From the NCBI GenBank assembly GCA_017428085.1, contig JAFRRP010000075.1:1-64000 (forward strand): 64,000 nucleotides of DNA, read 5' to 3'. Origin of the DNA: Clostridia bacterium (lineage in GTDB: Bacteria > Bacillota > Clostridia > Oscillospirales > Acutalibacteraceae). The position numbers and the translations under genes are program-made. The notes below the pieces were generated by a model. That model saw only the letters and a list, made by a program, of their open reading frames with translations. It ran no database searches and was not told the origin of the DNA. Positions 1-64,000 of the stretch are shown here, in pieces (the stretch's first letter is position 1; the number at the start of each line of letters is the position of its first letter).

Positions 1-897
1 CAGTCCGCGGAAATGGTCGATCCGCAGCACGTCGTAGAGCTTCTCCGCGCCGCCGATGCGCCGGATCCACCAGCCGAAGCCGTCCTCCCGCATTTGATCC
101 CAGCGGTAGAGCGGGTTGCCCCAGAGCTGGCCGTCCGCCGTGAACGCGTCCGGCGGCACGCCGGCCACCTCGGTGGGCACGTTGTCCTCATCCAGCTGGA
201 ACCACTCCGGCGCGGCCCACACGTCCGCGGAATCCATGGCCACATAGATCGGGATATCCCCGATGATGCCGATGCCGTTCTCGTGGGCGTAGTCCCGCAC
301 CGCTTTCCACTGACGGAAGAACAGAAACTGCAGGTAAATGTAAAAATCCACGTCCTCGCGCAGCAGCTCGGCGTATTTTTCCACCGCGCCGTTCTTGCGC
401 AGGCGGATATCCTCGTCCTCCCACTCGGTCCAGGGACGCATGACGAAGCGCCGCTTCAGCGCCATGAACAGCGCGTAGTCGCGCAGCCAGCCGGCGTTTT
501 CTTCGGTGAAGGCCTCCACCTCCGCGCGGTCCCTTTCAAGACCGCGGGCGGCGGCTTTGCGCAGCACGTTGAACCGCTTTTGATAGAGCGTGCCGTAATC
601 CACTTTCTCCGGGTCGGCTCCCCACCGGATCCTGCCGTACTCCGCGCGGGTCAGCAGCCCGTCCTCCCGGAGCAGGTCGAGATCGATGAAATAGGGATTG
701 CCCGCGAAGGTGGAAAAGCTCTGGTAAGGGGAATCGCCGTAGCCGGTGGGGCCCACCGGCAGGATCTGCCACCAGCGCTGCTTCGCCGCTTTGAGGAAAT
801 CAATAAAATCGAAGGCGGCCCTGCCCAGCGTGCCGATCCCGTAGGGGGAGGGCAGCGAGAAGATGGGACATAGTATGCCGCTTGAACGTTCCAGCAT
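1..897 (-). CDS. malQ: 4-alpha-glucanotransferase (MalQ, GH77), 3' part outside window
   Basis: The first 299 codons are present; the gene runs off the left edge. The N-terminus reads MLERSSGILCPIFSLPSPYG, followed by GTLGRAAFDFIDFL, WWQILPVGPTGYGDSPYQS and the barrel motifs GIIGDIPIYVAMDSADVW and GNPLYRW, ending in LRIDHFRG, which carries the catalytic-barrel Asp region of GH77. These are diagnostic for amylomaltase, which transfers 4-alpha-glucan segments during maltodextrin use in the cytoplasm. The ATG is 6 bases past the stop of the upstream permease gene, and its ribosome site AAAGGG overlaps that stop, so translation is probably coupled. It is the last visible gene of the alpha-glucan operon. 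Confidence 0.95.
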   Translation of the reverse strand, partial: MLERSSGILCPIFSLPSPYGIGTLGRAAFDFIDFLKAAKQRWWQILPVGPTGYGDSPYQSFSTFAGNPYFIDLDLLREDGLLTRAEYGRIRWGADPEKVDYGTLYQKRFNVLRKAAARGLERDRAEVEAFTEENAGWLRDYALFMALKRRFVMRPWTEWEDEDIRLRKNGAVEKYAELLREDVDFYIYLQFLFFRQWKAVRDYAHENGIGIIGDIPIYVAMDSADVWAAPEWFQLDEDNVPTEVAGVPPDAFTADGQLWGNPLYRWDQMREDGFGWWIRRIGGAEKLYDVLRIDHFRGL

Positions 898-903
898 AGC
901 CGA

Positions 904-1761
904 TCACCCTTTCACCGCACCGGCGGCCACACCCTTGATGATGTATTTCTGACAGGTGAGGTAGAAAATGATGATGGGGATGATGGAGAGCAGGATCAGC
1001 GCCATGGTGGCGCCCATATCCACCGATCCGTAGGAGCCCTTCAGGTATTGGATGTGGATCGGGATCGTCATGTATTTCGTGCGGTCCAGCACCAGATAGG
1101 GGAGCAGGTAGTCGTTCCACACCCACATGATCTCCAGCACGCCCACGGAGATGAGCGTCGGCTTGAGCAGGGGCAGCACCACGAGGAAGAAGGTGCGGAT
1201 CGGGCCGCAGCCGTCGATGGCGGCCGCCTCCTCGATCTCCAGCGGGATGCTTTTGACGAAGCCGGAGAACATGAACACCGCGAGCCCCGCGCCGAAGCCG
1301 AGGTAGACGACGGGGATCGTCCACGGGGTATTGAGCTTCAGGGAGTCGCTGGTCCGCGCCAGCGTGAACATCACCATCTGGAACGGCACGATCATGGAGA
1401 ACACGCACAGGTAGTAGACGATCTTACTGAACAGCGTGCCCACCCGCGCCACGTACCAGGCGGCCATGGAGGTGCACAGCAGGATCAGGAAGGTGGAGAC
1501 CACGGTGATGAGCAGGCTGAACAGCACGCTCTTCCAGAAGGGATAGTTGCCGAAGGTCATGCCCTTGATATAATTCTGCAGGCCCATCCAGGTCTGTTCG
1601 TTGGGCAGTGCGAAGGTGGCGGTGTTGATGGAGGCGTTGCTCTTGAAGGAGTTCATGAGCACGATCGCGATGGGCAGCAGGTAGACCACCGACAGGATCG
1701 CGAAGGAAACGCTCAGCAGCGCTCTGGAACGGCGCTGTTTTTTCAGCAAAGAGGAATTCAT
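904..1761 (-). CDS. ABC sugar transporter permease, MalG-like
   Basis: A 285-residue integral membrane protein with about six hydrophobic segments. The cytoplasmic EAA loop is clear (EIEEAAAIDGCGPIRTFFLV, then VLPLLKP), which is where the ATPase docks. Family size and motifs match the MalG/CUT1 permeases that import di- and oligosaccharides. Its ATG overlaps the TAA stop of the upstream permease (TAATG), showing tight coupling. No ATPase gene is in the window; CUT1 systems of Firmicutes often share an MsmK-type ATPase encoded elsewhere. The nearby MalQ suggests malto-oligosaccharides as substrate (inference). Confidence 0.93.
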   Translation of the reverse strand: MNSSLLKKQRRSRALLSVSFAILSVVYLLPIAIVLMNSFKSNASINTATFALPNEQTWMGLQNYIKGMTFGNYPFWKSVLFSLLITVVSTFLILLCTSMAAWYVARVGTLFSKIVYYLCVFSMIVPFQMVMFTLARTSDSLKLNTPWTIPVVYLGFGAGLAVFMFSGFVKSIPLEIEEAAAIDGCGPIRTFFLVVLPLLKPTLISVGVLEIMWVWNDYLLPYLVLDRTKYMTIPIHIQYLKGSYGSVDMGATMALILLSIIPIIIFYLTCQKYIIKGVAAGAVKG

Positions 1762-2879
1762 TACTGCTGCACCTCCTTTTTACGGGTGGAAGAAAGCTGC
1801 ACGATGGAGATGACCGCCACGAGGATGAAGAAGACCACGGCCTTGGCCTGACCGGGCCCGCGGGAGGATTTCGTCTCGTACAGGGCGCGGTAAATGTTCA
1901 GGGCCAGCATTTCGGTGGTGTGGATCTCCCCGTCGAAGGGGCGGCCGCCGGTGAGGGCGATGTTCTGATCGAACAGCTTGAAGGAATTGGTGAGGGTCAG
2001 GAACGTGCAGATGGTGATGGAGGGCATCACGTTGGGGATCGTGACATGCCACAGCGTTTTCCAGGCGGAAGCGCCGTCGATCTTGGCGGCCTCGATGATG
2101 TCCTCCGGCACGCTCTGGATCCCGGCGATGTAAATGATCATCATGTAGCCGATCTGCTGCCACGCCATCAGGATCACCAGGCCCCAGAAGCCGAACTTCG
2201 ATTCCAGCACAAGGGAGGTGTCGAAGTGGATCAGGATGCCCTCGAAGATGGTGGACCAGATGTAGCCCAGCACGATGCCGCCGATCAGGTTCGGCATGAA
2301 GAACACGGTGCGGAACACGTTGGAGCCCTTGATGCCCCGGGTGAGGGCATAGGCCACCGCGAAGGCGAACACGTTGATCACCACAAGGCTGACCAGCGTG
2401 AATACCGCGGTGTACCAGAAGGCGTGCCGGAAGCCCTCGTCGGTGAAAATGTCTTTATAGTTGGCAAAGCCCGACCACTTCCAGTCACGGGTGAGCTTGA
2501 ATTTTGTGAAGGAGAGGAACAGACCTTTGACGAAGGGGTACAGGAACCCGATGCAGAAGGCCGCGAAGGTGGGCAGCAGGAACAGCGGGAACATCCGCTT
2601 GATGGGACGGCGCACCAGCTTTGAGTTGAGCGCGTTGCCGTCGGCGGCTTTTCTGTCCACGTTGTTGAGCACCACGGCGATCATCGTCAGGCCCAGCAGC
2701 ATGATGGCGGCGCGCCACCAGGAGCCGGCGTCCTCCAGCGCGTAGGACCAGGTCTGCAGCGTGCCCGTAAAGGGCAGCCGGGTGAGCACGTTCAGCGAAG
2801 CGAGCAGCCCCACCAACAGCAGACATCCGCCCGCCGCGCACAGGAGGATCCTGACGGGAAGCGATTTTTTGGAAGTCAT
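1761..2879 (-). CDS. ABC sugar transporter permease, MalF-like
   Basis: A 372-residue permease with two extra N-terminal hydrophobic helices before the core, as in MalF-type subunits. The core begins near MFPLFLLPTFAAFCIGFLYP and holds the EAA loop DIIEAAKIDGASAWKTLWHV. It forms the membrane heterodimer with the MalG-like gene downstream. The start ATG at 2879 has the ribosome site GGAGAACCGC just upstream (AAAGGAGAACCGC). It is separated from the binding-protein gene by about 120 bases that contain a strong hairpin. Confidence 0.93.
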   Translation of the reverse strand: MTSKKSLPVRILLCAAGGCLLLVGLLASLNVLTRLPFTGTLQTWSYALEDAGSWWRAAIMLLGLTMIAVVLNNVDRKAADGNALNSKLVRRPIKRMFPLFLLPTFAAFCIGFLYPFVKGLFLSFTKFKLTRDWKWSGFANYKDIFTDEGFRHAFWYTAVFTLVSLVVINVFAFAVAYALTRGIKGSNVFRTVFFMPNLIGGIVLGYIWSTIFEGILIHFDTSLVLESKFGFWGLVILMAWQQIGYMMIIYIAGIQSVPEDIIEAAKIDGASAWKTLWHVTIPNVMPSITICTFLTLTNSFKLFDQNIALTGGRPFDGEIHTTEMLALNIYRALYETKSSRGPGQAKAVVFFILVAVISIVQLSSTRKKEVQQ

Positions 2880-2938
2880 GCGGTTCTCCTTTCCGAAATA
2901 ATTCCGAAGGGATATTCGGTTGGTGAAGAAAAACGGAA

Positions 2939-2966
2939 GGCGGGAACGGGAAACCCCGTTCCCGCC
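2939..2966 (-). promoter_or_regulatory. intra-operon hairpin between binding-protein and permease genes
   Basis: Perfect 12-base inverted repeat GGCGGGAACGGG / CCCGTTCCCGCC with a 4-base loop, followed on the minus strand by a T-rich stretch. It lies right after the stop of the solute-binding gene and before the permeases. Such hairpins usually stabilise the binding-protein mRNA or partly terminate, giving more binding protein than permease (established for maltose-type operons; inferred here). Confidence 0.75.
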
Positions 2967-2999
2967 CTGGTTTAGCGGAGTGGTGCGGGAAGGATCGGA

Positions 3000-4319
3000 T
3001 TATTCGGCGTGATCCTTCACATACAGAGTGGCCCAGCCGTCCACGGCGGCCTTCACGACCTCGTCCCATTCGCCCTGGCCAGCGGAATACTTGGTCATGG
3101 CGTCCACAACGGCAGCTCTGTAATCGTCAACGGCGGGCTCCCAGTTGAAGGCCCACGTGACGACGTAGTTGCCCTTGGCGGTGTAGTCGTTCGCGGCGGC
3201 AAAGAAGACGTTCTCGGGGGTCTTGGCGTTCTTGAAGGGGCAGGGTCCGAACTGCTCCGCCATCATGGTGGTGCCTTCGTCGGAGGTGACGACCCAGGTC
3301 ATGAACGCAAGCGTCGCGTCGATGTCTTCCTGCTTGGCGTTGGCGTTCACAGCCCAGCAGTTCTCGGTGCCGCAGCAAAGACCGGCCTTTTCTTCGCCGT
3401 CAACGCCGCAGTAGATCGGGATCATGGTGAGGTCTTCGGGATTCATGTTGAAGTTGCCGGTCAGGTTGGCGTACTCCCAGGTACCGTTCTGATAGAACAC
3501 GGCCTTGCCCTCGCCGAATTCGGCTTCGGCCTGGTCGCCGGTGGCGGAGGCCAGCGCGGCGCCGGTGGTGGCGGTATCCGTGATATACAGATCCCAGATG
3601 GCCTTGTAGTTATCCATGTAGGTGCCCTTGATCTCGGCGGGCTGCTCTTTCACGCCGTCGTCACGGAACTCGTAGAACAGAGGCATATTGATCAGATGGC
3701 CGGAGAATCTCCAGGAGGAGGAGCCGTCCAGACCGGCGCTGGTGAACGCGTCGAAGCCCAGCTCGGCTGCTCTGGCGTGGATGTCGTCGGCGACGGCCTT
3801 CAGGGAATCGAAGTTGGTGATCTCATCGAGGGAATGGCCGGCCTGCTCCAGCAGCGCCTTGTTGACGATGATGCCGAACGCCTCGTAGCAATAGCCGACG
3901 GATACCAGCTTGTCGCCGTCATAGAGGTTGAAATCGGAGGTGGTGAGTTCCTTGACGAAATCGGCGTCGGTGAGATCCAGCGCGTATTCGCCCCAGGTCT
4001 CCACGCCGCCCTGGTTGCCGATCTGGAACATGGTGGGGGCGGCGTCCTTATCCATTTCAGCGGTAAGGGTGTTGTCGTATTCGCCGGAGGCGGCGGTCAC
4101 GACCTTGACTTCCACGCCGGTCTGCTCGGTGTAGGTCTTGGCCAGATCCTGCCAGGCCTGATCCGCTTCGGGCTTGAAGTTCAGGTAGTAGACCTTGCCG
4201 GTGGCGGTATTGGCGGGCTTGGGGGCGTCCGTGGACGTTTCCGTTCCCGATTTGTCGGCGCAGGCGCCGAACGCGAACACGATGCTCAGAACGAGCAGGA
4301 TTGCAAGGAGTTTCTTCAT
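3000..4319 (-). CDS. extracellular sugar-binding lipoprotein (MalE/CUT1 type)
   Basis: A 439-residue solute-binding protein. It starts MKKLLAILLVLSIVFAFGAC, a lipoprotein signal with the lipid-modified Cys in FGAC, so it is anchored on the outer face of the membrane. The mature part has the features of the SBP_bac_1 family (for example WQDLAKTYTEQTGVEVKVV near the N-terminus and WVVTSDEGTTMMAEQFGP late). It delivers the sugar to the two permeases encoded downstream. The ribosome site is GAAAGGAAGAATT before the ATG. It lies 64 bases after the regulator gene and is probably co-transcribed from the promoter near 5535. Confidence 0.93.
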   Translation of the reverse strand: MKKLLAILLVLSIVFAFGACADKSGTETSTDAPKPANTATGKVYYLNFKPEADQAWQDLAKTYTEQTGVEVKVVTAASGEYDNTLTAEMDKDAAPTMFQIGNQGGVETWGEYALDLTDADFVKELTTSDFNLYDGDKLVSVGYCYEAFGIIVNKALLEQAGHSLDEITNFDSLKAVADDIHARAAELGFDAFTSAGLDGSSSWRFSGHLINMPLFYEFRDDGVKEQPAEIKGTYMDNYKAIWDLYITDTATTGAALASATGDQAEAEFGEGKAVFYQNGTWEYANLTGNFNMNPEDLTMIPIYCGVDGEEKAGLCCGTENCWAVNANAKQEDIDATLAFMTWVVTSDEGTTMMAEQFGPCPFKNAKTPENVFFAAANDYTAKGNYVVTWAFNWEPAVDDYRAAVVDAMTKYSAGQGEWDEVVKAAVDGWATLYVKDHAE

Positions 4320-4383
4320 GAATAATTCTTCCTTTCGAATGATGATATATTTCCACGCCAGCAGGCGTAAAAATCGAATGGGA

Positions 4384-5403
4384 TCAGCGGACGTCCCGCA
4401 CGCTTTCGCCCTCCCGCAGCACGGCCTCCAGCGTGATGTGCCGGTTGCCGCTTCTGCCGTCGATCAGGTCGATCAGCGTGGTCACGGCGCCGCGGCCCAG
4501 CTCCTCGGCGGGCTGTACCATGGTGGTGAGCGCAGGGATCGTGTACTGGGTGACGGAGATGCCGTCGATGGCGATGACGGAACAGTCCTGCGGCACGCGC
4601 ACGCCCGCGTCGTACAGCGCGCGGATGGCGGCGACGGCCATGGTGTCCGCCGCGGCGAACATTGCGGTGAACGCGGCGCCGGAAGCAACGAGCCGTCGGG
4701 TGGCGTTGTAGGCGCCGTGCAGGGAATAGCTGGCGGTCTCGGCGATCAGCGTTTCCTCCGGCTGCAGGCCCGCTTCCGTCAGCGCTCGCTTGTAGCCCTC
4801 AAACCGCAGCGCGCCGATGGAGCCGTCCTGCCGGTCCGGCAGCAGGATCGCGATCTTTTTGTGGCCGCTGCGCAGCAGATAATCGGTGGCGGCAAAGGCG
4901 GTCGCCGTATCGTCCACCGTGACGGAGGAGTAGGCGGCGTCTTCCAGCGCGCCGAAGCTGTTGCGGTAGGTACAGCACACGAAAGGGACGCCCAGCAGCG
5001 CCGTATCGGCCGCGGTATAATCGCACTTTCCGCCGAGCAGCACCAGCCCCTTCAGCCGTTTGCTGCGGGCCAGCGTCGCCCCGGCCAGCAGTTCGCTCTC
5101 ATCCGTGTTGATCTGGTGCAGCACCAGCGTGTAGCCCAGTTCCTCGGCGGTCTTTTCGATGGCGCGGATCACGGCGGTGAAAAAAATGTTGCCGATCCCC
5201 TTGACCACGAGGCCGATGGCGTCCGACGGGCGGCTGACCAGGTCGCGCGCCGCGTCGTTCGGGATATAGTGGACCTGCTGCGCGGTCTCAAGCACCTTCC
5301 GCCGTACCTCTTCGCTCACGTCCGGATGCCCGTTGATGGCGCGCGAAACGGTGCTGACGGAAACGCCGCAGAGCTTTGCCAGCGTTTTAATGTTCAAAGC
5401 CAA
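4384..5403 (-). CDS. LacI-family transcriptional regulator of the alpha-glucan operon
   Basis: 339 residues. The N-terminal helix-turn-helix is typical (LAKLCGVSVSTVSRAINGHP, then DVSEEVRRKV and the hinge IPNDAARDL), followed by a periplasmic-binding-like sensor domain. The gene is first in the operon, upstream of the binding protein, permeases and amylomaltase, so it very likely represses them and itself in response to a maltodextrin or similar sugar. Two CCGG-centred palindromes lie in its own promoter region. The upstream ribosome site is GGAAGGTGTTTGGC. Confidence 0.92.
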   Translation of the reverse strand: MALNIKTLAKLCGVSVSTVSRAINGHPDVSEEVRRKVLETAQQVHYIPNDAARDLVSRPSDAIGLVVKGIGNIFFTAVIRAIEKTAEELGYTLVLHQINTDESELLAGATLARSKRLKGLVLLGGKCDYTAADTALLGVPFVCCTYRNSFGALEDAAYSSVTVDDTATAFAATDYLLRSGHKKIAILLPDRQDGSIGALRFEGYKRALTEAGLQPEETLIAETASYSLHGAYNATRRLVASGAAFTAMFAAADTMAVAAIRALYDAGVRVPQDCSVIAIDGISVTQYTIPALTTMVQPAEELGRGAVTTLIDLIDGRSGNRHITLEAVLREGESVRDVR

Positions 5404-5480
5404 ACACCTTCCGTAATAAAAAGCGGCATAAAAATGAACGGTTTTGCCGGGAAGTGACGAAAACCCGACAGATTCCTCCG

Positions 5481-5502
5481 GAATCGTTACCGGTATCGTT
5501 TC
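5481..5502. promoter_or_regulatory. candidate LacI-type operator downstream of the -10 box
   Basis: A 22-base imperfect palindrome centred on the CG step of ACCGGT; the two 11-base arms match at 9 positions (GAATCGTTACC against GAAACGATACC). The size, symmetry and central CG are typical of LacI-family operators. It sits about 20 bases downstream of the -10 element of the regulator promoter, where a bound repressor would block elongation or initiation. Confidence 0.6.
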
Positions 5503-5520
5503 CAGCCCGCTTCCATTGTC

Positions 5521-5549
5521 AAAATATCAAAAAAAACCGGTTTTGTCAA
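5521..5549 (-). promoter_or_regulatory. promoter of the lacI-sugar operon with embedded operator
   Basis: On the minus strand TTGACA (5549-5544), a 17-base spacer, then TATTTT (5526-5521). The spacer contains a perfect 12-base palindrome AAAACCGGTTTT (5533-5544) that reaches into the -35 box. This arrangement would let the LacI-type protein occlude RNA polymerase directly. The transcript would begin near 5514 and read lacI and the sugar genes. Confidence 0.7.
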
Positions 5550-5857
5550 GTATTTTTTGTAATGATTGCAAGATTGTAACTTCTTTTCGGTATCCTGCAA
5601 GGTATTTCCCTGCCTGTGGGATTTCAGGCCCCTCAAACCGCCGGATCGCATTTTCGTCGCCCGGCGATCATTTTCTCCGGACGTACCTCATCAGCCAATG
5701 ATGAGGTACTGTTTTTTTGCTGTTTTGGGAAAGGCTCCTTCGAGCAGCAGCGGAGGGCCTCTTTTCTTCATCCATAAACATCCCCAAGAATACTTCAGAA
5801 TTACTGTTGATAAAGGAGATGTGCATAACAACGGCGAATACCGCAACCGTTTTGAAG

Positions 5858-5941
5858 TCACCTGAGATGGAATATCACGTTCGGCAGCGGAAAGAAATGA
5901 CCGACATCAGGATTATCGTTACGGCCATGCGAAGCATTCAT
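5858..5941 (-). pseudogene. remnant of an ICE-type helix-turn-helix protein (N-terminus only)
   Basis: A 27-codon reading frame whose ATG overlaps the stop of the excisionase remnant (ATGA). It ends HFFPLPNVIFHL plus one residue and TGA. The phrase FFPLPN-IF-L is the start of HTH proteins carried by Clostridia integrative elements, usually more than 200 residues and placed next to an excisionase. After one inserted base the frame continues with TVAVFAVVM, loosely like the next segment of that family, then degenerates. Called from memory of the family, so moderate to low confidence. Confidence 0.35.
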
Positions 5942-6135
5942 GCGCCGCTGCCTCCGGATTTTTTTTCAACCCACGCGAGGAGCTTTTCCTTCGGGACCGC
6001 TTTTCGGTCCCCGTCTTTCAGAACGGGAAACGATGCTTCCTGCATGAGTTCGTATGCGCCGGAAATGGAAATCCCAAGCAATTTCGCGACGTGATCCGCG
6101 CAGAGAAAAAGCGGAAGTTCGCCGTAGGATCTGAA
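5938..6135 (-). pseudogene. excisionase-like MerR/HTH_17 protein remnant without start codon
   Basis: The minus-strand frame reads RSYGELPLFLCADHVAKLLG, then ISISGAYELMQEASFPVLKD and VPKEKLLAWVEKK, a typical small HTH_17 excisionase: winged HTH with AKLLGIS-SGAYELM and the closing VPKEKL-W. No ATG, GTG or TTG precedes the domain before an in-frame TGA; the codon where Met is expected reads TTC. It therefore looks like a decayed gene from an integrated element. The next frame downstream overlaps by ATGA, the usual operon layout of such elements. Confidence 0.55.
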
Positions 6136-6235
6136 AAAGACACGGGTGATCGTGTTGCAGAATCCTGCGAGGCCTGCGGCCGGGAGGACTTTTGCGGAAG
6201 CTCTTCATTTTTATATAAGAAAAACCGTATGGGAA

Positions 6236-6264
6236 TTGCATAATTCCTGCAGAGATGATATAAT
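6236..6264 (+). promoter_or_regulatory. promoter for the DUF434 gene group
   Basis: TTGCAT (6236-6241), 17-base spacer, TATAAT (6259-6264). The -10 box overlaps the ATG of the SGNH remnant, so that ATG would not be in this transcript; the first complete gene downstream is the DUF434 protein at 6483. Confidence 0.55.
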
Positions 6265-6481
6265 GAAACCCTATGAACCGCATGAGGAATACGACGTCGG
6301 CGTTTTTGATCTGTGGAACGGCAAGGATTTCAAGCAAATCCCTGATGATCTGAGGGATCCCTATCGGCTGGACGATATCCACCCGACCAGGGCCGGTCAC
6401 CGCGGCAGGCGGGGACCGGAACCTGAAAAACGGCTTTTGGATTTTATGACGATTCACCAAAAAGAGTTCGCGGGGCTTTGA
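6263..6481 (+). pseudogene. C-terminal remnant of an SGNH/GDSL-type hydrolase
   Basis: The frame gives 72 residues containing VFDLWN, PYRLDDIHPTRAGH and PEPEKRLLDFM. DDIHPTRAG matches block V of SGNH hydrolases, where the Asp and His of the catalytic triad sit, but the nucleophile and oxyanion blocks (I to III) are absent. The start codon lies inside a -10 box and has no good ribosome site. It is most simply the tail of a deleted hydrolase. It abuts the excisionase remnant, so both may mark one deletion or excision event. Confidence 0.4.
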
Positions 6482-6482
6482 T

Positions 6483-7184
6483 ATGATTGCAAAGAGAGGA
6501 TTTGTACCGGAGGACGAAATATCCTTTTCTCCTGAAGGGGTAAAGCGTATGCAAACCGCTTCCGCCCACGTTTTCTATTTGATCAACGAGGGATACGACC
6601 TGAAACAGGCCGCTGCGTTCGTTGGGAATCACCTGCAGTTGTCAGAGCGTCAACGGATGGCCGTCATGCGGAGTCTCGCGTCGCGAGAGCAGCTTGCCGC
6701 GCGGGAAAAGAAACGGATCGGACCCGGCTCTCTTGCGGGGCGCGAGGTATGGATCGACGGGTTCAACACGGTGATCACACTGGAAGTCATGCTGAACGAA
6801 TCCATCCTTTTCAGGGGAATGGACGGCTGTATACGGGATCTTGCCTCACTCAGAGGCACGTACCGGACGATTTCCGAAACAGCGCAAGCGGTACGGCTGC
6901 TGATAGAACAGCTGCAGGGGACCAACGTTGGTCGGAGCCACATTTTGCTGGATCGCCCGGTATCCAATTCAGGCCGTCTGAAAACGCTGATTGCTGAAAC
7001 GGCAGAAGAAAGATCCTGTGATATTGACGTTCAGATCATCGACGACGTTGACAGAATCCTTTGGGAGAAAGCAAATGTGATCACATCCGACGCGATCATA
7101 CTGGATCACTGTTCATGCTGGGTGAACCTGTTGGCGGAATGTGTGAAAAAACACGGAGGCAGAGTGCTGCAGGTGTGGTGTTGA
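6483..7184 (+). CDS. DUF434/DUF5616 family protein
   Basis: 233 residues. The N-terminal part (about 1-60) has the DUF434 pattern AHVFYLINEGYDLKQAAAFV with NHLQLSERQRMAVMR. The C-terminal part (about 75-233) has EVWIDGFNTVITLEVML and ends with DAIILDHCSCWVNLLAECV, the DUF5616 PIN-like fold in which acidic residues (WIDGFN, DRPVSNSG) may bind metal. The biochemical role is unknown. It follows the SGNH remnant by one base and is followed after one base by the next gene, so the group is an operon. Confidence 0.8.
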   Translation: MIAKRGFVPEDEISFSPEGVKRMQTASAHVFYLINEGYDLKQAAAFVGNHLQLSERQRMAVMRSLASREQLAAREKKRIGPGSLAGREVWIDGFNTVITLEVMLNESILFRGMDGCIRDLASLRGTYRTISETAQAVRLLIEQLQGTNVGRSHILLDRPVSNSGRLKTLIAETAEERSCDIDVQIIDDVDRILWEKANVITSDAIILDHCSCWVNLLAECVKKHGGRVLQVWC

Positions 7185-7185
7185 T

Positions 7186-7500
7186 ATGAAAAACGAAAAA
7201 AAAGGCAACAATTGGACTGCGTATCATGACCCCGATGCCGGGAGGTATTTTGCGGAGATCATATACACCAGCCGGGAAGGGCGGGAACAGTACGATTACG
7301 AGATAACGCGGGATATTTACAGCCGACTCGGGACATTCGAGGATGACACAGACAACGAAAGGCTGATAAAGACCGCAAAGATGACGTATTCGTTTGAGAA
7401 TACGATGTGCGGCACGCTCGGACCGGAGAGGATGGTCTGGGACGAAGAAGCCAACGAAGCTATGCATAAGTGCGAGCAGAAACGAAAAAAAAAGATATGA
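7186..7500 (+). CDS. hypothetical protein, 104 residues
   Basis: No family recognised. A soluble, charged protein rich in acidic and aromatic residues (YFAEIIYTSREGREQYDYEI; SFENTMCGTLGPERMVWD) with a Lys-rich end. No signal peptide or membrane segment. Its ATG comes one base after the DUF434 stop, and its TGA overlaps an ATG (ATGA) that would start the esterase gene, so the three genes were built as one translationally coupled unit. Confidence 0.6.
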   Translation: MKNEKKGNNWTAYHDPDAGRYFAEIIYTSREGREQYDYEITRDIYSRLGTFEDDTDNERLIKTAKMTYSFENTMCGTLGPERMVWDEEANEAMHKCEQKRKKKI

Positions 7501-8915
7501 TAAAATAATTATGGATCGTAATATTGCTTGTCGGTGTTATATTTTTTTCAGGGTGCGGCGCCGGTGCGCATGATGTGACGAAAGCACAGCACCGGGACCG
7601 GTACGGAGAGAGCGAGATCATCTACGGCGAGTATGACGGTTCGCTTGCCGCCGTCTGCAACAACGGCGTGTTTGTCGGGCTGGCTGATAACGGCGTGATA
7701 TCATACAAGGGGATCCCCTATGCCGAACCGCCTGTCGGCGAACTGCGCTGGAAGGATCCCGTTCCCGCGAGGGACAGCGAAATCGTGCGCCAGGCATATT
7801 ATTTCGGGTATTCGCCGATCCAATCCGAGTGGCCGTCGGAGGTCGGTTCCTATTACCCGCAGATCGAAGACTGCCTGACGCTGAACGTATGGTCAAACAC
7901 AAACGGTCCCGCCGAAGGAAAAACAGTCATGGTCTTCTTTCACGGAGGTTCCTACGGCTGGGGCGCGACGTCCGAACCCATGTATGACGGACATCATCTT
8001 GTGGAGAAATACCCTAATATCGTGCTTGTGACGGTAGAATACCGCTTGGGCGTTCTCGGTTTTATTGACTTTTCATCCGTTCCCGGAGGCGAAGCATATG
8101 CCACAAGCGGCAATCTGGGTCTTCTGGATCAGATTTGCGCGCTTCAATGGGTTCAAAAGAATATCGCGGCTTTCGGCGGCGATCCGGATAACGTGACCGT
8201 TTTCGGAGAATCCGCCGGCGCGGGAAGCGTTTCGCTTCTTCCGCTGACAGAGGAAGCCGACGGTTTCTATCGAAGGATCATCGCGGAAAGCGGCTCGGTC
8301 GCGCTGACGTACAGCCGGGAGGAATGCCAAAACCTGACGAAGCTGCTGCTTGAAAAAAGCGGCTGCGCCACGATGGACGATCTAAAGGCGCTTTCCGAAG
8401 AAGAGCTTGTCTCCCTGAATGAAGATCTGAATGATTATAACAATTTCCCGGAAAGAGACGGTATTGTTTTGCCGGAAGACCTGTATGGAGCTTATGCAAA
8501 CGGGGACGCGGCAAAGGCGGATATGCTGATCGGCACGAACGCGGACGAAGTGCGCCGCTGGATCGCGGAAAGGGGATACTATGCGCCCGGTATCCCCGGC
8601 ATGCCGCTGTATCGGTACGGTTTTCCCATTATGTATGAAAACAACCGTAAGCGCATGACAGATGAAGAAAAACAATGTGTAAACGCATTTCTTGCATTGA
8701 ACAACGGGCAAAGCATATGGAAACTTACGGAACTGTATAATGAGCTTCTTTTCCGCATTCCGGCCATGAAGCAGGCGGAACTGCATTCCGCCAACGGGAA
8801 TCGCGTATACGCCTATTATTGGACGATGCCCGACGAAGATGAAACGCTCGGGGCCTGTCACGCAATCGAACTGTCATATGTTTTCAACACCATCTCGACT
8901 TTTTCAAAAACATAG
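7497..8915 (+). pseudogene. type B carboxylesterase lipoprotein, disrupted at both ends
   Basis: The body is a carboxylesterase of the alpha/beta hydrolase fold: GIPYAEPPVGELRW, VMVFFHGGSYGWG (oxyanion hole), the nucleophile elbow FGESAGAGSV, GTNADEV with the acidic residue, and the catalytic His in GACHAIEL. The natural ATG at 7497 overlaps the upstream stop (ATGA) and would give MIK, then TAA at 7506-7508, then LWIVILLVGVIFFSGCG, a lipoprotein signal. The in-frame TAA is therefore the fourth codon. A TTG at 7524 could restart but shortens the signal. The protein also stops about 15 residues after the catalytic His, about 80-100 residues short of the family. Probably inactive. Confidence 0.75.
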
Positions 8916-8924
8916 TATAATAAC

Positions 8925-9085
8925 CCCGGCGCCCGGCAAGCGAAGCTTGCCGCCAGCGCTATGCGCGGGAAGCAAAAACAGCGTTTTTTTGCCGGGAACA
9001 TTGAACCATCATTTTCGCGAAGCAAATACTTGCTTCGCGGCGCGTACGCGCGACGGGATTTTGCTTTGCAAGATCCCGGAAATGC
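8925..9085. repeat. cluster of short perfect inverted repeats
   Basis: At least four palindromes lie side by side: GGCAAGC-GAA-GCTTGCC, CGCGAAGCAA-ATAC-TTGCTTCGCG, GCGCGTACGCGC, and CGGGATTTTGC-TTT-GCAAGATCCCG (one mismatch). Parts of the arms are shared (GCAAGC, GCGAAGC, TTGC). They begin right where the esterase is truncated. REP-like or BIME-like units or a recombination scar are possible; a terminator role is less likely because T-runs are missing. Confidence 0.6.
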
Positions 9086-9093
9086 GGTATAAT
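9066..9093 (+). promoter_or_regulatory. promoter of the GDPD gene group
   Basis: TTGCAA (9066-9071), 16-base spacer, TATAAT (9088-9093), about 58 bases upstream of the ATG at 9151. The -35 box lies inside the right arm of the last palindrome. Confidence 0.5.
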
Positions 9094-9150
9094 AAATCCA
9101 AATCAAACTGCGCCGCGGCGCAGTCCGACGGTACGGAGGGAGCAGATCAT

Positions 9151-10017
9151 ATGGAAAAGGAGTATGGCGGCCTGCCGATGCGGCTGGCCCACACGGGGGT
9201 GACCCAGTTCGCCCCGGAAAACACGCTCGAGGCGTTTCAAAAAGCGGCGGAGCTCGGCCTGGAAGGGGTCGAGATGGATATCCAGATCAGCGGCGACGGC
9301 GAGATCATCGTGACCCATAACGGCAACATGGGCTACATGACCTTTGAAGAACACCGGGACGCGCTGCGGGAAATGACCGCGGCGCAGATCAAGCGGTTCG
9401 ACATCCCTTACCGCAACGCGCTGAAGCTCAAGTATCCGCCCTATCCCTGGACGGAGCACGCGGGCGGGCGGCGCATGATCGTGCCGCCGGACTATCACGA
9501 AGACCGCGTGACGCATCTGATTACCTTCCCGGAATTCGACGCGTGGCTCAGCGGGGTCGAGGCCGATTTCACCGTTGAGGTGGAATTCAAAACGACGGGG
9601 ATGTGCCCTCGCATGGATGAGATCCTGGCGTCCTCGCCCAACGTTTCGCGCTATATCTTCTTTTCCGGCGACTGGGACGTGCTGGAGGAAATGCAGGCGC
9701 ATTACCGCGAAAAAGGCAAACCCGACGGGCTGCGACTGGGCGCCAACATCCGCTTTATCAACGAAAAAACGATGGACTTTGTCCGGCGCTCCGACCTATG
9801 GGAGGTCGGGCTGAACGACGGCGCTTTCACCGGGGCTGACGTCGACATGTTTGCCGGCATGGGCGTCAAAGTGTTCTCGAACCTCGGCGACTATCCCGAA
9901 TGGTGGGCGCAGATCTGCGAGATGGGCGTGGCCGGCTTTAAGACGAATTATCCGGACGCCTTTACCGAATGGTGGCGCGGCGTCCAAAAACAAACGTCAG
10001 AGGGAGCTTACCGATGA
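9151..10017 (+). CDS. glycerophosphodiester phosphodiesterase-family protein
   Basis: 288 residues, chosen start ATG 9151 with ribosome site ACGGAGGGAG. The N-terminus has the GDPD TIM-barrel pattern: LAHTGVTQFAPENTLEAF, GVEMDIQIS, and EIIVTHNG, supplying the Glu, Asp and the second His that bind metal and catalyse cleavage of a glycerophosphodiester. The usual HR pair (AHRG) is HT here, so the conserved Arg is missing. There is also an insert (IPYRNALKLKYPPYPW to YHEDRVTHLITF) after the core. No signal peptide, so cytoplasmic. The stop overlaps the ATG of the next frame (ATGA). It sits with a GH101-like gene, so the true substrate may be a glycoconjugate or teichoic-acid fragment (inference). 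Confidence 0.85.
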   Translation: MEKEYGGLPMRLAHTGVTQFAPENTLEAFQKAAELGLEGVEMDIQISGDGEIIVTHNGNMGYMTFEEHRDALREMTAAQIKRFDIPYRNALKLKYPPYPWTEHAGGRRMIVPPDYHEDRVTHLITFPEFDAWLSGVEADFTVEVEFKTTGMCPRMDEILASSPNVSRYIFFSGDWDVLEEMQAHYREKGKPDGLRLGANIRFINEKTMDFVRRSDLWEVGLNDGAFTGADVDMFAGMGVKVFSNLGDYPEWWAQICEMGVAGFKTNYPDAFTEWWRGVQKQTSEGAYR

Positions 10018-10409
10018 AAACATGGCAATAAGTCCTGTTTGTCGTGATCCTTGCGATCTTCGTTGCGGTGTCGGTCGCGATCTCGCTGATCTCGATCTCC
10101 CGCGCGCCGTATAAATTCAAGCCGGAAACGGCGATCGTCGCCGCCGGTTTTACCTCCGGCTGGGACGTTTTGTACGTGGACGACGTGCGCATCAAGTGCG
10201 TGGTCATCGGTATCGCGTTCGATCTGGTCGGCTACCTTCTGATGACGCTGCCGTATCTTTTCTTTTGGGACTACACGGACGAAAAGCACCGCGAGATCAT
10301 GAAGGCGCTGCAGGAACGCGCGGACGCGATGCAGGACGCGTCCGAAACCGCCGCGCCCGCCGTACCGACGCAAGCGCGGGCCGAAGAAACGCCGCTGCCG
10401 ACCGGCTGA
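10014..10409 (+). pseudogene. small membrane protein with in-frame TAA at codon 6
   Basis: The natural ATG overlaps the GDPD stop (ATGA) and encodes MKTWQ, then TAA (10029-10031), then VLFVVILAIFVAVSVAIS and a second hydrophobic stretch CVVIGIAFDLVGYLLMTLPY. A GTG at 10044 could restart within the first helix. After the second helix comes FFWDYTDEKHREIMKALQER, which resembles the cytoplasmic end of GPH-type sugar symporters (weak inference), then an Ala/Pro-rich tail. Read-through would give a two-helix protein of about 130 residues. Confidence 0.55.
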
Positions 10410-10427
10410 ACCGAAAGGAGCTTTTCC

Positions 10428-11810
10428 ATGGAACCCTATTGTTGGAACTATGATTACAGCCGGACGCTCTGGATGAAGATGTTCCTTGCAGAACCTGATT
10501 TCCCGAAAAACCGGTCCGACGTCAGGATCACCTTCGCGCAGGCGCTGGAGATCATCAAAACGATGGACAACCTGACGCAGGGGATCCCGAAGATCGTCTA
10601 TCTCGTCGGCTGGCAGGGGCTCGGCCACGACGACTGCTATCCCGAAATGGAAATCGTCAACGAAGCGCTGAAGCGGCCCGAGGACAAAACGGCGCGTGAC
10701 AGCTTGCGGTGGCTGTTTGAAGAAGCAGGGAAGTACCATACCGTGGTCAGCTTCCACGGCAATCTGGCCGATGCCTATACGCAGACCCCCTGCTTCCCCG
10801 AGCTGGTCAAAGCGAACGCCGTGGTAAAAAACGCACAGGGCGAGGCGACGCCGATCGAGATTTTCAACGGCCGCGACGGCTACAAGATCTCCTATAAAGG
10901 ATATTATGAAAGCGGCCTGTTCCGGCGCAACTGGGACCGCTTCTGCGAGGCGACGCTCGTACGCGAGGCCGGTACGGTGCATTTGGACAACTTCTGCATC
11001 GCGCAAAGCATCAACCCTTACACAAGCGTGGAGGAAGAGGACGAGGCGCGGAATAAAATGCTGGACTATATTCAATCGCTCGGCATTGACGTGACCACGG
11101 AATACACTTATCGCGAGTTGGAATGGCGCGCGGATTCCCCCGGACACCCGATCCGCCGATTTTATGAAACGGCGGCGTCTCCGCTGCCGGAGGGCCGGTG
11201 GGAAGACGCGCCGCTGCGCACCCTCGGCAGGATACCCGCCTCATGGTGGACAAGCAACCTGACAGCGGAAGAATGTATGCGAATCCCGCCCGCGCTTTAC
11301 AGCGGCCACCTGACCGACCCGAAGCTGCTGGCGGTATTCTACGGCGCCATGCACGGCGAAGATATCTGGATGAAGCACGGCGTAAAAACCGGGGACTGGG
11401 CAGACGAATTCCTCTTTCAGTTCTGCACGCTGCAGCTGCCGTATTTTTATCTGAACCGCCTGGAACGCCGAGAGCTGCAAACGGACGGCGACAGCTATAC
11501 CGTCGTCTTTTCCGACGGCGTTGTGAGCGAGGGGAAGAACCGGCGCATCCTGAAAAACGGCGTCATTCTGAAGGACGGCGACGACGCGCTGCTGCCGCTG
11601 GATGAAGCGCGCACCGCCTTCATCGCCTATTCCAAAGACGGCAAACGCGGCGAATGGGCCATCCCCGACGCGGCGTTCTCCCGCGCCGCCGTTTGGGAGA
11701 TCACGCCGGACGGCAACATGCCCGCCGGCAAAGCCCAGATCCGAAACGGCGTCGTCCGCCAGTCCGTCCGCCCCGGCCAGGCGCTGCTGCTGAAAGCGGC
11801 AGAAAACTGA
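10428..11810 (+). CDS. GH101-like glycoside hydrolase (endo-alpha-N-acetylgalactosaminidase family)
   Basis: 460 residues, no signal peptide, start ATG 10428 with AAAGGAG. The N-terminus YCWNYDYSRTLWMKMF, then NLTQGIPKIVYLVGWQGLGH, HTVVSFHGNLADAY and GTVHLDNFCIA (about residues 183-193) follow the barrel strands of the short, intracellular GH101-like proteins of Clostridia. Those use acidic residues at barrel ends to release O-linked glycans such as Gal-beta-1,3-GalNAc; activity is only established for the large secreted members. The C-terminal about 110 residues form a beta-rich domain. Grouped with the GDPD-like gene and membrane protein in one operon. Confidence 0.65.
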   Translation: MEPYCWNYDYSRTLWMKMFLAEPDFPKNRSDVRITFAQALEIIKTMDNLTQGIPKIVYLVGWQGLGHDDCYPEMEIVNEALKRPEDKTARDSLRWLFEEAGKYHTVVSFHGNLADAYTQTPCFPELVKANAVVKNAQGEATPIEIFNGRDGYKISYKGYYESGLFRRNWDRFCEATLVREAGTVHLDNFCIAQSINPYTSVEEEDEARNKMLDYIQSLGIDVTTEYTYRELEWRADSPGHPIRRFYETAASPLPEGRWEDAPLRTLGRIPASWWTSNLTAEECMRIPPALYSGHLTDPKLLAVFYGAMHGEDIWMKHGVKTGDWADEFLFQFCTLQLPYFYLNRLERRELQTDGDSYTVVFSDGVVSEGKNRRILKNGVILKDGDDALLPLDEARTAFIAYSKDGKRGEWAIPDAAFSRAAVWEITPDGNMPAGKAQIRNGVVRQSVRPGQALLLKAAEN

Positions 11811-11860
11811 CGGAGAACAAAACAGCTCTTTATATGATAAGAAAAAAACGGAGGTATAAA

Positions 11861-12652
11861 ATGTTTCAAAAGGTTTTCAGTATCATGATGGCCTTCACGA
11901 TCCTTGCCGGTATCGTGTTCACAGGCTGCGCAAAAGACAATGCGGCAGCATCCGCGGAGGTTATCGGTATTATCGGCGCTATGGATGTGGAAGTGACCTC
12001 GCTGAAGGAGGCGGCCGACGTCACAAAGACCACAGAAATTGCGGAAATGGAATTCTGTGAGGGTACGCTCGGCGAAAAGAAGGTCGTTATCGTTAAGTGC
12101 GGCATGGGCAAGGTAAACGCCGGAATATGCGCGCATACGCTGATCAATGATTTCGGCTGCACAAAAATCATCAATACAGGCGTTGCAGGCTCGTTGGACA
12201 ATCAGATCGACATCGGCGATATCGTCGTTTCCGTTGACGCCGTTCAGCACGATTTCACGGTAGAAGCCATTGGCTTTGCAAAAGGCGAGATCCCGTATAC
12301 CGGGCTTTACGCCTTTCCCGCCGACGAAGCGATGAGAGCCGCGGCGGTCAGCGCCGTAAAGGAAGCCGCGCCCGAGATCAACGTCTTTGAGGGCAGGATC
12401 TGTTCCGGCGACCAGTTCATTTCCACAAAGGAACAAAAGGAGAAAATCATTTCCGATTTCGGCGGTTTATGCTGTGAAATGGAGGGCGCGGCGATCGCGC
12501 AGGCCTGCTATCTGAACCACACGCCCTATGTCGTGATCCGCGCGATTTCGGACAAGCCCGATGAAACGGAAATCGTTGAATATAAGGATTTTGAAGCGAA
12601 GGCTGCCGTTCATTGCGCTGAAATCGTGCAGCATATGGTGGAAAACCTGTAA
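11861..12652 (+). CDS. mtnN: exported 5'-methylthioadenosine/S-adenosylhomocysteine nucleosidase lipoprotein
   Basis: 263 residues with start ATG 11861 and ribosome site ACGGAGG. Residues 1-23 form a lipoprotein signal ending in VFTGC. The rest is a full MTAN domain: GIIGAMDVEV (catalytic-site Glu44), MGKVNAGICAH, NTGVAGSL, the EMEGAA motif (Glu208) and RAISDK with the general acid Asp231. It cleaves MTA or SAH to adenine and the thio-sugar. MTAN is normally cytoplasmic, so the lipid anchor outside the membrane is unusual and suggests scavenging of external nucleosides. It stands alone and is followed by a strong terminator. Confidence 0.88.
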   Translation: MFQKVFSIMMAFTILAGIVFTGCAKDNAAASAEVIGIIGAMDVEVTSLKEAADVTKTTEIAEMEFCEGTLGEKKVVIVKCGMGKVNAGICAHTLINDFGCTKIINTGVAGSLDNQIDIGDIVVSVDAVQHDFTVEAIGFAKGEIPYTGLYAFPADEAMRAAAVSAVKEAAPEINVFEGRICSGDQFISTKEQKEKIISDFGGLCCEMEGAAIAQACYLNHTPYVVIRAISDKPDETEIVEYKDFEAKAAVHCAEIVQHMVENL

Positions 12653-12721
12653 AGACATTTACGATGAAAGCAAACGCCGTCGGAAGCGGCATCCCGACGA
12701 ACGCCATCACGTATAAAAATA

Positions 12722-12773
12722 CCGGCACAGGCGGGCTGTTTCGACATCGCCCGCCTGTGCCGGTGTTGTTTTA
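12722..12773 (+). terminator. rho-independent terminator after the nucleosidase gene
   Basis: Perfect 15-base stem CCGGCACAGGCGGGC / GCCCGCCTGTGCCGG with a 12-base loop, followed by a T-rich run. It lies between converging genes and could serve both. Confidence 0.9.
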
Positions 12774-12795
12774 TTGAAGAAAACCGCGGAAGGGT

Positions 12796-14949
12796 TCAGT
12801 TCTCCGTGAGGATTCCTTTGCCGTCTTTTCCGCGCCATGTCATTCCGACCATGGTCACGTCGTCAAACTGCGGCGCATCCCCTGTGAATGCTTTGACGGC
12901 GGAACCGACTTCCCCGATGAATCCCTCCGGTTGGTTGTCCGGACGGCGGTTCAGCGCTTCCAGCATCCTGTCCGTTCCGAACATGTCTCCGTCCGCGTCC
13001 GTCGCCTCCGGAACGCCGTCCGTATAGACGAAGATGCTGCCGCCCCGTTCCAGTTGGATCTCATAATCGCGGTAGCGCGCGCCCTCCATCCCGGCCAGCA
13101 CAAAGCCGTGTTTGTCCTTCAGCAGCTCAAATGCTCCGTCGGGGCCGCATACGGCGGGAAATTCATGGCCGGCGTTGGCGGCTGTGATTCTCCCGGTCGT
13201 AAGATCGCATATCCCCAGCCAGCAGGTGACGAACATATCCGCTTCGTTGCCCTCGCAGAGCTGGTTGTTCACGTCGGCGAGGATCTGCGCCGGGGTGCCG
13301 CCCTGCATGGCGCGGTTTTTGATCAGCGTTTTGGAGATCACCATGAACAGCGCCGCCGGCACGCCCTTGCCGGACACGTCCGCAATCACCAGCGCCAGAT
13401 GGGATTCGTCGATCAGGAAGAAGTCGTAAAAGTCTCCGCCCACCTCTTTTGCGGGCGTCATGGAGGCGAACAGGTCGATCTCCTTTTTCTGCGGGAACGG
13501 CGGGAAGATCCGCGGGAGCATATCCGCCTGTATCTTCGTCGCCACGTTCAGCTCCGCGCCGATCCGTTCTTTTTCGGCGGTGACGGTCTTCAGGTTCTCC
13601 GTATATCGCTTCAGATCGTCCTGCATCTTGTTGAAGCCCCTTGCCAGGTCGCCGATCTCGTCGCGGGTATCGACGTCAGATTTCCTGTCGAAATCGCCCT
13701 CGCCGGTGTTTTTCACCGTGTCCGTCAGCATTACGATGGGTTTGGAGATGGTGCGGGAAATGAAATACCCGATCACGACGGCAAGGACGGCGATCGCGGC
13801 GAAGGCAAGGATCGCTTTTACGGTCAGCGCTTTGAATTCGTCGGTCATTTTCGTTTGCGCGTCGGCAAACAGCTGATCGGATCGACCGGTGACCTTCCCG
13901 ATGGGCTCCGTGATCTCCTCCGCGTTGATCGCGGTGCAAAGGAGCCAGCCGGTGGAGGGGATCACGCGGGCGGTCATGTAGATCTCCCTGCCGTCCAATA
14001 CGGCGTGGAACGCTTCTCCGTCGCCCAGGGCGCAGTCGTCGATCTTCTTTCGCACGCTGTCAGGCTCGCTGAAGTGATCCTCAAAAGTGTTGTACAGACC
14101 GTTATGCGCTTCAACGTCTTCCATGAAGGAGCTGTACGCCACCAGATCCCTTGTCGCGCCGAGCACGAAGGTCTCGCCCGTTTCGCCGAGCCCGCTGCCG
14201 ATCACGTTGGACATCAGCTGGTCGAAATTCACGTCGGCCGCCACCACGGCGACGATCTTTCCTTCGGCGTCCTTTACGGCCATGGAGGCCGTGATGCACG
14301 GTCTTCCGTAGGAATCGATCTCCGTTTCCTTCCACATGACCTTACCGGGCGAGGACGTGGCGCTGACGTACCAATGCCGCCGCGTCACTACATAGTTTTC
14401 CAGAAAGACGTTGTTATCCGTATACTGATAAAAGATCCCGCTGGCGGTGCCCACGTAGAGATTATCGAGGAACCGTCGGTTGTATTTCATGGTCGGCGCG
14501 AAGACTTCCTCCATATTCGACAGGAGCTTCAGTTCGTCATACAGCGCGTCGGTCTCTTCGACCCCGGCGCTGAACATGTACCGCGCGGATATCGTATCCG
14601 GCGCTTGGGACAGATGGACGGGCGAATAAACGGAGCCGGTATGCTCCGACGGCGAAGCGTAGAGCTTTTCGGCATATTCCGCCGCATGCGTGACCGCGTC
14701 CGACACGATGCGCAAACGGGAATCCGTCACCTCCATCTGCATATCCGCCAGCACCGCCAGCGAATCGGAATCCTGCGCGTACAGGCCTTCCTCGATGGTC
14801 TGCTCCGCGTCCGTTCTGATCACTTCATACTGCTGATGTATGTTGTCCCGCAGCGTGCCCACGATCGCGGATAGCCCGGCGGAAACGAGCAGCATCGTGC
14901 CAAGCGTCAGCGCCAGCATGGATAAGATCAATTTTTTCCCTATCTTCAA
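12796..14949 (-). CDS. membrane sensor PP2C-type (RsbU/SpoIIE) phosphatase
   Basis: About 717 residues. Order: TM helix near the N-terminus (ILSMLALTLGTMLLVSAGL), a large extracellular Cache-like sensor (about 30-370), second TM (AILAFAAIAVLAVVIGYFIS), HAMP (RTISKPIVMLTDTVKN), a coiled linker, then the PP2C domain with EVGGDFYDFF, IADVSGKGVPAALFM, ANAGHEFPAV, FVYTDGVPEATD and FDDVTMVGM supplying the metal-binding Asp residues. It should dephosphorylate a STAS anti-anti-sigma protein in response to an outside signal. A TTG at 14970 is buried in the ribosome site GGGGAGGAG; the TTG at 14949 is spaced correctly, so I start there. The divergent RsbW-type gene next door fits. Confidence 0.9.
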   Translation of the reverse strand: MKIGKKLILSMLALTLGTMLLVSAGLSAIVGTLRDNIHQQYEVIRTDAEQTIEEGLYAQDSDSLAVLADMQMEVTDSRLRIVSDAVTHAAEYAEKLYASPSEHTGSVYSPVHLSQAPDTISARYMFSAGVEETDALYDELKLLSNMEEVFAPTMKYNRRFLDNLYVGTASGIFYQYTDNNVFLENYVVTRRHWYVSATSSPGKVMWKETEIDSYGRPCITASMAVKDAEGKIVAVVAADVNFDQLMSNVIGSGLGETGETFVLGATRDLVAYSSFMEDVEAHNGLYNTFEDHFSEPDSVRKKIDDCALGDGEAFHAVLDGREIYMTARVIPSTGWLLCTAINAEEITEPIGKVTGRSDQLFADAQTKMTDEFKALTVKAILAFAAIAVLAVVIGYFISRTISKPIVMLTDTVKNTGEGDFDRKSDVDTRDEIGDLARGFNKMQDDLKRYTENLKTVTAEKERIGAELNVATKIQADMLPRIFPPFPQKKEIDLFASMTPAKEVGGDFYDFFLIDESHLALVIADVSGKGVPAALFMVISKTLIKNRAMQGGTPAQILADVNNQLCEGNEADMFVTCWLGICDLTTGRITAANAGHEFPAVCGPDGAFELLKDKHGFVLAGMEGARYRDYEIQLERGGSIFVYTDGVPEATDADGDMFGTDRMLEALNRRPDNQPEGFIGEVGSAVKAFTGDAPQFDDVTMVGMTWRGKDGKGILTEN

Positions 14950-15030
14950 GTCGTTGCTCCTCCCCGGCAAGCTTTATCGGTAACAGTTTTTTGTATCATC
15001 TCGCTGTTTTTTATGAAAACAGTTTAAATA

Positions 15031-15059
15031 TTGAAATGCAGATTGTATTCTGCTATAAT
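15031..15059 (+). promoter_or_regulatory. promoter of the RsbW-type gene
   Basis: TTGAAA (15031-15036), 17-base spacer, TATAAT (15054-15059), 70 bases upstream of the ATG at 15129. Confidence 0.7.
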
Positions 15060-15128
15060 AAAGAACAGATACTGCCAGCTCTGCCTGACCAGCCAACTTT
15101 CCATTCAGAATAAGGAGGGGAAAATCAT

Positions 15129-15536
15129 ATGCCGTGGATCACATTGCCTGCCGTGTTGGAAAGCATAGAGATCGCAACCGATTTTATGGACGACATTCTG
15201 AATAACGCCGGCTGCCCCTCACGCGCCAGAATACAGCTGGATATCGCGCTGGATGAGCTGATGAGCAATGTGGCGCGTTACGCCTACGCGCCGGAAACGG
15301 GAGAAGTGACGGTTTCGGTGAGTATCCGCAAGGACCCGCGGCGCGCGGTCATTACCCTGACGGACAGCGGCGTGCCCTACGATCCGCTTCAAACGAAAGA
15401 CCCCGACGTCACACTGACCGCGGAGGAACGCCCGATCGGCGGACTGGGGATCTTTATCGTCAAACAGTCTATGGATGACGTCATTTACGACTACCGGAAC
15501 GGCCAAAATATCGTAACGATCGTCAAACACTTCTGA
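15129..15536 (+). CDS. anti-sigma regulatory factor, RsbW/HATPase_c type
   Basis: 135 residues, ribosome site AAGGAGGGG. GHKL ATPase signatures are present: the N-box LDIALDELMSNVARYAY, the G1 box LTDSGVPYDP and the G2 region RPIGGLGIFIVKQSMDDV. Such serine kinases hold a sigma factor or other partner and phosphorylate STAS proteins in partner-switching pathways. It is divergent from the sensor phosphatase and 3 kb from a STAS fusion gene, so the three could form one circuit (inference). Confidence 0.9.
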   Translation: MPWITLPAVLESIEIATDFMDDILNNAGCPSRARIQLDIALDELMSNVARYAYAPETGEVTVSVSIRKDPRRAVITLTDSGVPYDPLQTKDPDVTLTAEERPIGGLGIFIVKQSMDDVIYDYRNGQNIVTIVKHF

Positions 15537-15625
15537 CAGCAGGGAACAACTCAATACACAACGCGTCCTGCTTCTCCCGCATCCCGTTGCTGTTTCATCT
15601 ATGGAATCTTTTGTCGAAACCTTTT

Positions 15626-16912
15626 TTATGACGCCGCTTCGGTAACAGCGCCGAGATACTCCTCCAGCGTGACGCCCTGCGCGGCGATCTCCCTGGCTGC
15701 GTCAACGCCTACATAACGGAAGTGCCAAGGCTCGTAGTCAAAGCCGGTGATCTCTTTGCCGTCCTCCGGGAAGCGGAGAATAAAGCCGTAGTCCGCAAGC
15801 TTTGCGTGGATCTTCGCAAAAATGTCCCGTTCAGCGATCATTTCGTTGTTATCGTTGATGATCTTGCCGTCCTTTACGATGCATACGTCGATGGCAAGCC
15901 CCGTGTGATGTTCGGACGTACCGGGCACGGCCACGGTGTTTTGGGTGTATTCCAAACCGTGCTTCTGTTCAAACTCCGACCACAGTTCTTCCTGCCGGGC
16001 GACGGAACGATATGTGCTGTCAAGCAGCATGACGATACCTTCCGCCTCCAGATCGGCCTGCAGCGCGCGGAATGCTTCCAGCGCGTTCTTTTCCACACGG
16101 AAGACGTCGGTGGCAAGATACTCGTTGTCCTTGTTCAGCTCCACGCCTTCGGGGATCGTGTTCTGCGCGTCCACCAGCTCGACGGTATCCTCCCAGCCGT
16201 CCGGCAGCAGGTGCTCTTTATTGACCAACACCAGATAGTCGATGCCGGATCCTTCCATATCATCCTCGACCGGTTCCGCGTCGTCTGTCTGGATATCCGT
16301 CGCGCTGTTGCCCAATCCGTCGAACTTGACGGATACGACCTTCAGCGGGCGGATCGCCTCCTGCTCGTCGAAATCGTCGGTATTCTCCAGCTTCTCTTTC
16401 GCCTCAAATGTAACGGTATAGGCAAAGGGGGCTTTTTCCATAAAGAAGGCCATATCATCCAGATTGTAGCCCATGCCGGAGGTCCAGCCGTCGTTCAGCA
16501 GATCCTCGCCCGTTTTGCCGACCAGCGCGTTCAGCTCTTCATCGGTCAGCTTCATTTCGTTCAGGTTCTCGCATTTCGTCACGGCGAGAGGAGCGACCAG
16601 CTCCTTCTGCTTTGCGTCGTATTCCTCGTCAAAAACATCCAGCGCCCAGAGCGCTTCGGATTGCTCGTCCGTCAGATCCGCTGTCAGACGCCAATATGTA
16701 CCGTCTTTTCCGAATACGTAAACGAAGGCGTTTTCATAAGTCGAGAACTGGACGGTGTCTTCCTCCGCGATCTCCATGGCTTCGCCGATCGTCGTCACGT
16801 TCAATGAATCTGCGACGGGGGTTGTCGGGGTGTTTCGATTTCCGCAGGCGGCCAGTACGGCGCAAAGGCATACGGCTGCCAGCAGAAGCGCGAACAGTTG
16901 TTTTGTTCTCAT
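15626..16912 (-). CDS. D-alanyl-D-alanine carboxypeptidase lipoprotein, VanY family
   Basis: 428 residues with start ATG 16912 and ribosome site AAAGGAG. The N-terminus MRTKQLFALLLAAVCLCAVL then AACG is a lipoprotein signal. The C-terminal about 170 residues are a VanY/M15B peptidase: LLDSTYRSVARQEELW, SEHHTGLAIDVC (zinc ligands His and Asp) and YEPWHFRYVG (third ligand). It trims D-Ala from peptidoglycan stems. The about 230 residues before the domain are acidic and unrecognised, perhaps a spacer. A longer frame upstream crosses the mapped promoter and was rejected. Confidence 0.9.
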   Translation of the reverse strand: MRTKQLFALLLAAVCLCAVLAACGNRNTPTTPVADSLNVTTIGEAMEIAEEDTVQFSTYENAFVYVFGKDGTYWRLTADLTDEQSEALWALDVFDEEYDAKQKELVAPLAVTKCENLNEMKLTDEELNALVGKTGEDLLNDGWTSGMGYNLDDMAFFMEKAPFAYTVTFEAKEKLENTDDFDEQEAIRPLKVVSVKFDGLGNSATDIQTDDAEPVEDDMEGSGIDYLVLVNKEHLLPDGWEDTVELVDAQNTIPEGVELNKDNEYLATDVFRVEKNALEAFRALQADLEAEGIVMLLDSTYRSVARQEELWSEFEQKHGLEYTQNTVAVPGTSEHHTGLAIDVCIVKDGKIINDNNEMIAERDIFAKIHAKLADYGFILRFPEDGKEITGFDYEPWHFRYVGVDAAREIAAQGVTLEEYLGAVTEAAS

Positions 16913-17092
16913 TGTGTGAAAACTCCTTTCTTTCTTTTGGAAAAGCTGACAGATCGCGCCTGATGCAATAAATATGATCCGGCTGCGGTCATAATCAGCG
17001 TTGCCATCATTTTTCAGGTTTCTGCTCATCGTGTTTGTCACATGGAATGATTGTATGAAATCATTCTCGCTTTTGCTGCTATTATCAAACAT

Positions 17093-17121
17093 ATTATACT
17101 GAACCTTGCGGCAAATGTCCA
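17093..17121 (-). promoter_or_regulatory. promoter of the VanY-type gene
   Basis: On the minus strand TGGACA (17121-17116), 17-base spacer, TATAAT (17098-17093). The leader to the ATG at 16912 would be about 175 bases; no recognisable riboswitch was seen in it. Confidence 0.6.
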
Positions 17122-17202
17122 GTACATGCACGCCTTTTTAATGACAAAAAAATCATTTTCCGATTATATTTAAAAGTTCTGTGATAAATTGATCAAATAA
17201 TC

Positions 17203-17231
17203 TTGTTTTTTGGGTTGTTGTGATGTAGAAT
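17203..17231 (+). promoter_or_regulatory. promoter of the HAD lipoprotein gene
   Basis: TTGTTT (17203-17208), 17-base spacer, TAGAAT (17226-17231), 35 bases upstream of the chosen start. It is divergent from the VanY promoter, and the two fill the 350-base gap between the genes. Confidence 0.55.
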
Positions 17232-17265
17232 AAAAAAATAGAATGAAAGAATAAGGATGAACGAT

Positions 17266-18357
17266 ATGAAAAAGGTTACCTGCCTCGTACTTACGCTTTT
17301 TCTCGTACTGACACTGCTCGGCGGCTGCGCTCCGAAAGAGAAAATGCCTGCCGATCAACCGACGGAACAGTCGGCCGGAGTGACGTCCGCGGATGAAATG
17401 CTCTCCTTGTGGACGGCGGACGCCGCTTCCAAAAAGGCGTTTACGGATTATATAGATGCCGTAACGGATGAAAACGGAAAGGATTTTATCCCGATCAAGG
17501 ACCGCATCGCGGTGTTCGATCTGGACGGTACGTTGTTCTGCGAAACCGATCCGAACTACTTTGACTACACGCTGCTCGTTTACCGCGTGCTTGAGGATCC
17601 GGATTATAAAGAAAAAGCGTCTGATTTTGAAAAAGAGGTTGCGAACAAAATCGTGCAACAGAACGAAACCGGCGCGAAATTCGACGGGCTGGAGGTGGAC
17701 CATGGCAAAGCGATCGCCTCTTCCTTCGCCGGTATGACCATTGAGGAATTCAACGACTATATCCAGAAATTCAAAACGCTGCCTATGCCCGGATATAACG
17801 GCATGCTGCGGGGCGAGGGCTGGTACCGTCCCATGCTGCAGATCGTGGAGTGTTTGCAGGCAAACGATTTCACGGTTTACGTGGTAAGCGGGACGGACCG
17901 CTTCATCGTGCGCGGCATCGTTTACAACTCCCCGCTGGACCTTCCGCCGCGTCAGATCATCGGCTCCGATGAAACCGTGGTGACCAAAGACCAGGGCGAC
18001 GCGGACGGTCTCGACTACGTGTTCGACGACAACGACGAGCTGGTGCTCGGCGGCGACTTTATCGTCAAGAACCTGAAAATGAACAAGGTTACCGTCATCA
18101 TGCAGGAGATCGGCCAGCAGCCGGTTCTCTCTTTCGGCAATTCCACCGGTGACGCCAGCATGGCGGAATACGTAACCAGCTCCAACCCCTACCGGGCGCT
18201 CGCATTTATGCTTTGCTGCGACGATACCGAACGGGAGAACGGCAATGAGGAAAAAGCGCAGAAGATGGTCGATCTCTGCGCCGAATACGACTGGATACCG
18301 GTTTCCATGAAAAACGACTGGACCACCATCTACGGCGACGGCGTAACAAGGAAGTGA
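17266..18357 (+). CDS. exported HAD-superfamily phosphatase lipoprotein
   Basis: 363 residues. Two ATGs are possible (17257 and 17266); AAGGA is spaced for the second, which gives MKKVTCLVLTLFLVLTLLGG then C, a clean lipoprotein signal. HAD motifs: VFDLDGTLFCE (Asp85 nucleophile, Asp87), VYVVSGTDRF (motif II) and LSFGNSTGDASMAEYV (motif IV acidic pair). It removes phosphate from an extracellular substrate that cannot be named from sequence. The short gap to the STAS-kinase gene (78 bases) suggests joint expression. Confidence 0.85.
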   Translation: MKKVTCLVLTLFLVLTLLGGCAPKEKMPADQPTEQSAGVTSADEMLSLWTADAASKKAFTDYIDAVTDENGKDFIPIKDRIAVFDLDGTLFCETDPNYFDYTLLVYRVLEDPDYKEKASDFEKEVANKIVQQNETGAKFDGLEVDHGKAIASSFAGMTIEEFNDYIQKFKTLPMPGYNGMLRGEGWYRPMLQIVECLQANDFTVYVVSGTDRFIVRGIVYNSPLDLPPRQIIGSDETVVTKDQGDADGLDYVFDDNDELVLGGDFIVKNLKMNKVTVIMQEIGQQPVLSFGNSTGDASMAEYVTSSNPYRALAFMLCCDDTERENGNEEKAQKMVDLCAEYDWIPVSMKNDWTTIYGDGVTRK

Positions 18358-18435
18358 CTTTTTTGCGGCGGAAAAGAATAAACCGGAGATGAACCAGGCG
18401 CCATTCGACAGATTCGTGAAAGGAAAAATCAAACC

Positions 18436-19608
18436 ATGATGGAAGCAACACAAGACGCGAAAACCTTGATCCTGCCTCTTACGGGGCGTATCGATTCCGC
18501 AAACGCGGCAGCGGTTGAAACGGAGCTCGCCGCCGCAGCGGCGGACGCCGGGGAAGCGCTCGTTCTCGACGCCGCCGGGCTCTCATATATTTCCAGCGCC
18601 GGGCTGCGCGTAGTGCTGCGTCTGAAGAAGGCGCACCGGGAGCTGAAGATCATCAACGCGAACGCTGAGGTCTATGAAATCTTCGATATGACCGGCTTTA
18701 CCGAGATGATGGATATCGCAAAGGCCTACCGGCAGATCAGCATCGAGGGGTGCGAGGTGATCGGAGAGGGCGCAAACGGCGTCGTCTACCGTATCGACGC
18801 CGACACGATCGTGAAGGTCTATAAGAACCGGGATGCGCTGGAGGAGATCCATAACGAGCGGGAGCTTGCCCGCAAGGCGTTCGTGATGGGCGTGCCCACC
18901 GCCATCCCCTACGACGTGGTGCAGGTGGGCGATCTCTACGGCTCCGTGTTTGAGCTGCTGAACGCCAAATCCTTCGCCAAGCTCCTGATCGCCGACCCCG
19001 CGCTTACCGAAGAGCTGGCCAAAGAAAGCGTGGATATCCTCAAAACCATGCATGGCACCGAGCTGAAGCCCGGCGAGCTGCCCGACAAAAAAGCGGAGGC
19101 GCTGGTATGGGCGGAATTCTGCCGGGATCACCTTCCCGCGGACGTGGGCGAGAAATTGGTGCGGCTGGTGCGGGAGATCCCCGAAACGCAGAACATGCTG
19201 CACGGCGACTATCACATCAAAAACATCATGCGGCAGAACGGCGAAAACCTGCTGATCGACATGGATACGCTCTCCATGGGGCACCCGATCTTCGAGTTCG
19301 CCGCGATCTACCTGGCCTACGTGGGTTTCTCGTGCATCGACCATAATAACGTGAAGGAATTTCTCGGTATTCCCTATGAACAGGCGCAGCAATTCTGGCA
19401 CGCCACGCTGAAATACTATTTCGTCGGCCGGGACGAAGCGTTCCTGCAGGAGATCGAGGACAGGGCGGCGATCATCGGTTACGCCCGCGTGCTGCGCCGC
19501 ACCTTCCGCAAGGCGAAGGAAAGTGAAGACTATAAGGCGCGTTTGATCGCTTATTGCAAACAAACGCTGTGCGAGCTGGTTCCGAAAACGGATTCGCTTG
19601 CGTTTTAA
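18436..19608 (+). CDS. STAS anti-anti-sigma domain fused to aminoglycoside-phosphotransferase-like kinase
   Basis: 390 residues. Residues 1-100 are a STAS domain (LPLTGRIDSANAAAVETEL; LDAAGLSYISSAGLRVVLRL, with the SSAGL serine that RsbW-type kinases phosphorylate). Residues 105-380 are a kinase-like fold: Gly-loop GEGANGVVYRI, VKVYKN lysine, catalytic loop LHGDYHIKNIM (Asp257 region) and metal Asp in LLIDMDTL (about 275). This matches the TIGR02172-like kinases of Firmicutes. The fusion would couple partner-switch signalling to phosphorylation of an unknown small molecule or protein. Soluble and cytoplasmic. Confidence 0.85.
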   Translation: MMEATQDAKTLILPLTGRIDSANAAAVETELAAAAADAGEALVLDAAGLSYISSAGLRVVLRLKKAHRELKIINANAEVYEIFDMTGFTEMMDIAKAYRQISIEGCEVIGEGANGVVYRIDADTIVKVYKNRDALEEIHNERELARKAFVMGVPTAIPYDVVQVGDLYGSVFELLNAKSFAKLLIADPALTEELAKESVDILKTMHGTELKPGELPDKKAEALVWAEFCRDHLPADVGEKLVRLVREIPETQNMLHGDYHIKNIMRQNGENLLIDMDTLSMGHPIFEFAAIYLAYVGFSCIDHNNVKEFLGIPYEQAQQFWHATLKYYFVGRDEAFLQEIEDRAAIIGYARVLRRTFRKAKESEDYKARLIAYCKQTLCELVPKTDSLAF

Positions 19609-19654
19609 GAAAAAATCACAGGGGCCTCAAAGCTCCTGACCATTGCGCAGCGCC

Positions 19655-19683
19655 GCCCCGATCCAATCGGGGCGACGTTTTTC
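19655..19683 (+). terminator. terminator after the STAS-kinase gene
   Basis: Perfect 8-base stem GCCCCGAT-CCA-ATCGGGGC followed by GACGTTTTT. Confidence 0.85.
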
Positions 19684-19788
19684 CCGCCCGGATCCGATCA
19701 GGCAATATCATTTCAGATCACCGACCGTCCATTTCGGCCGAAGGGAGAAAGATGGATTGTCCCATGAATCCGGTCGGCATAAGCAACA

Positions 19789-19820
19789 AACGATCCGCAT
19801 CCGAGAGGGTGCGGATCGTT
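19789..19820. terminator. bidirectional terminator-like hairpin
   Basis: 11-base perfect stem AACGATCCGCA / TGCGGATCGTT with a 10-base loop and T-rich flanks on both strands. It lies 8 bases past the stop of the small Cys-rich frame on the minus strand and would end the transcript of the GH43-like gene and that frame. Confidence 0.8.
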
Positions 19821-19827
19821 TTGTGAA

Positions 19828-19989
19828 TCACAGGCAGCTTCCGGCGCAGGCGTCACAGCCCTTCATCAGCGCTTCGGGATCGAAACAGCCGGAGTATCGG
19901 ATGATCTTCCCTGATATTTTACAGATAAAACCGATCGCTTCGCGGGAACTGCGTGATTCGGTTTGTTGGGCATATTCATTCGGTGACAT
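19828..19989 (-). CDS. small Cys-rich protein, 53 residues, unrecognised
   Basis: The ATG at 19989 lies within the last codons of the GH43-like gene (14-base overlap, different frame). It encodes MSPNEYAQQTESRSSREAIG, continues FICKISGKIIRYSGCFDPE and ends ALMKGCDACAGSCL. Five Cys fall in the last 30 residues, three in GCDACAGSC. A terminator follows at once, which supports a real reading frame. No family recognised; a small metal-binding or modified peptide is conceivable, but there is no maturase nearby. No clear ribosome site, so translational coupling would be needed. Confidence 0.4.
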   Translation of the reverse strand: MSPNEYAQQTESRSSREAIGFICKISGKIIRYSGCFDPEALMKGCDACAGSCL

Positions 19990-21367
19990 GAACGACGAAA
20001 TCGCCCGTAAAACCGTGCCAATGCACCCAGACGCGGGTATCTCCGGGAGAAACCGGGAAGATGCGCGTTCCGACGATTCTGATCACCGACGTATCATAGC
20101 CGTCGAAACACAGATCGGTCAGGATCGGGAAATTAAAACCGTCCGCGTCAAAGGCCATGACCCAGATCTGCTCGCTCTTGCTGATCGTATAGGACTGATG
20201 TTCCGCCTTGACGGTAAGGACCTCCGGGACAAGGCTCAATTTTTTGTGGGCGACGATAACGTCGTTGTTGGTTTCGGCCGACGCGTCAAGCTTCGGCTCG
20301 TCCGCAAGCGAAAGGGTGACCTTGTGCAGCCTTGTGGCCCAGTTCCCCCAACTTCCCTCGCTGTCCGCGCCGGCGTAGGCATAGGAAAGATAGACCGGAT
20401 CGCCCGCGGCGATGTGGCCGTCCGCGCGCCCGGAGATCCCGCAGTTGTGCAGCTTTTTGCAGGTGTTCGCTTTCACGAACCCGCTGGGACGGAACGTCAG
20501 GCCGTCGAAGGATTCCCAGACGGCGACGTAGCTTTCGTCGGAAAAACGCTGTTCGGTGAAGATGGCGACGAAGCGGCCGTACTCGTCGATATACTTGACG
20601 TCCGCCGAGTCACCTCCGTTCTTCGGCGGAATGCATTCGCCGTGGAACTGAAGCGTCGCGGGCCAGTTTTCGTCCGTTGCGTCGGCCGTCGCGACGCGGG
20701 TCGTCGCCCCGGTTTCGTTGCACCATGAGTAATAGACGTACAGCGTGTCGCCCATCACGACGAAGGATGGCTCTCCGGCGCCGAAGCAGTTGGGATCGTC
20801 CGTATACGCAAAGAGAGGCTGAACGTCTGTCCCCCAGCCGCTGCCCGTCCATTTTTCAAGGAAGGGCCCCTCCGGATTCTTGCTCCGGGCGACGCATACG
20901 ACGTTCTGGATCCCGCCGGGATTCGCGGTCGTTGTGTAGCCGATATAGTAATAATCGCCGAACTTGACCGCGCCGGGGTCGCAGGTCCACATCCGGTCGT
21001 AGCTTTCGGCGGTCGGCTTTACGGCTGTTACTTCCTTCGTGCTTGTTTTGAAATCCTTTGACCAGCGCTTGTAGTTCACAAGGTCGATCAGATCGCCCGG
21101 GCCGGTCGAGGCGCTCCAGATGTCAAGACTTCCGTCGGCATTCAGGATCATCGACGGGCCGTAGCGGTAGCCGCCGCGATCCAAGACCGGCTGCCACGTG
21201 TCGAAGCCCTCGTCGTCGGCGCGGATCTGGACGTATTTCGTTTCATCACCGCTTCCAACGGGTTTGCCCGGCGGCAAATCGCCGCCCGCGATCTTCGGTG
21301 AAAAGAGCTGTCCGACGGTGAACATCCAGACAAGTATCATTTTTATGGCCTGATAAAGCGTTTCCAT
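19976..21367 (-). CDS. GH43-like five-bladed beta-propeller surface protein
   Basis: 463 residues. The N-terminus METLYQAIKMILVWMFTVGQ is a hydrophobic helix, perhaps an uncleaved anchor. The body has the GH43/GH-F fold pattern: GYRYGPSMILNADGSLDIW, WTCDPGAVKFGDYYYIGYTT, CFGAGEPSFVVMGDTLYVYY (the Glu here fits the acid position) and PVYLSYAYAG. Such enzymes act on arabinan, xylan or related plant glycans. The C-terminal about 100 residues form a separate beta domain ending GFTGDFVVHVTE. It follows another GH43 gene on the same strand. Exact substrate cannot be told. Confidence 0.7.
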   Translation of the reverse strand: METLYQAIKMILVWMFTVGQLFSPKIAGGDLPPGKPVGSGDETKYVQIRADDEGFDTWQPVLDRGGYRYGPSMILNADGSLDIWSASTGPGDLIDLVNYKRWSKDFKTSTKEVTAVKPTAESYDRMWTCDPGAVKFGDYYYIGYTTTANPGGIQNVVCVARSKNPEGPFLEKWTGSGWGTDVQPLFAYTDDPNCFGAGEPSFVVMGDTLYVYYSWCNETGATTRVATADATDENWPATLQFHGECIPPKNGGDSADVKYIDEYGRFVAIFTEQRFSDESYVAVWESFDGLTFRPSGFVKANTCKKLHNCGISGRADGHIAAGDPVYLSYAYAGADSEGSWGNWATRLHKVTLSLADEPKLDASAETNNDVIVAHKKLSLVPEVLTVKAEHQSYTISKSEQIWVMAFDADGFNFPILTDLCFDGYDTSVIRIVGTRIFPVSPGDTRVWVHWHGFTGDFVVHVTE

Positions 21368-21415
21368 AGTGCTTCCTCCTTGCGTATTTTCATATCTATC
21401 TGAAAGTGTTTCAGT

Positions 21416-21708
21416 CTATCTTCTGCCGAACAGGCGAGCAAAAAAGTAGAGGATCGTGTGGAAAAACCTGATGAGTCTGCCCCGGAAGGAGGCGCCGTGG
21501 TCGACGTCGTCCCACGGGCAGAGGTTTTCGTCGGAGGGATGATCGGGGCCCGTGGGTCCCGTCGGTTCGGTGGGCTGCGTGGGATCAGTGGGATCGTCAT
21601 GCGTGCCGACGGCGGTGCCGGGAACGTCGCAGCACATCCACCCGGCCATGTCGATGGCTTGGTTTGAAGAAGAACATGCCTCTTCGCATTTCCCGGTTTC
21701 GCAGCCGT
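21416..21708 (-). pseudogene. out-of-frame C-terminal tail of the upstream GH43 protein
   Basis: In the frame shifted by -1 relative to the GH43 gene ending at 21709, the sequence reads KIDGCETGKCEEACSSS, MAGWMCCDVPG, a Pro/Thr linker (DDPTDPTQPTEPTGPTGP), CPWDDVDHG and the hydrophobic end FFHTILYFFARLFGRR. The GH43 stop is GTA AAA TAG; one extra A in the four-A run would join the two parts without a gap. So this is either the tail of a gene broken by a one-base deletion or a tail reached by slippage on AAA. Similar hydrophobic ends close two other proteins in this window. Confidence 0.65.
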
Positions 21709-23052
21709 CTATTTTACAGACAGCAAACCGTTTTCCGCGATCCCGATTTCTTTGATCGAGGGACGTTCGTTCAGCGCGCCGCTGAACGCCGTGGTATAAA
21801 GCGTGCCGTCCTTGCCGAAGAACAGATTGTTGTGCCCGCCGTTGATCAGCAGCAGGCGCCGTTCGCTGTACGGACCGGCAAAGCGGCGGGACACGGCGTA
21901 GTAGCTGTCGTAAGACAGATAGGACGATCCGTCCGCATTGTAATGCGTCGTATAGGCGGCGGAGCACAGATAGTAAAGGCCGTTGTGCTTCAGCATGAAA
22001 CATCCCTCAAAGCCAACGGGCTGGCCGCTTTCGCTGAGAAGCGACTTTTCGACCGTTCGGAAACCGGTCATATCCTTTCTCATTTTTGCATACCGGCCGT
22101 CGGACCAGAGGGCGTACACGGCGCCGTCGTCGTCCTCAAAGAACGTCGAATCGATATAGTCGAACACCGGGCCGTTGCGGACGTCCCGATAGGGACCCTC
22201 CGGCCGCCCCGTCGTGCTTTTCAGTACGCCGCCGTTCATCGCGCCCCAGCCCATCGAATAACAGATCCAGTAGTCGCCGTTGAGATAATGCAGCTCCGGC
22301 GCCCAGATGGGAGAGGAGCCGTCGGGGATCATTTCTTTCTGCCATACGGCGTCGCGTTCGTAATTCCATACCGCGCCCAGATCGGTCCATTCCGTCAGAT
22401 CCGCCGAACGATAGACGTGGATCTCTTTGGTGTTGGACCAGTCGACCGGGTCGTAGGTGCCGGTCATATAATAGTATCCGTCCCTGTCAAGCATGATGTA
22501 CGGGTCGCGCAGATGAATGTCCGCAAGCGGCCGGAGCGGCTCGGACGGCACGCCGCCGAACGAGGGATAATCGACGGAACAGCGATAGGCGCTGTCGGCG
22601 GAGAAAACGGGAACAGCGCCTTCGGACAGACTGAATGCCACGTTGATTTTGTAGAACACATTTTCTTTGAAATCCGTCAGCAGCGAATAGGTTTTCGTGT
22701 TCAGTTCATTATAGGAAACGGTGATTTTCGCGTTTTTTACGCCCTTTATCCGCAGGTGCTGGTTGCCCGGCCGGTCAAACGCGACCCACGCGGACGACCG
22801 GACGTAAGTCCCGCCGCAGGAGGCAGCGCCTTCGGGCAGGTCGCACAAGCCCGCCGTTCTGGCGGTCAGCAGCGGCTCCTCGGCGTCCTTGTCGGCATAC
22901 AGCGAGACCGAAGCGCCCTGTGAGAACTGAAGGTGCGCCTCCAAAAGCGCCAGTTCGTCTTCGGAATAAGACATGACGTCCTGCGGCAGCGGTTCCGCAA
23001 GCCCGAAAAACGCCAGAATGGCCATAAAGAACGCAATCAGTTTACGCAGCAT
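21709..23052 (-). CDS. secreted GH43-family glycoside hydrolase
   Basis: 447 residues with an N-terminal signal (MLRKLIAFFMAILAFFGLAE). About 160 N-terminal residues form a beta domain, then the propeller: IHLRDPYIMLDRDGYYYMTG (catalytic base Asp in RDP), SSPIWAPELHYLNGDYWICY, VFDYIDSTFFEDDDG (pKa-modulating Asp) and QPVGFEGCFMLKHNGLYYL (acid Glu). It should cleave arabinofuranosyl or xylosyl linkages outside the cell. The frame ends in TAG directly after AAA; a -1 shift there adds a linker and a membrane-seeking tail, so this form may be a truncated secreted version. Confidence 0.85.
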   Translation of the reverse strand: MLRKLIAFFMAILAFFGLAEPLPQDVMSYSEDELALLEAHLQFSQGASVSLYADKDAEEPLLTARTAGLCDLPEGAASCGGTYVRSSAWVAFDRPGNQHLRIKGVKNAKITVSYNELNTKTYSLLTDFKENVFYKINVAFSLSEGAVPVFSADSAYRCSVDYPSFGGVPSEPLRPLADIHLRDPYIMLDRDGYYYMTGTYDPVDWSNTKEIHVYRSADLTEWTDLGAVWNYERDAVWQKEMIPDGSSPIWAPELHYLNGDYWICYSMGWGAMNGGVLKSTTGRPEGPYRDVRNGPVFDYIDSTFFEDDDGAVYALWSDGRYAKMRKDMTGFRTVEKSLLSESGQPVGFEGCFMLKHNGLYYLCSAAYTTHYNADGSSYLSYDSYYAVSRRFAGPYSERRLLLINGGHNNLFFGKDGTLYTTAFSGALNERPSIKEIGIAENGLLSVK

Positions 23053-23087
23053 GGCGATCCCTTCCTTTTTTAGACGCCTTACTTTTT

Positions 23088-23116
23088 ATTCTATCATCTT
23101 TGGAAGGATTATTCAA
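23088..23116 (-). promoter_or_regulatory. promoter of the GH43 genes
   Basis: On the minus strand TTGAAT (23116-23111), 17-base spacer, TAGAAT (23093-23088), 35 bases upstream of the GH43 start at 23052. Confidence 0.6.
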
Positions 23117-23382
23117 TTCTTTTATTTGTGTTTTATATAAAAAACGGAGCGCTTTCGCAGAAGCCGCCCGGCAGCGGACCTCGCGGGATCCCGCAGCACG
23201 ATCCCCATACCTTTGCGTTTTTCCGGAAAAAACGATCGGCGTCGGCAAGGTATTATGATGCCCGTACCGCGCGGCAAACGGGAAAAGCGACGGGAACGGA
23301 CGTTGCCGCCGAGTTCTATACAGGTACGCTTTTGGGCTTTTTAGCTCGGCTTGGTACGCTTTTTCGCGCTTTTACACAAATA

Positions 23383-23485
23383 AAACCTCAGGAATGGCGG
23401 GGCGCCGCCGTTTTTTGGGATTTCCTTTTGCCCGAAATATTTGTCCTTATCGCTTTTGCCCCATGCTTGCCCCATACGGGAATTT
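23383..23485. repeat. dispersed intergenic repeat, copy A
   Basis: One of three related copies of about 105 bases in the window (others near 28175 and 41284). Common core: GGCGGGGCGCCGCCG, GGGATTTCCTTTTGCC, TTGTCCTTATCGCTT and CCCATGCTTGCCCCA. The first half can fold as a hairpin. The 600-base gap between the GH43 and the next gene holds this copy and two promoters; nothing else was recognised. Confidence 0.8.
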
Positions 23486-23563
23486 TTCCGGCAAAAAAGC
23501 GGGACCGTTTCTGTCCCCGTCGGCTGTTTTTGCGATGAAGGGAATTATTATTTTTATTTTTTC

Positions 23564-23592
23564 TTGTTTATTTTGCTGATTCGATGTATAGT
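23564..23592 (+). promoter_or_regulatory. promoter of the 971-residue protein gene
   Basis: TTGTTT (23564-23569), 17-base spacer, TATAGT (23587-23592), 63 bases upstream of the TTG start. Confidence 0.6.
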
Positions 23593-23655
23593 AGGTACAT
23601 GATCGGATTGCGGTTTTGAACAGACAGATCGCCGCCCTTTACAGGAGGTATGGAT

Positions 23656-26568
23656 TTGACAGAATATGTTATCAGCATCACTTGGGGAAAGTCATGTAAT
23701 TATGTACCGCAGGATGTGGAAGAGCTGTGCTGGGACGGTTCCCTCAGTTTGACGGGCGGTACGCTCGAAAAGGCCGAGCTGCTCCATTATAAGTATATCA
23801 TGTGGTCGCAGGCGGAGGAGCTTCCCGAAACGATCCATGACGCCGCCTCTGCCGCGCAGCCGGAAAACGGGGAAAACCTTGTCGTCTGGCGCTCCGCCGT
23901 CGTTCCGGGCGGGCCGCTGACGCTGGAGGGACTGCGGTTGCGTCTCAAAGGGAACGACGAAACCGTCGTTTCTTTGCGGTTTTCGCATACGCAAATCCGG
24001 TTCCTTCTGCGCGATCTGCTGGCGAGGGAACGGCTGCGGTTCCATGCCGGCGGAAAGTACTCCGGCTTTCCCGTCGATGTTTTTCTCGGCCCCGACGCCC
24101 GTCCGAGGCTGTCCCGCGCGCGCTTTCTGCGGGAGCTGCGGGAGAACGCCCGCGCAGGTTATCTGCTGACGCCCGACGACTTTGAGAACAGCGATAAAAG
24201 ATATTATCATTCCATGTACGGCGTTGAGATCCGGCCTTCCGAAACGATCTGCGCGCGGTTCCCCGTCGCAAACTACGCCTGTCGGCAGGGGAACGCCTGC
24301 CGGGTCAGGATACAGCTGACCGCGATTCTGGGATATGAGGGGCTTTACACGGAACAAGCGCATGCCTTTGCGATCGGTATAGGCGACTGGAGCCGGACGG
24401 TCTCCCATATCTTCACTAACAGGATACGTCTCCCCAAATTGGAAGAGATCCATATGACGGTCCCCTGGGCGGCGTTGTCGGAAGAAAACAACCGGATCTC
24501 CGTCACGCATTTGTCGGGCGATTCCGCTTTATTGCTGCACCGTATCGCGTTCGGCGCGGATCCGTCCATGCTGCCCCGCGCCGCCGCGCTGCCCGCCTTG
24601 CCGGAAACGCCCGCTTTTTACGTGGGAACGGAAACCGATCTGCTGACACCCGCCAACGGGGATATCGACGAACTGCTCGACCGGCTGCACCGGGAACGCC
24701 TCGGGAACTACGTTTCGTTCAGAGAGCGTGCCGCCTGGGCGCCGGAAGCGGACCTGCTGCGCTGGGCGGCAAAAGTCAAGGAATACGGTTTTCTGGCCGC
24801 GACCTGCGGCGCCGCGCCCGAAACGGAACAAATGCTCGACGCCGTTCTCGGGGACCGTTATCTGGGCGAACAGGCCCACGAGATCAGCAATCTGGCATAC
24901 GGATGGGGCGAACCCGACCCGATCGAGGAAAGAAAAAACAGAACGCTGAAGGAGTGCAAAGAAAGCTATCTCAAACGGATGGGGCCCCATCGCGTCGTCG
25001 GGCAGGCGCTCCCGCAGCAGTATCTGGATTATGAGGCCGGCGTGCGGCTTGTCATGACGGAGATCCCCGCTTCTCACGCGACGCTGGACCTGCATGCGGC
25101 CCGCGGCGCCGCCAACGCCTTCGGCAGGCCGTTCTGGGGTGTACACGTCGCCAATCACGTCACGCGGGCGCCGCTGGACCAAGATCACGTCAGAAGATTA
25201 TTTATCCTGCTGCACCAGTGCTGGCTGCACGGCGCTTCCATCCTGCAGGACGAAGAAGTCGCCTACCGGTATAACCACGATACCATCTATTCCTATTCCG
25301 ACGAGCTGCCCACAGCCTACCGGAAGATCTATCAGGATATCTTTCACTACGCAAACAATATCACGTTGGGCAAGCCGCTTGTTTCCACAGGGTTCCTGCA
25401 GGGCAACTACGATCTTCTGATCGGCGGGGCGCAGGCGGAACCCCATACCGCCCGCACGAAGGTCTGGGGCGCGTTCGGTCCCGAAACGGAATGCTGGGAA
25501 TTCGATACGCCCGAAAGCGGCTGGAAGCTGCTGGACGCATATATGCCCGGCGTGTGGCTCTATCCCGTTTTGCAGGACCGCGGAAAGATCCGGCTGTTTT
25601 TTACCGGCTCGCCCAACGGGCAGGTGGATCTTGTCCCGATCACCGCGCCGGCGGAAACGCTGCTGCAATATCCCGTGCTGATCCTGCCCGGCTGGAACAC
25701 CATGACGCGGGAGATCTATGACAACCTGTGCGAATACGCGGACCGGGGCGGCCATCTGATCCTGTGCGCGGCCCAATGCACCGAACACGTCACGCGAGAC
25801 TTCTTAAAGGGGAAGGAAGATTTCGCGTTCATCCATAACGGCGACCTGACGGAACTGGCCGGCGTTCAGGTCTGTGCGTCCGATACCCTTACCGACGCGG
25901 TCTGCTTCGACGACGAAACGGTTTCCGTCAATCCCGGCGTCAGGGTGCTGAAAACGGTCCTGCGCGGCGCGACCGTGCTGGCCGCCGACAGGGTCGGCAA
26001 TCCCGTTGTCGTTGAAAAAAGGCATACGAAAGGCCGCGTCTGGCTGTTGTGCGCGGGAGAGTATTGGGGCGCGGAAGCGTTTAATCTCCTGCGGCCGTAT
26101 CTGTGCAGGCGCATCGTCCGTGAAAATCCACAGCCCATCCGGTTGACCGGCGATACGAACGACGTGGACTTTTACGTATTTACACAGGAAGATACACAGC
26201 GTATCGTTCTGCTGAATACCGACTGGACCAGCGACCGGAACCGGAAATACGTCTGTGTGAACACGTCCGGTCTGCGCATGGAAACGGCGGTCACGGAGGG
26301 GCGCGCGAAACACATTCTGGTAAAGGACCGCTTTGCGCTCTCTTTTGAAGTCCCTTCCGCGATCATCGGGGACTTTACGGTCGACGGGGACCGGCTTTCC
26401 TTCACGGTAAGCGGCGCGGGGACCGTCCCGGTGGAGGTGTTTACCGATCCTTGCGTGCGCATGATCCGCAGCAGCGCGGGCGAACGGCAGGGCAACACGA
26501 TCCGGATCGACATGGGGAGCACATGGTCCGAACGGGAGATCGTCATTTTTTTGCAAAGAACAGAATAA
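23656..26568 (+). CDS. large cytoplasmic protein, probable glycoside-hydrolase-like, unrecognised family
   Basis: About 970 residues, no signal peptide. The ribosome site AGGAGG lies only one base before the ATG at 23650 but 7 bases before a TTG at 23656, which I take as the start. The N-terminal third is beta-rich. The middle (about 330-600) looks like a TIM barrel (LLRWAAKVKEYGFLAATCG; RPFWGVHVANHVTR; CWLHGASILQDEEVAYRYNH with acidic residues). Near 670-740 the stretch YPVLILPGWNTMTREIYDNL and CEYADRGGHLILCAAQ resembles the amidotransferase-like domain of GH42 beta-galactosidases. The end is an all-beta domain. Function is inferred only by this layout. Confidence 0.6.
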   Translation: MTEYVISITWGKSCNYVPQDVEELCWDGSLSLTGGTLEKAELLHYKYIMWSQAEELPETIHDAASAAQPENGENLVVWRSAVVPGGPLTLEGLRLRLKGNDETVVSLRFSHTQIRFLLRDLLARERLRFHAGGKYSGFPVDVFLGPDARPRLSRARFLRELRENARAGYLLTPDDFENSDKRYYHSMYGVEIRPSETICARFPVANYACRQGNACRVRIQLTAILGYEGLYTEQAHAFAIGIGDWSRTVSHIFTNRIRLPKLEEIHMTVPWAALSEENNRISVTHLSGDSALLLHRIAFGADPSMLPRAAALPALPETPAFYVGTETDLLTPANGDIDELLDRLHRERLGNYVSFRERAAWAPEADLLRWAAKVKEYGFLAATCGAAPETEQMLDAVLGDRYLGEQAHEISNLAYGWGEPDPIEERKNRTLKECKESYLKRMGPHRVVGQALPQQYLDYEAGVRLVMTEIPASHATLDLHAARGAANAFGRPFWGVHVANHVTRAPLDQDHVRRLFILLHQCWLHGASILQDEEVAYRYNHDTIYSYSDELPTAYRKIYQDIFHYANNITLGKPLVSTGFLQGNYDLLIGGAQAEPHTARTKVWGAFGPETECWEFDTPESGWKLLDAYMPGVWLYPVLQDRGKIRLFFTGSPNGQVDLVPITAPAETLLQYPVLILPGWNTMTREIYDNLCEYADRGGHLILCAAQCTEHVTRDFLKGKEDFAFIHNGDLTELAGVQVCASDTLTDAVCFDDETVSVNPGVRVLKTVLRGATVLAADRVGNPVVVEKRHTKGRVWLLCAGEYWGAEAFNLLRPYLCRRIVRENPQPIRLTGDTNDVDFYVFTQEDTQRIVLLNTDWTSDRNRKYVCVNTSGLRMETAVTEGRAKHILVKDRFALSFEVPSAIIGDFTVDGDRLSFTVSGAGTVPVEVFTDPCVRMIRSSAGERQGNTIRIDMGSTWSEREIVIFLQRTE

Positions 26569-26573
26569 CAGGA

Positions 26574-26604
26574 CCGGCGCGCCGAAAAAGGCGCGCCGGT
26601 TTTT
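26574..26604. terminator. terminator between convergent genes
   Basis: Perfect 10-base stem CCGGCGCGCC-GAAAAA-GGCGCGCCGG followed by TTTTT. Confidence 0.92.
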
Positions 26605-26639
26605 CGAAATGAACAAATTGAAAAGGTCCGTATCTGCCG

Positions 26640-27410
26640 TCAGGCGTCTGTGCCCGTGATTTCCGTAAACGCCCGGAAATACCGTTCCCCCAAACCGTAA
26701 ATGGCTGCGCGGCAGAAATGGACCGAATCATCCCAGCCAAACGGGTGATGTTTGGAGAACTGCGCGTTGGATAATAAGCCGTCGCTTTCCACAAAAGCGC
26801 CGCGGCCGCAATCGCGGCACACCGCCCGTATGGCGTCAACGACCGGCGTACAGATCGCCATGTTCTCCTGTTCCCAGTGCTGTACAAAATCCCCGGCTAC
26901 AAACGGAAGCCCGGGAACGTTGAAGGTTTCGCGCACGCCACGCACCAACGTCATCAGATGGTTATAATGTGTTTCATAAGAGGCGTTTAATACGGCGTCC
27001 TGTTCTCCCTGATGCCAGAGCAGCGCCACCAGACGGTTTCCCCCGTTTAAATCCAGCGCGGTTTTTATCATATCCAGCATACGCAGATACAGCACGTCGT
27101 TCGGCTTCCAATTGTTGTCGAGAAAACCCGTACCGCCCACGGCCGCGCGCAGGATCAGAAGGCTCCGTCCCTCGGCGAGAAGATTGTTTTCAAGGTATCC
27201 GCGCGCAAAGGCAAGTGAAAAATTCGAGCGGATGTCGTTCCCTGTTACGGATTCCACCGCCTGCGAGATCGTAAAATTTTCGTTCAGATACCAGACCCGC
27301 TCGTTCGGTTCCCATGGCTTTTCAGCGCTTCCGAAACCGTAGCCCTCCGCGTTGGATTGCCCTGCCTGAATCAGGATATCAAACGGTTCTTTTGTAAAAT
27401 CCTTAAGCAT
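26640..27410 (-). CDS. SASA-domain (sialate O-acetylesterase-like) esterase
   Basis: 256 residues covering one SGNH-fold domain: block I ILIQAGQSNAEGYGFGS (nucleophile Ser), LRAAVGGTGFLDNNW, block III LLWHQGEQDA and the C-terminal DSVHFCRAAIYGLGERYF with the His. These are the SASA family marks; members remove acetyl groups from sialic acid or xylan side chains. No signal peptide, so it acts inside. It is transcribed toward the neighbouring large enzyme and ends at the shared terminator. Confidence 0.85.
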   Translation of the reverse strand: MLKDFTKEPFDILIQAGQSNAEGYGFGSAEKPWEPNERVWYLNENFTISQAVESVTGNDIRSNFSLAFARGYLENNLLAEGRSLLILRAAVGGTGFLDNNWKPNDVLYLRMLDMIKTALDLNGGNRLVALLWHQGEQDAVLNASYETHYNHLMTLVRGVRETFNVPGLPFVAGDFVQHWEQENMAICTPVVDAIRAVCRDCGRGAFVESDGLLSNAQFSKHHPFGWDDSVHFCRAAIYGLGERYFRAFTEITGTDA

Positions 27411-27638
27411 ATATGATCCCCTTTCCTGTGTCCGGTTGTAAAAAGAAAAAGCATGAGTATCAGTATATCAGTTTTTTCCCTGAATGCAACAGTTCTGAAG
27501 GATTTTTTATTAATTGCCGACATTTTTGCCAACGTTTCTTATGGAAAAAACTCTTGCAGAGGATTGCAGATGACTACAGACTGCTTTTCAGAAAATCTCC
27601 CTACCTTATTCGCGGCGTTCTGCTGCATGTGGAGATGA

Positions 27639-28170
27639 AGTGGGGGAATGAGCCGAGCGATGCCGGTGGTGCCGAGGATTCGCCACGCCCGGTGGGCGAT
27701 AAAGGCGAACCGCAGGCGGGAGAAAACACAGAGGAACACGACCGCTTCAAGGGAAGCTCCCTGACATTGTTTTCGACGGGCAAGAGAAAGCGAAGGCGAG
27801 TGAGTGAGGAAACAAGGGGCAGAGCGAAGCGCCGTTGACGGCGGCCGTCCCCTCTGTCTCCTACGGAGACATCTCCCCACACTGTGGGGAGTCACCAAGC
27901 GAGCAGCGCGACAATATCTCCGAGGGGCAAGGCGTCACAGCCGCCGCGATACAAACAAGTCCTTCTTCCACAACCACATCGTCGCGGGCTTTGTATCGTT
28001 CGCGACGATTTTTCTTTGAAAAATCATCTCTCGCTCACGCCGTCGCTCCTCCTTTCCGCAAAAGGTCCCGCTCGGCTCGTCTGTTCGCTTGCAAGTGTGC
28101 TCCCGACGACTTGCTGTCGCTACCAACCTTTTGCGGTTTTCGGCCATCCTGACCGAATCCGTTATGAACA
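27639..28170. repeat. noncoding block of composite dispersed repeats
   Basis: About 530 bases with open but implausible frames on both strands. Visible parts: a hairpin CTCCCCAC-ACT-GTGGGGAG near 27870-27890, a segment CTGTCTCCTACGGAGACATC, and a segment CGTCGCTCCTCCTTTCCGC running to CGACTTGCTGTCGC and GACCGAATCCGTTATGAACA. I recall these phrases as common intergenic repeats in gut Clostridia; homology was not tested. The block runs directly into repeat copy B and may reflect stepwise insertion. Confidence 0.5.
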
Positions 28171-28174
28171 CTCG

Positions 28175-28284
28175 CACCAAATCAATCCCCAGGAATGGCG
28201 GGGCGCCGCCGTTTTTGGGGATTTCCTTTTGCCTGAAACAATTGTCCTTATCGCTTTTGACCCATGTTTGCCCCATATGGGAAT
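28175..28284. repeat. dispersed intergenic repeat, copy B
   Basis: Second copy of the about 105-base repeat: AATCAATCCCCAGG, GGCGGGGCGCCGCCG, TTTTTGGGGATTTCC, TTGTCCTTATCGCTT, CCCATGTTTGCCCCA. It ends just before the truncated phosphatase, whose 5' part is missing. Confidence 0.8.
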
Positions 28285-28329
28285 AAACAGAAACGGGTTG
28301 TCGGCGAAAAAGAATACAACGATACGTGA

Positions 28330-28725
28330 AAACCGACGGAGGAAACGCTGTCGATCCTTTACGGCGATTTGCCGCACGAAACCGATCCCGCGTTCCGGGA
28401 AATGGATTTCGGCGCGTTCGAGATGCGTTCTTATGAGGAAATGAAGACCGATCCCGCCTATCTCGCGTGGATCACGGGCAATAATGAAACAAACGTCGCC
28501 CCCGGCGGCGAGAGCGGCGAGATCATGGCCCGGCGCGTCCTCGCCGCTCTTGACCGTTTGCTGGCGGAGAACCGCGATACGCTGCTGGTCACCCACGGCG
28601 GCGTGATCGCCGCCATTATGGCGCGCCTGTTCCCGGCGGCGCAAAAAAACCGCTATGACTGGCAGCCTGCCCCCGGCGGCGGATATGCGGTCGATCTCAA
28701 CCGAAAATCGTATGCGATTTTTTAA
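28330..28725 (+). pseudogene. histidine phosphatase, N-terminus lost
   Basis: The frame starts after TGA at 28327-28329 and reads LSILYGDLPHETDPAFREMD, FGAFEMRSYEEM, TLLVTHGGVIAAIMARLFP and ends KSYAIF. It is the C-terminal two thirds of a phosphoglycerate-mutase-like phosphatase, close to the CobC/adenosylcobalamin-phosphatase type. The RHG motif with the phosphorylated His, about 50-60 residues, is absent and the repeat block abuts the break. The second catalytic His (VTHGG) is kept. TTG 28369 is the only possible start and would give an inactive protein. Confidence 0.75.
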
Positions 28726-29051
28726 GGCCTCACGCCTGAGAAAAACCGTATTTTTTTGTTTTGGCGGCCCAGATTTTTGATCGCGTAAGCTGTTTGATGA
28801 CTGCGAAACCGATAGAATATATCCATTGTTTCCTATTGGGTGGTTTTTATGTGGATCGTGTTTCGGGAAGGACCCGATTTCTTCCCTTTACTTTCGGTTT
28901 GACCCATATGTTGTTTACGGCCGTTCGTTCTTCCATCCGTATGCGCCGCCTTTCATGGGATTCCGTGCTTTTCGGTTTTTTCAATTGCCGTCAGCATACA
29001 GGACCCTGCTTTAACGGAACAAAAAACAGAGAGAAAGCATGGATCCGGATG
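28726..29051. other. 326-base intergenic region, nothing recognised
   Basis: Lies between the 3' ends of convergent genes. Moderately T-rich, with only a weak AGGC/GCCT hairpin right after the phosphatase stop. No gene, promoter or repeat core was seen. Confidence 0.5.
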
Positions 29052-30623
29052 TTATTTTTGAATGAACGACTGAAAGAACGAAACGATACGGCTGATCAGA
29101 TCCCGCAGCCAGATGAGGATGTTGCCGAAACCGGCGGAGATCCCTTCACCGCCCTGGCCGGGGAAACCGCCCTGTCCGCCCGGGCCCATATTGCCGCCGG
29201 TGGCCGTCGTCGCCGTGGCGGTCGCGCTGCCGTTCAGCGTATAGCCGGTGCCGGAGGCGACAGAGGGACTGGCAAACACCACATAACTTGCGTTCCTGGG
29301 CGACTGCGATTGTGCGGTGTAAAGCGTATTGCCGGAGGCGTCCGTGATCGTGACGGTATTGCCCGCGGTGACGATATTGCCGCCGGTATTGCCGCCCATA
29401 CCGCCGAAGCCGGGCCTGCCGCCGCTGCCGCCGAACGCCACGTAGACGCCGGAATAACTCTGCGGCATCATGGCGTGGCCCACGGCCAGCACCGTCGCGC
29501 CGCTGAACGCGCAGCCGTACTCGGTATCGATGGGGTCTCCGTCGCCCTGGCTCGGCGCGTAGACCTCCAGCTTGCCGCCCGAAAGCGTGGCGCTGCCGTT
29601 GGAATCGATGCCGTCGCCGTTCGTCACGTTGATATACACGTAGCCGCCGTACTGGTTATATGCAAAATCAGCGCTCCGGTCGGCGATATCGCCGTTGGCG
29701 GCGTTGATCCCGTCGTCCGTGGCGTTTACATAGACGCTGCCGGAATAGACGTTGACCGTCGCGCCTTCCATGCCCTCGGTCGCTTTCGTCACGTTGATCG
29801 TGGGGCCGTCTGTGCCTTCCGCGCCGATGTTCAGGACGTAATCGCTCTTAATGCCGTCGTCATTCGCGGATACGGTGATATTGCCCGAAAGGATGTTGAG
29901 TTCTTTCTCCGACTTGATCGCGTCGCCGTCATACGAACTTGCGTCTTCGGGGTCCTTATAGCTGTGCCTGATGATGACGTTGAGCGTTACGTCTTCGATT
30001 GTCAGGGATGCTGTGGAAAGCAGCGTGGTCGTCGCGTTGCCGTTTTCGTCCTCTTCGTAAAGATCCGCGCCGCCCTTCACGCCGTTCTTGCCGTAGGCGT
30101 TCACGTTGATTGTGCCCGTGCCGGAGAGCGTCACATTGGAGCCGTCCTTGCACTTGACGACGGCGTTCTCAATATCGGGGTAGGTCGTTTCGTCGGAATA
30201 AACGTCGTCGTTGTTGTACCGGTCGTCGGAAAGGTCGTTCACGCTGCCCGCCTTAGCCACGATGGTGACGCCGCTGCCCTTGTTGCAAGTGATGGGGGCG
30301 GTGGCGGAGGCCGATAATGTCAGGCTGTCCAGCACCAGCGTCACGCCCGTGACGTTTTTCTTTACCACAATGGTTCCGTTCGCGCAGGAACCGGAGACCA
30401 CGTAGGTACCCGCCGCGTTGATGGTGAGCGACGTGTTCTTCACCTTGTAGCCGCTATACGCGCCTTCGGTGACGGCGATCCCGCCGTCCGAAAAGACGAA
30501 GGACGTGGCGTTGGCGGTATCGTATTCCGCGGCGGACGCGGTCACAGCCAGACCGGTCATCGTGAGCAGCAGCGCCAGCGCGGTGGCGACCGAGAGCAGT
30601 TGGTTGGTGATTTTCGTTTTCAT
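29052..30623 (-). CDS. secreted Cthe_2159-type carbohydrate-binding beta-helix protein
   Basis: 523 residues. A signal peptide (about 1-31, ending TASAA) is followed by the repeated beta-helix of the PF14262 family: TLVLDSLTLSAS, NVTLSGTGTINVNAYGKNGV, GDAIKSEKELNILSGNITVS, ANDDGIKSDYVLNIGA, TDDGINAANGDI, NGDGIDSNGSATLSGGKLEV. The Asp-Gly pairs are the usual calcium positions. Family members bind acidic plant polysaccharide. A Gly/Pro-rich stretch leads to a hydrophobic end LRDLISRIVSFFQSFIQK, a possible membrane association helix. It is the last gene of the CBM-VTC-DUF4956-CBM operon. Confidence 0.85.
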   Translation of the reverse strand: MKTKITNQLLSVATALALLLTMTGLAVTASAAEYDTANATSFVFSDGGIAVTEGAYSGYKVKNTSLTINAAGTYVVSGSCANGTIVVKKNVTGVTLVLDSLTLSASATAPITCNKGSGVTIVAKAGSVNDLSDDRYNNDDVYSDETTYPDIENAVVKCKDGSNVTLSGTGTINVNAYGKNGVKGGADLYEEDENGNATTTLLSTASLTIEDVTLNVIIRHSYKDPEDASSYDGDAIKSEKELNILSGNITVSANDDGIKSDYVLNIGAEGTDGPTINVTKATEGMEGATVNVYSGSVYVNATDDGINAANGDIADRSADFAYNQYGGYVYINVTNGDGIDSNGSATLSGGKLEVYAPSQGDGDPIDTEYGCAFSGATVLAVGHAMMPQSYSGVYVAFGGSGGRPGFGGMGGNTGGNIVTAGNTVTITDASGNTLYTAQSQSPRNASYVVFASPSVASGTGYTLNGSATATATTATGGNMGPGGQGGFPGQGGEGISAGFGNILIWLRDLISRIVSFFQSFIQK

Positions 30624-30654
30624 TCGTATCGCTCCCTTTTTTTATACTGTTGCA

Positions 30655-31326
30655 TTAAAGCTGCCCCTGCGTTTCCGTGTACGGAAGAAGGGATATTTCG
30701 AGGTTGCCGTTTTTAGTGCGCAGGGCGTCGATGAAGTCCTTTTCCTCTGCGGGGTTTTTCAGCTGCACCTTATACGACAGCCGGAACATGCTGCCCATCT
30801 CGGTGGTCTTGACGCCGGCGTTTTCGATCTTTTTGAGGTAACGGGCGAAGATCTCGTCAAACGTGCCGTTGTACGCCAAAGATTCCGGGATCGTGATCTT
30901 CAAAAGCTGTTCGGCGGCCATGCCCTTGTGCTCGAACAGCGGCACGAGGCTGATGAGGAGGAACAGCACCGCCAGCGCAAGCAGGATCACGACGCCGTAG
31001 GCGATATAGCCCATGCCGAAGGCGATGCCCGCGCCCATGGCCGCTAAGATGGAGGCGATCTCGTCCGCGCTGCCGGGGGCGCTGCGGAAGCGGATCAGGC
31101 TGAACGCGCCGCCGATGGCCACGCCCGCGCCGATGTTGCCGTTGACGAAGGTGATCACCGCCGCCACCACGAACGGGATCAGGGCCGTTACGATAAAGAA
31201 GCGTTTGGTGGAGCGCACGCGGAAGCTCATGAGCCAGGCGTACAGGAAACCCGCCGCCAGCGCGACGCCGGCCATCAGGAAAAACTGCGCGGGGGTGATG
31301 GTGGAAGTATAAATCGAATCGAACAT
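30655..31326 (-). CDS. DUF4956 membrane protein (copy 1)
   Basis: 223 residues: a short N-terminus, three or four membrane helices (FFLMAGVALAAGFLYAWLMS; FIVTALIPFVVAAVITFV; GMGYIAYGVVILLALAVLFL) and a soluble C-terminal domain of about 90 residues. The GGAFSLIRFRSAPGSADEI segment between helices is the family signature. Ribosome site AAGGAAGGAG. The function is unknown, but the gene is regularly next to VTC-domain and CotH genes. Here it follows a VTC gene by 54 bases. A second copy lies at 44316. Confidence 0.88.
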   Translation of the reverse strand: MFDSIYTSTITPAQFFLMAGVALAAGFLYAWLMSFRVRSTKRFFIVTALIPFVVAAVITFVNGNIGAGVAIGGAFSLIRFRSAPGSADEIASILAAMGAGIAFGMGYIAYGVVILLALAVLFLLISLVPLFEHKGMAAEQLLKITIPESLAYNGTFDEIFARYLKKIENAGVKTTEMGSMFRLSYKVQLKNPAEEKDFIDALRTKNGNLEISLLPYTETQGQL

Positions 31327-31380
31327 GGTAGTATCTCCTTCCTTACACTCTGTTTTTTTGAAAAGAATCGTGAATGACGG

Positions 31381-32079
31381 TTATGCGCTCAGCCGCGCTT
31401 TCAGGATCTCCCGGCGGTAGGCTTCGCCGTATTTGGAAAAGCTGCCTTTGCGCACACCGCATTCGGCTAAGATCGCGTTCAGCCACAGCGGCATCGCGTT
31501 TTGCACCTTGATCTCCAGGATCGTCCGGCCCGGTTCCAGCAGCGGGACGCCGTCCATGCTTTTCGTCAGCGTCAGGTCGTCCACACGGTAACGCGGGTTT
31601 TCGTCGATGGTCAGCCGCAGGTCGCCGTCCGGTTCAAAATAGGCGGTGCGGTCGTAGATGATCAGACAGGTGGGCTCCAGCGTCCGGTAGTGGTCGCGGA
31701 ATGCCGCCAGCTCCCGGTTGATCTGCCCGCCGCGCGGGTCGTCCGCTTCGGCGAAAAAAGCCTGCGCCAGCGGGACCGTCGTCTGGATGCGGCGCTTGTA
31801 GACCACGCCGCAGGCCTTGCGCTTCAGCTCCAGAAAAACGGGACTTTCTTCCGTCGCCAGCCCGTAGGAGCGCAGGCGGAGCTTTTCCTTGAACGCCGGT
31901 TTTTGGAGACTTTCGCGGATCAGCGTGTAGGTCGGCGTATCGTAATACAGCGACGCGATCGAGGTCTTGCCGTATTGGTCTGCCTGCATATGGCCCTGTA
32001 ATTTTTCCCGCAAAAGGCGGGTCTGCTCGCCGGTCAGCAGGTATTTCAATTCATAGCGTTTCATGACGGAAATGCTCAT
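31381..32079 (-). CDS. VTC-domain (polyphosphate polymerase-like) protein (copy 1)
   Basis: 232 residues, ribosome site AAGGAGG. The tunnel-fold VTC domain fills the protein: RYELKYLLTGEQTRLLREKL, IASLYYDTPTYTLIRESL, KEKLRLRSYG, VFLELKRKACGVVYKRR, TCLIIYDRTAYF, LRLTIDENPRY and TILEIKVQNAMPLWL. The Arg/Lys-rich strands and the EIK Glu match the nucleotide and metal sites of yeast Vtc4. Bacterial substrates are not settled. Part of a four-gene operon. Confidence 0.9.
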   Translation of the reverse strand: MSISVMKRYELKYLLTGEQTRLLREKLQGHMQADQYGKTSIASLYYDTPTYTLIRESLQKPAFKEKLRLRSYGLATEESPVFLELKRKACGVVYKRRIQTTVPLAQAFFAEADDPRGGQINRELAAFRDHYRTLEPTCLIIYDRTAYFEPDGDLRLTIDENPRYRVDDLTLTKSMDGVPLLEPGRTILEIKVQNAMPLWLNAILAECGVRKGSFSKYGEAYRREILKARLSA

Positions 32080-32113
32080 GGCGTTTTCCTCCTTCCAATT
32101 TTCCTGTTTACTT

Positions 32114-33427
32114 TTATCCGCGTCCGCCGCCGGGCATACCGCCGGGCATACCGCCTCCCATCATCTGGTTGGGAAGCTCGCTGACCTGCCGGCCGTTCAC
32201 GATGACCGTGCCGCCGGTATAGGTCGCCGTGCCGTCGTAGTCGAACGTGCTCTGCCCGGTCACGTCCACGGTGCCGCCGGTGATGATGATATTGCCGTTG
32301 GCATCCACGCCGTCGGTGTCGCCCGCGCCCATCACAATGGTCAGCGTTCCGCCGGTGATCTCCACCGTGGGCGTATAGGCGGAGGATTTTCGCGTGGCGT
32401 TGACGCCGTCGTCGGAGGCGCTGATCGAGATATCGCCGCCGTTGATTTGGATATAGGTGGCCTCCAGTCCTTCCGCCGCGGTGATCGCAAAGGCGCCGTT
32501 ATCAATTTGCAGAAGGGTGTTGGCGTGGACGGCGTCGTCGTTGGCGTCGATCGTGAACGTCCCGCCGGCGATATAGATATTGCCCAGCGTGTCGTCCTCG
32601 TCGTTTTCGGCGTGCAGGCCGTCCGTGCCCGCCGTGAGCGTGAACGTGCCGTCGGCGACCGCGATGCTGTCGTTGGCGCGGACCGCGCATTTCGCGGACG
32701 TGATCGCATATACGCCGCCGATGATGGTCACTTCGTCCTTACCGACGATCCCGTGCCCCGCGGGCGAGGTGATCGTCAGGGAACCCGTGCCGTTGAAGGT
32801 GATATCGTCCCTGGCGAAGACCACGGCATCCACGTTGCTGTCGTCAAGCTGCGTGAAGCTGCCGCCGTTGGAGAGCGCGTTCCGCGTGCCGTCCGCCAAT
32901 GTGATAAACACCTTGTCCGCCTGCTTCACGTAGATGGCCGCGTAGGAATCGGAATGGATGCTGACGCCGTTCAGAACGAGCTGCACCTTATCCTCTTTGC
33001 TTGCGTCCACGATGATACTGCCGTTATCCAGCGTGCCGGTGATCAGATACGTGCCGGAGCCGGTGATCGTCACGGTCGAGCCGGTGACGCTGACCTTGTC
33101 GGAATCCACCGCCGCGCCGGAGCCGGTGAGTTGAACCGTGACCGTCTCGTCGTCGTATTCGGCGCTGAGATCTCTCGCGGAGAACGCGCCGGAGGCTTCT
33201 CCGTCATCAGAGGTTTGCGGATCTGTCGTATCATTGGTCGTTTCATCAGGATCCTCCGGAACGGTCACGGCGTCCGCAGACGCGTTCGTGACGATCTCGG
33301 TCTGCTCCGCTGTCTGACTTGCGGCGCTGTTCAGTGTGGAAGTGATGGTCCGCGCCAGCGCGCACCCGGTAAGAAGAACAGCGATACAAAGAATGGGAAT
33401 GAGAATGGTAAGAGCGTTGCGTTTCAT
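32114..33427 (-). CDS. Cthe_2159-type carbohydrate-binding lipoprotein
   Basis: 437 residues with start ATG 33427 and ribosome site AGGAGGACAAC. The signal MKRNALTILIPILCIAVLLT then GC gives a lipoprotein. A Thr/Asp-rich spacer leads into the PF14262 beta-helix: VQLVLNGVSIHSDSYAAIYV, FNGTGSLTITSPAGHGIVG, ANDSIAVADGTFTLTAGTDG, DANDDAVHANTLLQIDNGAF, ASDDGVNATRKS, DTDGVDANGNIIITGGTVDV. It is the first gene of the operon with VTC, DUF4956 and the secreted relative. One relative is lipid anchored and the other has a hydrophobic tail, so both stay near the cell. The longer frame upstream was rejected. Confidence 0.85.
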   Translation of the reverse strand: MKRNALTILIPILCIAVLLTGCALARTITSTLNSAASQTAEQTEIVTNASADAVTVPEDPDETTNDTTDPQTSDDGEASGAFSARDLSAEYDDETVTVQLTGSGAAVDSDKVSVTGSTVTITGSGTYLITGTLDNGSIIVDASKEDKVQLVLNGVSIHSDSYAAIYVKQADKVFITLADGTRNALSNGGSFTQLDDSNVDAVVFARDDITFNGTGSLTITSPAGHGIVGKDEVTIIGGVYAITSAKCAVRANDSIAVADGTFTLTAGTDGLHAENDEDDTLGNIYIAGGTFTIDANDDAVHANTLLQIDNGAFAITAAEGLEATYIQINGGDISISASDDGVNATRKSSAYTPTVEITGGTLTIVMGAGDTDGVDANGNIIITGGTVDVTGQSTFDYDGTATYTGGTVIVNGRQVSELPNQMMGGGMPGGMPGGGRG

Positions 33428-33597
33428 GGTGTTGTCCTCCTGAATTCGTTTTGTTGAGGCAAGTATAGCACAGCCGCCGGGCCGACATCTCCGAAAAACA
33501 GAAGCGGATCTTACGAAAAATATACGAAAAATATACGAAAAAAACAAAACAGCCGATATCCGTCGCCGGACAGCAGCTGTTTCAATAAAATCAACGA

Positions 33598-34104
33598 TCA
33601 ATCGGTTTGAGCAAGTCGGTCCGCGATAAACGCGGGAACGTCCTCCGGGGCCATGGAAAGCGCAAAGCCGAACTCGCCGTTGATGATCTTTTCGGCTCTC
33701 TTCAACGCGTTATCATCTGCCGTACAGATTTTTTTGTTCTGCATCGCCAGCGCTTTTCGCTTTTCCCAGAGCGTTCGGACCAACAAAATCAGTTCACGTT
33801 GATCGCATCGGTCAAGGATCAGATCCAATTGCTCGGCACGAAGGCGGTTATCCTTCTCCAAAACAAGTTTTTCTTCTCTCAAACCGTCCAATAGGCACAG
33901 GATCTCTTCCCGGCATGGGATTTTTCTCATACGGGAAATCAAGGCGTCGTTATTGACGGGGATATAGATTGCCATTCCCGCGTTGTCCAGGGGCGTCAGG
34001 ATATAATAAGTCTGCGTTTTTTTGTACATCGTTTCGCTGCGGACGTCCGCTACGCGGCATACGCCGTATCCTCCGTAGATGACATAATTGTCTTTTTCAA
34101 GCAT
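33598..34104 (-). CDS. CarD/CdnL-like transcription regulator
   Basis: 168 residues. The N-terminal about 60 residues form the RNA-polymerase-interacting domain seen in CarD and TRCF (YVIYGGYGVCRVADVR, YYILTPLDNAGMAIYIPVNN), followed by a helical C-terminal part (EEILCLLDGL, LVRTLWEKRKALAM, KRAEKIINGEFGFAL). Such proteins bind polymerase beta and tune initiation. The ATG overlaps the last 8 bases of the MATE gene (ATGCTTGA), so its synthesis may depend on translation of that gene. Confidence 0.85.
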   Translation of the reverse strand: MLEKDNYVIYGGYGVCRVADVRSETMYKKTQTYYILTPLDNAGMAIYIPVNNDALISRMRKIPCREEILCLLDGLREEKLVLEKDNRLRAEQLDLILDRCDQRELILLVRTLWEKRKALAMQNKKICTADDNALKRAEKIINGEFGFALSMAPEDVPAFIADRLAQTD

Positions 34105-35545
34105 GTTGTAGCGCCTCCTGTGGAATTGCCGAAGATTTCCCGCGGTGATCTCTGGCGTCTTTCGTCAGTTTTTTATAAGCGCCGCAAATAATGACCGCGC
34201 TGACGGCCGCCGTCAGCAGATCGGAGACCGGCATGGAGTACAGTACGCCGTCAAGCCCGAAGAAAACCGGCAGCAGCAACGCGAATCCCACGCCGAATAC
34301 GATCTCCCTCACCATGGAAAGCATGGTGGATGGAACTGCTTTCCCCATTGCCTGTAAAAAGATGAACGTGGCCTTGTTCACGCACGCAAAGACCATCATG
34401 CAGAGGTACACGCGAAAGGCCTTTACCGCGAAATCGGTATAATAGACGCTTTCATTCGCAGCGCCGAAGATCCCGATCAGCGCCTCCGGAAAGCATTCCA
34501 CGATGATCAGCGCGGCCAAACCGACGGCCGCCTCGCCGATCAGCAGCATGGTGAAGAGCTTGCGAACGCGGTCCGGACGTTTCGCGCCCATATTGAACCC
34601 GACGACGGGAATACAGCCTGCCGCCATGCCGACGACGATCGAAATCACGATCTGGAAAAACTTCATCACGATCCCGACCACCGCCATCGGGATCTGCGCG
34701 TACTGTTCCAGACCGAAAACGGGATCGAGCGCGCCGTATTTGCGGACCATGTTGTTGATGGCCGCCATCGCCGCCACCAGCGAGATCTGGGAAAGAAAGC
34801 TGCAAAGCCCGAGCGAAACGATCCTGCCGATCACCTTGCGTTTCAATACGAAGGAGCCTTTATCGAGCGTTACGCTCTTCAAATGATACAAATACCATAC
34901 GGCAAGCGCGGCGGTAACGATCTGCCCGATCACGGTAGCGACCGCGGCGCCCGTCATTCCCCATTTGAAACCGAAGATAAAAACGGGATCGAGGATCATA
35001 TTCGTGACCGCTCCGGCCAGCGTGGAAGCCATCGCAAAGCGCGGGCTGCCGTCCGCGCGGATCACGGGGTTCATCGCCTGACCGAACATATAAAACGGTA
35101 CGCCGAGCGCGATCCAAAAGAAATACTCCTTGGACAGGTCGTAGGTTTCCCGGTTGACGCGGCCGCCGAACACGGCGACAAGCCCGTCGCTGAAAAGAAG
35201 GTACACGGCGGCAATCACAACGCTTGCGAGAACCGTTATGAAAATCGCGTTGCCGAAAACGCGCCGCGCCTTGTCCGGTTTTCCTTCGCCAAGCAGGGCG
35301 CTCACCATAGCGCAGCAGCCGTCGCCGATACAGACGGCTATTGCCAAAACGATGACCGTGAGCGGAAACACGACGGTGTTCGCCTCGTTTCCGTAAGAAC
35401 CGAGATAATCGGCGTTGGCGATAAAGATCTAGTCGACGATGTTATACAGCGCGCCGACGAGCAGTGAAATGACGCACGGAACGGAATACTTCCGCATCAG
35501 CCTGCCGAGCCTTTCCCCGGCGAGATCATTCTGTGTTTCCCGCAT
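34097..35545 (-). pseudogene. MATE-family exporter interrupted by an in-frame TAG at codon 39
   Basis: Start ATG 35545 has GGAGG five bases upstream. The frame reads RLGRLMRKYSVPCVISLLVG, ALYNIVD, then TAG (35431-35429), then IFIANADYLGSYGNEANTVV and the rest of a full-length MATE transporter of about 480 residues with 12 predicted helices. Relatives commonly have NIVDQIFI, so TAG replaces CAG for Gln. The rest is intact: no frameshift, normal hydrophobic pattern, and a coupled CarD gene downstream. Either a recent nonsense mutation, an assembly error, or amber read-through. A restart at ATG 35371 would lose the first helix. Confidence 0.85.
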
Positions 35546-35904
35546 AAGGACCTCCGAAAAGAAAAACGCGCAAATCCTGTTCGGACTTACGCATCTGATG
35601 CTACACAACGGTCCCTATTTTATCACCTTTTTTCAGAAGAATCAAAGGACATTTTTCACGAATTTCAACCGAAAAACGGATCCCGGAATCAGAAAACCGC
35701 CGAAATTTCAAACAGCGCCGCATTTTTCTCATGCTTTTTTTACAAAAAAATGTTATCATGATCGCGTAGAAAAACTACCGCGAGGGCGCCCAGCCGATAT
35801 GCGACGGCAGCTGTATATCCTGTTTTTCAAACGCCGACCGCCTCTCCGCATATTATGCCGTATATTTCTGCCGTAAAATATCGTGCAGAAAAGGAGGTGG
35901 CCCA
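35546..35904. other. 359-base divergent intergenic region
   Basis: AT-richer gap between the divergent MATE gene and a small conserved gene. It should hold promoters in both directions, but no box pair with standard spacing was convincing. No repeat or hairpin of note. Confidence 0.4.
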
Positions 35905-36153
35905 ATGAAACGTGTAAAATCCGCGTGTATTCTGCAAACGCTTGTTTTCGCGCAAAAGCCGGAACTCGGTTACGGTAAAGACCGCGCGCTGAAGCTGAAC
36001 CGGGAAGAACTTGAGCACTACAAATCAACGCTGGAACGGTCGAAGACCAGATATCAGATCGTTGACACGTCTGAAAGCGAAGACGGTTCTCTTGTCGTTC
36101 GCGTCAGAAAACAGTACAACGACAAAACCGACGTTTCCGAATACTTCAACTAA
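35905..36153 (+). CDS. small conserved hypothetical protein, 82 residues
   Basis: Start ATG 35905 with the excellent ribosome site AAAAGGAGGTGG. The sequence MKRVKSACILQTLVFAQKPE, LNREELEHYKSTLERSKTRY, and SLVVRVRKQYNDKTDVSEYF resembles small proteins I recall from other Clostridia. It has an alpha-beta pattern, charged, no signal. Function unknown. It is a single-gene transcript ended by a strong terminator. Confidence 0.75.
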   Translation: MKRVKSACILQTLVFAQKPELGYGKDRALKLNREELEHYKSTLERSKTRYQIVDTSESEDGSLVVRVRKQYNDKTDVSEYFN

Positions 36154-36160
36154 CGCAGAA

Positions 36161-36193
36161 GGCCGCCCGATTGTTTCGGGCGGCCGTCCTTTT
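36161..36193. terminator. terminator between convergent genes
   Basis: Perfect 10-base stem GGCCGCCCGA-TTGTT-TCGGGCGGCC followed by GTCCTTTT. Confidence 0.9.
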
Positions 36194-36205
36194 ATCAAAC
36201 CTGAT

Positions 36206-37666
36206 CTATACCGCGGGAAATCTTGCCTCAAACACCGCGCCGTTATCGTTATGCACGGTGATATCGCCGCCGCAGCCCTGCGCCGCGGCCTGCGCGATGG
36301 CAAGCCCGATGCCGTGCCTGCCGCCCCTGCCTTTATACATCCGTTCAAACACGTGGGGCAGGTCCTCCGCCGCCACGCCGGGGCCGTCGTCCGCCACGGC
36401 GAAGAAAACGGCGTCTGTCTCGTTCCGGCAGCGAAGGGTCACCGTCTTTCCGGCGTACCGGATCGCGTTAGAGATGAGATTGCCGATCATGCGCTCCGCG
36501 TCCTGCTCCCGAATGGCCAGAAAAACGGGCGATTCGTCGAAATCGAACACGAAGGAGACGCCCTGTTGCTCCGCCTGGGCGCGCTGCTCCGAGACGCAGA
36601 GGGAAAACACCTCGCGCAGGTCCAACGGCTGCGCGCCGCCGTCCTGTTTTTCTTTCCCGGCGCGGGAGAGGAACAGGATATCCTCCACCAGCCCGCCGAG
36701 CTTGTCCGACTCCGTCAAAATGACCTTCGCGGCGCTCTGCGGCTCCATCAGTCCGTAGACGATGCCCTCCGCGTTGCCGCGGATGGAGGTCAGCGGCGTG
36801 CGCAGCTCGTGGGAGACGTTCTGGAAAAAGACCTCCTGCTTTTGCCGCGCCTCCCGCAGGTCGGCGGCCATCTTGTTCATGGACCCCGCCAATTCGTCGA
36901 ACTCCAGATCCCGGAAATCCAGTGCCCGCGGCTCCAGATTGCCGCCGCCGATCTCCCCGGCGAAATCGGAGAGCTGCCGCACCGGCTCGGCGAAGGAGCG
37001 CGCGAAACGGCGGCTCAGGAGGACGGAGATCAGAATGGCGGCCAGGATCACCAGCAGCAGCACGGTATTGATCCGCTGCGTGAAATTGCTGATGGACGTC
37101 ACGTCCACGTAGGTGAGCAGATATTGCCCTGCCGTCACCGGGTCATCCTCCACGGAAACCACGTATGTCCCGTTTTCCAGAAAAACGACCTTGTTCTGAA
37201 GCGTTCCGTCTCCGGCGCGCCCCTGATACCACGCGGCCAGGTCTTCGGCAACCGTTTCGTCGCCGTGCAGATTGGAAAGCAGGCTGCCGTCGGCGTTCAG
37301 CAGTACGGCGCTGCCTTTGGTGCCCATGACGCGGTCGGGGTTCCCGTCAAACGGAGCTTCTTTCTCCTCTTCCGGACTCTGTTCCTGTTCTTCGCCCTGC
37401 GCCTGAGTCTGGGCCCGGTCCTGCTTCCTGCCCTGTCCCGGCCCCTTGTTCTGGCCCTGCTTCTGCTCCGGGATCTGACCCTGCCCGTCGTCCCTGCGTT
37501 CGTCCGACGCGCTCTGCGAGACGCCGGAAAGCTGCGCCGACACCCGCGAGCGGATAAACCCGTACATGGAAAGGTTGAAGGCCAGCGCCACGATCAGCAG
37601 GATCGCCGTCGTCAGGCCGATCAGCGTGGCCAGCAGATGCGTTTTGATATGCCATTGGCGTTTCAT
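36206..37666 (-). CDS. sensor histidine kinase with Gln-rich extracellular insert
   Basis: 486 residues, start ATG 37666 overlapping the regulator stop (ATGA). TM1 (about 10-32), an extracellular region with a low-complexity stretch rich in Gln, Glu, Gly and Lys (about 50-95), a small sensor part, TM2 (LLLVILAAILISVLLS), HAMP (FARSFAEPVRQLSDFAG), HisKA with the phospho-His FFQNVSHELRTPLTSIRGN, and the ATPase (MIGNLISNAIRYAG; VADDGPGVAAEDLPHVFERM; GRHGIGLAIAQAAAQGCGG). The signal is unknown. It works with the OmpR-type regulator upstream. Confidence 0.93.
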   Translation of the reverse strand: MKRQWHIKTHLLATLIGLTTAILLIVALAFNLSMYGFIRSRVSAQLSGVSQSASDERRDDGQGQIPEQKQGQNKGPGQGRKQDRAQTQAQGEEQEQSPEEEKEAPFDGNPDRVMGTKGSAVLLNADGSLLSNLHGDETVAEDLAAWYQGRAGDGTLQNKVVFLENGTYVVSVEDDPVTAGQYLLTYVDVTSISNFTQRINTVLLLVILAAILISVLLSRRFARSFAEPVRQLSDFAGEIGGGNLEPRALDFRDLEFDELAGSMNKMAADLREARQKQEVFFQNVSHELRTPLTSIRGNAEGIVYGLMEPQSAAKVILTESDKLGGLVEDILFLSRAGKEKQDGGAQPLDLREVFSLCVSEQRAQAEQQGVSFVFDFDESPVFLAIREQDAERMIGNLISNAIRYAGKTVTLRCRNETDAVFFAVADDGPGVAAEDLPHVFERMYKGRGGRHGIGLAIAQAAAQGCGGDITVHNDNGAVFEARFPAV

Positions 37667-38364
37667 TTGCTCTCCTCCAGCCGGAATCCGTAGCCCCACA
37701 CCGCCGCGATGTTCACGCCGCCGCCATCCAGCTTCTGCCGCAATCTTCGCACCGTGTCGTCCGTCGCGCGGGTCTCCACGGCGGTCTCGTAGCCCCACAC
37801 GGTATTCAGCAGCTCCTCCCGGGAGACCGCCTGGTCCGCGTGCGCCATCAGATATTTCAGCACCTCGTATTCCGTCGGCGTCAGCGCCAGCGGCTGCCCG
37901 TTCATCAGGATATGCCGCCGGTCCTCATCCAGCGTCAGATTGCCGACTTTCGTGCCCTGCGTTTCCTCCGGCGTATATTTCCGGCTCTCGAATTCCACGC
38001 GGCGGAACAGCGCCCGCACGCGCAGCATCAGCGACATGGCGGAAAAGGGCTTCGTGATGTAGTCGTCGCTGCCAAGGCCCAGCCCCATGGCGTAATCGTT
38101 GTCCGAATCCCGCGCGGTGAGCATGATGATGGGGACGGTGCTTTGCTCCCGCAGCGCGGTGCAGACCGCGAACCCGTCTTTCCCCGGCATCATCACGTCC
38201 AGGATCGCCAGATCGCAGGGACGCTGGGCAAACCGCGCCAGCAGCAGGTCGCCGGTGGGGAAGTCCTCCACCTCGTACCCGTCGCTGCTCAAAAAGGTTT
38301 TGACGATCTGACGGATATTGTCGTCGTCGTCCGCCACGTAGATCAGCTTCTTGTCTTCCTGCAT
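37663..38364 (-). CDS. OmpR-family response regulator
   Basis: 233 residues, start ATG 38364 with GAGAGGATG. Receiver domain: acidic pocket VADDDDNIRQIV, phospho-acceptor LAILDVMMPGKDG, MLTARDS and the Lys in YITKPFSAMSL. C-terminal winged helix: LTPTEYEVLKYLMAHADQAV, LLNTVWGYE, DDTVRRLRQKL. It is co-transcribed with the kinase at 36206. Confidence 0.93.
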   Translation of the reverse strand: MQEDKKLIYVADDDDNIRQIVKTFLSSDGYEVEDFPTGDLLLARFAQRPCDLAILDVMMPGKDGFAVCTALREQSTVPIIMLTARDSDNDYAMGLGLGSDDYITKPFSAMSLMLRVRALFRRVEFESRKYTPEETQGTKVGNLTLDEDRRHILMNGQPLALTPTEYEVLKYLMAHADQAVSREELLNTVWGYETAVETRATDDTVRRLRQKLDGGGVNIAAVWGYGFRLEESK

Positions 38365-38637
38365 GGAACATCCTCTCCCTTTCCGAATCACTGAACCCAT
38401 TGTACCATCGGAAGAAACGAAAATCAATCGTTTTCCGTTTCCAAACTGAAGCAATCCGTACGAAACGTTTCGTGTGATTTTCGTATTTTTGCTCTCGTTC
38501 CCGAATTGAGGCATTATTCTATCGGGGCGTTCTATCTTGGATTATGATTCAGAAATCCCCTTCATTGAATGATGGTTTTTTCTGAAAGCGTGGCCAGGTA
38601 TGGCTTTCTTTAAGCGAAGGAAACGGAGGTGAATTCC

Positions 38638-38922
38638 ATGTTTGACGCGCAGCAATCCCTGTTTTCCGAAATCATCACAGCCAGCAAGGTTTTCTTCAAA
38701 AAACTGCCGGGAAAAATCGGAAAGAAAACGAAACAAGCCGTCAGCCGCAAAACGCCGGCGGTTTTACCGTGTAAACATCAGATATTACGGCGACGCCGCA
38801 CCATTCGGCCCGCGCGGACGGCGCAGCAGATTTTTTTTCGTCAGATTGCAACATTTCCGGTCTCCGAACTGTATATAGGGCAGAGCGGCACGAAAAGCGG
38901 CTCACGATCATCCGAAAAGTGA
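38638..38922 (+). CDS. possible small ORF upstream of the cystatin-like gene
   Basis: The ATG at 38638 has a very good ribosome site (GGAGGTGA, 5 bases away). The first about 38 residues (MFDAQQSLFSEIITASKVFF, KKLPGKIGKKTKQAVSRK) look like a basic amphipathic peptide; the rest is Arg-rich and not protein-like. It could be a leader ORF for the operon downstream, or chance. No family recognised. Confidence 0.25.
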   Translation: MFDAQQSLFSEIITASKVFFKKLPGKIGKKTKQAVSRKTPAVLPCKHQILRRRRTIRPARTAQQIFFRQIATFPVSELYIGQSGTKSGSRSSEK

Positions 38923-38932
38923 GGGTAAAAAA

Positions 38933-40012
38933 ATGAAAAAGTTGATTGCAGTATTCGTGTGTTTCGCGCTCCTTGTTTCCGGCGTCGCCGTTTTGGCGGG
39001 ATGCGGCAAACAAAATGCGAAAAAGAAAGCCCCGGCCGAAAACGGGATCACCGGCGGCGAGATCGCCGGCGGATGGACAAAAGCGGATTCCCCCGCGATC
39101 ACCGAGGATTTCAGAAAAGTGTTTGACAACGCAACGCAAGCGCTGACCGGTATGCAGTATATCCCCGTGGCGTATCTCGCAAGCCAGGTGGTGGCCGGAA
39201 CGAACCACCGCGTGCTGTGCAAGGCGACGGCCACGGTCCCCGACGCGGCAACGACCTATGCGATCGTGACGGTTTACGAGGATCTGAACGGCAACGCGGA
39301 GATCACCGAGGTCGTTAACAGCGACGCGCAGGCGACCGTCGCGGACGGCGACGTGGACGGCGGCTGGATCGAGCCCGATTCTCCGGCTGTGCCGGAGGAC
39401 GCCCTGCAGGCGCTGACCAAAGCGTGCGAAACGCTCACCGGCGCGGAATATACGCCCGTCGCCCTGCTGGCCGCGCAGATCGTTGCCGGAACGAATTACC
39501 GTGTGCTCTGTGAATCCAGAGCGACCGTGCCGGACGCCGAAACGGAATACGTGATCGTTACCGTGTACGCGGACCCACAGGGCAACGCTCAGATCACCGA
39601 GACGGTCGGGTTCGCATCCGAACCGCTTTCGCAAATTGCCAACCCGCTGGTGGAATACGGCAGCGACATGGATTCGCTTGACGCCGCGCAGGAAGCCGTC
39701 GGCTTCACGCTGACGGTACCCGGAAGCGTCACCCCGGAAAACTTTATCGTGATCAGCGGGGAGACGCTGGAGGTGGATTTTGACGGCGGTTATATCCGCA
39801 AGGCAAAGGGCGGCGAGGATATCAGCGGCGATTACAACGAGTATGACGCCGTTGAAACCAAAACGGCCGAAGGCAAAGACGTCACGCTGAAAGGAAACGC
39901 GGGCAAAGTTATGCTTGCCATCTGGACCGAAGGCGATTATACTTATTGTGTGGGCGTTACCGACGGTATTCCCGAAGCCGAAATGCTTTCCCTGGTAAAT
40001 GAAATAAAGTAA
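38933..40012 (+). CDS. lipoprotein with two cystatin-like repeats and an anti-sigma-like C-terminal domain
   Basis: 359 residues. The lipoprotein signal ends at Cys24 (VLAGC). Two repeats of about 95 residues follow, each with a GGW start, a helix, then YxPVxxLxxQxVAGTNxRVLC: QVVAG at 85-89 and QIVAG at 182-186. QxVxG plus the N-terminal Gly is the protease-binding wedge of cystatins; the C-terminal Trp hairpin is absent. The last about 120 residues (VGFTLTVPGSVTPENFIVIS; ISGDYNEYDAVET) match the end of the anti-sigma factor two genes on (SGDYNEYEKIET). It may inhibit outside Cys proteases or act as a surface sensor; inhibition is inferred only. Confidence 0.75.
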   Translation: MKKLIAVFVCFALLVSGVAVLAGCGKQNAKKKAPAENGITGGEIAGGWTKADSPAITEDFRKVFDNATQALTGMQYIPVAYLASQVVAGTNHRVLCKATATVPDAATTYAIVTVYEDLNGNAEITEVVNSDAQATVADGDVDGGWIEPDSPAVPEDALQALTKACETLTGAEYTPVALLAAQIVAGTNYRVLCESRATVPDAETEYVIVTVYADPQGNAQITETVGFASEPLSQIANPLVEYGSDMDSLDAAQEAVGFTLTVPGSVTPENFIVISGETLEVDFDGGYIRKAKGGEDISGDYNEYDAVETKTAEGKDVTLKGNAGKVMLAIWTEGDYTYCVGVTDGIPEAEMLSLVNEIK

Positions 40013-40022
40013 GGTAGTTTTT

Positions 40023-40607
40023 ATGACAAGAGCAGTACCCGTATCACCGTTCCATATCCTGATCAGGACCGCAGCGCTGTTTTCGGCGACGCTTGCTTCC
40101 GCGCGATGTGAAACGGAAACGGATACCGCTCTTGTGAACGAAAAAGCGGCGTATTTTTTCGACCGGTTCGGCAACGCGATCCTGCGCCTGGCCTATTCCT
40201 ATCTCCATAATACGCAGGACAGCGAGGACGTTCTGCAGGAGACGCTGATCCGGTATATCCGGACCGCCCCGCGGTTTGAAAACGACAAACACGCCAAGGC
40301 GTGGCTGCTGCGGGTGGCGGCCAATCTCAGCAAAAACAGGATCGGCTACAACAAGACCCGTCTGGCGGATGAGCTGAACGACGAGCTGATCGCCGAGGAA
40401 CGGGAGGACCTTTCCTTTGTGTGGCAGGCGGTCAAGGAGCTGCCGCTCAAACAGCGGGAGGCGGTCCACCTGTTCTATCAGGAGGGCTATGCCACCGCCG
40501 AGATCGCCGCGATCCTCAGCCGCAATGAAAGTACCGTCCGGTCCGACCTGAAAAGAGGCAGGGAAGCGCTGCGAAAAATCTTGAAGGAGGCGTATGATTT
40601 TGAATAA
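40023..40607 (+). CDS. ECF-type RNA polymerase sigma factor
   Basis: 194 residues. Sigma region 2 is clear (FFDRFGNAILRLAYSYLHNT, QDSEDVLQETLIRYI, AKAWLLRVAANLSKN), as is region 4 (LPLKQREAVHLFYQEGYATA, EIAAILSRNESTVRSDLKRG). The first about 38 residues look less protein-like, so a GTG start near 40134 is possible; AAGG stands 9 bases before the ATG used. It begins 10 bases after the cystatin-like gene and overlaps the anti-sigma gene by 14 bases, so the three form one operon. Confidence 0.88.
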   Translation: MTRAVPVSPFHILIRTAALFSATLASARCETETDTALVNEKAAYFFDRFGNAILRLAYSYLHNTQDSEDVLQETLIRYIRTAPRFENDKHAKAWLLRVAANLSKNRIGYNKTRLADELNDELIAEEREDLSFVWQAVKELPLKQREAVHLFYQEGYATAEIAAILSRNESTVRSDLKRGREALRKILKEAYDFE

Positions 40608-41202
40608 ATATAACGAAGTGATGGCGCGCGTTACCGTCTCCGAAGAGATGAAAAGCAGGATCCTCGGCAGTCTTCCGTCCGCTGATTTCAAACAAACCAA
40701 GGTCGTCCGCTTCCCGAACGCCAAAAGATATATCGCGCTGGCCGCCTGTTTTGCCGTCGTGCTGATCAGCGTGCTCGCTGTTACAATGATAAACCGCCAG
40801 CCGCAACCCGGCGGTGATCTGACAGCCGGCGCGCCGGTGGAATACCAAAGCGCCAGGGAACTGTCCAAAGCGTCCGGGATCGAAATAGAGGACCTGCGGG
40901 ATCTGCCGTTTGAAGCGACGCAGACCGTCTATCTGGACTATCAGATCAATCTGGCGGAGATCAATTATTCAAACGAAACGCAAAGTCTGTGGTACCGTGC
41001 GTCCAGGGGCGGCGGAGATAATTCCGGCGACTATAACGAATACGAAAAGATCGAGACGAGGGAGGCCGGCGGCGTAACGTTCACGTTAAAAGGAAACGGC
41101 GATCTGATTTACTGCGCGCTGTATGAAAAGAACGGCTGTTCTTATTCCATCGGAAGCACCGGCGGACTGACCTGGCGGCAGATCGAAGAGATGATACCGT
41201 AA
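40594..41202 (+). CDS. membrane anti-sigma factor for the ECF sigma
   Basis: 202 residues. A short cytoplasmic N-terminus (MARVTVSEEMKSRILGSL), one membrane helix (ALAACFAVVLISVLAVTMI, about 47-66) and an extracellular domain ending SGDYNEYEKIETREAGGVTF and LTWRQIEEMIP. It overlaps the sigma gene, the usual place for its antagonist. The outer domain is related to the C-terminal domain of the cystatin-like lipoprotein, suggesting the two bind the same partner or compete. Confidence 0.75.
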   Translation: MILNKYNEVMARVTVSEEMKSRILGSLPSADFKQTKVVRFPNAKRYIALAACFAVVLISVLAVTMINRQPQPGGDLTAGAPVEYQSARELSKASGIEIEDLRDLPFEATQTVYLDYQINLAEINYSNETQSLWYRASRGGGDNSGDYNEYEKIETREAGGVTFTLKGNGDLIYCALYEKNGCSYSIGSTGGLTWRQIEEMIP

Positions 41203-41283
41203 ACGCAATGGTTTTCCGTGCGGCTTTTGGGAATAAGATAAACTTGACGCCTGTTCGATGGAAAGCCGTACCTTCTTCCTTAA

Positions 41284-41395
41284 CCGAATCAATCCCCGAA
41301 AAACGGCGGGACGCCGCCGTTTTTGGGGATTTCCTTTTGCCTGAAGAACTTGTCCTTATCGCTTCTGCCCCATGTTTGCCCCAGACAGGTTTTTT
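41284..41395. repeat. dispersed intergenic repeat, copy C
   Basis: Third copy: AATCAATCCCCGAAAAACGG, then GACGCCGCCGTTTTTGGGG (a hairpin with arms of about 16 bases), TTTCCTTTTGCCTGAAG, TTGTCCTTATCGCTT, CCCATGTTTGCCCCA. It lies downstream of the sigma/anti-sigma operon and its hairpin could serve as a terminator. The rest of the 369-base gap shows nothing else. Confidence 0.8.
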
Positions 41396-41571
41396 TGCAG
41401 AAAATCTGCGGGGCTGAACGGCCCTTTCCCGGTCTTTTTGGCTCGTGGGGGTAAATCTTTGTCTGCGGGAGCGCCATTATCCCGTTTCCGTCATCAATCC
41501 GGCGAACCTTTTAACTTCAATTAAGAAAACCGCGTTATGATGATGCTGAAAGACAAACGGAGGGCATTGTC

Positions 41572-42246
41572 ATGCGGATACTGCTTGCGGAGGACGAACG
41601 GGCGCTTTCCAAGGCGATCGTCAAGATATTTGAAAAGAACAACTATTCGGCGGACGCCGTATACGACGGCGAAGAAGCGCTGAATTATCTGGAGCTGGGC
41701 TGTTACGACGTCGCGGTGCTGGATATCATGATGCCGAAAATGGACGGGATCACCGTGCTGAAAAAGCTCCGCGCCGCCGGGAATCAGATCCCGGTGCTGA
41801 TGCTGACGGCGAAATCCGAGATCGAGGACCGCGTGCTGGGGCTGGACAGCGGCGCCAACGATTACCTGCCCAAGCCCTTCGACACGCGGGAGCTGCTGGC
41901 GCGCATCCGCAGCATCACCCGCACGCAGACGGCGGCCGACAACAAGCTGACCTTCGGCAGCGTCTCGCTTGACCGCGCGACCTTTGAGCTGTCTTCCCCC
42001 TCCGGCAGCTTCCGGCTGGCCAACAAGGAATATCAGATAATGGAATACCTCATGGCAAACCCGCACCGGATCATTTCGCCCGAGATGTTCATGGAAAAGA
42101 TCTGGGGATACGACAGCGAGACCGAGCTCAACGTCGTCTGGGTGTATATCTCGTATCTCCGCAAAAAGCTGACCGCGCTGCAGGCCGATATCCAGATCAA
42201 GTCCTCCCGGAACGCGGGGTATTCTTTGGAGAACTGCCATGATTAA
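41572..42246 (+). CDS. OmpR-family response regulator
   Basis: 224 residues. Receiver: ILLAEDERALSKAIV, YDVAVLDIMMPKMDGI (phospho-Asp), VLMLTAKSE and YLPKPFDTREL. DNA-binding wing: LANKEYQIMEYLMANPHRII, KIWGYDSETELNVVWVYISY. It overlaps the kinase gene by 8 bases. Its place directly before the VTC-DUF4956-CotH genes suggests it controls them (inference). Confidence 0.93.
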   Translation: MRILLAEDERALSKAIVKIFEKNNYSADAVYDGEEALNYLELGCYDVAVLDIMMPKMDGITVLKKLRAAGNQIPVLMLTAKSEIEDRVLGLDSGANDYLPKPFDTRELLARIRSITRTQTAADNKLTFGSVSLDRATFELSSPSGSFRLANKEYQIMEYLMANPHRIISPEMFMEKIWGYDSETELNVVWVYISYLRKKLTALQADIQIKSSRNAGYSLENCHD

Positions 42247-43477
42247 CCGGTTAAAACGGAAATTTATCCTGATCGCCACCCTGTTTATGCTGCTCCTGAT
42301 GGCGGCGCTGCTGGCGATCATGAACACGGTCAACTTCCGGGAGGTCGTCACGGAAAGCGACGCCGTTCTGGACGTCCTTTCCCAACCGGGGGCGCCTTTT
42401 CTGAATGAGAGACGCCCGCCGGAACCGGACGGCGCGCGGGATTTCGTGCCGCGCGGCATGTCGCCGGAGGTACCCTATGAATCGCGGTTCTTCGTGGCGG
42501 CGGTTTCCCCGGAAGGAGAGATCCTGCAGTCGGACCTGTCCCGGATCGTTTCCGTGGACGACGCTACCGCGGAGGAATATATCAGCCGTGCGCTGGACAG
42601 CAAAAAGGACCGCGGCTTTATCGGACAATTCCGGTTTGATAAAACAACGGACGACAGCGGCGCAAGGATCCTTTTCCTGGATTGCGGGCGGCGGCTGGAT
42701 TCCTTCCGTTCGTTTCTGTGGACCAGCGTGACCGTGGGCGCCGCCGGGTGCGCCGTCGTGTTTCTCGCGTTCGTGCTGACCGCGGGAAGGATCGTCGCCC
42801 CGATCGCCGAAAGCTACGAGAAACAAAAACGGTTCATTTCCGACGCGGGGCATGAGATCAAAACGCCGCTTACCATTATCAACGCCAACGTGGACCTGCT
42901 GGCGCTGGACGGCGAATCGGAGGAGCTGACGGAGATCCGCCAGCAGACAGGCCGCCTGACGGACCTGACCAACCAACTGGTGATGCTCTCCAAAATGGAA
43001 GAGCAGACGCATACCCTGCAAAAAATCGAGATCCCCTTATCCGATCTCGTCGGTGAAACGGTCGGCTCCTTCCGCGCGCCCGCCGTCGCCCGCGATATCG
43101 AACTGGTCAGCCGCGTCGAACCGAACGTAACGGTAAAGGCCTCGCCCGACGCCGTCCGTCAGCTGCTGTCCGTCCTGCTGGAAAACGCCGTGAAGTACAC
43201 GCCGAAGGGCGGAGAGATCGCGGTGGAAATGAAACGGCACAAAAAATCCGCCGTGATCTCGGTCGTCAACCCAACCGACGACACGATAGACGAAAAAGAC
43301 CTTCCGCACGTTTTCGACCGGTTTTACCGGACGGACGTTTCCAGAAATTCCCAAACCGGCGGGCACGGGATCGGGCTGTCCGTGGCAAAGGCAATCGCCG
43401 ACGCGCACGGCGGCGAGATCGCCGCGTCGACAAGCGACGGGCACGATTTCCGCGTGACGGTTTCGCTCCCATTGTAG
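42239..43477 (+). CDS. sensor histidine kinase
   Basis: 412 residues. TM1 (ILIATLFMLLLMAALLAIM), an outer sensor region of about 130 residues, TM2 (SVTVGAAGCAVVFLAFVLTA), HisKA with RFISDAGHEIKTPLTIINAN, and the ATPase (LLENAVKYTPKGGEI; IDEKDLPHVFDRFYR; GGHGIGLSVAKAIADAHGG). No HAMP is obvious. Partner of the regulator before it; a terminator follows. Confidence 0.93.
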   Translation: MINRLKRKFILIATLFMLLLMAALLAIMNTVNFREVVTESDAVLDVLSQPGAPFLNERRPPEPDGARDFVPRGMSPEVPYESRFFVAAVSPEGEILQSDLSRIVSVDDATAEEYISRALDSKKDRGFIGQFRFDKTTDDSGARILFLDCGRRLDSFRSFLWTSVTVGAAGCAVVFLAFVLTAGRIVAPIAESYEKQKRFISDAGHEIKTPLTIINANVDLLALDGESEELTEIRQQTGRLTDLTNQLVMLSKMEEQTHTLQKIEIPLSDLVGETVGSFRAPAVARDIELVSRVEPNVTVKASPDAVRQLLSVLLENAVKYTPKGGEIAVEMKRHKKSAVISVVNPTDDTIDEKDLPHVFDRFYRTDVSRNSQTGGHGIGLSVAKAIADAHGGEIAASTSDGHDFRVTVSLPL

Positions 43478-43510
43478 AATAATACAGAACACCCGGCGAC
43501 GGCCGGATCG

Positions 43511-43537
43511 GAAGCGGGCAACCGCTTCTTTTTTTTT
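43511..43537 (+). terminator. terminator after the kinase gene
   Basis: Perfect 7-base stem GAAGCGG-GCAA-CCGCTTC followed by nine T. Confidence 0.92.
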
Positions 43538-43618
43538 GTTAAAAACCGCGAAATTTTAAGTACAGTTATGATTCACGGCATAGGATAGGCGCAAAGCAAC
43601 ACAGAAAGGAGCGACGCT

Positions 43619-44290
43619 ATGACATATCGCCATGAATGGAAGCATGAGATCAACTGTCAGGACCGGCTGATCTTGCAGTCGCGGCTTGCCGCGGTCATGC
43701 GGCCGGACCCGCACGCGATCAACGGGAAATATCAGATCAGGAGCCTGTATTTCGATACGCCAGAAGATACGGCCCTGCGGGAAAAGCTCGACGGCGTGAA
43801 CCGGCGGGAGAAGTTCCGCATCCGCTATTACAACGGCGATACCTCGTTTATCGTTCTGGAAAAAAAGAGCAAGCTGAACGGCCTGTGCGCGAAGGAAAGC
43901 TGCCGGCTGACGGAAGAGGAAGCGCGGCGGATCGTGGACGGGGACTTTCACTTCCTTGCCGCCGACGACCGGCCCCTCTGCGTGGAGCTGTACGCCGGAA
44001 TGACCGCGCAGAGGCTGCGGCCGAAAACCATCGTGGACTACACGCGGATCCCGTTCTGCTTCGCGCCGGGGAACGTCCGCGTCACCATCGACTGCGATAT
44101 CCGAACCGGCATGTTCCGGACCGATTTCCTGGATCCGCAGACCCTGACGGTCCCCGCAGGGGATTCCCCCATTATCCTCGAGGTCAAATGGGACGGCTTT
44201 CTGCCGGATATCATCAGGGACGCCGTCGCCATCCCCGGCAGACGCGTTTGGGCTTTTTCCAAATACCAGCAATGCCGTATCTACGGTTAA
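43619..44290 (+). CDS. VTC-domain (polyphosphate polymerase-like) protein (copy 2)
   Basis: 223 residues, ribosome site AAAGGAG. Same tunnel fold as copy 1: YRHEWKHEINCQDRLILQSR, YQIRSLYFDTPEDTALREKL, REKFRIRYYNGDTSFIVLEK, VDYTRIPFCFAPGNVRVTID, PIILEVKWDGFLPDIIRDAV. Copies 1 and 2 differ clearly, so the duplication is old or they came separately. It leads the three-gene unit with DUF4956 and CotH. Confidence 0.9.
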   Translation: MTYRHEWKHEINCQDRLILQSRLAAVMRPDPHAINGKYQIRSLYFDTPEDTALREKLDGVNRREKFRIRYYNGDTSFIVLEKKSKLNGLCAKESCRLTEEEARRIVDGDFHFLAADDRPLCVELYAGMTAQRLRPKTIVDYTRIPFCFAPGNVRVTIDCDIRTGMFRTDFLDPQTLTVPAGDSPIILEVKWDGFLPDIIRDAVAIPGRRVWAFSKYQQCRIYG

Positions 44291-44315
44291 AAAAACAGAA
44301 AAGGAGTAAACGACC

Positions 44316-44987
44316 ATGACCTTCAACGACATTTTCAAATCCAGCTTTTTGGAAAACATTTCCGCCGTCAGCATCCTCGATATGGCGCTGACGCTCGCGC
44401 TCGCCTTCGGAGTCGGCCTATTCATTTTCTTCATTTACAAAAAGACGTATAAAGGCGTGATGTATTCCTCCTCCTTCGGCGTGACGCTGATCGCCCTGAC
44501 GATGATCACCTCGCAGGTGATCCTGGCGGTGACCTCCAACGTGGTGCTGTCGCTCGGTATGGTGGGCGCGCTGTCCATCGTCCGGTTCCGCACCGCCATC
44601 AAGGAGCCGCTGGATATCGCGTTCCTGTTCTGGTCCATCGCGGTCGGCATCATCCTGGCCGCGGGCATGATCCCATTGGCCGTGATCGGCAGCGTGATCA
44701 TCGGCCTGATCCTGCTGTTCTTCGTCAACAAAAAGCCGCACAGGAACCCGTATATCATCGTGCTGTCCTGTCACGACCACGAAGCGGAAACCGCCGCCAT
44801 GCGTTTTATCGGCGAACAGACGGACCGCTGCGTCGTGAAATCCAAATCGGCGCAGAACGGCCTTGTGGAGATCAACATGGAGGTCCGCCTGAAGAGCGAA
44901 AACACCGATTTTGTCAACAAGCTCTCTTCGATGAACGGCGTGAACAGCGCGGCGCTGGTCAGCTACAACGGCGATTATATGGGATAA
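44316..44987 (+). CDS. DUF4956 membrane protein (copy 2)
   Basis: 223 residues, ribosome site AAAAGGAG. Membrane helices LTLALAFGVGLFIFFIYKK, TLIALTMITSQVILAVTS, IAVGIILAAGMIPLAVIGSV; the signature GMVGALSIVRFRTAIKEPLD; then a soluble C-terminal domain (about 145-223). It shares length and layout with copy 1 but little local identity outside the signature. Sits 25 bases after VTC and 12 bases before CotH. Confidence 0.9.
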   Translation: MTFNDIFKSSFLENISAVSILDMALTLALAFGVGLFIFFIYKKTYKGVMYSSSFGVTLIALTMITSQVILAVTSNVVLSLGMVGALSIVRFRTAIKEPLDIAFLFWSIAVGIILAAGMIPLAVIGSVIIGLILLFFVNKKPHRNPYIIVLSCHDHEAETAAMRFIGEQTDRCVVKSKSAQNGLVEINMEVRLKSENTDFVNKLSSMNGVNSAALVSYNGDYMG

Positions 44988-44999
44988 GGAGCGATCACG

Positions 45000-47102
45000 A
45001 TGTCAACGAGCAGGCATATAGACAAGATCTGCGTTGCCGTCGTCGCCGTAACGCTCGCCCTGACGATCCTGTTCCTGTGCGGGGAGCGCATCGGGATCTC
45101 GGTCGTCACCAGGGCAGTCAAATACGAAAGCACGCTGTTCGACACCTCCTACGTCCACCGGATCGACATCGTGATGGACGATTGGGACTCCTTTCTTGAG
45201 ACCTGCGAAAACGAAGAATACGCCGTCTGCACCGTGGCGGTGGACGGGGCAAAGCACGCGAACATCGCCATCCGCGCCAAGGGCAACACCTCGCTTTCCT
45301 CGGTCAAAAACTCCGGGACCGACCGGTACAGCTTCAAGCTGGAGTTCGACCGGTACGAAGCAGGGAACACGCTGGACGGTCTCGACAAGCTCTGCCTCAA
45401 CAACCTGATCCAGGACAACACGATGATGAAGGATTATATCGTGTACCGGCTGATGGACGATTTCGGCGCGGACAGCCCGCTGTGCTCCTTCGCGTATCTG
45501 ACGGTCAATGGCGAGGACTGGGGGTTATATCTGGCGGTGGAAGGGATCGAGGACAGCTTCCTTTCCCGGAACTACGGCTCCGATACCGGCGAGCTCTATA
45601 AGCCGGACAGCATGTCCTTCGGCGGCGGCCGCGGCAACGGCAAGGGCTTCCGTATGGACGACTTCGATTTCGGCGGCGACGAAGAGAACGAGACGGACGC
45701 GCAGGAGCAAAACGGTTCGCAGCAGGAAGCTCCCGGCGGGAAGGATGCTTCTTCCGCCGCGCAGCCGCAGGACGGCGGCGATCTCCCGGACGATTTTCCT
45801 GCCGGCGGCCGGCCCCCGGAAATGCCCGGCGCAGACAGTGAAGAGGGGGGATTCCCCTCCGGCGGTTTTCCGGGAATGCCGGGCTCCGACGGCGAAGACA
45901 GCAGCTTTCCCTCCGGCGGTTTCCCGGGGATGCCCGGCGGCGACGGCGAAGAGAGTGGATTCCCCTCCGGCGGTTTTCCGGGAATGCCGGGTTCCGACGG
46001 CGAACAGGGCGGCTTCCCCTCCGGCGGTTTCCCGGCGACGCCCGGTCCTGAAAGGGAAGAGAGTGATCCTTCGTCCGGCGGTTTTCCGGGAGCGCCCGGC
46101 GCGGACGGCGGGAAAGGCGGCTTCTCCTTCGGCGGGATGGGCAGCGACGATGTGAAGCTGCAATATATCGACGACGATCCGGACAGCTATCCCAATATTT
46201 TTGACAACGCCAAAACCGACGTTTCCGCCGCGGATCAGAAGCGGCTGATCGCTTCCCTGAAAAAGCTCAGCTCCTATACGGATCTGGAAGACGCGCTGGA
46301 TACGGACGAGGTGCTGCGCTATTTCGTGGTACACAATTTCGTGTGCAACGGCGACAGCTACACCGGCAGCATGATCCACAACTATTATCTGCACGAAAGC
46401 GACGGAAAGCTCGGCATGATCCCGTGGGACTATAACCTCGCCTTCGGCACGTTTATGGGAAACAACGCCTCCGGCACGGTCAATACGTCCATCGACAGCC
46501 CCGTTTCCGGCAGCGCCGACGACCGCCCGATGGTCGGCTGGATCTTCTCGGATGAAAGCTATACCGAGCAGTACCATCAGCTGTTTGCGGAATTCCTCGC
46601 GAAATGGTTCACGGACGGCGAGCTGGAGCAGCTGATCGCGGATACCGCGGACATGATCCGGCCCTACGTGGATAAGGACCCCACAAAATTCTGCACCACC
46701 GAAGAATTCGAAAAGGGCGTCGCGGCGCTTTCGCAGTTCGTGTCGCTGCGCGCCGAGGCGGTCGGCCGTCAGCTGGCGGGCGATACGGCCGCCGTGGATA
46801 CGGGCTCGCTCGATCTTTCCGACATGGGAACGATGGGCGGCGGCATGGGCGGCAACGCGGCGCAGCAGCGGAAGAACGGCGACGCCGATCTCCGGACAGA
46901 TGAAACGGCCCCCGTTCAGAACAGTTCGGCAGAACGGGAAAGCAGCGGCGAAAGGCCGCAATTCCCAAACCAAAGCGGCGCCTTTGATCCGAACAATGCT
47001 TCTCAGGGAAAAGGTTCCGAAACGTCGTTCCGGATATGGCTCGGCGTTTCCGCAGTCGTTCTCGCCGCAGGATTGCTCGCGGCGATCAAAAAGAAATACT
47101 GA
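45000..47102 (+). CDS. CotH-family kinase-like surface protein with tandem repeats
   Basis: 700 residues. N-terminal membrane helix (VAVVAVTLALTILFLCG), then CotH: IDIVMDDWDSFLETCENEEY, LDGLDKLCLNNLIQDNTMMK, CSFAYLTVNGEDWGLYLAVE, LYKPDSMSFGGGRGNGKGF. The domain is split by a long acidic Gly/Pro insert (about 220-380) with five 18-residue repeats, then resumes: FVVHNFVCNGDSYTGSM, MIPWDYNLAFGTFMG, IADTADMIRPYVDKD. A C-terminal helix (WLGVSAVVLAAGLLAAI) and KKKY end it. CotH proteins phosphorylate secreted proteins in spore formers; here it travels with VTC and DUF4956. Confidence 0.88.
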   Translation: MSTSRHIDKICVAVVAVTLALTILFLCGERIGISVVTRAVKYESTLFDTSYVHRIDIVMDDWDSFLETCENEEYAVCTVAVDGAKHANIAIRAKGNTSLSSVKNSGTDRYSFKLEFDRYEAGNTLDGLDKLCLNNLIQDNTMMKDYIVYRLMDDFGADSPLCSFAYLTVNGEDWGLYLAVEGIEDSFLSRNYGSDTGELYKPDSMSFGGGRGNGKGFRMDDFDFGGDEENETDAQEQNGSQQEAPGGKDASSAAQPQDGGDLPDDFPAGGRPPEMPGADSEEGGFPSGGFPGMPGSDGEDSSFPSGGFPGMPGGDGEESGFPSGGFPGMPGSDGEQGGFPSGGFPATPGPEREESDPSSGGFPGAPGADGGKGGFSFGGMGSDDVKLQYIDDDPDSYPNIFDNAKTDVSAADQKRLIASLKKLSSYTDLEDALDTDEVLRYFVVHNFVCNGDSYTGSMIHNYYLHESDGKLGMIPWDYNLAFGTFMGNNASGTVNTSIDSPVSGSADDRPMVGWIFSDESYTEQYHQLFAEFLAKWFTDGELEQLIADTADMIRPYVDKDPTKFCTTEEFEKGVAALSQFVSLRAEAVGRQLAGDTAAVDTGSLDLSDMGTMGGGMGGNAAQQRKNGDADLRTDETAPVQNSSAERESSGERPQFPNQSGAFDPNNASQGKGSETSFRIWLGVSAVVLAAGLLAAIKKKY
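45852..46121 (+). repeat. five 54-base in-frame tandem repeats in the CotH gene
   Basis: Each unit encodes 18 residues of the form FPSGGFPGMPGSDGEDSS. Units 1-3 are nearly identical and units 4-5 diverged. The repeat array could expand or contract by recombination and make an extended acidic linker. Confidence 0.9.
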
Positions 47103-47230
47103 CAGACGGTCTGTCGACCGAAAAACGCAGCCTCCGCGGTTTGTTCCGCAGGGGTTGCGTTTCCTATCGGCTATCCGTTTTTTTTTGCACAGCTCCGGAC
47201 AGGCCCTTTCAGAAAATAGGCGGGGCAATA

Positions 47231-47259
47231 TTGACATCAAATGTTGAGGATATTATAAT
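47231..47259 (+). promoter_or_regulatory. consensus promoter of the giant dockerin protein gene
   Basis: Perfect TTGACA (47231-47236), 17-base spacer, perfect TATAAT (47254-47259), 43 bases upstream of the ATG. The strongest promoter in the window by match to consensus. Confidence 0.85.
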
Positions 47260-47301
47260 TTAATCAAAGTCCATGCAAATTCAATTGCGGAGGAATGATT
47301 C

Positions 47302-50300
47302 ATGAAAAGGCTTTTATCCGTTATCCTATGTCTGGGCATGTTGTTTACGTGCGCTCCGCTTGCGGCGCTGGCGGCGAACGATCCCATAAAGATCGTCTCC
47401 GTCACGGCGAACACCAACCAGAACTATGACAGCGATGAGATCACGGTGGAATTCACCGGCCCGACCGATTCGGATGCGGCGGATCGTTTCGCTGCCGAGC
47501 TGTGCTACACCTATCAGGCCAACGGGCATCCGTATACGGTGCGTCGCCGGGGCGGCAACGCGAGGGTGAACGACGAGGGGAGCTATACGCTCAAGATAGA
47601 AGCGCCGTACAGTCTGCTCGACGACGCTTTTCTCAAGCCGACCCTGGCGATCGTGACGATCGATAAGAACGGGGCCGAGACTCTCTCAAAGCCGATCCCG
47701 CTGACGGCGGCGCCTGAGAAAAGCCACTATTGCTCGCCGCTCAAAGTCACGGTGGGCGATAAGGTATATACCTACGGGCCGGGGCTCGACGAGGAAGGAA
47801 AGGTGAAAACCACCTTCCCGAAACAGGAAGAGAACGGCGTGTTCTTTGATCCGGACACCCGGACGCTGACTCTTTCCGGCGCCAGCGGCGCAAAGGTCGA
47901 GGCGGACTCGCTGACCGTGGGCAGGGATCTCAATAAGATCGTGCTGAACGGCGCGGTCTTTGATTCGATCCGTTTTTATGACCATAAACCCATCGAGATC
48001 GAGCTGATCGGCGCAAACGCGGGTAATCTGATCGCTCAGAACGACAGCGATATCTTCCTCAAGGGCGCCGACGGCGCGAGTCTGACCGGATATATCGACG
48101 CCAGCAGCGCCGCCTGCATCCTTTCCAACCTTGCGTGGACCGAGGCGGCGACGGGCCAGCGCAATTATACCGATCTGCACGCGATAACCGCGAACGCCGT
48201 CGCGTTTGACCGCTGTACCGCCAACCTCTCGAGTGAGAGCGTCAAGGAACCCGTCGTTTGTGTCGTCGGCTGGAACGACCTTTATATCAACGACAACGGC
48301 ATGATCCTGCGCGACTGCCCCGATTTCCGCGTCACGCACAAGCTGAAGGGCATTTGCTGTGAGGCGCGCGACTTCCTGATCGACAATTCGGAGCTGACGA
48401 TCACCGGCGTGCACGAAAGCGATACGAGTTCGGACCACCCGGATTTTGTCGGGATCGATGAAAAACGAAATTCGGTGGACATTACGCTTCAGAATCACGC
48501 GAAGCTCAACGTTGACATGACCCAAAACGGAAAGAGCAACTCCGTAAACGCTGTACGCTGCGAGATATTGACCGTGGACGGCAGCTCCGAGATCAACGCG
48601 AAGGTCCTCGCCTCCGAGACGGGCGAAGGCAGCATTTCCGGTATGTTCCCGCAGCAGCTTCACCTGTCCGGTAAAGTGCAGGTCGACGTGACGAACCGGA
48701 GCGGCGGCGGTGTGACCGGTCTTTCGATGGGCAAAGCAGAGCTTGACGGCGGTAAGCTCACGGTCAACGTGGATGGTAAGGCGACGATCTACGGCGTCAG
48801 CCCTGCGACGATCAAAATGAACAAAGCGTCTCTGACGGTGAACGCCGTCGGCCGCGTCGAGAGCGAGAACAAAGAACGCGTTTATCTTTTTAACGCCGGC
48901 ATCGACCAAACCATTATCGACAGCACGGTCGACCTGTCCTTCCTCCTGAACGGCACGGGCGGATATGATTTCTTTGAGTGTATGGATTTCTTCGGAACGA
49001 CCGAGATCCGGGGCTCGACCCTGCGCGTCGGCATACACAGCGCCCCGTCGAAGTTCAGCGCGAGGCGCTTCAGTCTGGTCTCCGACTACGTCGAGGCGAC
49101 CGAATCCTCCGTGCCGAAGATCATCGCGCGCGTCCCCGCCGATTATCTTTCTCTGGCGCAGGGGCAGGTAAACGCATTCGTTAAAAAGGCGTTCGATTCC
49201 AGCGTCGATATCTCCGCGTGTATCTGCACCGGGAATAAGATCGACGCCAACTGTATGAAATCCGCCATCTCCGAACCGGTCCGCAGTCTCACCGTGATCC
49301 TTCCGAAGGTGATCGCCGACAAAGCTGCGCAGTTGAATAAGTCGCGGCTCGTCGTCACCAAAAACGGCGAACAGAAGACGATATGGGAAGGACGCTCTCT
49401 TGCGGAGGGCGTGACTGCCTACGCCTTTTCGGAGGAGACGTATTCCGACGCGCAGTTACAGTCGCTGATCAGCGGAGCGTACAGAACGGTCGCCTATTAC
49501 GACGGCGCGTTTTCCAACAGCGGCGAGATCACGCTGAAGTCTTCCTTCGACAAAGATTTCTGTTACGTGGAAGGGATCCGTATCTCGGATACCGACGGCG
49601 GCCTCGTCAGCGGCGAGGCATACCGCGCGACGGTCACCGACGACAAAGGAAAAGTTTGGACGGTCCCGGGGTTCCTGACTGCCGGCAAGTATACCGTGAC
49701 GCTGGAGGGCAAGTCCTATTCAAAGCTGTACGACTACGCGGCGTTCAACAAAAGCAAAAATAACAGCTTTACCGCCGCGGACGGGGTCGTTTCGCTCAAG
49801 GGGCTTCGTCTGATCGTCCCGTCCGTTACGGTCTCCGGCACGGTCAAAGACGCCGACGGAAAGCCGCTGCCCGGCGTATTCGTACGCGCGGACCAGACGT
49901 ATAAAAACGGCTGCGGATTCTCCGTAACCGCGCAGACAGACACCGCCGGGAAATACCGTTTCACGCTTTTCGGCGCGGAAGCGGTCAACGGAAAAAACAG
50001 TTTTACCGCACAGTACGCGTCTTATCTGCTGTTGGATGCGGGCGGAAAAGTCATTGAAGGCAACCGGTTTGAGACGGAACCGCAGAAGAACGGCGCGACG
50101 CTCGACCTCACACTGAAAAAAATGCCGTCCTCGGTCGTTTCGCTCTCTTATTCCCTCGACAGGGAAGCCGTGAAAGACGAAGCGACGCAGAAATACCTGA
50201 CAAAACTTTCCAAAGGTTTTATCCTCTCCGGCGAGATCGACGGCAAACAGCTGAAGAATACATACAAAGGCAGCGCCGATCTCTCTTCGGGACAGTATTC

Positions 50301-53300
50301 TCTCTGGAACGGGGCGGATGCCGACTGCCTGATCAACGGCGGCAGGACTCTGAAGCTTTCCGTGAGTTCCGGCGCGTATTCGATCGCTGACAAGGAAAAG
50401 ACCGTAAAGCTCGACGCCGACAACTGCGCCGCGGCAACGCTCACCCTGTCCCCCCGCGCCGGCATCGTCGCCGCGATCCGGGCCCCAAAGCGCCAGGGAA
50501 TCGGTTCCTACGGCGCGGCGTGGTATAACGCGAAAGGGGAATACGTCGGTACGAGCAGTGAGCGTAAAATGATCGGCGACGAAATTCAGACGGTTTCTTT
50601 TGTCTCGCCGGTGAACGAGAGCGGCAGCTATACCGTTGTCTTCTCTCCCTTTAACGCGCCGGAAAAGCTTGCGGACGTCGACGCTTCGCTCACGCGTATT
50701 TCCGTCAAGCTTGTGAAAAACCGCGGCGTCGACGTGGGCAGCGTCACCGTCGACACGGCGGCGATCGAAAACATCGCGTTTATCACGAAACCGAATTCCA
50801 CCATCTCAGCGCCCGAGAGCTGGTCCTCGCAAAATGAGATCGTCCGCATGCCCGGGCATATCGAGACGGACGGAGATATCGCCGGCGCGCGTCTCTCCTC
50901 ACTGTCGTTTAAGGATTACCATACCACGTCGAAGTTCTACTGCACGCTTGACGCGGACGGCGACGGCGAGGCGGAGCGCTATGACGTGACGCTTTGGAAC
51001 GGCATCGGCTCCTTGAGTTTTAATAATCCGCCCGCGCTTCCGCTGGATTTTACGCTTTACGTGCTTCCGAACGCGGAGGGCAGCGTCCAGCTTGACGTGG
51101 CCGCAACGATCAAGCTCGCAGACGGTAAGACGCAGAGCGAGCAGTCGGTCGGTTCCGTGACGGTCGGCGCGCCCGGCGCCTATCTTGCCGCGCCGGAGCG
51201 TACCGTTTCGGAAACGGTCCCGGTCTCCGGCACAGCGCCGGCCCGCGAGCGCGTCCTCATTCTTGACGGCGATACCGTCGTCGCCGAGGTAAAGGCGAAC
51301 GTTAACGGCCGCTTTTCCGCCACGGTGACGCTCGTCGGCTGCGAGGAGGGCCGCGCTTCGCTGCACAAGCTTCGTTCCTCGTCCTCGGCGGGCGATTCGG
51401 AGCCTGCGACCGTCATTTATAACGCGAACGGCGCCGCGCTGCTTCGCAGCGGCTTTACGTATTCCGACAGACCCTCCTCCGACCGGTCCAGATATCAGAA
51501 GTACATCAGTTCCGACGGCGCCTATACCTTTACGCCTGCTCAGGAGCGCAACGGCATCTACGTGACGCTTTCCGCGGAATTTGCCAATCCGGACGAGATC
51601 AGAACGGATTATTCCGATCTGAACGTCGGCAAGCTGATGTCCTCGCCGGTCGTGTTCGCCATCCAGCTCATGAACGGCGAAGTGCAGTATTATCAGGGCA
51701 AACGCAGCGGAAAGACCGGCACTTTCCTTTCCGAGGAGTTCAAGATCTACAGCGCGATCAACCGCATCAGTGTGCTGTACGATACAAAACAGGACGTTTT
51801 CGCGCCGTCGGTCGACGGGATCCCGACCAGGACTGTCGGGCTTTCGTCCGTCCTTTCCGCCGCCGCCAAACAGAGCGTGCCGACGGGCAAACAGAGCGCG
51901 CAGCTGCGCGATAAGCTCAGCGAGGTCGGTCTGAACGTATCCGCCGGGTTGACGGACGCGCAGAACGCGATGAGCGCGCCGGAGCTGATGAACAGCCTGC
52001 GCAAGGACCTGGGCGCCATCCCGAAAAATAAGTTCGGCAGCATTGGTACCGACCGCGCCGTAACGGAAGCACAGTTCAAGAAGGACCTGGATTACGCGAA
52101 GGCGCGCGTCAAGGCGAACGCCGACGACGCCTCGCTGGAAGCCGTCGATGTCGTTGACGGCAACAAGACGCCCTATCGGTATCTCAGCTTCTCCGAGACC
52201 GACCCCGATAACGGAACGGTCTTTATGATGACGCTGATCGAAGATCTGAGCGGCAAGGACCCCGCCTATCATGAGACCGCGCTTTTGCTGACCGATGCGG
52301 AGCAGCCGCTGTCCGTCCCCGCGTCCGGCGGAAAGAAGGCGGCCAACGGAGGCAAACGTGCTCCGGATACGCGCGCGGCCGTGCGCAAGGCGGCGGCTCC
52401 TTCCAAAGCGACGGTCGTCTCCGGCTGCCTCGACGCAAGCGGCTTTATCCCGAGCTGGCTGGAATCCAGCGCAAAGGCGCTTGGCTATGTCAATGCGGAG
52501 AAATTCTTTTTCGGCTTCGGCAAGGGCATATCCATCGCCGGGATGGGCTTAAGCGTCTACGCGCATAATCAGACGAACAACGAATGTGAGGAACGGTTCC
52601 AGAAAGCGCTCCGCACGGTCTTTACTCCCTGCTATAATTCTCTTCCTGAAAAATGGCAGGAGATCATCAAAAGCAAGCTGAACGCTTTCAGCAAACTCAA
52701 CGTTGAAGCCTGGAGCATGAACAACGACACGCTCGCCGCCTCGCTCTTTACCGGCGCGATCAATCTGCTGGGCGGCAATCCTGTCTCGGAGGGCATCGCC
52801 GCGGTCGGCAATTTCTGCGGCAACTGGATCAACGACGATTATCAGAGCAACATCCAGAAAGAGCTTGAAATGATGCAGGACGATATCCGCAGGATCTATT
52901 ACAACAACGGCCTTGAGGTCACGGAGAACGAGGACTGCAAGAAGGTGCCGGACCGGAACATGAAAGCGCCGCGCGTCGGGCTCGATCCTTCCGGTTACGT
53001 CTATGAGGCGGTCGCATCCAACCGTGTCGAGGGGGCCGAGGTTACGCTGTATCAGAACGTGAAAGGCGTCAAAACGAAGGTGGCCGACGGTTCAGAGGAC
53101 ATCTTCGGCGCGGCGAATCCGCTGATCTCCGACGCGGACGGCCGTTATGAGTGGTTCGTCCCCGAGGGACTCTGGCTCGTCGAAGTAAAGGCGGACGGTT
53201 ATGTGCCGGCGGACAGCCAGAGCTGCACGAACATCAAGGAAGTCGAGAAGCGCGACGGATACACCTGGCTGCAGGTGCTGCCGCCGCAGACCGCCGTCAA

Positions 53301-54111
53301 TATCGGCGTTGTCTGCAAGGACGCGCCGTACATCAAAAATATCTTTGCCAAGAGCGACGGCGTTGAGATCGAATTCAGCCGCTATATGGATGAATCGACG
53401 CTTGTCCCGGCGAATTTCACGCTCAAAAACGCAAGCAGCCCCGTGAGCTTTACGGTCCGGAAGCTCAACAGCGAGAAAAGCCCCGTGAAGCCGGGCGTCA
53501 GCTATACGAGCCGGATCCTTCTGAAGACCGCGGAGCTGCCCATGAATACCGCGCTGACGGTCGGCGTTTCCGGCAGTGTGAAAAGCTATGCCGGCGTTGC
53601 GGCGGGCGATTCCTACAACGGCGTCGTAAAGACCGTGCAGGTCTACAAGCTGACGGTGAAAGGCGGGACGGCGGAGAAGAACGTCTACGCGTACCCCGCG
53701 GGCGCGTCTGTGACGATCACGGCGAACGCGCCGACTGCCGGCTTCGCGTTCTCCGGCTGGAAAACAACGGGCGTTGCGCTGCCCGATGCGCTGCATCCGA
53801 CCGTGACCTTTACCATGCCCGCGGGCGATGTGACCGTCACGGCGGGATACGCCGGTCACGCGCGCGGCGCGCAGGATAAGCAAAAAGAATACACCCCCGG
53901 CGACGTGGACGGCGACGGCAAGATCAGCTCCGCCGACGCGCGGCTGGCGTTGCGGCGGTCGGTCAGTCTGGAGAATTATCCCGAGGGCTCCGTGCAGTTC
54001 CTTGCCTGTGATGTGGACGGAGATAACAAAGTTTCCTCCGCCGACGCGCGCCTGATCCTTCGCGCTTCCGTTGGGTTGGAAGACGCGACAAAATGGAAGA
54101 AGCAGAAATAG
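47302..54111 (+). CDS. giant secreted multidomain protein with C-terminal dockerin
   Basis: 2269 residues, ribosome site GCGGAGGAATG. Signal peptide (1-25, ending LAALAA). Roughly 30-130 is an Ig-like domain; 170-620 a repetitive beta-helix-like region; near 840-900 a carboxypeptidase-regulatory-like domain (VSGTVKDADGKPLPGVFVRA); then several beta sandwiches, a helical part (1530-1880) and a second regulatory-like domain (VEGAEVTLYQNVKG). About 2110-2190 is a divergent InlB repeat (LTVKGGTAEKNVYAYPAGAS). Residues 2198-2262 are a type I dockerin: GDVDGDGKISSADARLALRR and CDVDGDNKVSSADARLILRA. The dockerin should bind a cohesin elsewhere. No catalytic motif was found, so an adhesin or scaffold role is likely. 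Confidence 0.85.
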   Translation: MKRLLSVILCLGMLFTCAPLAALAANDPIKIVSVTANTNQNYDSDEITVEFTGPTDSDAADRFAAELCYTYQANGHPYTVRRRGGNARVNDEGSYTLKIEAPYSLLDDAFLKPTLAIVTIDKNGAETLSKPIPLTAAPEKSHYCSPLKVTVGDKVYTYGPGLDEEGKVKTTFPKQEENGVFFDPDTRTLTLSGASGAKVEADSLTVGRDLNKIVLNGAVFDSIRFYDHKPIEIELIGANAGNLIAQNDSDIFLKGADGASLTGYIDASSAACILSNLAWTEAATGQRNYTDLHAITANAVAFDRCTANLSSESVKEPVVCVVGWNDLYINDNGMILRDCPDFRVTHKLKGICCEARDFLIDNSELTITGVHESDTSSDHPDFVGIDEKRNSVDITLQNHAKLNVDMTQNGKSNSVNAVRCEILTVDGSSEINAKVLASETGEGSISGMFPQQLHLSGKVQVDVTNRSGGGVTGLSMGKAELDGGKLTVNVDGKATIYGVSPATIKMNKASLTVNAVGRVESENKERVYLFNAGIDQTIIDSTVDLSFLLNGTGGYDFFECMDFFGTTEIRGSTLRVGIHSAPSKFSARRFSLVSDYVEATESSVPKIIARVPADYLSLAQGQVNAFVKKAFDSSVDISACICTGNKIDANCMKSAISEPVRSLTVILPKVIADKAAQLNKSRLVVTKNGEQKTIWEGRSLAEGVTAYAFSEETYSDAQLQSLISGAYRTVAYYDGAFSNSGEITLKSSFDKDFCYVEGIRISDTDGGLVSGEAYRATVTDDKGKVWTVPGFLTAGKYTVTLEGKSYSKLYDYAAFNKSKNNSFTAADGVVSLKGLRLIVPSVTVSGTVKDADGKPLPGVFVRADQTYKNGCGFSVTAQTDTAGKYRFTLFGAEAVNGKNSFTAQYASYLLLDAGGKVIEGNRFETEPQKNGATLDLTLKKMPSSVVSLSYSLDREAVKDEATQKYLTKLSKGFILSGEIDGKQLKNTYKGSADLSSGQYSLWNGADADCLINGGRTLKLSVSSGAYSIADKEKTVKLDADNCAAATLTLSPRAGIVAAIRAPKRQGIGSYGAAWYNAKGEYVGTSSERKMIGDEIQTVSFVSPVNESGSYTVVFSPFNAPEKLADVDASLTRISVKLVKNRGVDVGSVTVDTAAIENIAFITKPNSTISAPESWSSQNEIVRMPGHIETDGDIAGARLSSLSFKDYHTTSKFYCTLDADGDGEAERYDVTLWNGIGSLSFNNPPALPLDFTLYVLPNAEGSVQLDVAATIKLADGKTQSEQSVGSVTVGAPGAYLAAPERTVSETVPVSGTAPARERVLILDGDTVVAEVKANVNGRFSATVTLVGCEEGRASLHKLRSSSSAGDSEPATVIYNANGAALLRSGFTYSDRPSSDRSRYQKYISSDGAYTFTPAQERNGIYVTLSAEFANPDEIRTDYSDLNVGKLMSSPVVFAIQLMNGEVQYYQGKRSGKTGTFLSEEFKIYSAINRISVLYDTKQDVFAPSVDGIPTRTVGLSSVLSAAAKQSVPTGKQSAQLRDKLSEVGLNVSAGLTDAQNAMSAPELMNSLRKDLGAIPKNKFGSIGTDRAVTEAQFKKDLDYAKARVKANADDASLEAVDVVDGNKTPYRYLSFSETDPDNGTVFMMTLIEDLSGKDPAYHETALLLTDAEQPLSVPASGGKKAANGGKRAPDTRAAVRKAAAPSKATVVSGCLDASGFIPSWLESSAKALGYVNAEKFFFGFGKGISIAGMGLSVYAHNQTNNECEERFQKALRTVFTPCYNSLPEKWQEIIKSKLNAFSKLNVEAWSMNNDTLAASLFTGAINLLGGNPVSEGIAAVGNFCGNWINDDYQSNIQKELEMMQDDIRRIYYNNGLEVTENEDCKKVPDRNMKAPRVGLDPSGYVYEAVASNRVEGAEVTLYQNVKGVKTKVADGSEDIFGAANPLISDADGRYEWFVPEGLWLVEVKADGYVPADSQSCTNIKEVEKRDGYTWLQVLPPQTAVNIGVVCKDAPYIKNIFAKSDGVEIEFSRYMDESTLVPANFTLKNASSPVSFTVRKLNSEKSPVKPGVSYTSRILLKTAELPMNTALTVGVSGSVKSYAGVAAGDSYNGVVKTVQVYKLTVKGGTAEKNVYAYPAGASVTITANAPTAGFAFSGWKTTGVALPDALHPTVTFTMPAGDVTVTAGYAGHARGAQDKQKEYTPGDVDGDGKISSADARLALRRSVSLENYPEGSVQFLACDVDGDNKVSSADARLILRASVGLEDATKWKKQK

Positions 54112-54142
54112 TATCATCCTCCGCATGACCGATCAACAGTTG

Positions 54143-54192
54143 AAAGCGCATTCCCGTCGTTTCGTACGGGATGCGCTTCTTCTGTTTCTTTG
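54143..54192 (+). terminator. terminator after the giant dockerin gene
   Basis: Stem AAGCGCAT-CCCGT / ACGGG-ATGCGCTT (one bulged T) followed by TTCTGTTTCTTT. Confidence 0.75.
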
Positions 54193-54336
54193 GCTTTTCA
54201 CGGTTTTTTGTGGGATAGCGGCAGACAGGCATTTGTCAAAAATACACAAAAACCGGCGTTGTTTTTTTTACGGGGTATCCGCAAAAAATCGTCACAAGTG
54301 ACGATGCGCCGGCTTTTTTCAAGTGATAAAATAATA

Positions 54337-54696
54337 ATGACTCACTATATTTCATGTCTCGGCCACGATTACGTCACACTGGATCCTCCGGTCGAGCATC
54401 CCGCCACCTGCACCGAGGATCGGTACGTCGTAAAAACGGCATGCTCGCGCTGCGGAAAGGACGGCAGTACGACCACGACCCTGAACACGGCCGGTCACGT
54501 CGATGAAAACGGGGACAGTATATGCGACGACTGCGGCACGGCGATCACCGCGGAGACAAAAATGCGCGGCCGCACGCCCTCGGGCGGCGGAAATTCCGGC
54601 GGTTCCTCCTCCGGGAAATCGGGCGGCTTCTTCGATAAGATCGTCGAATTCTTCAGGAATATCATCAACTTCTTCAAAAATCTGTTCAGCAGATGA
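54337..54696 (+). pseudogene. orphan C-terminal piece of a surface protein
   Basis: 119 residues without signal peptide or good ribosome site. It has a Cys-pair repeat of the kind used in surface proteins (ATCTEDRYVVKTACSRCGKD; HVDENGDSICDDCG), a Ser/Gly linker and the hydrophobic end FFRNIINFFKNLFSR. The Cys-pair repeat is like those in the LRR-dockerin protein at 57675. Most likely the end of a larger gene whose front was lost. Confidence 0.6.
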
Positions 54697-54784
54697 TCCC
54701 GTCCGGTCCCTGTCCGGCCGCGCGCATTCATCAGGGCAACGGAGAACAGATCAGAGGCTGAAAAAGGGAATACCGACAGAAAAT

Positions 54785-54811
54785 CAGCGGGGCCTTTTCC
54801 GGGCCCCGCTG
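54785..54811. terminator. bidirectional terminator
   Basis: Perfect 10-base stem CAGCGGGGCC / GGCCCCGCTG with a 7-base loop and T-rich flanks on both strands, between two converging remnants. Confidence 0.8.
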
Positions 54812-54826
54812 TTGTTGAAAGAAGTG

Positions 54827-55147
54827 TTAATGCCTGCCGATCTTATGCAGCGGGAGCTGCTCGAAACCGGGGATCTCGTTGAACGCCGGCGCGTCGTCTC
54901 GCAGGGTGTAGTCGCCGTTGGCCGGATCGACGAACAGTTGTTCCATTTGATTCGGCTTGTATACCGCATTGTCGGAAACGTCGCTGAACCGGCAGACGAG
55001 ATCGTCGATCATGCCGATATCGCCGGGGCCGTTGACGATCAGGTTCCCGGTCACTTCGCTGTACGCGGGGTTGGTGACGTACCCGGGGTCCTCCGTCGCG
55101 TTGAAATCCTCCGTGATCCGCTGCAAAAGCGGAAATCGCATCGTCAA
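54827..55147 (-). pseudogene. C-terminal remnant of a right-handed beta-helix protein
   Basis: 106 residues: LLQRITEDFNATEDPGYVTN, NLIVNGPGDIGMIDDLVCRF, LFVDPANGDYTLRDDAPAFN, then EIPGFEQLPLHKIGRH. The phrase FVDPANGDYTLRDDAPAF is the usual ending of secreted beta-helix (pectate-lyase-like) proteins. There is no signal or catalytic part. With the neighbouring orphan tail, it marks another decayed spot. Confidence 0.65.
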
Positions 55148-55165
55148 ACATCCGCATATTTACGC

Positions 55166-55194
55166 TTGTAATTTCAGTCGTTTGGAACTATAAT
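55166..55194 (+). promoter_or_regulatory. promoter of the lipoprotein/dockerin paralogue operon
   Basis: TTGTAA (55166-55171), 17-base spacer, TATAAT (55189-55194), 37 bases upstream of the start at 55232. Confidence 0.7.
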
Positions 55195-55231
55195 GATAAC
55201 GGTATCACGAGTCGGATCGGAGGACATGACA

Positions 55232-56434
55232 ATGGGAAAAAATAAACGTCGGGCACATATTTTCCACGGAGGAATTTTCCCTCGCGCCGCGGTCTCGCTC
55301 CTCATTGTTTTTGCGTTTACGGCGATCCTTCCGGCCTGCGGCGGCGCAAAGCGCTTGAAAAACGACGTCGACAAGCCGATCGACAGCGTTGCCGGAACGG
55401 AAAGCTCCTTCACCGACACGGCGCCCGCCGAAGAAAGCGCCGCCGGGGACACAGCGGATGCGAAGGTGAACGTGGTCCCCACCGCCGCTTCCGCGTTGAC
55501 GCTTGTGGATAAGGATACGGAAGCGTTTACCATGCAGATCCCGGACGGCTGGGAGATGCGCTACGGCTGGGACGGGGAGAAGATGCTGCTGATCCGCGTC
55601 TACGATCCCGCGCAGCCGGTCAACCAGATCTTTTACGCGACCGATATGGTCCCGTTTATGAAAAGCGAAGCGTCCGCCGAAATGTACGCGAACAGCGGCA
55701 CGGTCATGTTCAGTGAAGCGCCCGTCCTCGACCCGCCGACGAACGAGACCCTGTTCAAACAGATCCCGAAGCTGCGGACCTATTATCTGGAAACGGTAAA
55801 ATCGGAAGCCACCGCCGCGATGATCCCCGAGATCTACAACTTCGAATTGCTGGAGACCCTTCCGGCGGCTTCTGCGTTCGGCGACGACAGCCTTGACGAC
55901 AGCATCCTCCACGGGACCTTCCGGACCGCGGACGGAAGCGCCGAAGGCGAGGGCATCGGCTTTGCCGCTATCGTGGATCTTTTCGGTACGATGCTAAGCC
56001 CGCTTTACGGCGTGGATATGGCCTATTACAACGTATACAATTTCACCGCCATCACCGGCGTGAAGGATGAATTCGTCAACTATGAGGAGATCCTCTGCCG
56101 GTCGTTTTCCTCGCTGCAGCTCAAGCAGGAATTTGTGGCGAAGATGCTGAAAAACAGCGAGGATTCCTTCGCGCAATTACAGCAGATCAACGCCTCGATC
56201 ACGGCTTCCTATTATAACTACAACAACGCCTGGCTCGCCAGATCCAGCTCCTCGGATATCGCCCGCCAGAAATACAGCGACGCTACGCTTGGCTATGAAA
56301 GAGTATACGACACCGAAACCGGAGAGATCTACAAGGCCTACAACGGTTTTACGGACGAATACACCGGTTCGCGCTACCAATCCGTTTCGGACGATATGTA
56401 CACGCAGGGTTGGGACGGATATATCGAAAGATAA
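55232..56434 (+). CDS. surface lipoprotein, paralogue of the next gene's protein
   Basis: 400 residues. ATG 55226 is only 2 bases after GGAGG, so ATG 55232 (8 bases) is used. Signal with lipid Cys in ILPACGG. After an acidic spacer the domain reads TMQIPDGWEMRYGWDGEKML, LIRVYDPAQPVNQIFYATD, APVLDPPTNETLFKQIPKLR, YEEILCRSFSSLQLKQEFV. The same domain is in the gene at 56487 with about 60% identical residues by eye. The C-terminal about 50 residues (ERVYDTETGEIYKAYNGFTD) are unique. Function unknown. Confidence 0.75.
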   Translation: MGKNKRRAHIFHGGIFPRAAVSLLIVFAFTAILPACGGAKRLKNDVDKPIDSVAGTESSFTDTAPAEESAAGDTADAKVNVVPTAASALTLVDKDTEAFTMQIPDGWEMRYGWDGEKMLLIRVYDPAQPVNQIFYATDMVPFMKSEASAEMYANSGTVMFSEAPVLDPPTNETLFKQIPKLRTYYLETVKSEATAAMIPEIYNFELLETLPAASAFGDDSLDDSILHGTFRTADGSAEGEGIGFAAIVDLFGTMLSPLYGVDMAYYNVYNFTAITGVKDEFVNYEEILCRSFSSLQLKQEFVAKMLKNSEDSFAQLQQINASITASYYNYNNAWLARSSSSDIARQKYSDATLGYERVYDTETGEIYKAYNGFTDEYTGSRYQSVSDDMYTQGWDGYIER

Positions 56435-56486
56435 AACGATCTCATCGTAACAACATGATAAGAACAGAGAAGGGAGTTCGATCATC

Positions 56487-57641
56487 ATGAAGAACAAAAC
56501 ATCCGCATCGGTGCGTGATGAAAACCGAAGGAACGCAAAAACGCGCAGAATGAGAAGCGCGCTTTCGCTCCTGCTGGCAGCGGTCCTGCTGTTTTCGGTC
56601 TGCGGCCTGCCGGTCACGGCGGCAAACCGGAAGCCCGGCGACGTGGACGGGGACGGAAAGATCACCTCCGCCGACGCCCGCCTTGCGCTGCGCAGATCGG
56701 TGGGGCTTGAGCCCTATAAGGAGAATTCGGCTGAATACGCGGCCTGCGACGTGGATTTCGACGGCAGCGTTTCCTCCGCGGACGCGCGCCTGATCCTGCG
56801 CGGCTCCGTGGGCCTGGAGGACACGACGAAATGGAAGAAGCCGACCGCGTCTGCCGTGCCGAAGAAGCTCGTTTCAAAGGATACGGTGGCGTTCACCATG
56901 CAGATCCCGGAGGGCTGGGAGCTGCGCTTCGGCTGGGACGGCGAAAAGATGCTGCTGATCCGGGTCTACGATCCCAAGCAGCCGGTCAACCAGATCTTCT
57001 ACGCGACCGATATTGTCCCGTTCATGAAAAGCGAAGCGGCCGCCCAATGGTATGGGCGCACCGGGACGAAGATGTTCAGCGAAGCGCCCGTCCTCGACCC
57101 GCCCACGAACGAAACGCTTTTCAAGCAGATCCCGAAGCTGCGCGATTATTTTCGGAATACGGTCAAATCGGAGGAGACCGTCGCGCTGCTGCCCGAGATC
57201 TACGATTTCCGCCTGATCCAGACGCTTCCCTCCAAGACGACGTCAAAGGAGTACGCCGGCCTTGACGAAAGCATCCTCTACGGGAGCTTCCGGAACGAAA
57301 ACGGCAGCGCGAAAGGCGAGGGCATCGGCTATGCCTCCATCCTGGACCATTTCGGCGCCTCTTTGACCGACCCGATCACCGGCATCGACCCGGCATATTA
57401 TTTCGTGTACAACCTCACCGCGATCACCAGCGCTGCGGGGACCTTCGCCGATTATCAGGAGATCCTTTGCCGGTCGTTCTCCACGCTGAAGCTCAAGGAT
57501 GATTTCGTCAAAAAAATGCTGAAAAACAGCGACGCGTTCTTTACCCAGGGGAAGGCGGTCAACGACTCGATCAACGGCGTGTATGAAAAGATCAACGCCG
57601 CCTGGGACGCCAGAATAAAGGGCGACGACCTTAAGAACTGA
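56487..57641 (+). CDS. secreted protein with N-terminal dockerin, paralogue of the preceding lipoprotein
   Basis: 384 residues, ribosome site AGAAGGGAG. A signal with a long basic front (helix ALSLLLAAVLLFSVCGLPV) is followed by a dockerin at about 50-110: KPGDVDGDGKITSADARLAL and CDVDFDGSVSSADARLILRG. Then the same domain as the lipoprotein before it: TMQIPEGWELRFGWDGEKML, VLDPPTNETLFKQIPKLRDY, YQEILCRSFSTLKLKDDFV. Thus one domain is displayed by two different anchors from one operon. No catalytic motif recognised. Confidence 0.8.
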   Translation: MKNKTSASVRDENRRNAKTRRMRSALSLLLAAVLLFSVCGLPVTAANRKPGDVDGDGKITSADARLALRRSVGLEPYKENSAEYAACDVDFDGSVSSADARLILRGSVGLEDTTKWKKPTASAVPKKLVSKDTVAFTMQIPEGWELRFGWDGEKMLLIRVYDPKQPVNQIFYATDIVPFMKSEAAAQWYGRTGTKMFSEAPVLDPPTNETLFKQIPKLRDYFRNTVKSEETVALLPEIYDFRLIQTLPSKTTSKEYAGLDESILYGSFRNENGSAKGEGIGYASILDHFGASLTDPITGIDPAYYFVYNLTAITSAAGTFADYQEILCRSFSTLKLKDDFVKKMLKNSDAFFTQGKAVNDSINGVYEKINAAWDARIKGDDLKN

Positions 57642-57674
57642 CCGCCCCGCGTGACGAAAGGATAGGATTGAAAG

Positions 57675-59231
57675 ATGAAACGTATCACCAGATGCCTCTC
57701 TCTGCTGCTGGCGGCCTGTATGCTGCTGTGCGTCGTTCCGGCGCGCGCCGCCGAAATCGTGGACAGCGGCACCTGCGACAAAGACTTTAAAAACGTCACC
57801 TGGGCGCTGGACGCCGACGGGGGCCTTGTGATCAGCGGGACGGGAGAGATGGAATACTTCCCTTGGAGAAGCCGGTATTTTACAACGATCAAGGCGGTGA
57901 TCATCACCAACGGCGTGACCGGTATCTGCGACTCCGCGTTTTACGAGTGCAATAAAATGCAGATCCTGTCGATCCCGAACACCGTGACGCGCATCGAGAA
58001 AGCCGCGTTTTACGACTGTAAATCGTTGACGGACGTATCGGTCCCGGACAGCGTGACAAGCCTCGGAGACAGCGCGTTCGCCCATTGCTGGGCGCTGGAG
58101 AAGATAACGCTCCCGAACGGCCTGACAAGCATCCCGACAAATCTGTTCTACGAGTGCATGAAACTGCCGGGAGTAACGATCCCGACCGGTGTGAAAAGCG
58201 TCGGGAAACGGGCGTTTTGCAAGTGTTACGGGCTGAAGAGCGTCAAGCTCCCGAAAAGCGTGACAAGTATTGAGGAATATGCGTTCGACGCCTGCGTCGG
58301 CTTGACGGACGTATATTACGAAGGCAGCGAGGCGAACTGGAAGGCGATCGCGATCAAAGACGGAAACACGGCTTTGGCATCTGCGAAGATCCATTACAAC
58401 CAGAAGATCGGCCCGTCCGCGCACACGCACAAATGGAACGCGGGCGTGGTCACATATGCGCCCGGCTGCGGAACGCCCGGCGTAAAGACCTATGCCTGCA
58501 GCGTGTGCGGGACGACGAAAACGGAGACGCTGCCGAAAACGAACGCCCACAAGTGGGACGCGGGCAAGGTTTATATGGAGCCCACCTGCGCGGCGGAAGG
58601 CGTGATGATCTACACCTGCTCCGTGTGCAAAGGCGAAAAGCGGGAACCCATCGCAAAAAAGAAAGAACATAACTGGAACCAGGGCGTCACCACAAGACCG
58701 GCCACCTGCGGCGTGGACGGCGTGAAGACCTATACCTGCATCGCGTGTCATACGACAAAGACGGAGACGATCCCGAAAACGAACGCCCATAAGTGGGATT
58801 CCGGCAAGGTGACGAAAGCCGCCACCTGCGGCGCGGACGGCGTAAAGACCTACACGTGCTCCGTTTGCAAGACGACAAAGACGGAGACGCTGGCAAAAAC
58901 GGGCGCCCATCAATGGGACAAGGGCGTATTTACGGCGCCCGACCGCAAAAATCTATCCGCGGTCAAAACCTATACGTGTTCCGTCTGCAAAACGACGGAA
59001 ACGGAAAAAATCAAGTATTTGCCCGGCGACGCGGACCGCGACGATCATATCACCTCCGCCGACGCGCGGCTCGCGCTGCGCAGATCGGTGGGGCTGGAAA
59101 GCTTTGAAAAAAACTCGCCGCAGTTTTTGGCGTGCGACGCGGATCGGGACGCCAACGTTACCTCGGCGGACGCGCGCCTGATCCTTCGCGCTTCCGTGGG
59201 GTTGGAAAATCCGAAAACGTGGGCCAAATGA
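57675..59231 (+). CDS. BspA-type leucine-rich repeat protein with Cys-pair repeats and dockerin
   Basis: 518 residues. Signal peptide (1-26). About 85-230 are LRR_5 repeats (ITNGVTGICDSAFYECNKMQ, IPNTVTRIEKAAFYDCKSLT, LPKSVTSIEEYAFDACVGLT). About 250-450 hold five repeats of about 40 residues with HKWxxG and CxxC (YACSVCGTTKTETLPKTNAH). The end is a dockerin (PGDADRDDHITSADARLALR; CDADRDANVTSADARLILRA) in which calcium-loop Gly residues are replaced. Likely an adhesin linked to a cohesin scaffold. It follows the dockerin paralogue by 33 bases. Confidence 0.85.
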   Translation: MKRITRCLSLLLAACMLLCVVPARAAEIVDSGTCDKDFKNVTWALDADGGLVISGTGEMEYFPWRSRYFTTIKAVIITNGVTGICDSAFYECNKMQILSIPNTVTRIEKAAFYDCKSLTDVSVPDSVTSLGDSAFAHCWALEKITLPNGLTSIPTNLFYECMKLPGVTIPTGVKSVGKRAFCKCYGLKSVKLPKSVTSIEEYAFDACVGLTDVYYEGSEANWKAIAIKDGNTALASAKIHYNQKIGPSAHTHKWNAGVVTYAPGCGTPGVKTYACSVCGTTKTETLPKTNAHKWDAGKVYMEPTCAAEGVMIYTCSVCKGEKREPIAKKKEHNWNQGVTTRPATCGVDGVKTYTCIACHTTKTETIPKTNAHKWDSGKVTKAATCGADGVKTYTCSVCKTTKTETLAKTGAHQWDKGVFTAPDRKNLSAVKTYTCSVCKTTETEKIKYLPGDADRDDHITSADARLALRRSVGLESFEKNSPQFLACDADRDANVTSADARLILRASVGLENPKTWAK

Positions 59232-59290
59232 TCATCCCGTAACGGAAACACGCCGATAGGGATTCTTGAAAGCAACACACCGCAAAAACA

Positions 59291-59355
59291 AAAAAGACAG
59301 AGGACGTTTTCCTGTCATTGTCCGTCGGGAAAAAACCGTCCTCTGTCTTCTGTTT
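59291..59355. terminator. bidirectional terminator between convergent operons
   Basis: 11-base stem GACAGAGGACG / CGTCCTCTGTC with inner pairing TTTTCC/GGAAAA, A-run before and T-run (TTCTGTTTTT) after. Confidence 0.85.
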
Positions 59356-59365
59356 TTCTGTTCGT

Positions 59366-59563
59366 TTATTTCGCCTTATAGTAGAGCATGCAGTGGCAGT
59401 AGCCCTCAAAATTCTCGTCGGCGATCTGCTCGCGGAATTCCCGGCACATGCACTTGGTCTCCTCGGTGCGTTCCCTGCGGCACGGGCAGTAGCCGCCGGT
59501 CTGCTTCAGGCCTTCCTTTACCGTATCCACGATCTCTTTGTTGGGGTTGAGCGTGATCTTCAT
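59366..59563 (-). CDS. ferredoxin-thioredoxin reductase catalytic-domain protein (short)
   Basis: 65 residues with six Cys in CPC (26-28), CMC (38-40) and CHC (56-58), the pattern of the 4Fe-4S and disulfide centre of FTR catalytic chains. It is far shorter than plant FTR and the spacing differs. Such stand-alone proteins in anaerobes may reduce thioredoxin-like disulfides with ferredoxin electrons (inferred). Last gene of the redox operon, 14 bases after the flavodoxin. Confidence 0.8.
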   Translation of the reverse strand: MKITLNPNKEIVDTVKEGLKQTGGYCPCRRERTEETKCMCREFREQIADENFEGYCHCMLYYKAK

Positions 59564-59577
59564 ATGCGTCCTCTCCT

Positions 59578-59991
59578 TTATTCTGCAAGAAATGATTTTG
59601 CGAAATCGGCGGCGGCTTTCAGGTCCTCCGCGTCCGGTCTGCCTTTATGAACGCCCTTGAACTCGCCGCGGCAGTGGAATTCTCTTGCTTCCATCGGGAT
59701 GCCGACCCGATCCGCTTCCGCCTTGACCTTTTTGTAGGTGGAATTCAGCATGGCGGCGGAGCCGAAATTGACGATTTTGCCCACCGTGTTTTTATCAAGC
59801 GACTGCACGAAGCGCCTGACCTCGGGATCGATGCTGAACGCGTAATAGGAATTGCCCAGAAACAGAAGATCCACCGGCCCGGCAACGGGTTCCGTGATGG
59901 GCAGCGCCTCCACGCCCAGCGCTTTTGCCACGGCCTCCGCCAGCCGTTTGGTGTTGCCCGTCTTGGTGTAGTATCTGACCGCGTATTTCAT
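59578..59991 (-). CDS. flavodoxin-like protein
   Basis: 137 residues. The FMN phosphate loop is YYTKTGNTKRLAEAVA at the N-terminus, followed by LLFLGNSYYAFSIDPEVRRF and VNFGSAAMLNST. Fold and length are those of short-chain flavodoxins. It probably passes electrons within the redox operon, perhaps to the FTR-like protein or the peroxidase system. Confidence 0.88.
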   Translation of the reverse strand: MKYAVRYYTKTGNTKRLAEAVAKALGVEALPITEPVAGPVDLLFLGNSYYAFSIDPEVRRFVQSLDKNTVGKIVNFGSAAMLNSTYKKVKAEADRVGIPMEAREFHCRGEFKGVHKGRPDAEDLKAAADFAKSFLAE

Positions 59992-60033
59992 TCTCTCTTC
60001 CTCCTGTTTTTGTGGTAAAACATATTCTGTGCG

Positions 60034-61173
60034 TCAATCGGACACGTCGATGTCCGGTACGATCTGGACCTGATAATCCGGATAAAGCGCGCTGACTTCG
60101 CGGTACAGGACCTCCATTGCGTCTTTTCTGTCCGCGTCAAAGCTGACGACCACGTCGAAGCGGACGGTTTTCTTTTCGGTGTCCGCGTAGAAGCCGTGCA
60201 TCTGCAGCGCCCAGTCGTGGGACAGGACCGTTTGTTGGATCGTATTGCGCATCCGCGCCGCCTCGTCGTCGGAAGTGTTGTAGGAGTAGACGCCGATCCC
60301 CGTCAGGATCACGCCGGTCTTCCGGAAGACGTCGGTCTGTATCCTGCGGGTGATCCTGTCCACGTCGTCCACGCTCAGATGATCCGGCAGCTCGACATGT
60401 ACCGAACCGTAGTTCCTGTTCGGGCCGTAATTGAACAGCGTGACGTCATATGCGCCGCGCACCGCGTCTTCCGCGCAGATGATCTCTTTCAGTTCCCTTG
60501 TCGTTTCCGCGTCCCCGCGCTTGCCGATGATATCGTTGAGCGTTTCGATCATGATCTCGATACCGGCCTTGATGATAAAGCCCGCGATCACAACGCCCAC
60601 GTACGCCTCCAGCGAGATCCCCCAGAGCAGGAAGACGACCGCCGAAGCCAGCACCGAGCCGGACAGGACGGCGTCGAACAGCGCATCTGAGCCGGAAGCC
60701 GCCAGCGCGCCGGAGTTGACCTTTTTGCCCTGCCGCTTCACGTACACGCCGAGGGCCAGCTTGACCGCGATGGCGACGGTTATGATGACGAGCGAAGCCG
60801 CGCCGTATTCCGCCTCCTCCGGCATGATGATCTTTTTGACGGATTCCACCAGCGAGGTGACGCCCGCGTAAAGCACGAGGGCCGCCACGATCATGGAACT
60901 CAAGTATTCGATCCTGCCGTAGCCCAGCGGGTGCTTTTTGTCCGGCTGTTTCGCGCCGAGCTTGGCGCCGATGATGGTCACGACGGACGAGAGCGCGTCG
61001 GACAGATTGTTGACTGCGTCAAGGATCACGGCGATCGAATGAGATAATACGCCGACGGACGCCTTGAACGCCACCAGCAGCAGATTCGTCACGATCCCGA
61101 CGACGCTGGTTCTGACGATGGTTTTTTCCCGGTCCGCGGCCAGCGCGGCCAGATCCTTTTCCTGTTCGTTCAT
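60034..61173 (-). CDS. cation diffusion facilitator family transporter
   Basis: 379 residues. Six membrane helices with the CDF signature SHSIAVILDAVNNLSDALSS (the Asp residues bind metal), then HPLGYGRIEYLSSMIVAALV and ASGSDALFDAVLSGSVLAS. The C-terminal domain (about 210-300) is cytoplasmic and a further about 80 residues extend it (DVVVSFDADRKDAMEVLYRE). It exports divalent metal such as Zn, Mn or Fe. In an OhrR-led operon, manganese or iron balance during oxidative stress is plausible. Confidence 0.9.
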   Translation of the reverse strand: MNEQEKDLAALAADREKTIVRTSVVGIVTNLLLVAFKASVGVLSHSIAVILDAVNNLSDALSSVVTIIGAKLGAKQPDKKHPLGYGRIEYLSSMIVAALVLYAGVTSLVESVKKIIMPEEAEYGAASLVIITVAIAVKLALGVYVKRQGKKVNSGALAASGSDALFDAVLSGSVLASAVVFLLWGISLEAYVGVVIAGFIIKAGIEIMIETLNDIIGKRGDAETTRELKEIICAEDAVRGAYDVTLFNYGPNRNYGSVHVELPDHLSVDDVDRITRRIQTDVFRKTGVILTGIGVYSYNTSDDEAARMRNTIQQTVLSHDWALQMHGFYADTEKKTVRFDVVVSFDADRKDAMEVLYREVSALYPDYQVQIVPDIDVSD

Positions 61174-61186
61174 CTCGTTTTCTCTT

Positions 61187-61735
61187 TCAGCCGAGCAGCG
61201 CTTCCACGGCCGCCCGGACTTCCTTCATATCCGCGGTGGGCTCAAAGCGGGCGACGACCCTGCCCTCACGGTCAACGAGGAACTTGGTGAAGTTCCATTT
61301 GATATACGCCTTGTCGCCGAACGCCTTGTTGTTGGCCTTGGCGAACGTGTTCAGCGCCGCGCTTTTTAAGCCTTTGCCGAACCCGGCGAAGGGCTTTTCC
61401 GTCGCCAGGAACGCGAACAGCGGATCGGCCGTCTCGCCGTTGACGTCGATTTTGGCGAACTGCGGGAACTCCGTGCCGAATTTCAGCGTGCAGAATTGAT
61501 GGATCTCGTCCGCGTCGCCGGGGGCCTGGTTGGCGAACTGGTTGCAGGGGAAATCCAGGATCTCAAAGCCCTTGTCCTTCAGGTCTTTGTACATCTCCTC
61601 CAGCGGCTCGTAGTGCGGCGTGAAGCCGCAGCCCGTGGCGGTGTTCACGATCAGCAGCGCCTTGCCGCTGTATTCCGAAAGCGAAACCTCATTCCCCGTT
61701 CTGTCCTTGACCGTAAAATCATAGACCGTTTTCAT
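61187..61735 (-). CDS. glutathione peroxidase-family thiol peroxidase
   Basis: 182 residues: VYDFTVKDRTGNEVSLSEYS, the active site NTATGCGFTPHYEPLEEMY (peroxidatic Cys), LDFPCNQFANQAPGDADEI (Gln and resolving Cys) and KWNFTKFLVDREG (Trp-Asn). Active-site Cys, not selenocysteine. In Firmicutes such enzymes use thioredoxin rather than glutathione to reduce peroxides. It is the first gene after the MarR-type regulator. Confidence 0.93.
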   Translation of the reverse strand: MKTVYDFTVKDRTGNEVSLSEYSGKALLIVNTATGCGFTPHYEPLEEMYKDLKDKGFEILDFPCNQFANQAPGDADEIHQFCTLKFGTEFPQFAKIDVNGETADPLFAFLATEKPFAGFGKGLKSAALNTFAKANNKAFGDKAYIKWNFTKFLVDREGRVVARFEPTADMKEVRAAVEALLG

Positions 61736-61757
61736 GTGTCATTGCCTCCTGTATTAT

Positions 61758-62195
61758 TTATTTTTGACCGTTCAATAATTCATACAACAGCGTGTAGAGC
61801 GCGCGCGCCTTTTCCGGCGGCAGATCGACGCAGCCCGCCGCTTTCAGCGGCACGTCTTTTGCCTGTAACTGTAAGTCCCTGCCTTTGTCGGTCAGGGTGA
61901 TCACCACCACGCGCTCGTCCTCGGCGCTGCGACGACGCTCGATATAGCCCGCCTGCTGCAGCTTTTTCAGCAGCGGCGAAAGTGTGCCGTTGTCCAGCAG
62001 CAGCTTTTCGCCGATGTCGCCCACGGTGACCCCGTCCTGCTCCCACAGCACCAGAAACACCAGGTACTGCGTATAGGTCAGCCCCAGAGGGCTCAACAGG
62101 GGCGTATATAAATTCGTCACGTTACGCGCCGCGGCGTACAGGGGAAAACAGAGCTGGTTTTTCAGCTTCATCGCCTCGCGGTAATCGTATGCCAT
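61758..62195 (-). CDS. OhrR-type MarR regulator of the redox operon
   Basis: 145 residues, start ATG 62195 with ACGGAGG. The N-terminal KLKNQLCFPLYAAARNV has the peroxide-sensing Cys16 of OhrR. The winged helix follows: LTYTQYLVFLVLWEQDGVTV, IGEKLLLDNGTLSPLLKKLQ, RRRSAEDERVVVITLTDKG. It should repress the operon until oxidised by organic peroxide. A longer frame upstream was rejected. It leads genes for peroxidase, CDF transporter, flavodoxin and FTR. Confidence 0.88.
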   Translation of the reverse strand: MAYDYREAMKLKNQLCFPLYAAARNVTNLYTPLLSPLGLTYTQYLVFLVLWEQDGVTVGDIGEKLLLDNGTLSPLLKKLQQAGYIERRRSAEDERVVVITLTDKGRDLQLQAKDVPLKAAGCVDLPPEKARALYTLLYELLNGQK

Positions 62196-62229
62196 GGGAA
62201 TTGCCTCCGTAATTATTTGATGCAATTAT

Positions 62230-62258
62230 ATTTTATCGAACATATTTCGGGATGTCAA
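62230..62258 (-). promoter_or_regulatory. promoter of the redox operon
   Basis: On the minus strand TTGACA (62258-62253), 17-base spacer, TAAAAT (62235-62230). Just downstream lies TAATT-9 bases-AATTA (about 62210-62228), a possible OhrR-type operator. Confidence 0.7.
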
Positions 62259-62286
62259 GCTTTTTTTTGTCGAAAAAATATCGGCA

Positions 62287-62315
62287 TTGTTTTTTTGCTG
62301 ATTTCCTGTTAAAAT
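62287..62315 (+). promoter_or_regulatory. promoter of the HEAT-repeat gene
   Basis: TTGTTT (62287-62292), 17-base spacer, TAAAAT (62310-62315), 37 bases upstream of the ATG. Divergent from the redox operon promoter. Confidence 0.6.
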
Positions 62316-62352
62316 ACAATCAAAGACACGGCGGCTGCGAGGTGATAACGGA

Positions 62353-62991
62353 ATGATCGGATCGGAGTTGTACAAAGCGCTGGGCGCGCTGACAAACAAC
62401 AAAGCGGAATGGGAAACGAGCATACCGTACGTCTCGTCGCTTCTCTCTTTCGATTCCGTCAAAATACAGGCAAAGGCGCTGTGGCTGCTGGGCGAAATGG
62501 GGCTGCGGTACCCCGACGCCGTGCGGAGCAGACTTCCGGCGGTCGCGTCCTTTCTTGACGCCGGGGAGCCGCTGCTGCGGGAGCGGGCCGTCAACGCGCT
62601 GGGCCGGATCGGCCGCGGCGGCTTTCAGATCATCGAGCCATATTGGGCCGGGTTGTTCCGTTTTGCCGAAGATAAAGAACCCGACGTCAGGTTGAGCTTC
62701 ATCTGGGCGTCGGAAAATATCGCCGCCAACACGCCGGACCCGTACCGCGACCGCATGGAGGTTTTTGCCGGGCTGCTGCGGGACGCCGATAACAGAGTCC
62801 GCATGGAAGCGCCGGAGATGTTCCGCGTGATCGGAAAACGCCGCCCGGAATTCGTACGGCCCTACATTGAACTGCTGGGTCAGATTTCGAAAACCGACGC
62901 CGACCGGGTGGTAAGGATCCATTGCGCAGGGGCCGTCAAAGCGGCCTGCGGAACACAGAACGCGGCGAGCGGTTTTTCGGGAGCGTTTTGA
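62353..62991 (+). CDS. HEAT-repeat protein
   Basis: 212 residues, ribosome site GAGGTGAT. Made of about five helical pairs of the HEAT type: SVKIQAKALWLLGEMGLRYP, PLLRERAVNALGRIGRGGF, PDVRLSFIWASENIAANTPD, NRVRMEAPEMFRVIGKRRPE, DRVVRIHCAGAVKAAC. No signal. Likely a protein-binding scaffold; partner unknown. Confidence 0.8.
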   Translation: MIGSELYKALGALTNNKAEWETSIPYVSSLLSFDSVKIQAKALWLLGEMGLRYPDAVRSRLPAVASFLDAGEPLLRERAVNALGRIGRGGFQIIEPYWAGLFRFAEDKEPDVRLSFIWASENIAANTPDPYRDRMEVFAGLLRDADNRVRMEAPEMFRVIGKRRPEFVRPYIELLGQISKTDADRVVRIHCAGAVKAACGTQNAASGFSGAF

Positions 62992-63081
62992 CCGTCCGTT
63001 TGGCCGGAACCGGCTCCGGCGCGGACAAAGGAATCAGATAAGGCCGGCGGATAAAATCCATAAAGGGGATAAAAACAAACG

Positions 63082-64000
63082 ATGAGACACGTTGCGATCA
63101 TCACTTCCCGCCCGAAACGAAGCGGGAGCTCGTCCATCCCGGACGGGGCGATCACCGGAAACGGCGATCTGGCGGTCATTCTCGGGAACAGCCCGGAGGG
63201 GCTGCGCGTCTTTCTGTCCAAAACCGACGTCTGGTTCGCGGTGGAACAGGAGTCCGAGGGCGGCCTGCGCCCGGTGGGGTATATCGATATCCCGGTCCCG
63301 CGCGGGATGTACCGGAATTACCGGGTGGAACAGGATATGGACTTAGGTCTGCTGCGCTGCGGTTTTTCCCACGGCAAAAAGGCGCTGCGGATCGCCATCC
63401 GCGTGGCGGCGGAGGAAAACGCCGTGCTGATCGAAGCCGACGGCGACGCGGAGATCGATCCCGTTTTATACGCCTACGACCTCGGCGAAACGACGGGGCG
63501 CGGCGGCGTCTTTAATGAGAAAGGCGTTTCCGGCGTTTTCCGCAGCTTTGACGGCGAAAACTGCCTGTATGAAACGCACGTATTTGCCGCCGGGCGTAAG
63601 CTCACGGGCGGACGCTATTACGCGTTCATCGCGACGAACCACGACTGTGAGGACCCGAAGAGGGAAGCGGTCGAAAAGGTCGCCGGTATCACTCCCGACC
63701 GGTTCGGCGCGCTGACGGCGTCGCACGCGGCGTTCTGGCGCGATTTCTGGAGCAGATCGCGCTTCACGGTGTCGGATCCGGAGCTGGAGACCCGTTGGTA
63801 CGCCTCGCAGTATTTTCTGGCGGTCTGCGCGCGCAACGGGAAATATCCGCCGGGGCTGTACGCCAATTTCGTCACGGTGGAGCGCCCCAACTGGCACAGC
63901 GATTATCACCTGAATTACAACTATCAGGCGCCGTTCTACGCGGCGTGCTCCTCCAACCATACGGAGCTGACGGACTGTTATCTGTCCCCGCTGGAGGAGT
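63082..64000 (+). CDS. six-hairpin (GH95-like) glycosidase, 3' part outside window
   Basis: 306 codons are visible. The N-terminus has a beta-sandwich typical of GH95/GH65-like enzymes: PDGAITGNGDLAVILGNSPE, LRVFLSKTDVWFA, VGYIDIPVPRGMYRNYRVEQ. Then the helical barrel begins: FWSRSRFTVSDPELETRWYA, NFVTVERPNWHSDYHLNYNY, QAPFYAACSSNH. The HSDYHLNYNYQ stretch is like the substrate-site strand of alpha-fucosidases of this clan. Catalytic residues lie beyond the window. No signal peptide. The ribosome site is weak (AAGGGG, 13 bases from the ATG). Confidence 0.65.
   Translation, partial: MRHVAIITSRPKRSGSSSIPDGAITGNGDLAVILGNSPEGLRVFLSKTDVWFAVEQESEGGLRPVGYIDIPVPRGMYRNYRVEQDMDLGLLRCGFSHGKKALRIAIRVAAEENAVLIEADGDAEIDPVLYAYDLGETTGRGGVFNEKGVSGVFRSFDGENCLYETHVFAAGRKLTGGRYYAFIATNHDCEDPKREAVEKVAGITPDRFGALTASHAAFWRDFWSRSRFTVSDPELETRWYASQYFLAVCARNGKYPPGLYANFVTVERPNWHSDYHLNYNYQAPFYAACSSNHTELTDCYLSPLEE

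Follow-up and report, generated by a model that had tools for sequence, protein, structure and literature searches.

Bacterial cystatins have hitherto been portrayed as rare, horizontally acquired proteins of unknown use. Stefins (type-1 cystatins) have already been listed in the class Clostridia, within a bacterial distribution that was called 'extremely limited' in 2009 (Kordis and Turk, PMC2784779). Among extracytoplasmic function (ECF) sigma factor systems, RsiV of Bacillus subtilis is a single receptor that both senses and inhibits lysozyme (PMC5014341), and in the RseB/MucB systems of RseA/MucA an extracytoplasmic partner is encoded together with the sigma and anti-sigma factors (PMC7400510). 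Bacterial stefins, enzyme-sensing ECF systems and RseB-like co-regulators are each known; what is new in the locus described here is their coupling in one cassette. A literature search did not find a cassette combining these three, nor anything relevant on a cystatin with an ECF sigma factor.

The locus is a three-gene operon on the forward strand of a contig of a Clostridia bacterium, and lies in the window (the whole stretch of 64 kb that was analysed). It encodes a lipoprotein, an ECF sigma factor and an anti-sigma factor with one transmembrane helix, and its limits are the promoter at 38848 and a terminator-like hairpin near 41304-41316. The original prediction had given its span as 38638-41202; both repeats lie where they had been predicted, but the left end had to be moved. 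The ORF starting at 38638 is probably not a gene, because it overlaps the promoter and is similar in relatives only over a short 3' stretch. The features of the operon are as follows.

38848..38877, + strand: ECF-type promoter GCAACA-N15-CTGTATATA, ahead of the operon, with fixed spacing across sigma-linked cystatin genes
38933..40012, + strand: lipoprotein gene (359 aa; signal peptide, lipobox LAGC24, two stefin-like cystatin domains, DUF4367-like C-terminal domain)
39056..39331, + strand: predicted cystatin repeat 1, residues ~42-133 (GG46-47, QVVAG85-89, second-hairpin Gly120), from the AlphaFold fold, conservation and the VIA structural aligner (Z about 7.4)
39347..39619, + strand: predicted cystatin repeat 2, residues ~139-229 (GG143-144, QIVAG182-186, Gly217), from the AlphaFold fold and VIA (Z up to 9.2)
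39629..40009, + strand: DUF4367-like C-terminal domain of the lipoprotein, residues 233-359, from hhalign against the anti-sigma domain and against DUF4367, and from VIA
40023..40607, + strand: ECF sigma factor gene (Pfam Sigma70_r2 and r4_2)
40594..41202, + strand: anti-sigma factor gene, overlapping the 3' end of the sigma gene, with a single transmembrane helix at about residues 43-66
40831..41199, + strand: DUF4367-like extracytoplasmic domain of the anti-sigma factor (AlphaFold pLDDT >90; VIA)
near 41304..41316, + strand: terminator-like hairpin with a T run behind it at the operon end, from a simple consensus scan

The sigma factor matches Sigma70 regions 2 and 4 only (PF04542, 52.4 bits; PF08281, 47.8 bits). 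Its N-terminal extension of ~39 aa (MTRAVPVSPFHILIRTAALF..., 40023-40139) is partly hydrophobic, and is kept in close relatives and present in another form in Ruminococcus. OmpR-type two-component systems flank the operon on both sides (36206-38514 and 41572-43477), and PADLOC found no anti-phage family. Eukaryotic contamination was ruled out, because many species have the gene within a bacterial operon.

The original prediction had described the first gene product as a tandem cystatin-like lipoprotein, and had named folds unlike that of cystatin as evidence against this description. The folds predicted for both repeats are those of a cystatin according to AlphaFold, Foldseek and VIA, in agreement with a profile search of the PDB. 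The two repeats share 51 of 93 residues (55% identity), and each carries the QxVAG motif and the wedge glycine that had been predicted, at the residues listed above. In the AlphaFold model of the lipoprotein (59 alignment rows, pLDDT 88), a helix followed by four strands occurs twice; in repeat 1 the helix spans residues 58-68 and the strands residues 74-86, 90-100, 107-116 and 122-133, with QVVAG precisely on the first hairpin. The top six Foldseek matches are all cystatin-superfamily proteins, the leading ones being potato multicystatin, a phytocystatin, fetuin-B and latexin. VIA aligned repeat 2 with many cystatins at Z 8-9, the highest value being obtained over 85-87 residues, and 17 chains reached Z >=8 against the cystatin repeats.

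A profile built from 64 single repeats was compared with 177,635 PDB sequences, and its best 22 matches were all cystatins or cystatin-like inhibitors (best E 5.4e-5). The lipoprotein alone (P0001) gave two matches only in the PDB, both marginal and both cystatins in register, and no family in Pfam or NCBIfam. The Pfam Cystatin family, at E up to 1, was found in 38 of the 59 full-length relatives, and a relative with four repeats, the protein of locus L109, scored 44.4 bits against a cut-off of 22.2. A search of the organism's own genome with PF00031 gave no match, and curated searches therefore overlook this cystatin branch.

With stefins, the repeats have in common the fold, the N-terminal Gly-Gly, the QVVAGTN loop and the lack of the type-2 disulfide pattern. 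In the second hairpin the Pro-Trp (PW) of type-2 cystatins is absent, and the loop D-[LP]-x-G aligns with the LPG loop of stefin A. Tandem cystatin-fold domains also occur in plant multicystatin, fetuin-B and latexin, but these proteins are eukaryotic and have neither a lipoprotein anchor nor a link to transcription. It should be kept in mind that SQAPI, too, matches 31 of the 59 members, that the cystatin fold also inhibits protease classes other than cysteine proteases (fetuin-B and latexin inhibit metalloproteases), and that several cystatin-fold proteins (SQAPI, fetuin, latexin) do not inhibit cysteine proteases. On the grounds of profile similarity and modelled structure, both repeats are cystatin domains by homology and fold.

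The six most conserved residues in 165 repeats are Q85, G89, N91, G46, V87 and G120. The QxVxG motif is present in 157 of 161 homologous repeats, compared with 2% of composition-shuffled repeats, and in 31 of the 32 repeats of the sigma-linked subset. The N-terminal glycines G46 and G47 are conserved across repeats at 98% and 92%, respectively, and the loop glycine of the second hairpin at 97%. The N-terminal Gly, the first hairpin and the Gly of the second hairpin are the three parts of the cystatin wedge that enter papain-like active sites; their conservation in both repeats therefore favours, short of proof, the view that both are working protease inhibitors. Each repeat also has one cysteine (Cys96 and Cys193 in P0001) just past the first hairpin (NYxxLC), which is 94% conserved and lies outside the classical wedge.

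A scan of a genome collection of 84,980 species, queried with an alignment (P0001 alone as a pattern query matched nothing), revealed at least 535 confirmed stretches with the cystatin domain, a far wider distribution than that of bacterial stefins in 2009 (PMC2784779). Unlike the stefins listed there, the proteins of the present type are tandem, secreted, lipid-anchored, fused to a DUF4367-like domain and probably under the control of an ECF sigma factor. In the 80 loci that were examined, mostly from ruminant Clostridia, which is partly an effect of ranking, the repeats are nearly always paired, with four repeats in three cases. A single repeat was observed within a 646-aa S-layer-homology protein (L033:277-2214). 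Of 295 genomes of the order, taken as a fixed sample, 20 have the domain when matches within the signal peptide are disregarded; low-scoring matches in 132 of 152 genomes were due to similarity in the signal peptide, at positions 1 to about 60, and have been set aside.

In 16 of the 80 loci the sigma factor and/or its anti-sigma factor adjoins the cystatin gene. Together with the window itself, these make up a sigma-linked set of 17 members, of which L136 differs in the type of its sigma factor. Nine of the 16 loci (L060-L064, L091, L114, L116, L132) have a cystatin pair fused to the C-terminal domain (hereafter C-domain) and encoded upstream of the sigma factor; L114 and L116 represent the operon of Ruminococcus albus. 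A cystatin gene without the C-domain precedes the sigma gene in L100, L110 and L124 and follows the anti-sigma gene in L125, L127 and L130, the first gene of L127 encoding a separate C-domain protein. Many cystatin lipoproteins, moreover, have no C-domain or sigma neighbour, and signalling is therefore not their general role.

The promoter element GCAACA-N15-CTGTATATA lies at a fixed spacing upstream of 16 of the 17 sigma-linked cystatin genes (20 of 78 cystatin genes overall), with a chance expectation of 0.0024 per gene if the kinship of the loci is ignored. With both strands counted, the 692 kb of sequence from relative loci contain it 21 times, and 20 of these 21 copies precede cystatin genes; in Ruminococcus a GTCACA variant is found. 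The cystatin genes located 3' of the anti-sigma gene (L125, L127, L130) have their own copy of the promoter. Because the element precedes nearly all sigma-linked cystatin genes, including these separate downstream ones, the cystatin genes are probably an output of the operon's sigma factor, which we infer to read this element; the lipoprotein would then probably be an output of the sigma factor as well as a possible input. In the organism's own genome there are two exact matches in all, including that of the operon, and two more with one mismatch. As a reversed control pattern gave two matches, no claim is made about a wider regulon. A related TGCAACA element with another -10 (GTCTTA/CACTTA) lies upstream of eight genes for standalone cystatin lipoproteins (L067, L069, L073, L076, L077, L092, L097, L102); a different ECF sigma factor might read it.

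These data bear on the possibility that the lipoprotein is an output only, i.e. a sigma-induced surface shield against cysteine proteases, with the signal entering through the anti-sigma factor's own domain and the C-domain merely placing the shield at the same surface site. Such a role would agree with the separate cystatin genes that have the sigma promoter but not the C-domain (L125, L127, L130, L103, L109, L128), and with L065, which retains promoter and C-domain with no adjacent sigma factor. It would leave unexplained, however, what is seen around the sigma factor itself. The sigma subfamily occurs in 10 of the 295 genomes (E <1e-40), in all ten beside a protein ending in the C-domain, and the N-terminal module of that protein is a tandem cystatin in four genomes and an unrelated module of the Cu_amine_oxidN1 (copper-amine-oxidase-N) type in six (Pfam-confirmed in four of the six). 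We consider a pure shield rather unlikely, though a serious competitor. The same sigma/anti-sigma cassette and promoter element were observed in L021-L025 and L032, where a Cu_amine_oxidN1 protein replaces the cystatin one. Cystatin and Cu_amine_oxidN1 thus appear, from these architectures, to be exchangeable input modules on one C-domain.

That the C-domain is common to the lipoprotein and the anti-sigma factor had likewise been predicted, with both copies of the SGDYNEY domain at the positions where they are found. The two copies are 40% identical over 62 aa (E 5e-10), and hhalign aligned them over 130 columns with a probability of 100% (E 5.6e-41), so that on sequence comparison their homology is beyond doubt. 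They would belong to, or border on, DUF4367 (PF14285): the anti-sigma factor (P0003) scored 15.1 bits against a Pfam cut-off of 22.1 and its orthologue in genome G028 scored 23.0, and the hhalign probabilities against DUF4367 were 95 and 92, the latter for the lipoprotein C-domain. A literature search found no paper joining DUF4367 with anti-sigma factors and no function assigned to it. A tree placed the domains of the anti-sigma factors together (98/95) and separate from the lipoprotein domains, with L136 as the sole exception; the pair therefore looks like an old duplication that was retained through changes of the N-terminal module.

The structural comparison pointed to a further likeness. 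With the anti-sigma domain, the first six rows of VIA were all the C-domain of RseB/MucB (Z 6.7-7.4), and with the lipoprotein C-domain that of RseB was among the best (Z 7.1), the RseB/MucB alignments spanning 85-93 residues. Sequence comparison showed no direct link between the lipoprotein C-domain and the single E. coli RseB sequence, and a weak one between DUF4367 and RseB (probability 78 over 23 columns). Since sequence support is absent or weak and Z is <8 (about 7, which the tool rates as middling), the likeness to the RseB/MucB C-domain is to be taken as a structural lead rather than as membership.

If the lead is followed, the lipoprotein might be an RseB-like co-regulator, whose C-domain clamps the anti-sigma factor and shields it from site-1 cleavage and whose cystatin pair binds a ligand that is not a protease. 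The structural matches, and the swapping of cystatin and Cu_amine_oxidN1 on one C-domain, are in favour of this idea. The RseB/MucB systems (PMC7400510) resemble the operon in having an extracytoplasmic partner encoded with sigma and anti-sigma factors, and a C-domain of comparable fold (Z about 7). However, the lipid-sensing LolA-like N-domain of RseB/MucB is absent here, its place being taken by a tandem cystatin or Cu_amine_oxidN1 (Pfam found neither MucB_RseB nor LolA in the lipoprotein), and the anti-sigma factor, unlike that of the RseB/MucB systems, bears the C-domain as well. QxVxG and the N-terminal Gly, which make contact with papain-like enzymes, tend to be lost in cystatins that do not inhibit, and are kept here at 97-99% in both repeats. 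A clamp of this kind is therefore regarded as unlikely.

As to the proteases that the cystatin pair might bind, microbial papain-like enzymes had been put forward, and in this respect the organism's own genome is suggestive, encoding two secreted proteases of the papain family (C1A) that are very large and have lectin-like domains and numerous Cys-rich repeats:

L142:2040-5324: secreted C1A protease, own genome
L143:2947-6975: secreted C1A protease, own genome

Chagasins are thought to restrain papain-family proteases of their own cell, and the lipoprotein could similarly restrain the cell's own secreted enzymes, with the sigma module keeping the balance. This would fit the presence of the two proteases, a C1A gene in L059 at a distance of about 3 kb from that of the cystatin, and the higher frequency of C1A in cystatin-positive genomes (7 of 20, compared with 29 of 275 others; Fisher p 0.005, with kinship ignored and PepC-like matches set aside by hand). 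On the other hand, 13 of the 20 cystatin-positive genomes, which are drafts, have no clear C1A, among them G015, G028 and G205, three of the four genomes in which the sigma-cystatin operon occurs. Endogenous control is in our opinion improbable, and a microbial papain-like target is plausible. Because of these three genomes, a target from outside the cell is at least as likely. Rumen ciliates eat bacteria, and highly expressed C1A peptidases have been reported in Entodinium (PMC6925433).

On balance, we give about even chances to the proposal that the lipoprotein is a surface-tethered double stefin, which inhibits papain-family proteases and also reports them to the anti-sigma factor. The operon would be an autoregulated ECF sigma module, whose sigma factor would transcribe a lipid-anchored, double-headed stefin-type inhibitor having the fold, wedge and promoter described above. 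Outside the membrane, the cystatin wedges would bind papain-family cysteine proteases of predatory ciliates, the host, the feed or neighbouring bacteria. The C-domain may allow the lipoprotein to touch the anti-sigma factor or to compete with it for a common partner, so that protease occupancy would alter the state of the anti-sigma factor, release the sigma factor and cause more inhibitor to be made. More tentatively, the lipoprotein may be a receptor first of all, a bound cysteine protease such as a ciliate cathepsin being sensed via the tandem stefin; as the same C-domain accepts other input modules, the sigma module would then be a plug-in receptor platform.

The proposed double role of inhibitor and reporter resembles that of the RsiV/SigV system in that, within an ECF sigma operon, a surface receptor that inhibits an attacking enzyme may also signal its presence (PMC5014341). 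RsiV, however, is itself the anti-sigma factor that binds the enzyme, whereas the inhibitor proposed here resides on a lipoprotein of its own, the anti-sigma factor has only the DUF4367-like domain, and the ligand would be a cysteine protease.

The cystatins considered here belong to a large lipoprotein family at the cell surface of Clostridia from gut and rumen, part of which is wired into a conserved sigma/anti-sigma cassette with its own promoter, and this wiring offers a direct and testable clue to the purpose of a bacterial cystatin. It suggests that the operon is a dedicated means of sensing and blunting attack by papain-like enzymes. We know of no earlier case of a cysteine-protease inhibitor serving envelope-stress signalling; if the proposal is true, the operon would be the first such case known to us.

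Follow-up and report, generated by a model that had tools for sequence, protein, structure and literature searches.

Two adjacent genes of a gut bacterium that is kin to rumen species encode one ancestral module on two different predicted anchors, a lipid on the first protein and a dockerin on the second, P0002. Both lie in the window, by which we mean the whole 64,000-nt stretch of DNA that was analysed (Table 1). On balance, we think it probable that the pair arose by tandem duplication of a lipoprotein gene with a Mog1/PsbP-like extracellular module, and that the second copy exchanged its lipid-anchor segment for a signal peptide and a dockerin and lost its C-terminal tail. For the first copy, the attached lipid would itself provide the hold on the membrane. 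The second would be secreted and would plug, with Ca2+, into the single cohesin on one of two lipoproteins encoded elsewhere. The same core would reach the cell surface by two routes, one permanent (lipid) and one exchangeable (dockerin), and the exchangeable route, with its two cohesin types, would also serve some 57 further dockerin proteins. Most likely, the core is a binding adaptor without catalytic activity; the tail would bind a conserved partner touched only by the lipid-anchored copy.

Table 1. Features of the gene pair, its surroundings and the two cohesin genes. Positions are those of the window unless a locus is named.
Feature	Position	Strand	Basis
2269-aa secreted protein with C-terminal dockerin, upstream of the pair	47302..54111	+	Pfam; end matches P0002 fusion point
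Sigma-70-like promoter candidate TTGTAA-17-TATAAT, directly 5' of the lipoprotein gene	55166..55194	+	10/12 matches
Ribosome-binding site GGAGG	55219..55223	+	8 nt 5' of ATG 55232
Lipoprotein copy, 400 aa	55232..56434	+	ATG 55232; stop ends 56434; longer ORF P0001 from 55193
Signal peptide and lipobox ILPAC (predicted), Cys36 codon 55337-55339	55232..55339	+	lipobox by eye
Mog1/PsbP-like core of lipoprotein (predicted)	55478..56266	+	model; core/tail border from tail-versus-core identity comparison
55-residue tail QKYSDATLGYERVYDTETG...GYIER, missing from P0002	56267..56431	+	alignment
Dockerin-tagged copy P0002, 384 aa, secreted (predicted)	56487..57641	+	ORF, BLASTP
Type I dockerin of P0002, N-terminal, two canonical Ca-loops	56634..56795	+	Pfam, structure model
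Dockerin end ..SVGLEDTTKWKK passing into module at PTA	56796..56840	+	sequence
Mog1/PsbP-like core of P0002 (predicted), without tail	56841..57638	+	BLASTP, model
LRR protein of BspA type, dockerin at its C-terminus; probably the third gene of the operon	57675..59231	+	Pfam; 33 nt gap
Single-cohesin lipoprotein (predicted), FLLAGC-GKKH then Thr-rich linker, cohesin C-terminal	L092:8299-9111 (contig C32; cohesin at C32:20673-21107)		
Single-cohesin lipoprotein (predicted), GMAAC-SGGK, cohesin C-terminal	L092:10519-11052 (contig C32; cohesin at C32:22614-23048)		

We found the two genes to be adjacent and co-directional and to carry the same module, as the first-pass annotation had claimed. Frameshifts, which it had named as grounds against its reading, were looked for in the translations, and neither gene has a frameshift or an internal stop. 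A single BLASTP comparison of the proteins gave 63% identity over 264 aligned residues (E 4e-120); this bears out the claimed relatedness, well above what chance would give, over a length greater than the claimed 230 or so residues. The intergenic gaps are 52 nt from the lipoprotein gene to P0002 and 33 nt from P0002 to the gene of an LRR-dockerin protein, all three genes being co-directional. A + strand terminator was called in neither gap, and the three genes look co-transcribed, as one operon. Their expression is predicted. The candidate promoter is a consensus match only, from a scanned region with 5 promoter-like sites where 2.3 were expected, and no Rfam matches were found across 45000-62000.

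At its N-terminus, the lipoprotein has a hydrophobic segment, then ILPA, then Cys36. The strict lipobox pattern excludes Pro at -2, the position at which Pro stands here. The lipobox that had been claimed for this protein is a candidate: it falls outside the strict pattern, but Cys36 follows the hydrophobic segment and occupies a column common to six other lipoproteins of alignment A1. An identical ILPAC is found in one relative (L064), and a lipobox-like N-terminal Cys is present in 37 related genes by manual count. We expect this copy to be lipidated. The signal peptide of P0002 also contains a Cys, which aligns with the lipobox Cys, and it was considered as a vestigial lipobox. This candidate was rejected: Val precedes the Cys, and signal peptides of other dockerin proteins here likewise contain a Cys at about this place.

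The N-terminal dockerin reported for the second gene was confirmed by its match to PF00404 (35.5 bits against a cut-off of 22.9 in Pfam, and 39.1 bits in the genome search) and by a structure model with a dockerin fold, which aligned with 8x39_A (Z 9.9, rmsd 1.9, 70 aligned) and with 1ohz_B (Z 8.2, rmsd 1.3, 56 aligned). The F-hand Ca-loop motif has Asp at positions 1, 3, 5 and 12, and both loops of P0002, DVDGDGKITSAD and DVDFDGSVSSAD, were found by eye to be intact, with Asp at each of these positions. This dockerin would be expected to bind a cohesin. P0002 reads ..SVGLEDTTKWKK-PTASAVPKK.., and in the BLASTP alignment the module of the lipoprotein copy likewise starts at PTA. The fusion point matches the natural ends of two large dockerin proteins that this genome encodes, namely the 2269-aa neighbour, whose C-terminal dockerin ends ..SVGLEDATKWKKQK-stop (KWKKQK-stop), and a protein on contig C72, which ends ..GLEDATKWKKA-stop. 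Most simply, this would be an in-frame fusion that passed through the point at which a C-terminal dockerin naturally stops, with the event probably running toward P0002.

The 2269-aa protein has an orthologue in another genome, G186 (77% over 2201 aa), just upstream of the dockerin-tagged relative L091. We considered the 2269-aa protein and the module gene as a conserved functional unit and rejected this as unproven, because only two of the four genomes with a close orthologue (the window's and G186, not G413 or G017) place a module gene beside it. The G186 orthologue is L185 (contig C108, 6569-13645), and the C-terminal dockerins of the two proteins are only 48% identical, as if dockerins changed faster than their carriers. 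Between the 2269-aa gene and the operon lie two short ORFs, 54190-54696 (+) and 54827-55147 (-), that resemble remnants of secreted proteins; a strong terminator-like stem follows the latter.

Dockerins are usually taken as tickets to a cellulosome, and the first-pass annotation had placed P0002 on a cohesin scaffold. Our cohesin inventory does not support this placement. The genome search returned 58 dockerin matches and two cohesins above the Pfam cut-off, both single and both on short predicted lipoproteins of one locus (L092, positions 12000-28947 of contig C32 in the window's genome, G000). Both cohesin genes lie near genes that look dnaG- and rpoD-like by eye. The first cohesin is missed by hmmscan of the whole protein and reaches 32.2 bits without the Thr-rich part, while the second scores 24.0 bits in hmmscan, against a cut-off of 24.1, and 24.4 in the genome search. 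A sequence search of the PDB with the two cohesins gave no match at E<=0.1. When a profile of the two was run against the window's genome at E<=10, the only further hit, a weak one at C72:23951 (E 0.063), was rejected as a third cohesin, since on inspection by eye it is a glycoside hydrolase of GH3-like type. A cohesin match at E<=0.01 is present in 26/26 genomes of the genus. Across 29 fetched cohesin loci, the two-cohesin profile identified 19 ORFs, all with an initial hydrophobic stretch ending in Cys, and 14/19 satisfy a strict regex; predicted lipoproteins similar to the two are thus present throughout the genus. Because the only detectable cohesins are single and each is on its own predicted lipoprotein, P0002 is probably returned to the membrane through a lipoprotein cohesin rather than carried on a scaffold.

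The opposing view is that copy 1 sits on the membrane and copy 2 on a polyvalent, cellulosome-like cohesin scaffold whose gene is missing or broken in the assembly. In its favour are the 58 dockerin matches and the larger cohesin sets of some congeners (up to 14 matches, in G001, and 11 in G022). Repeats such as scaffoldins break assemblies, and since this one is 95.67% complete in 80 contigs, a scaffoldin may have been missed. We nevertheless hold this view to be rather unlikely, given that no scaffoldin with several cohesins in one polypeptide was found in that assembly and that the two-cohesin profile turned up nothing else credible at E<=10 beyond two cohesins that are both on lipoproteins. 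That P0002 is released as a public good and docks on the cohesins of nearby cells seems very improbable to us: dockerins are diffusible by design and related genera carry cohesins, but this genome has predicted surface cohesins of its own.

In overlapping samples of genomes, the module was found in 3/26 genomes of the genus, 12/397 of the family, 18/394 of the order and 12/391 of the class. Besides the window's two, the genes recovered comprise 37 distinct lipoprotein genes (counted manually, with repeat rows merged by hand), four dockerin-bearing relatives (L072, L073, L084, L091) and three fusions with the module at the C-terminus of a thermolysin-type M4 metalloprotease (L085, L086, L145; Pfam M4 confirmed on L085 only). 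There are also one further secreted protein (L152), five fragments or remnants, and L089, which has the same kind of TTEAP linker and whose sequence ends before any dockerin. The Clostridia relatives are mostly predicted lipoproteins, with a minority bearing dockerins or M4 fusions. As in the window, the dockerin copies of L072 and L073 lie directly downstream of a lipoprotein copy; the former consists of two DUF6273-type domains, dockerin, linker and module, and the latter is a shorter version (Pfam was run on L072 only).

On a 35-row tree, these two dockerin copies group with their own lipoproteins (100/97), apart from P0002, which forms a clade with the G186 copy (99/93). This clade indicates that the duplication predates the split of the two genera. 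The dockerin label needs five changes on the tree (gains or losses), four of them forced by starred branches, which indicates that anchors have been swapped repeatedly in the family. Shuffled labels needed as few as five changes in 134/500 cases, and the label is therefore scattered rather than clustered. Dockerin matches were counted in the 29 module-bearing genomes, a set outside which the named MAGs with L072 and L073 fall. Where a dockerin-tagged copy is present, the matches number 58 (G000), 43 (G085) and 109 (G186), and G413, which carries L089, has 65. The remaining 25/29 have 0-45, with G008 at 45 and no dockerin copy. In these small numbers, the tag is seen on the module where dockerins are plentiful. 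One 10-kb contig of G008 (C311) carries two divergent lipoprotein members, L071 and L187, together with genes resembling sortase B and a protein in which a dockerin comes straight after the signal peptide.

Between the lipoprotein and P0002 we obtained dN 0.27 and dS 0.59, compared with dN 0.14 and dS 1.04 between the lipoprotein and its orthologue L068. The resulting dN/dS of about 0.45 versus about 0.13 indicates that both copies are constrained, and that P0002 is less so and evolves faster. Third-position identity of the copies is 0.80-0.87 across core codons about 20-80; in the rest of the core it is mostly 0.50-0.67, apart from one more interval at 0.83. The pattern suggests local gene conversion between the copies at codons about 20-80, so dS between them is no clock. 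A sister of P0002 in G186 (L155, contig C12, about 1511-2074) is decayed, with only its last 111 residues left, downstream of a lipoprotein copy. Because of its faster evolution, and because this sister is a C-terminal remnant only, P0002 could be dispensable. A stronger version would make it a duplication by-product that is being lost and whose display is functionless, as its missing tail, its faster protein change and the remnant in the same lineage might suggest. We regard this as improbable in view of the intact frame and Ca-loops, the visible purifying selection (dN below dS), a duplication older than the two-genus split, the suggested gene conversion, and the dockerin-tagged members outside the P0002 lineage.

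The first-pass annotation had not recognised the shared domain, and we likewise found no credible family for the core in the two window proteins with Pfam or NCBIfam, nor with Pfam among eight members at E<=1. A sequence search of solved structures (PDB) with alignment A1 gave 0 matches. Structure prediction and remote homology search, which that annotation had proposed, pointed to a fold. A model of the lipoprotein core, built from 12 sequences (mean pLDDT 74.0), had PsbP as its best Foldseek matches (E 1.5e-5, probability 1.00). In the VIA comparison it aligned with cyanobacterial PsbP at Z 8.4 and rmsd 4.4 over 133 residues, with MTC28, Mog1, EagT6 and LpqN further down the list. A second model, of P0002 (mean pLDDT 77.7), has the same fold (Z 7.8). 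With Z values that are only moderate and models that rest on 12-14 sequences, we take the core to have a Mog1/PsbP-like fold but to stand outside every named family of that fold. The P, G and W of an IPxGW motif are the sole invariant columns among 18 diverse members. Judging by its fold class and by the fusions to M4 proteases, the core most likely binds rather than catalyses, as a binding adaptor; an accessory role of the module would fit the three M4 fusions. Several bacterial Mog1/PsbP-like members are lipoproteins or secreted proteins.

The two copies also differ in the tail. The first-pass annotation had the same domain displayed twice, which is true of the core but not of the conserved 55 residues that end the lipoprotein. 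P0002 stops just short of them, as does its sister remnant in G186, and the two copies therefore are not an equivalent display. The tail is far more conserved than the core, and by alignment no other part of the family is as well conserved: compared with the window's lipoprotein, L065 is identical at 45/55 tail and 48/250 core positions (82% vs 19%), and L067 at 43/55 and 62/250. The family consensus, from 33 distinct tails in 40 tail-reaching ORFs among 56 matched ORFs, is roughly SDatlgYERVyDteTG.iYrAynGf.D.y.g..RY.p..T.dd.mY....GyIek. It is likewise absent from the M4 fusions and from two lipoproteins, L082 and L090. Since the dockerin-bearing L084 and L091 retain the tail and the lipoprotein L082 does not have it, tail loss is not a general mark of dockerin copies. 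The tail alone had no match in Pfam or NCBIfam at E<=10 and none in plasmids; its DNA pattern was not found in viral contigs, nor did the whole lipoprotein have a relative there. We infer that the tail is a recognition element for a conserved partner, needed by the lipid-anchored copy. Small, uncharacterised and strikingly conserved across Clostridia lipoproteins, it is the best lead from this analysis.

The genome thus presents 58 dockerin matches and two apparent sockets, both on predicted lipoproteins, together with one module that has either anchor in adjacent genes. The same core with two anchors in one operon offers a direct test of what a dockerin gives a surface protein. Tentatively, we suggest as possible rather than probable that lipobox and dockerin are interchangeable anchors in these bacteria, the module having moved several times from a lipid anchor to a dockerin. 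As the cohesins that would receive it are lipoproteins with a single domain, the genome's whole dockerin repertoire would then serve a modular, exchangeable membrane surface and not a cellulosome, and the tail would recognise a conserved envelope partner. A literature search that covered few subscription journals returned no lipoprotein/dockerin paralogue pair and no lipoprotein single cohesins, and in it 'dockerin' and 'PsbP' never occurred together.

In its predicted fold the core resembles the Mog1/PsbP-like proteins (PsbP, Mog1, LpqN, MTC28, DcrB, EagT6/SciW). It differs from them in an extra C-terminal helix and the tail, in its fusions to dockerins or M4 proteases, and in having no Pfam sequence match at E<=1 by which it could be assigned to them. 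Earlier work has described unknown modules with dockerins, LRR-dockerin proteins, and ruminococci with many dockerins and few cohesins (PMC2930009, PMC4081043). Ruminococcus flavefaciens FD-1 has dockerins on many uncharacterised modules in a set of 118 proteins, LRR-dockerin proteins among them, and a SIGN-Doc-SERPIN protein with the dockerin right after the signal peptide (PMC2930009), all of which is matched here. A lipoprotein paralogue is not mentioned in the accessible part of that paper, where the word 'lipoprotein' occurs 0 times. Ruminococcus albus has dozens of dockerins and one or no cohesin protein, and R. flavefaciens has single-cohesin scaffoldins in which the cohesin is joined to a segment without an assigned function (accessible part of PMC4081043, with 'lipoprotein' again 0 times). 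The window's genome resembles R. albus in its many dockerins and few cohesins and R. flavefaciens in its single cohesins, but the R. albus cohesin bears a dockerin, whereas the two single cohesins here are on predicted lipoproteins. Surface cohesins of cellulosomes are anchored by sortase, as in ScaE, or belong to SLH-anchored cell-surface proteins, according to the accessible parts of PMC4081043 and PMC5817068. Compared through the cohesin domain only, the present system would resemble them in that a cohesin at the cell surface takes up dockerin-bearing proteins, and would differ in its anchor, a predicted lipid on a single-cohesin protein.
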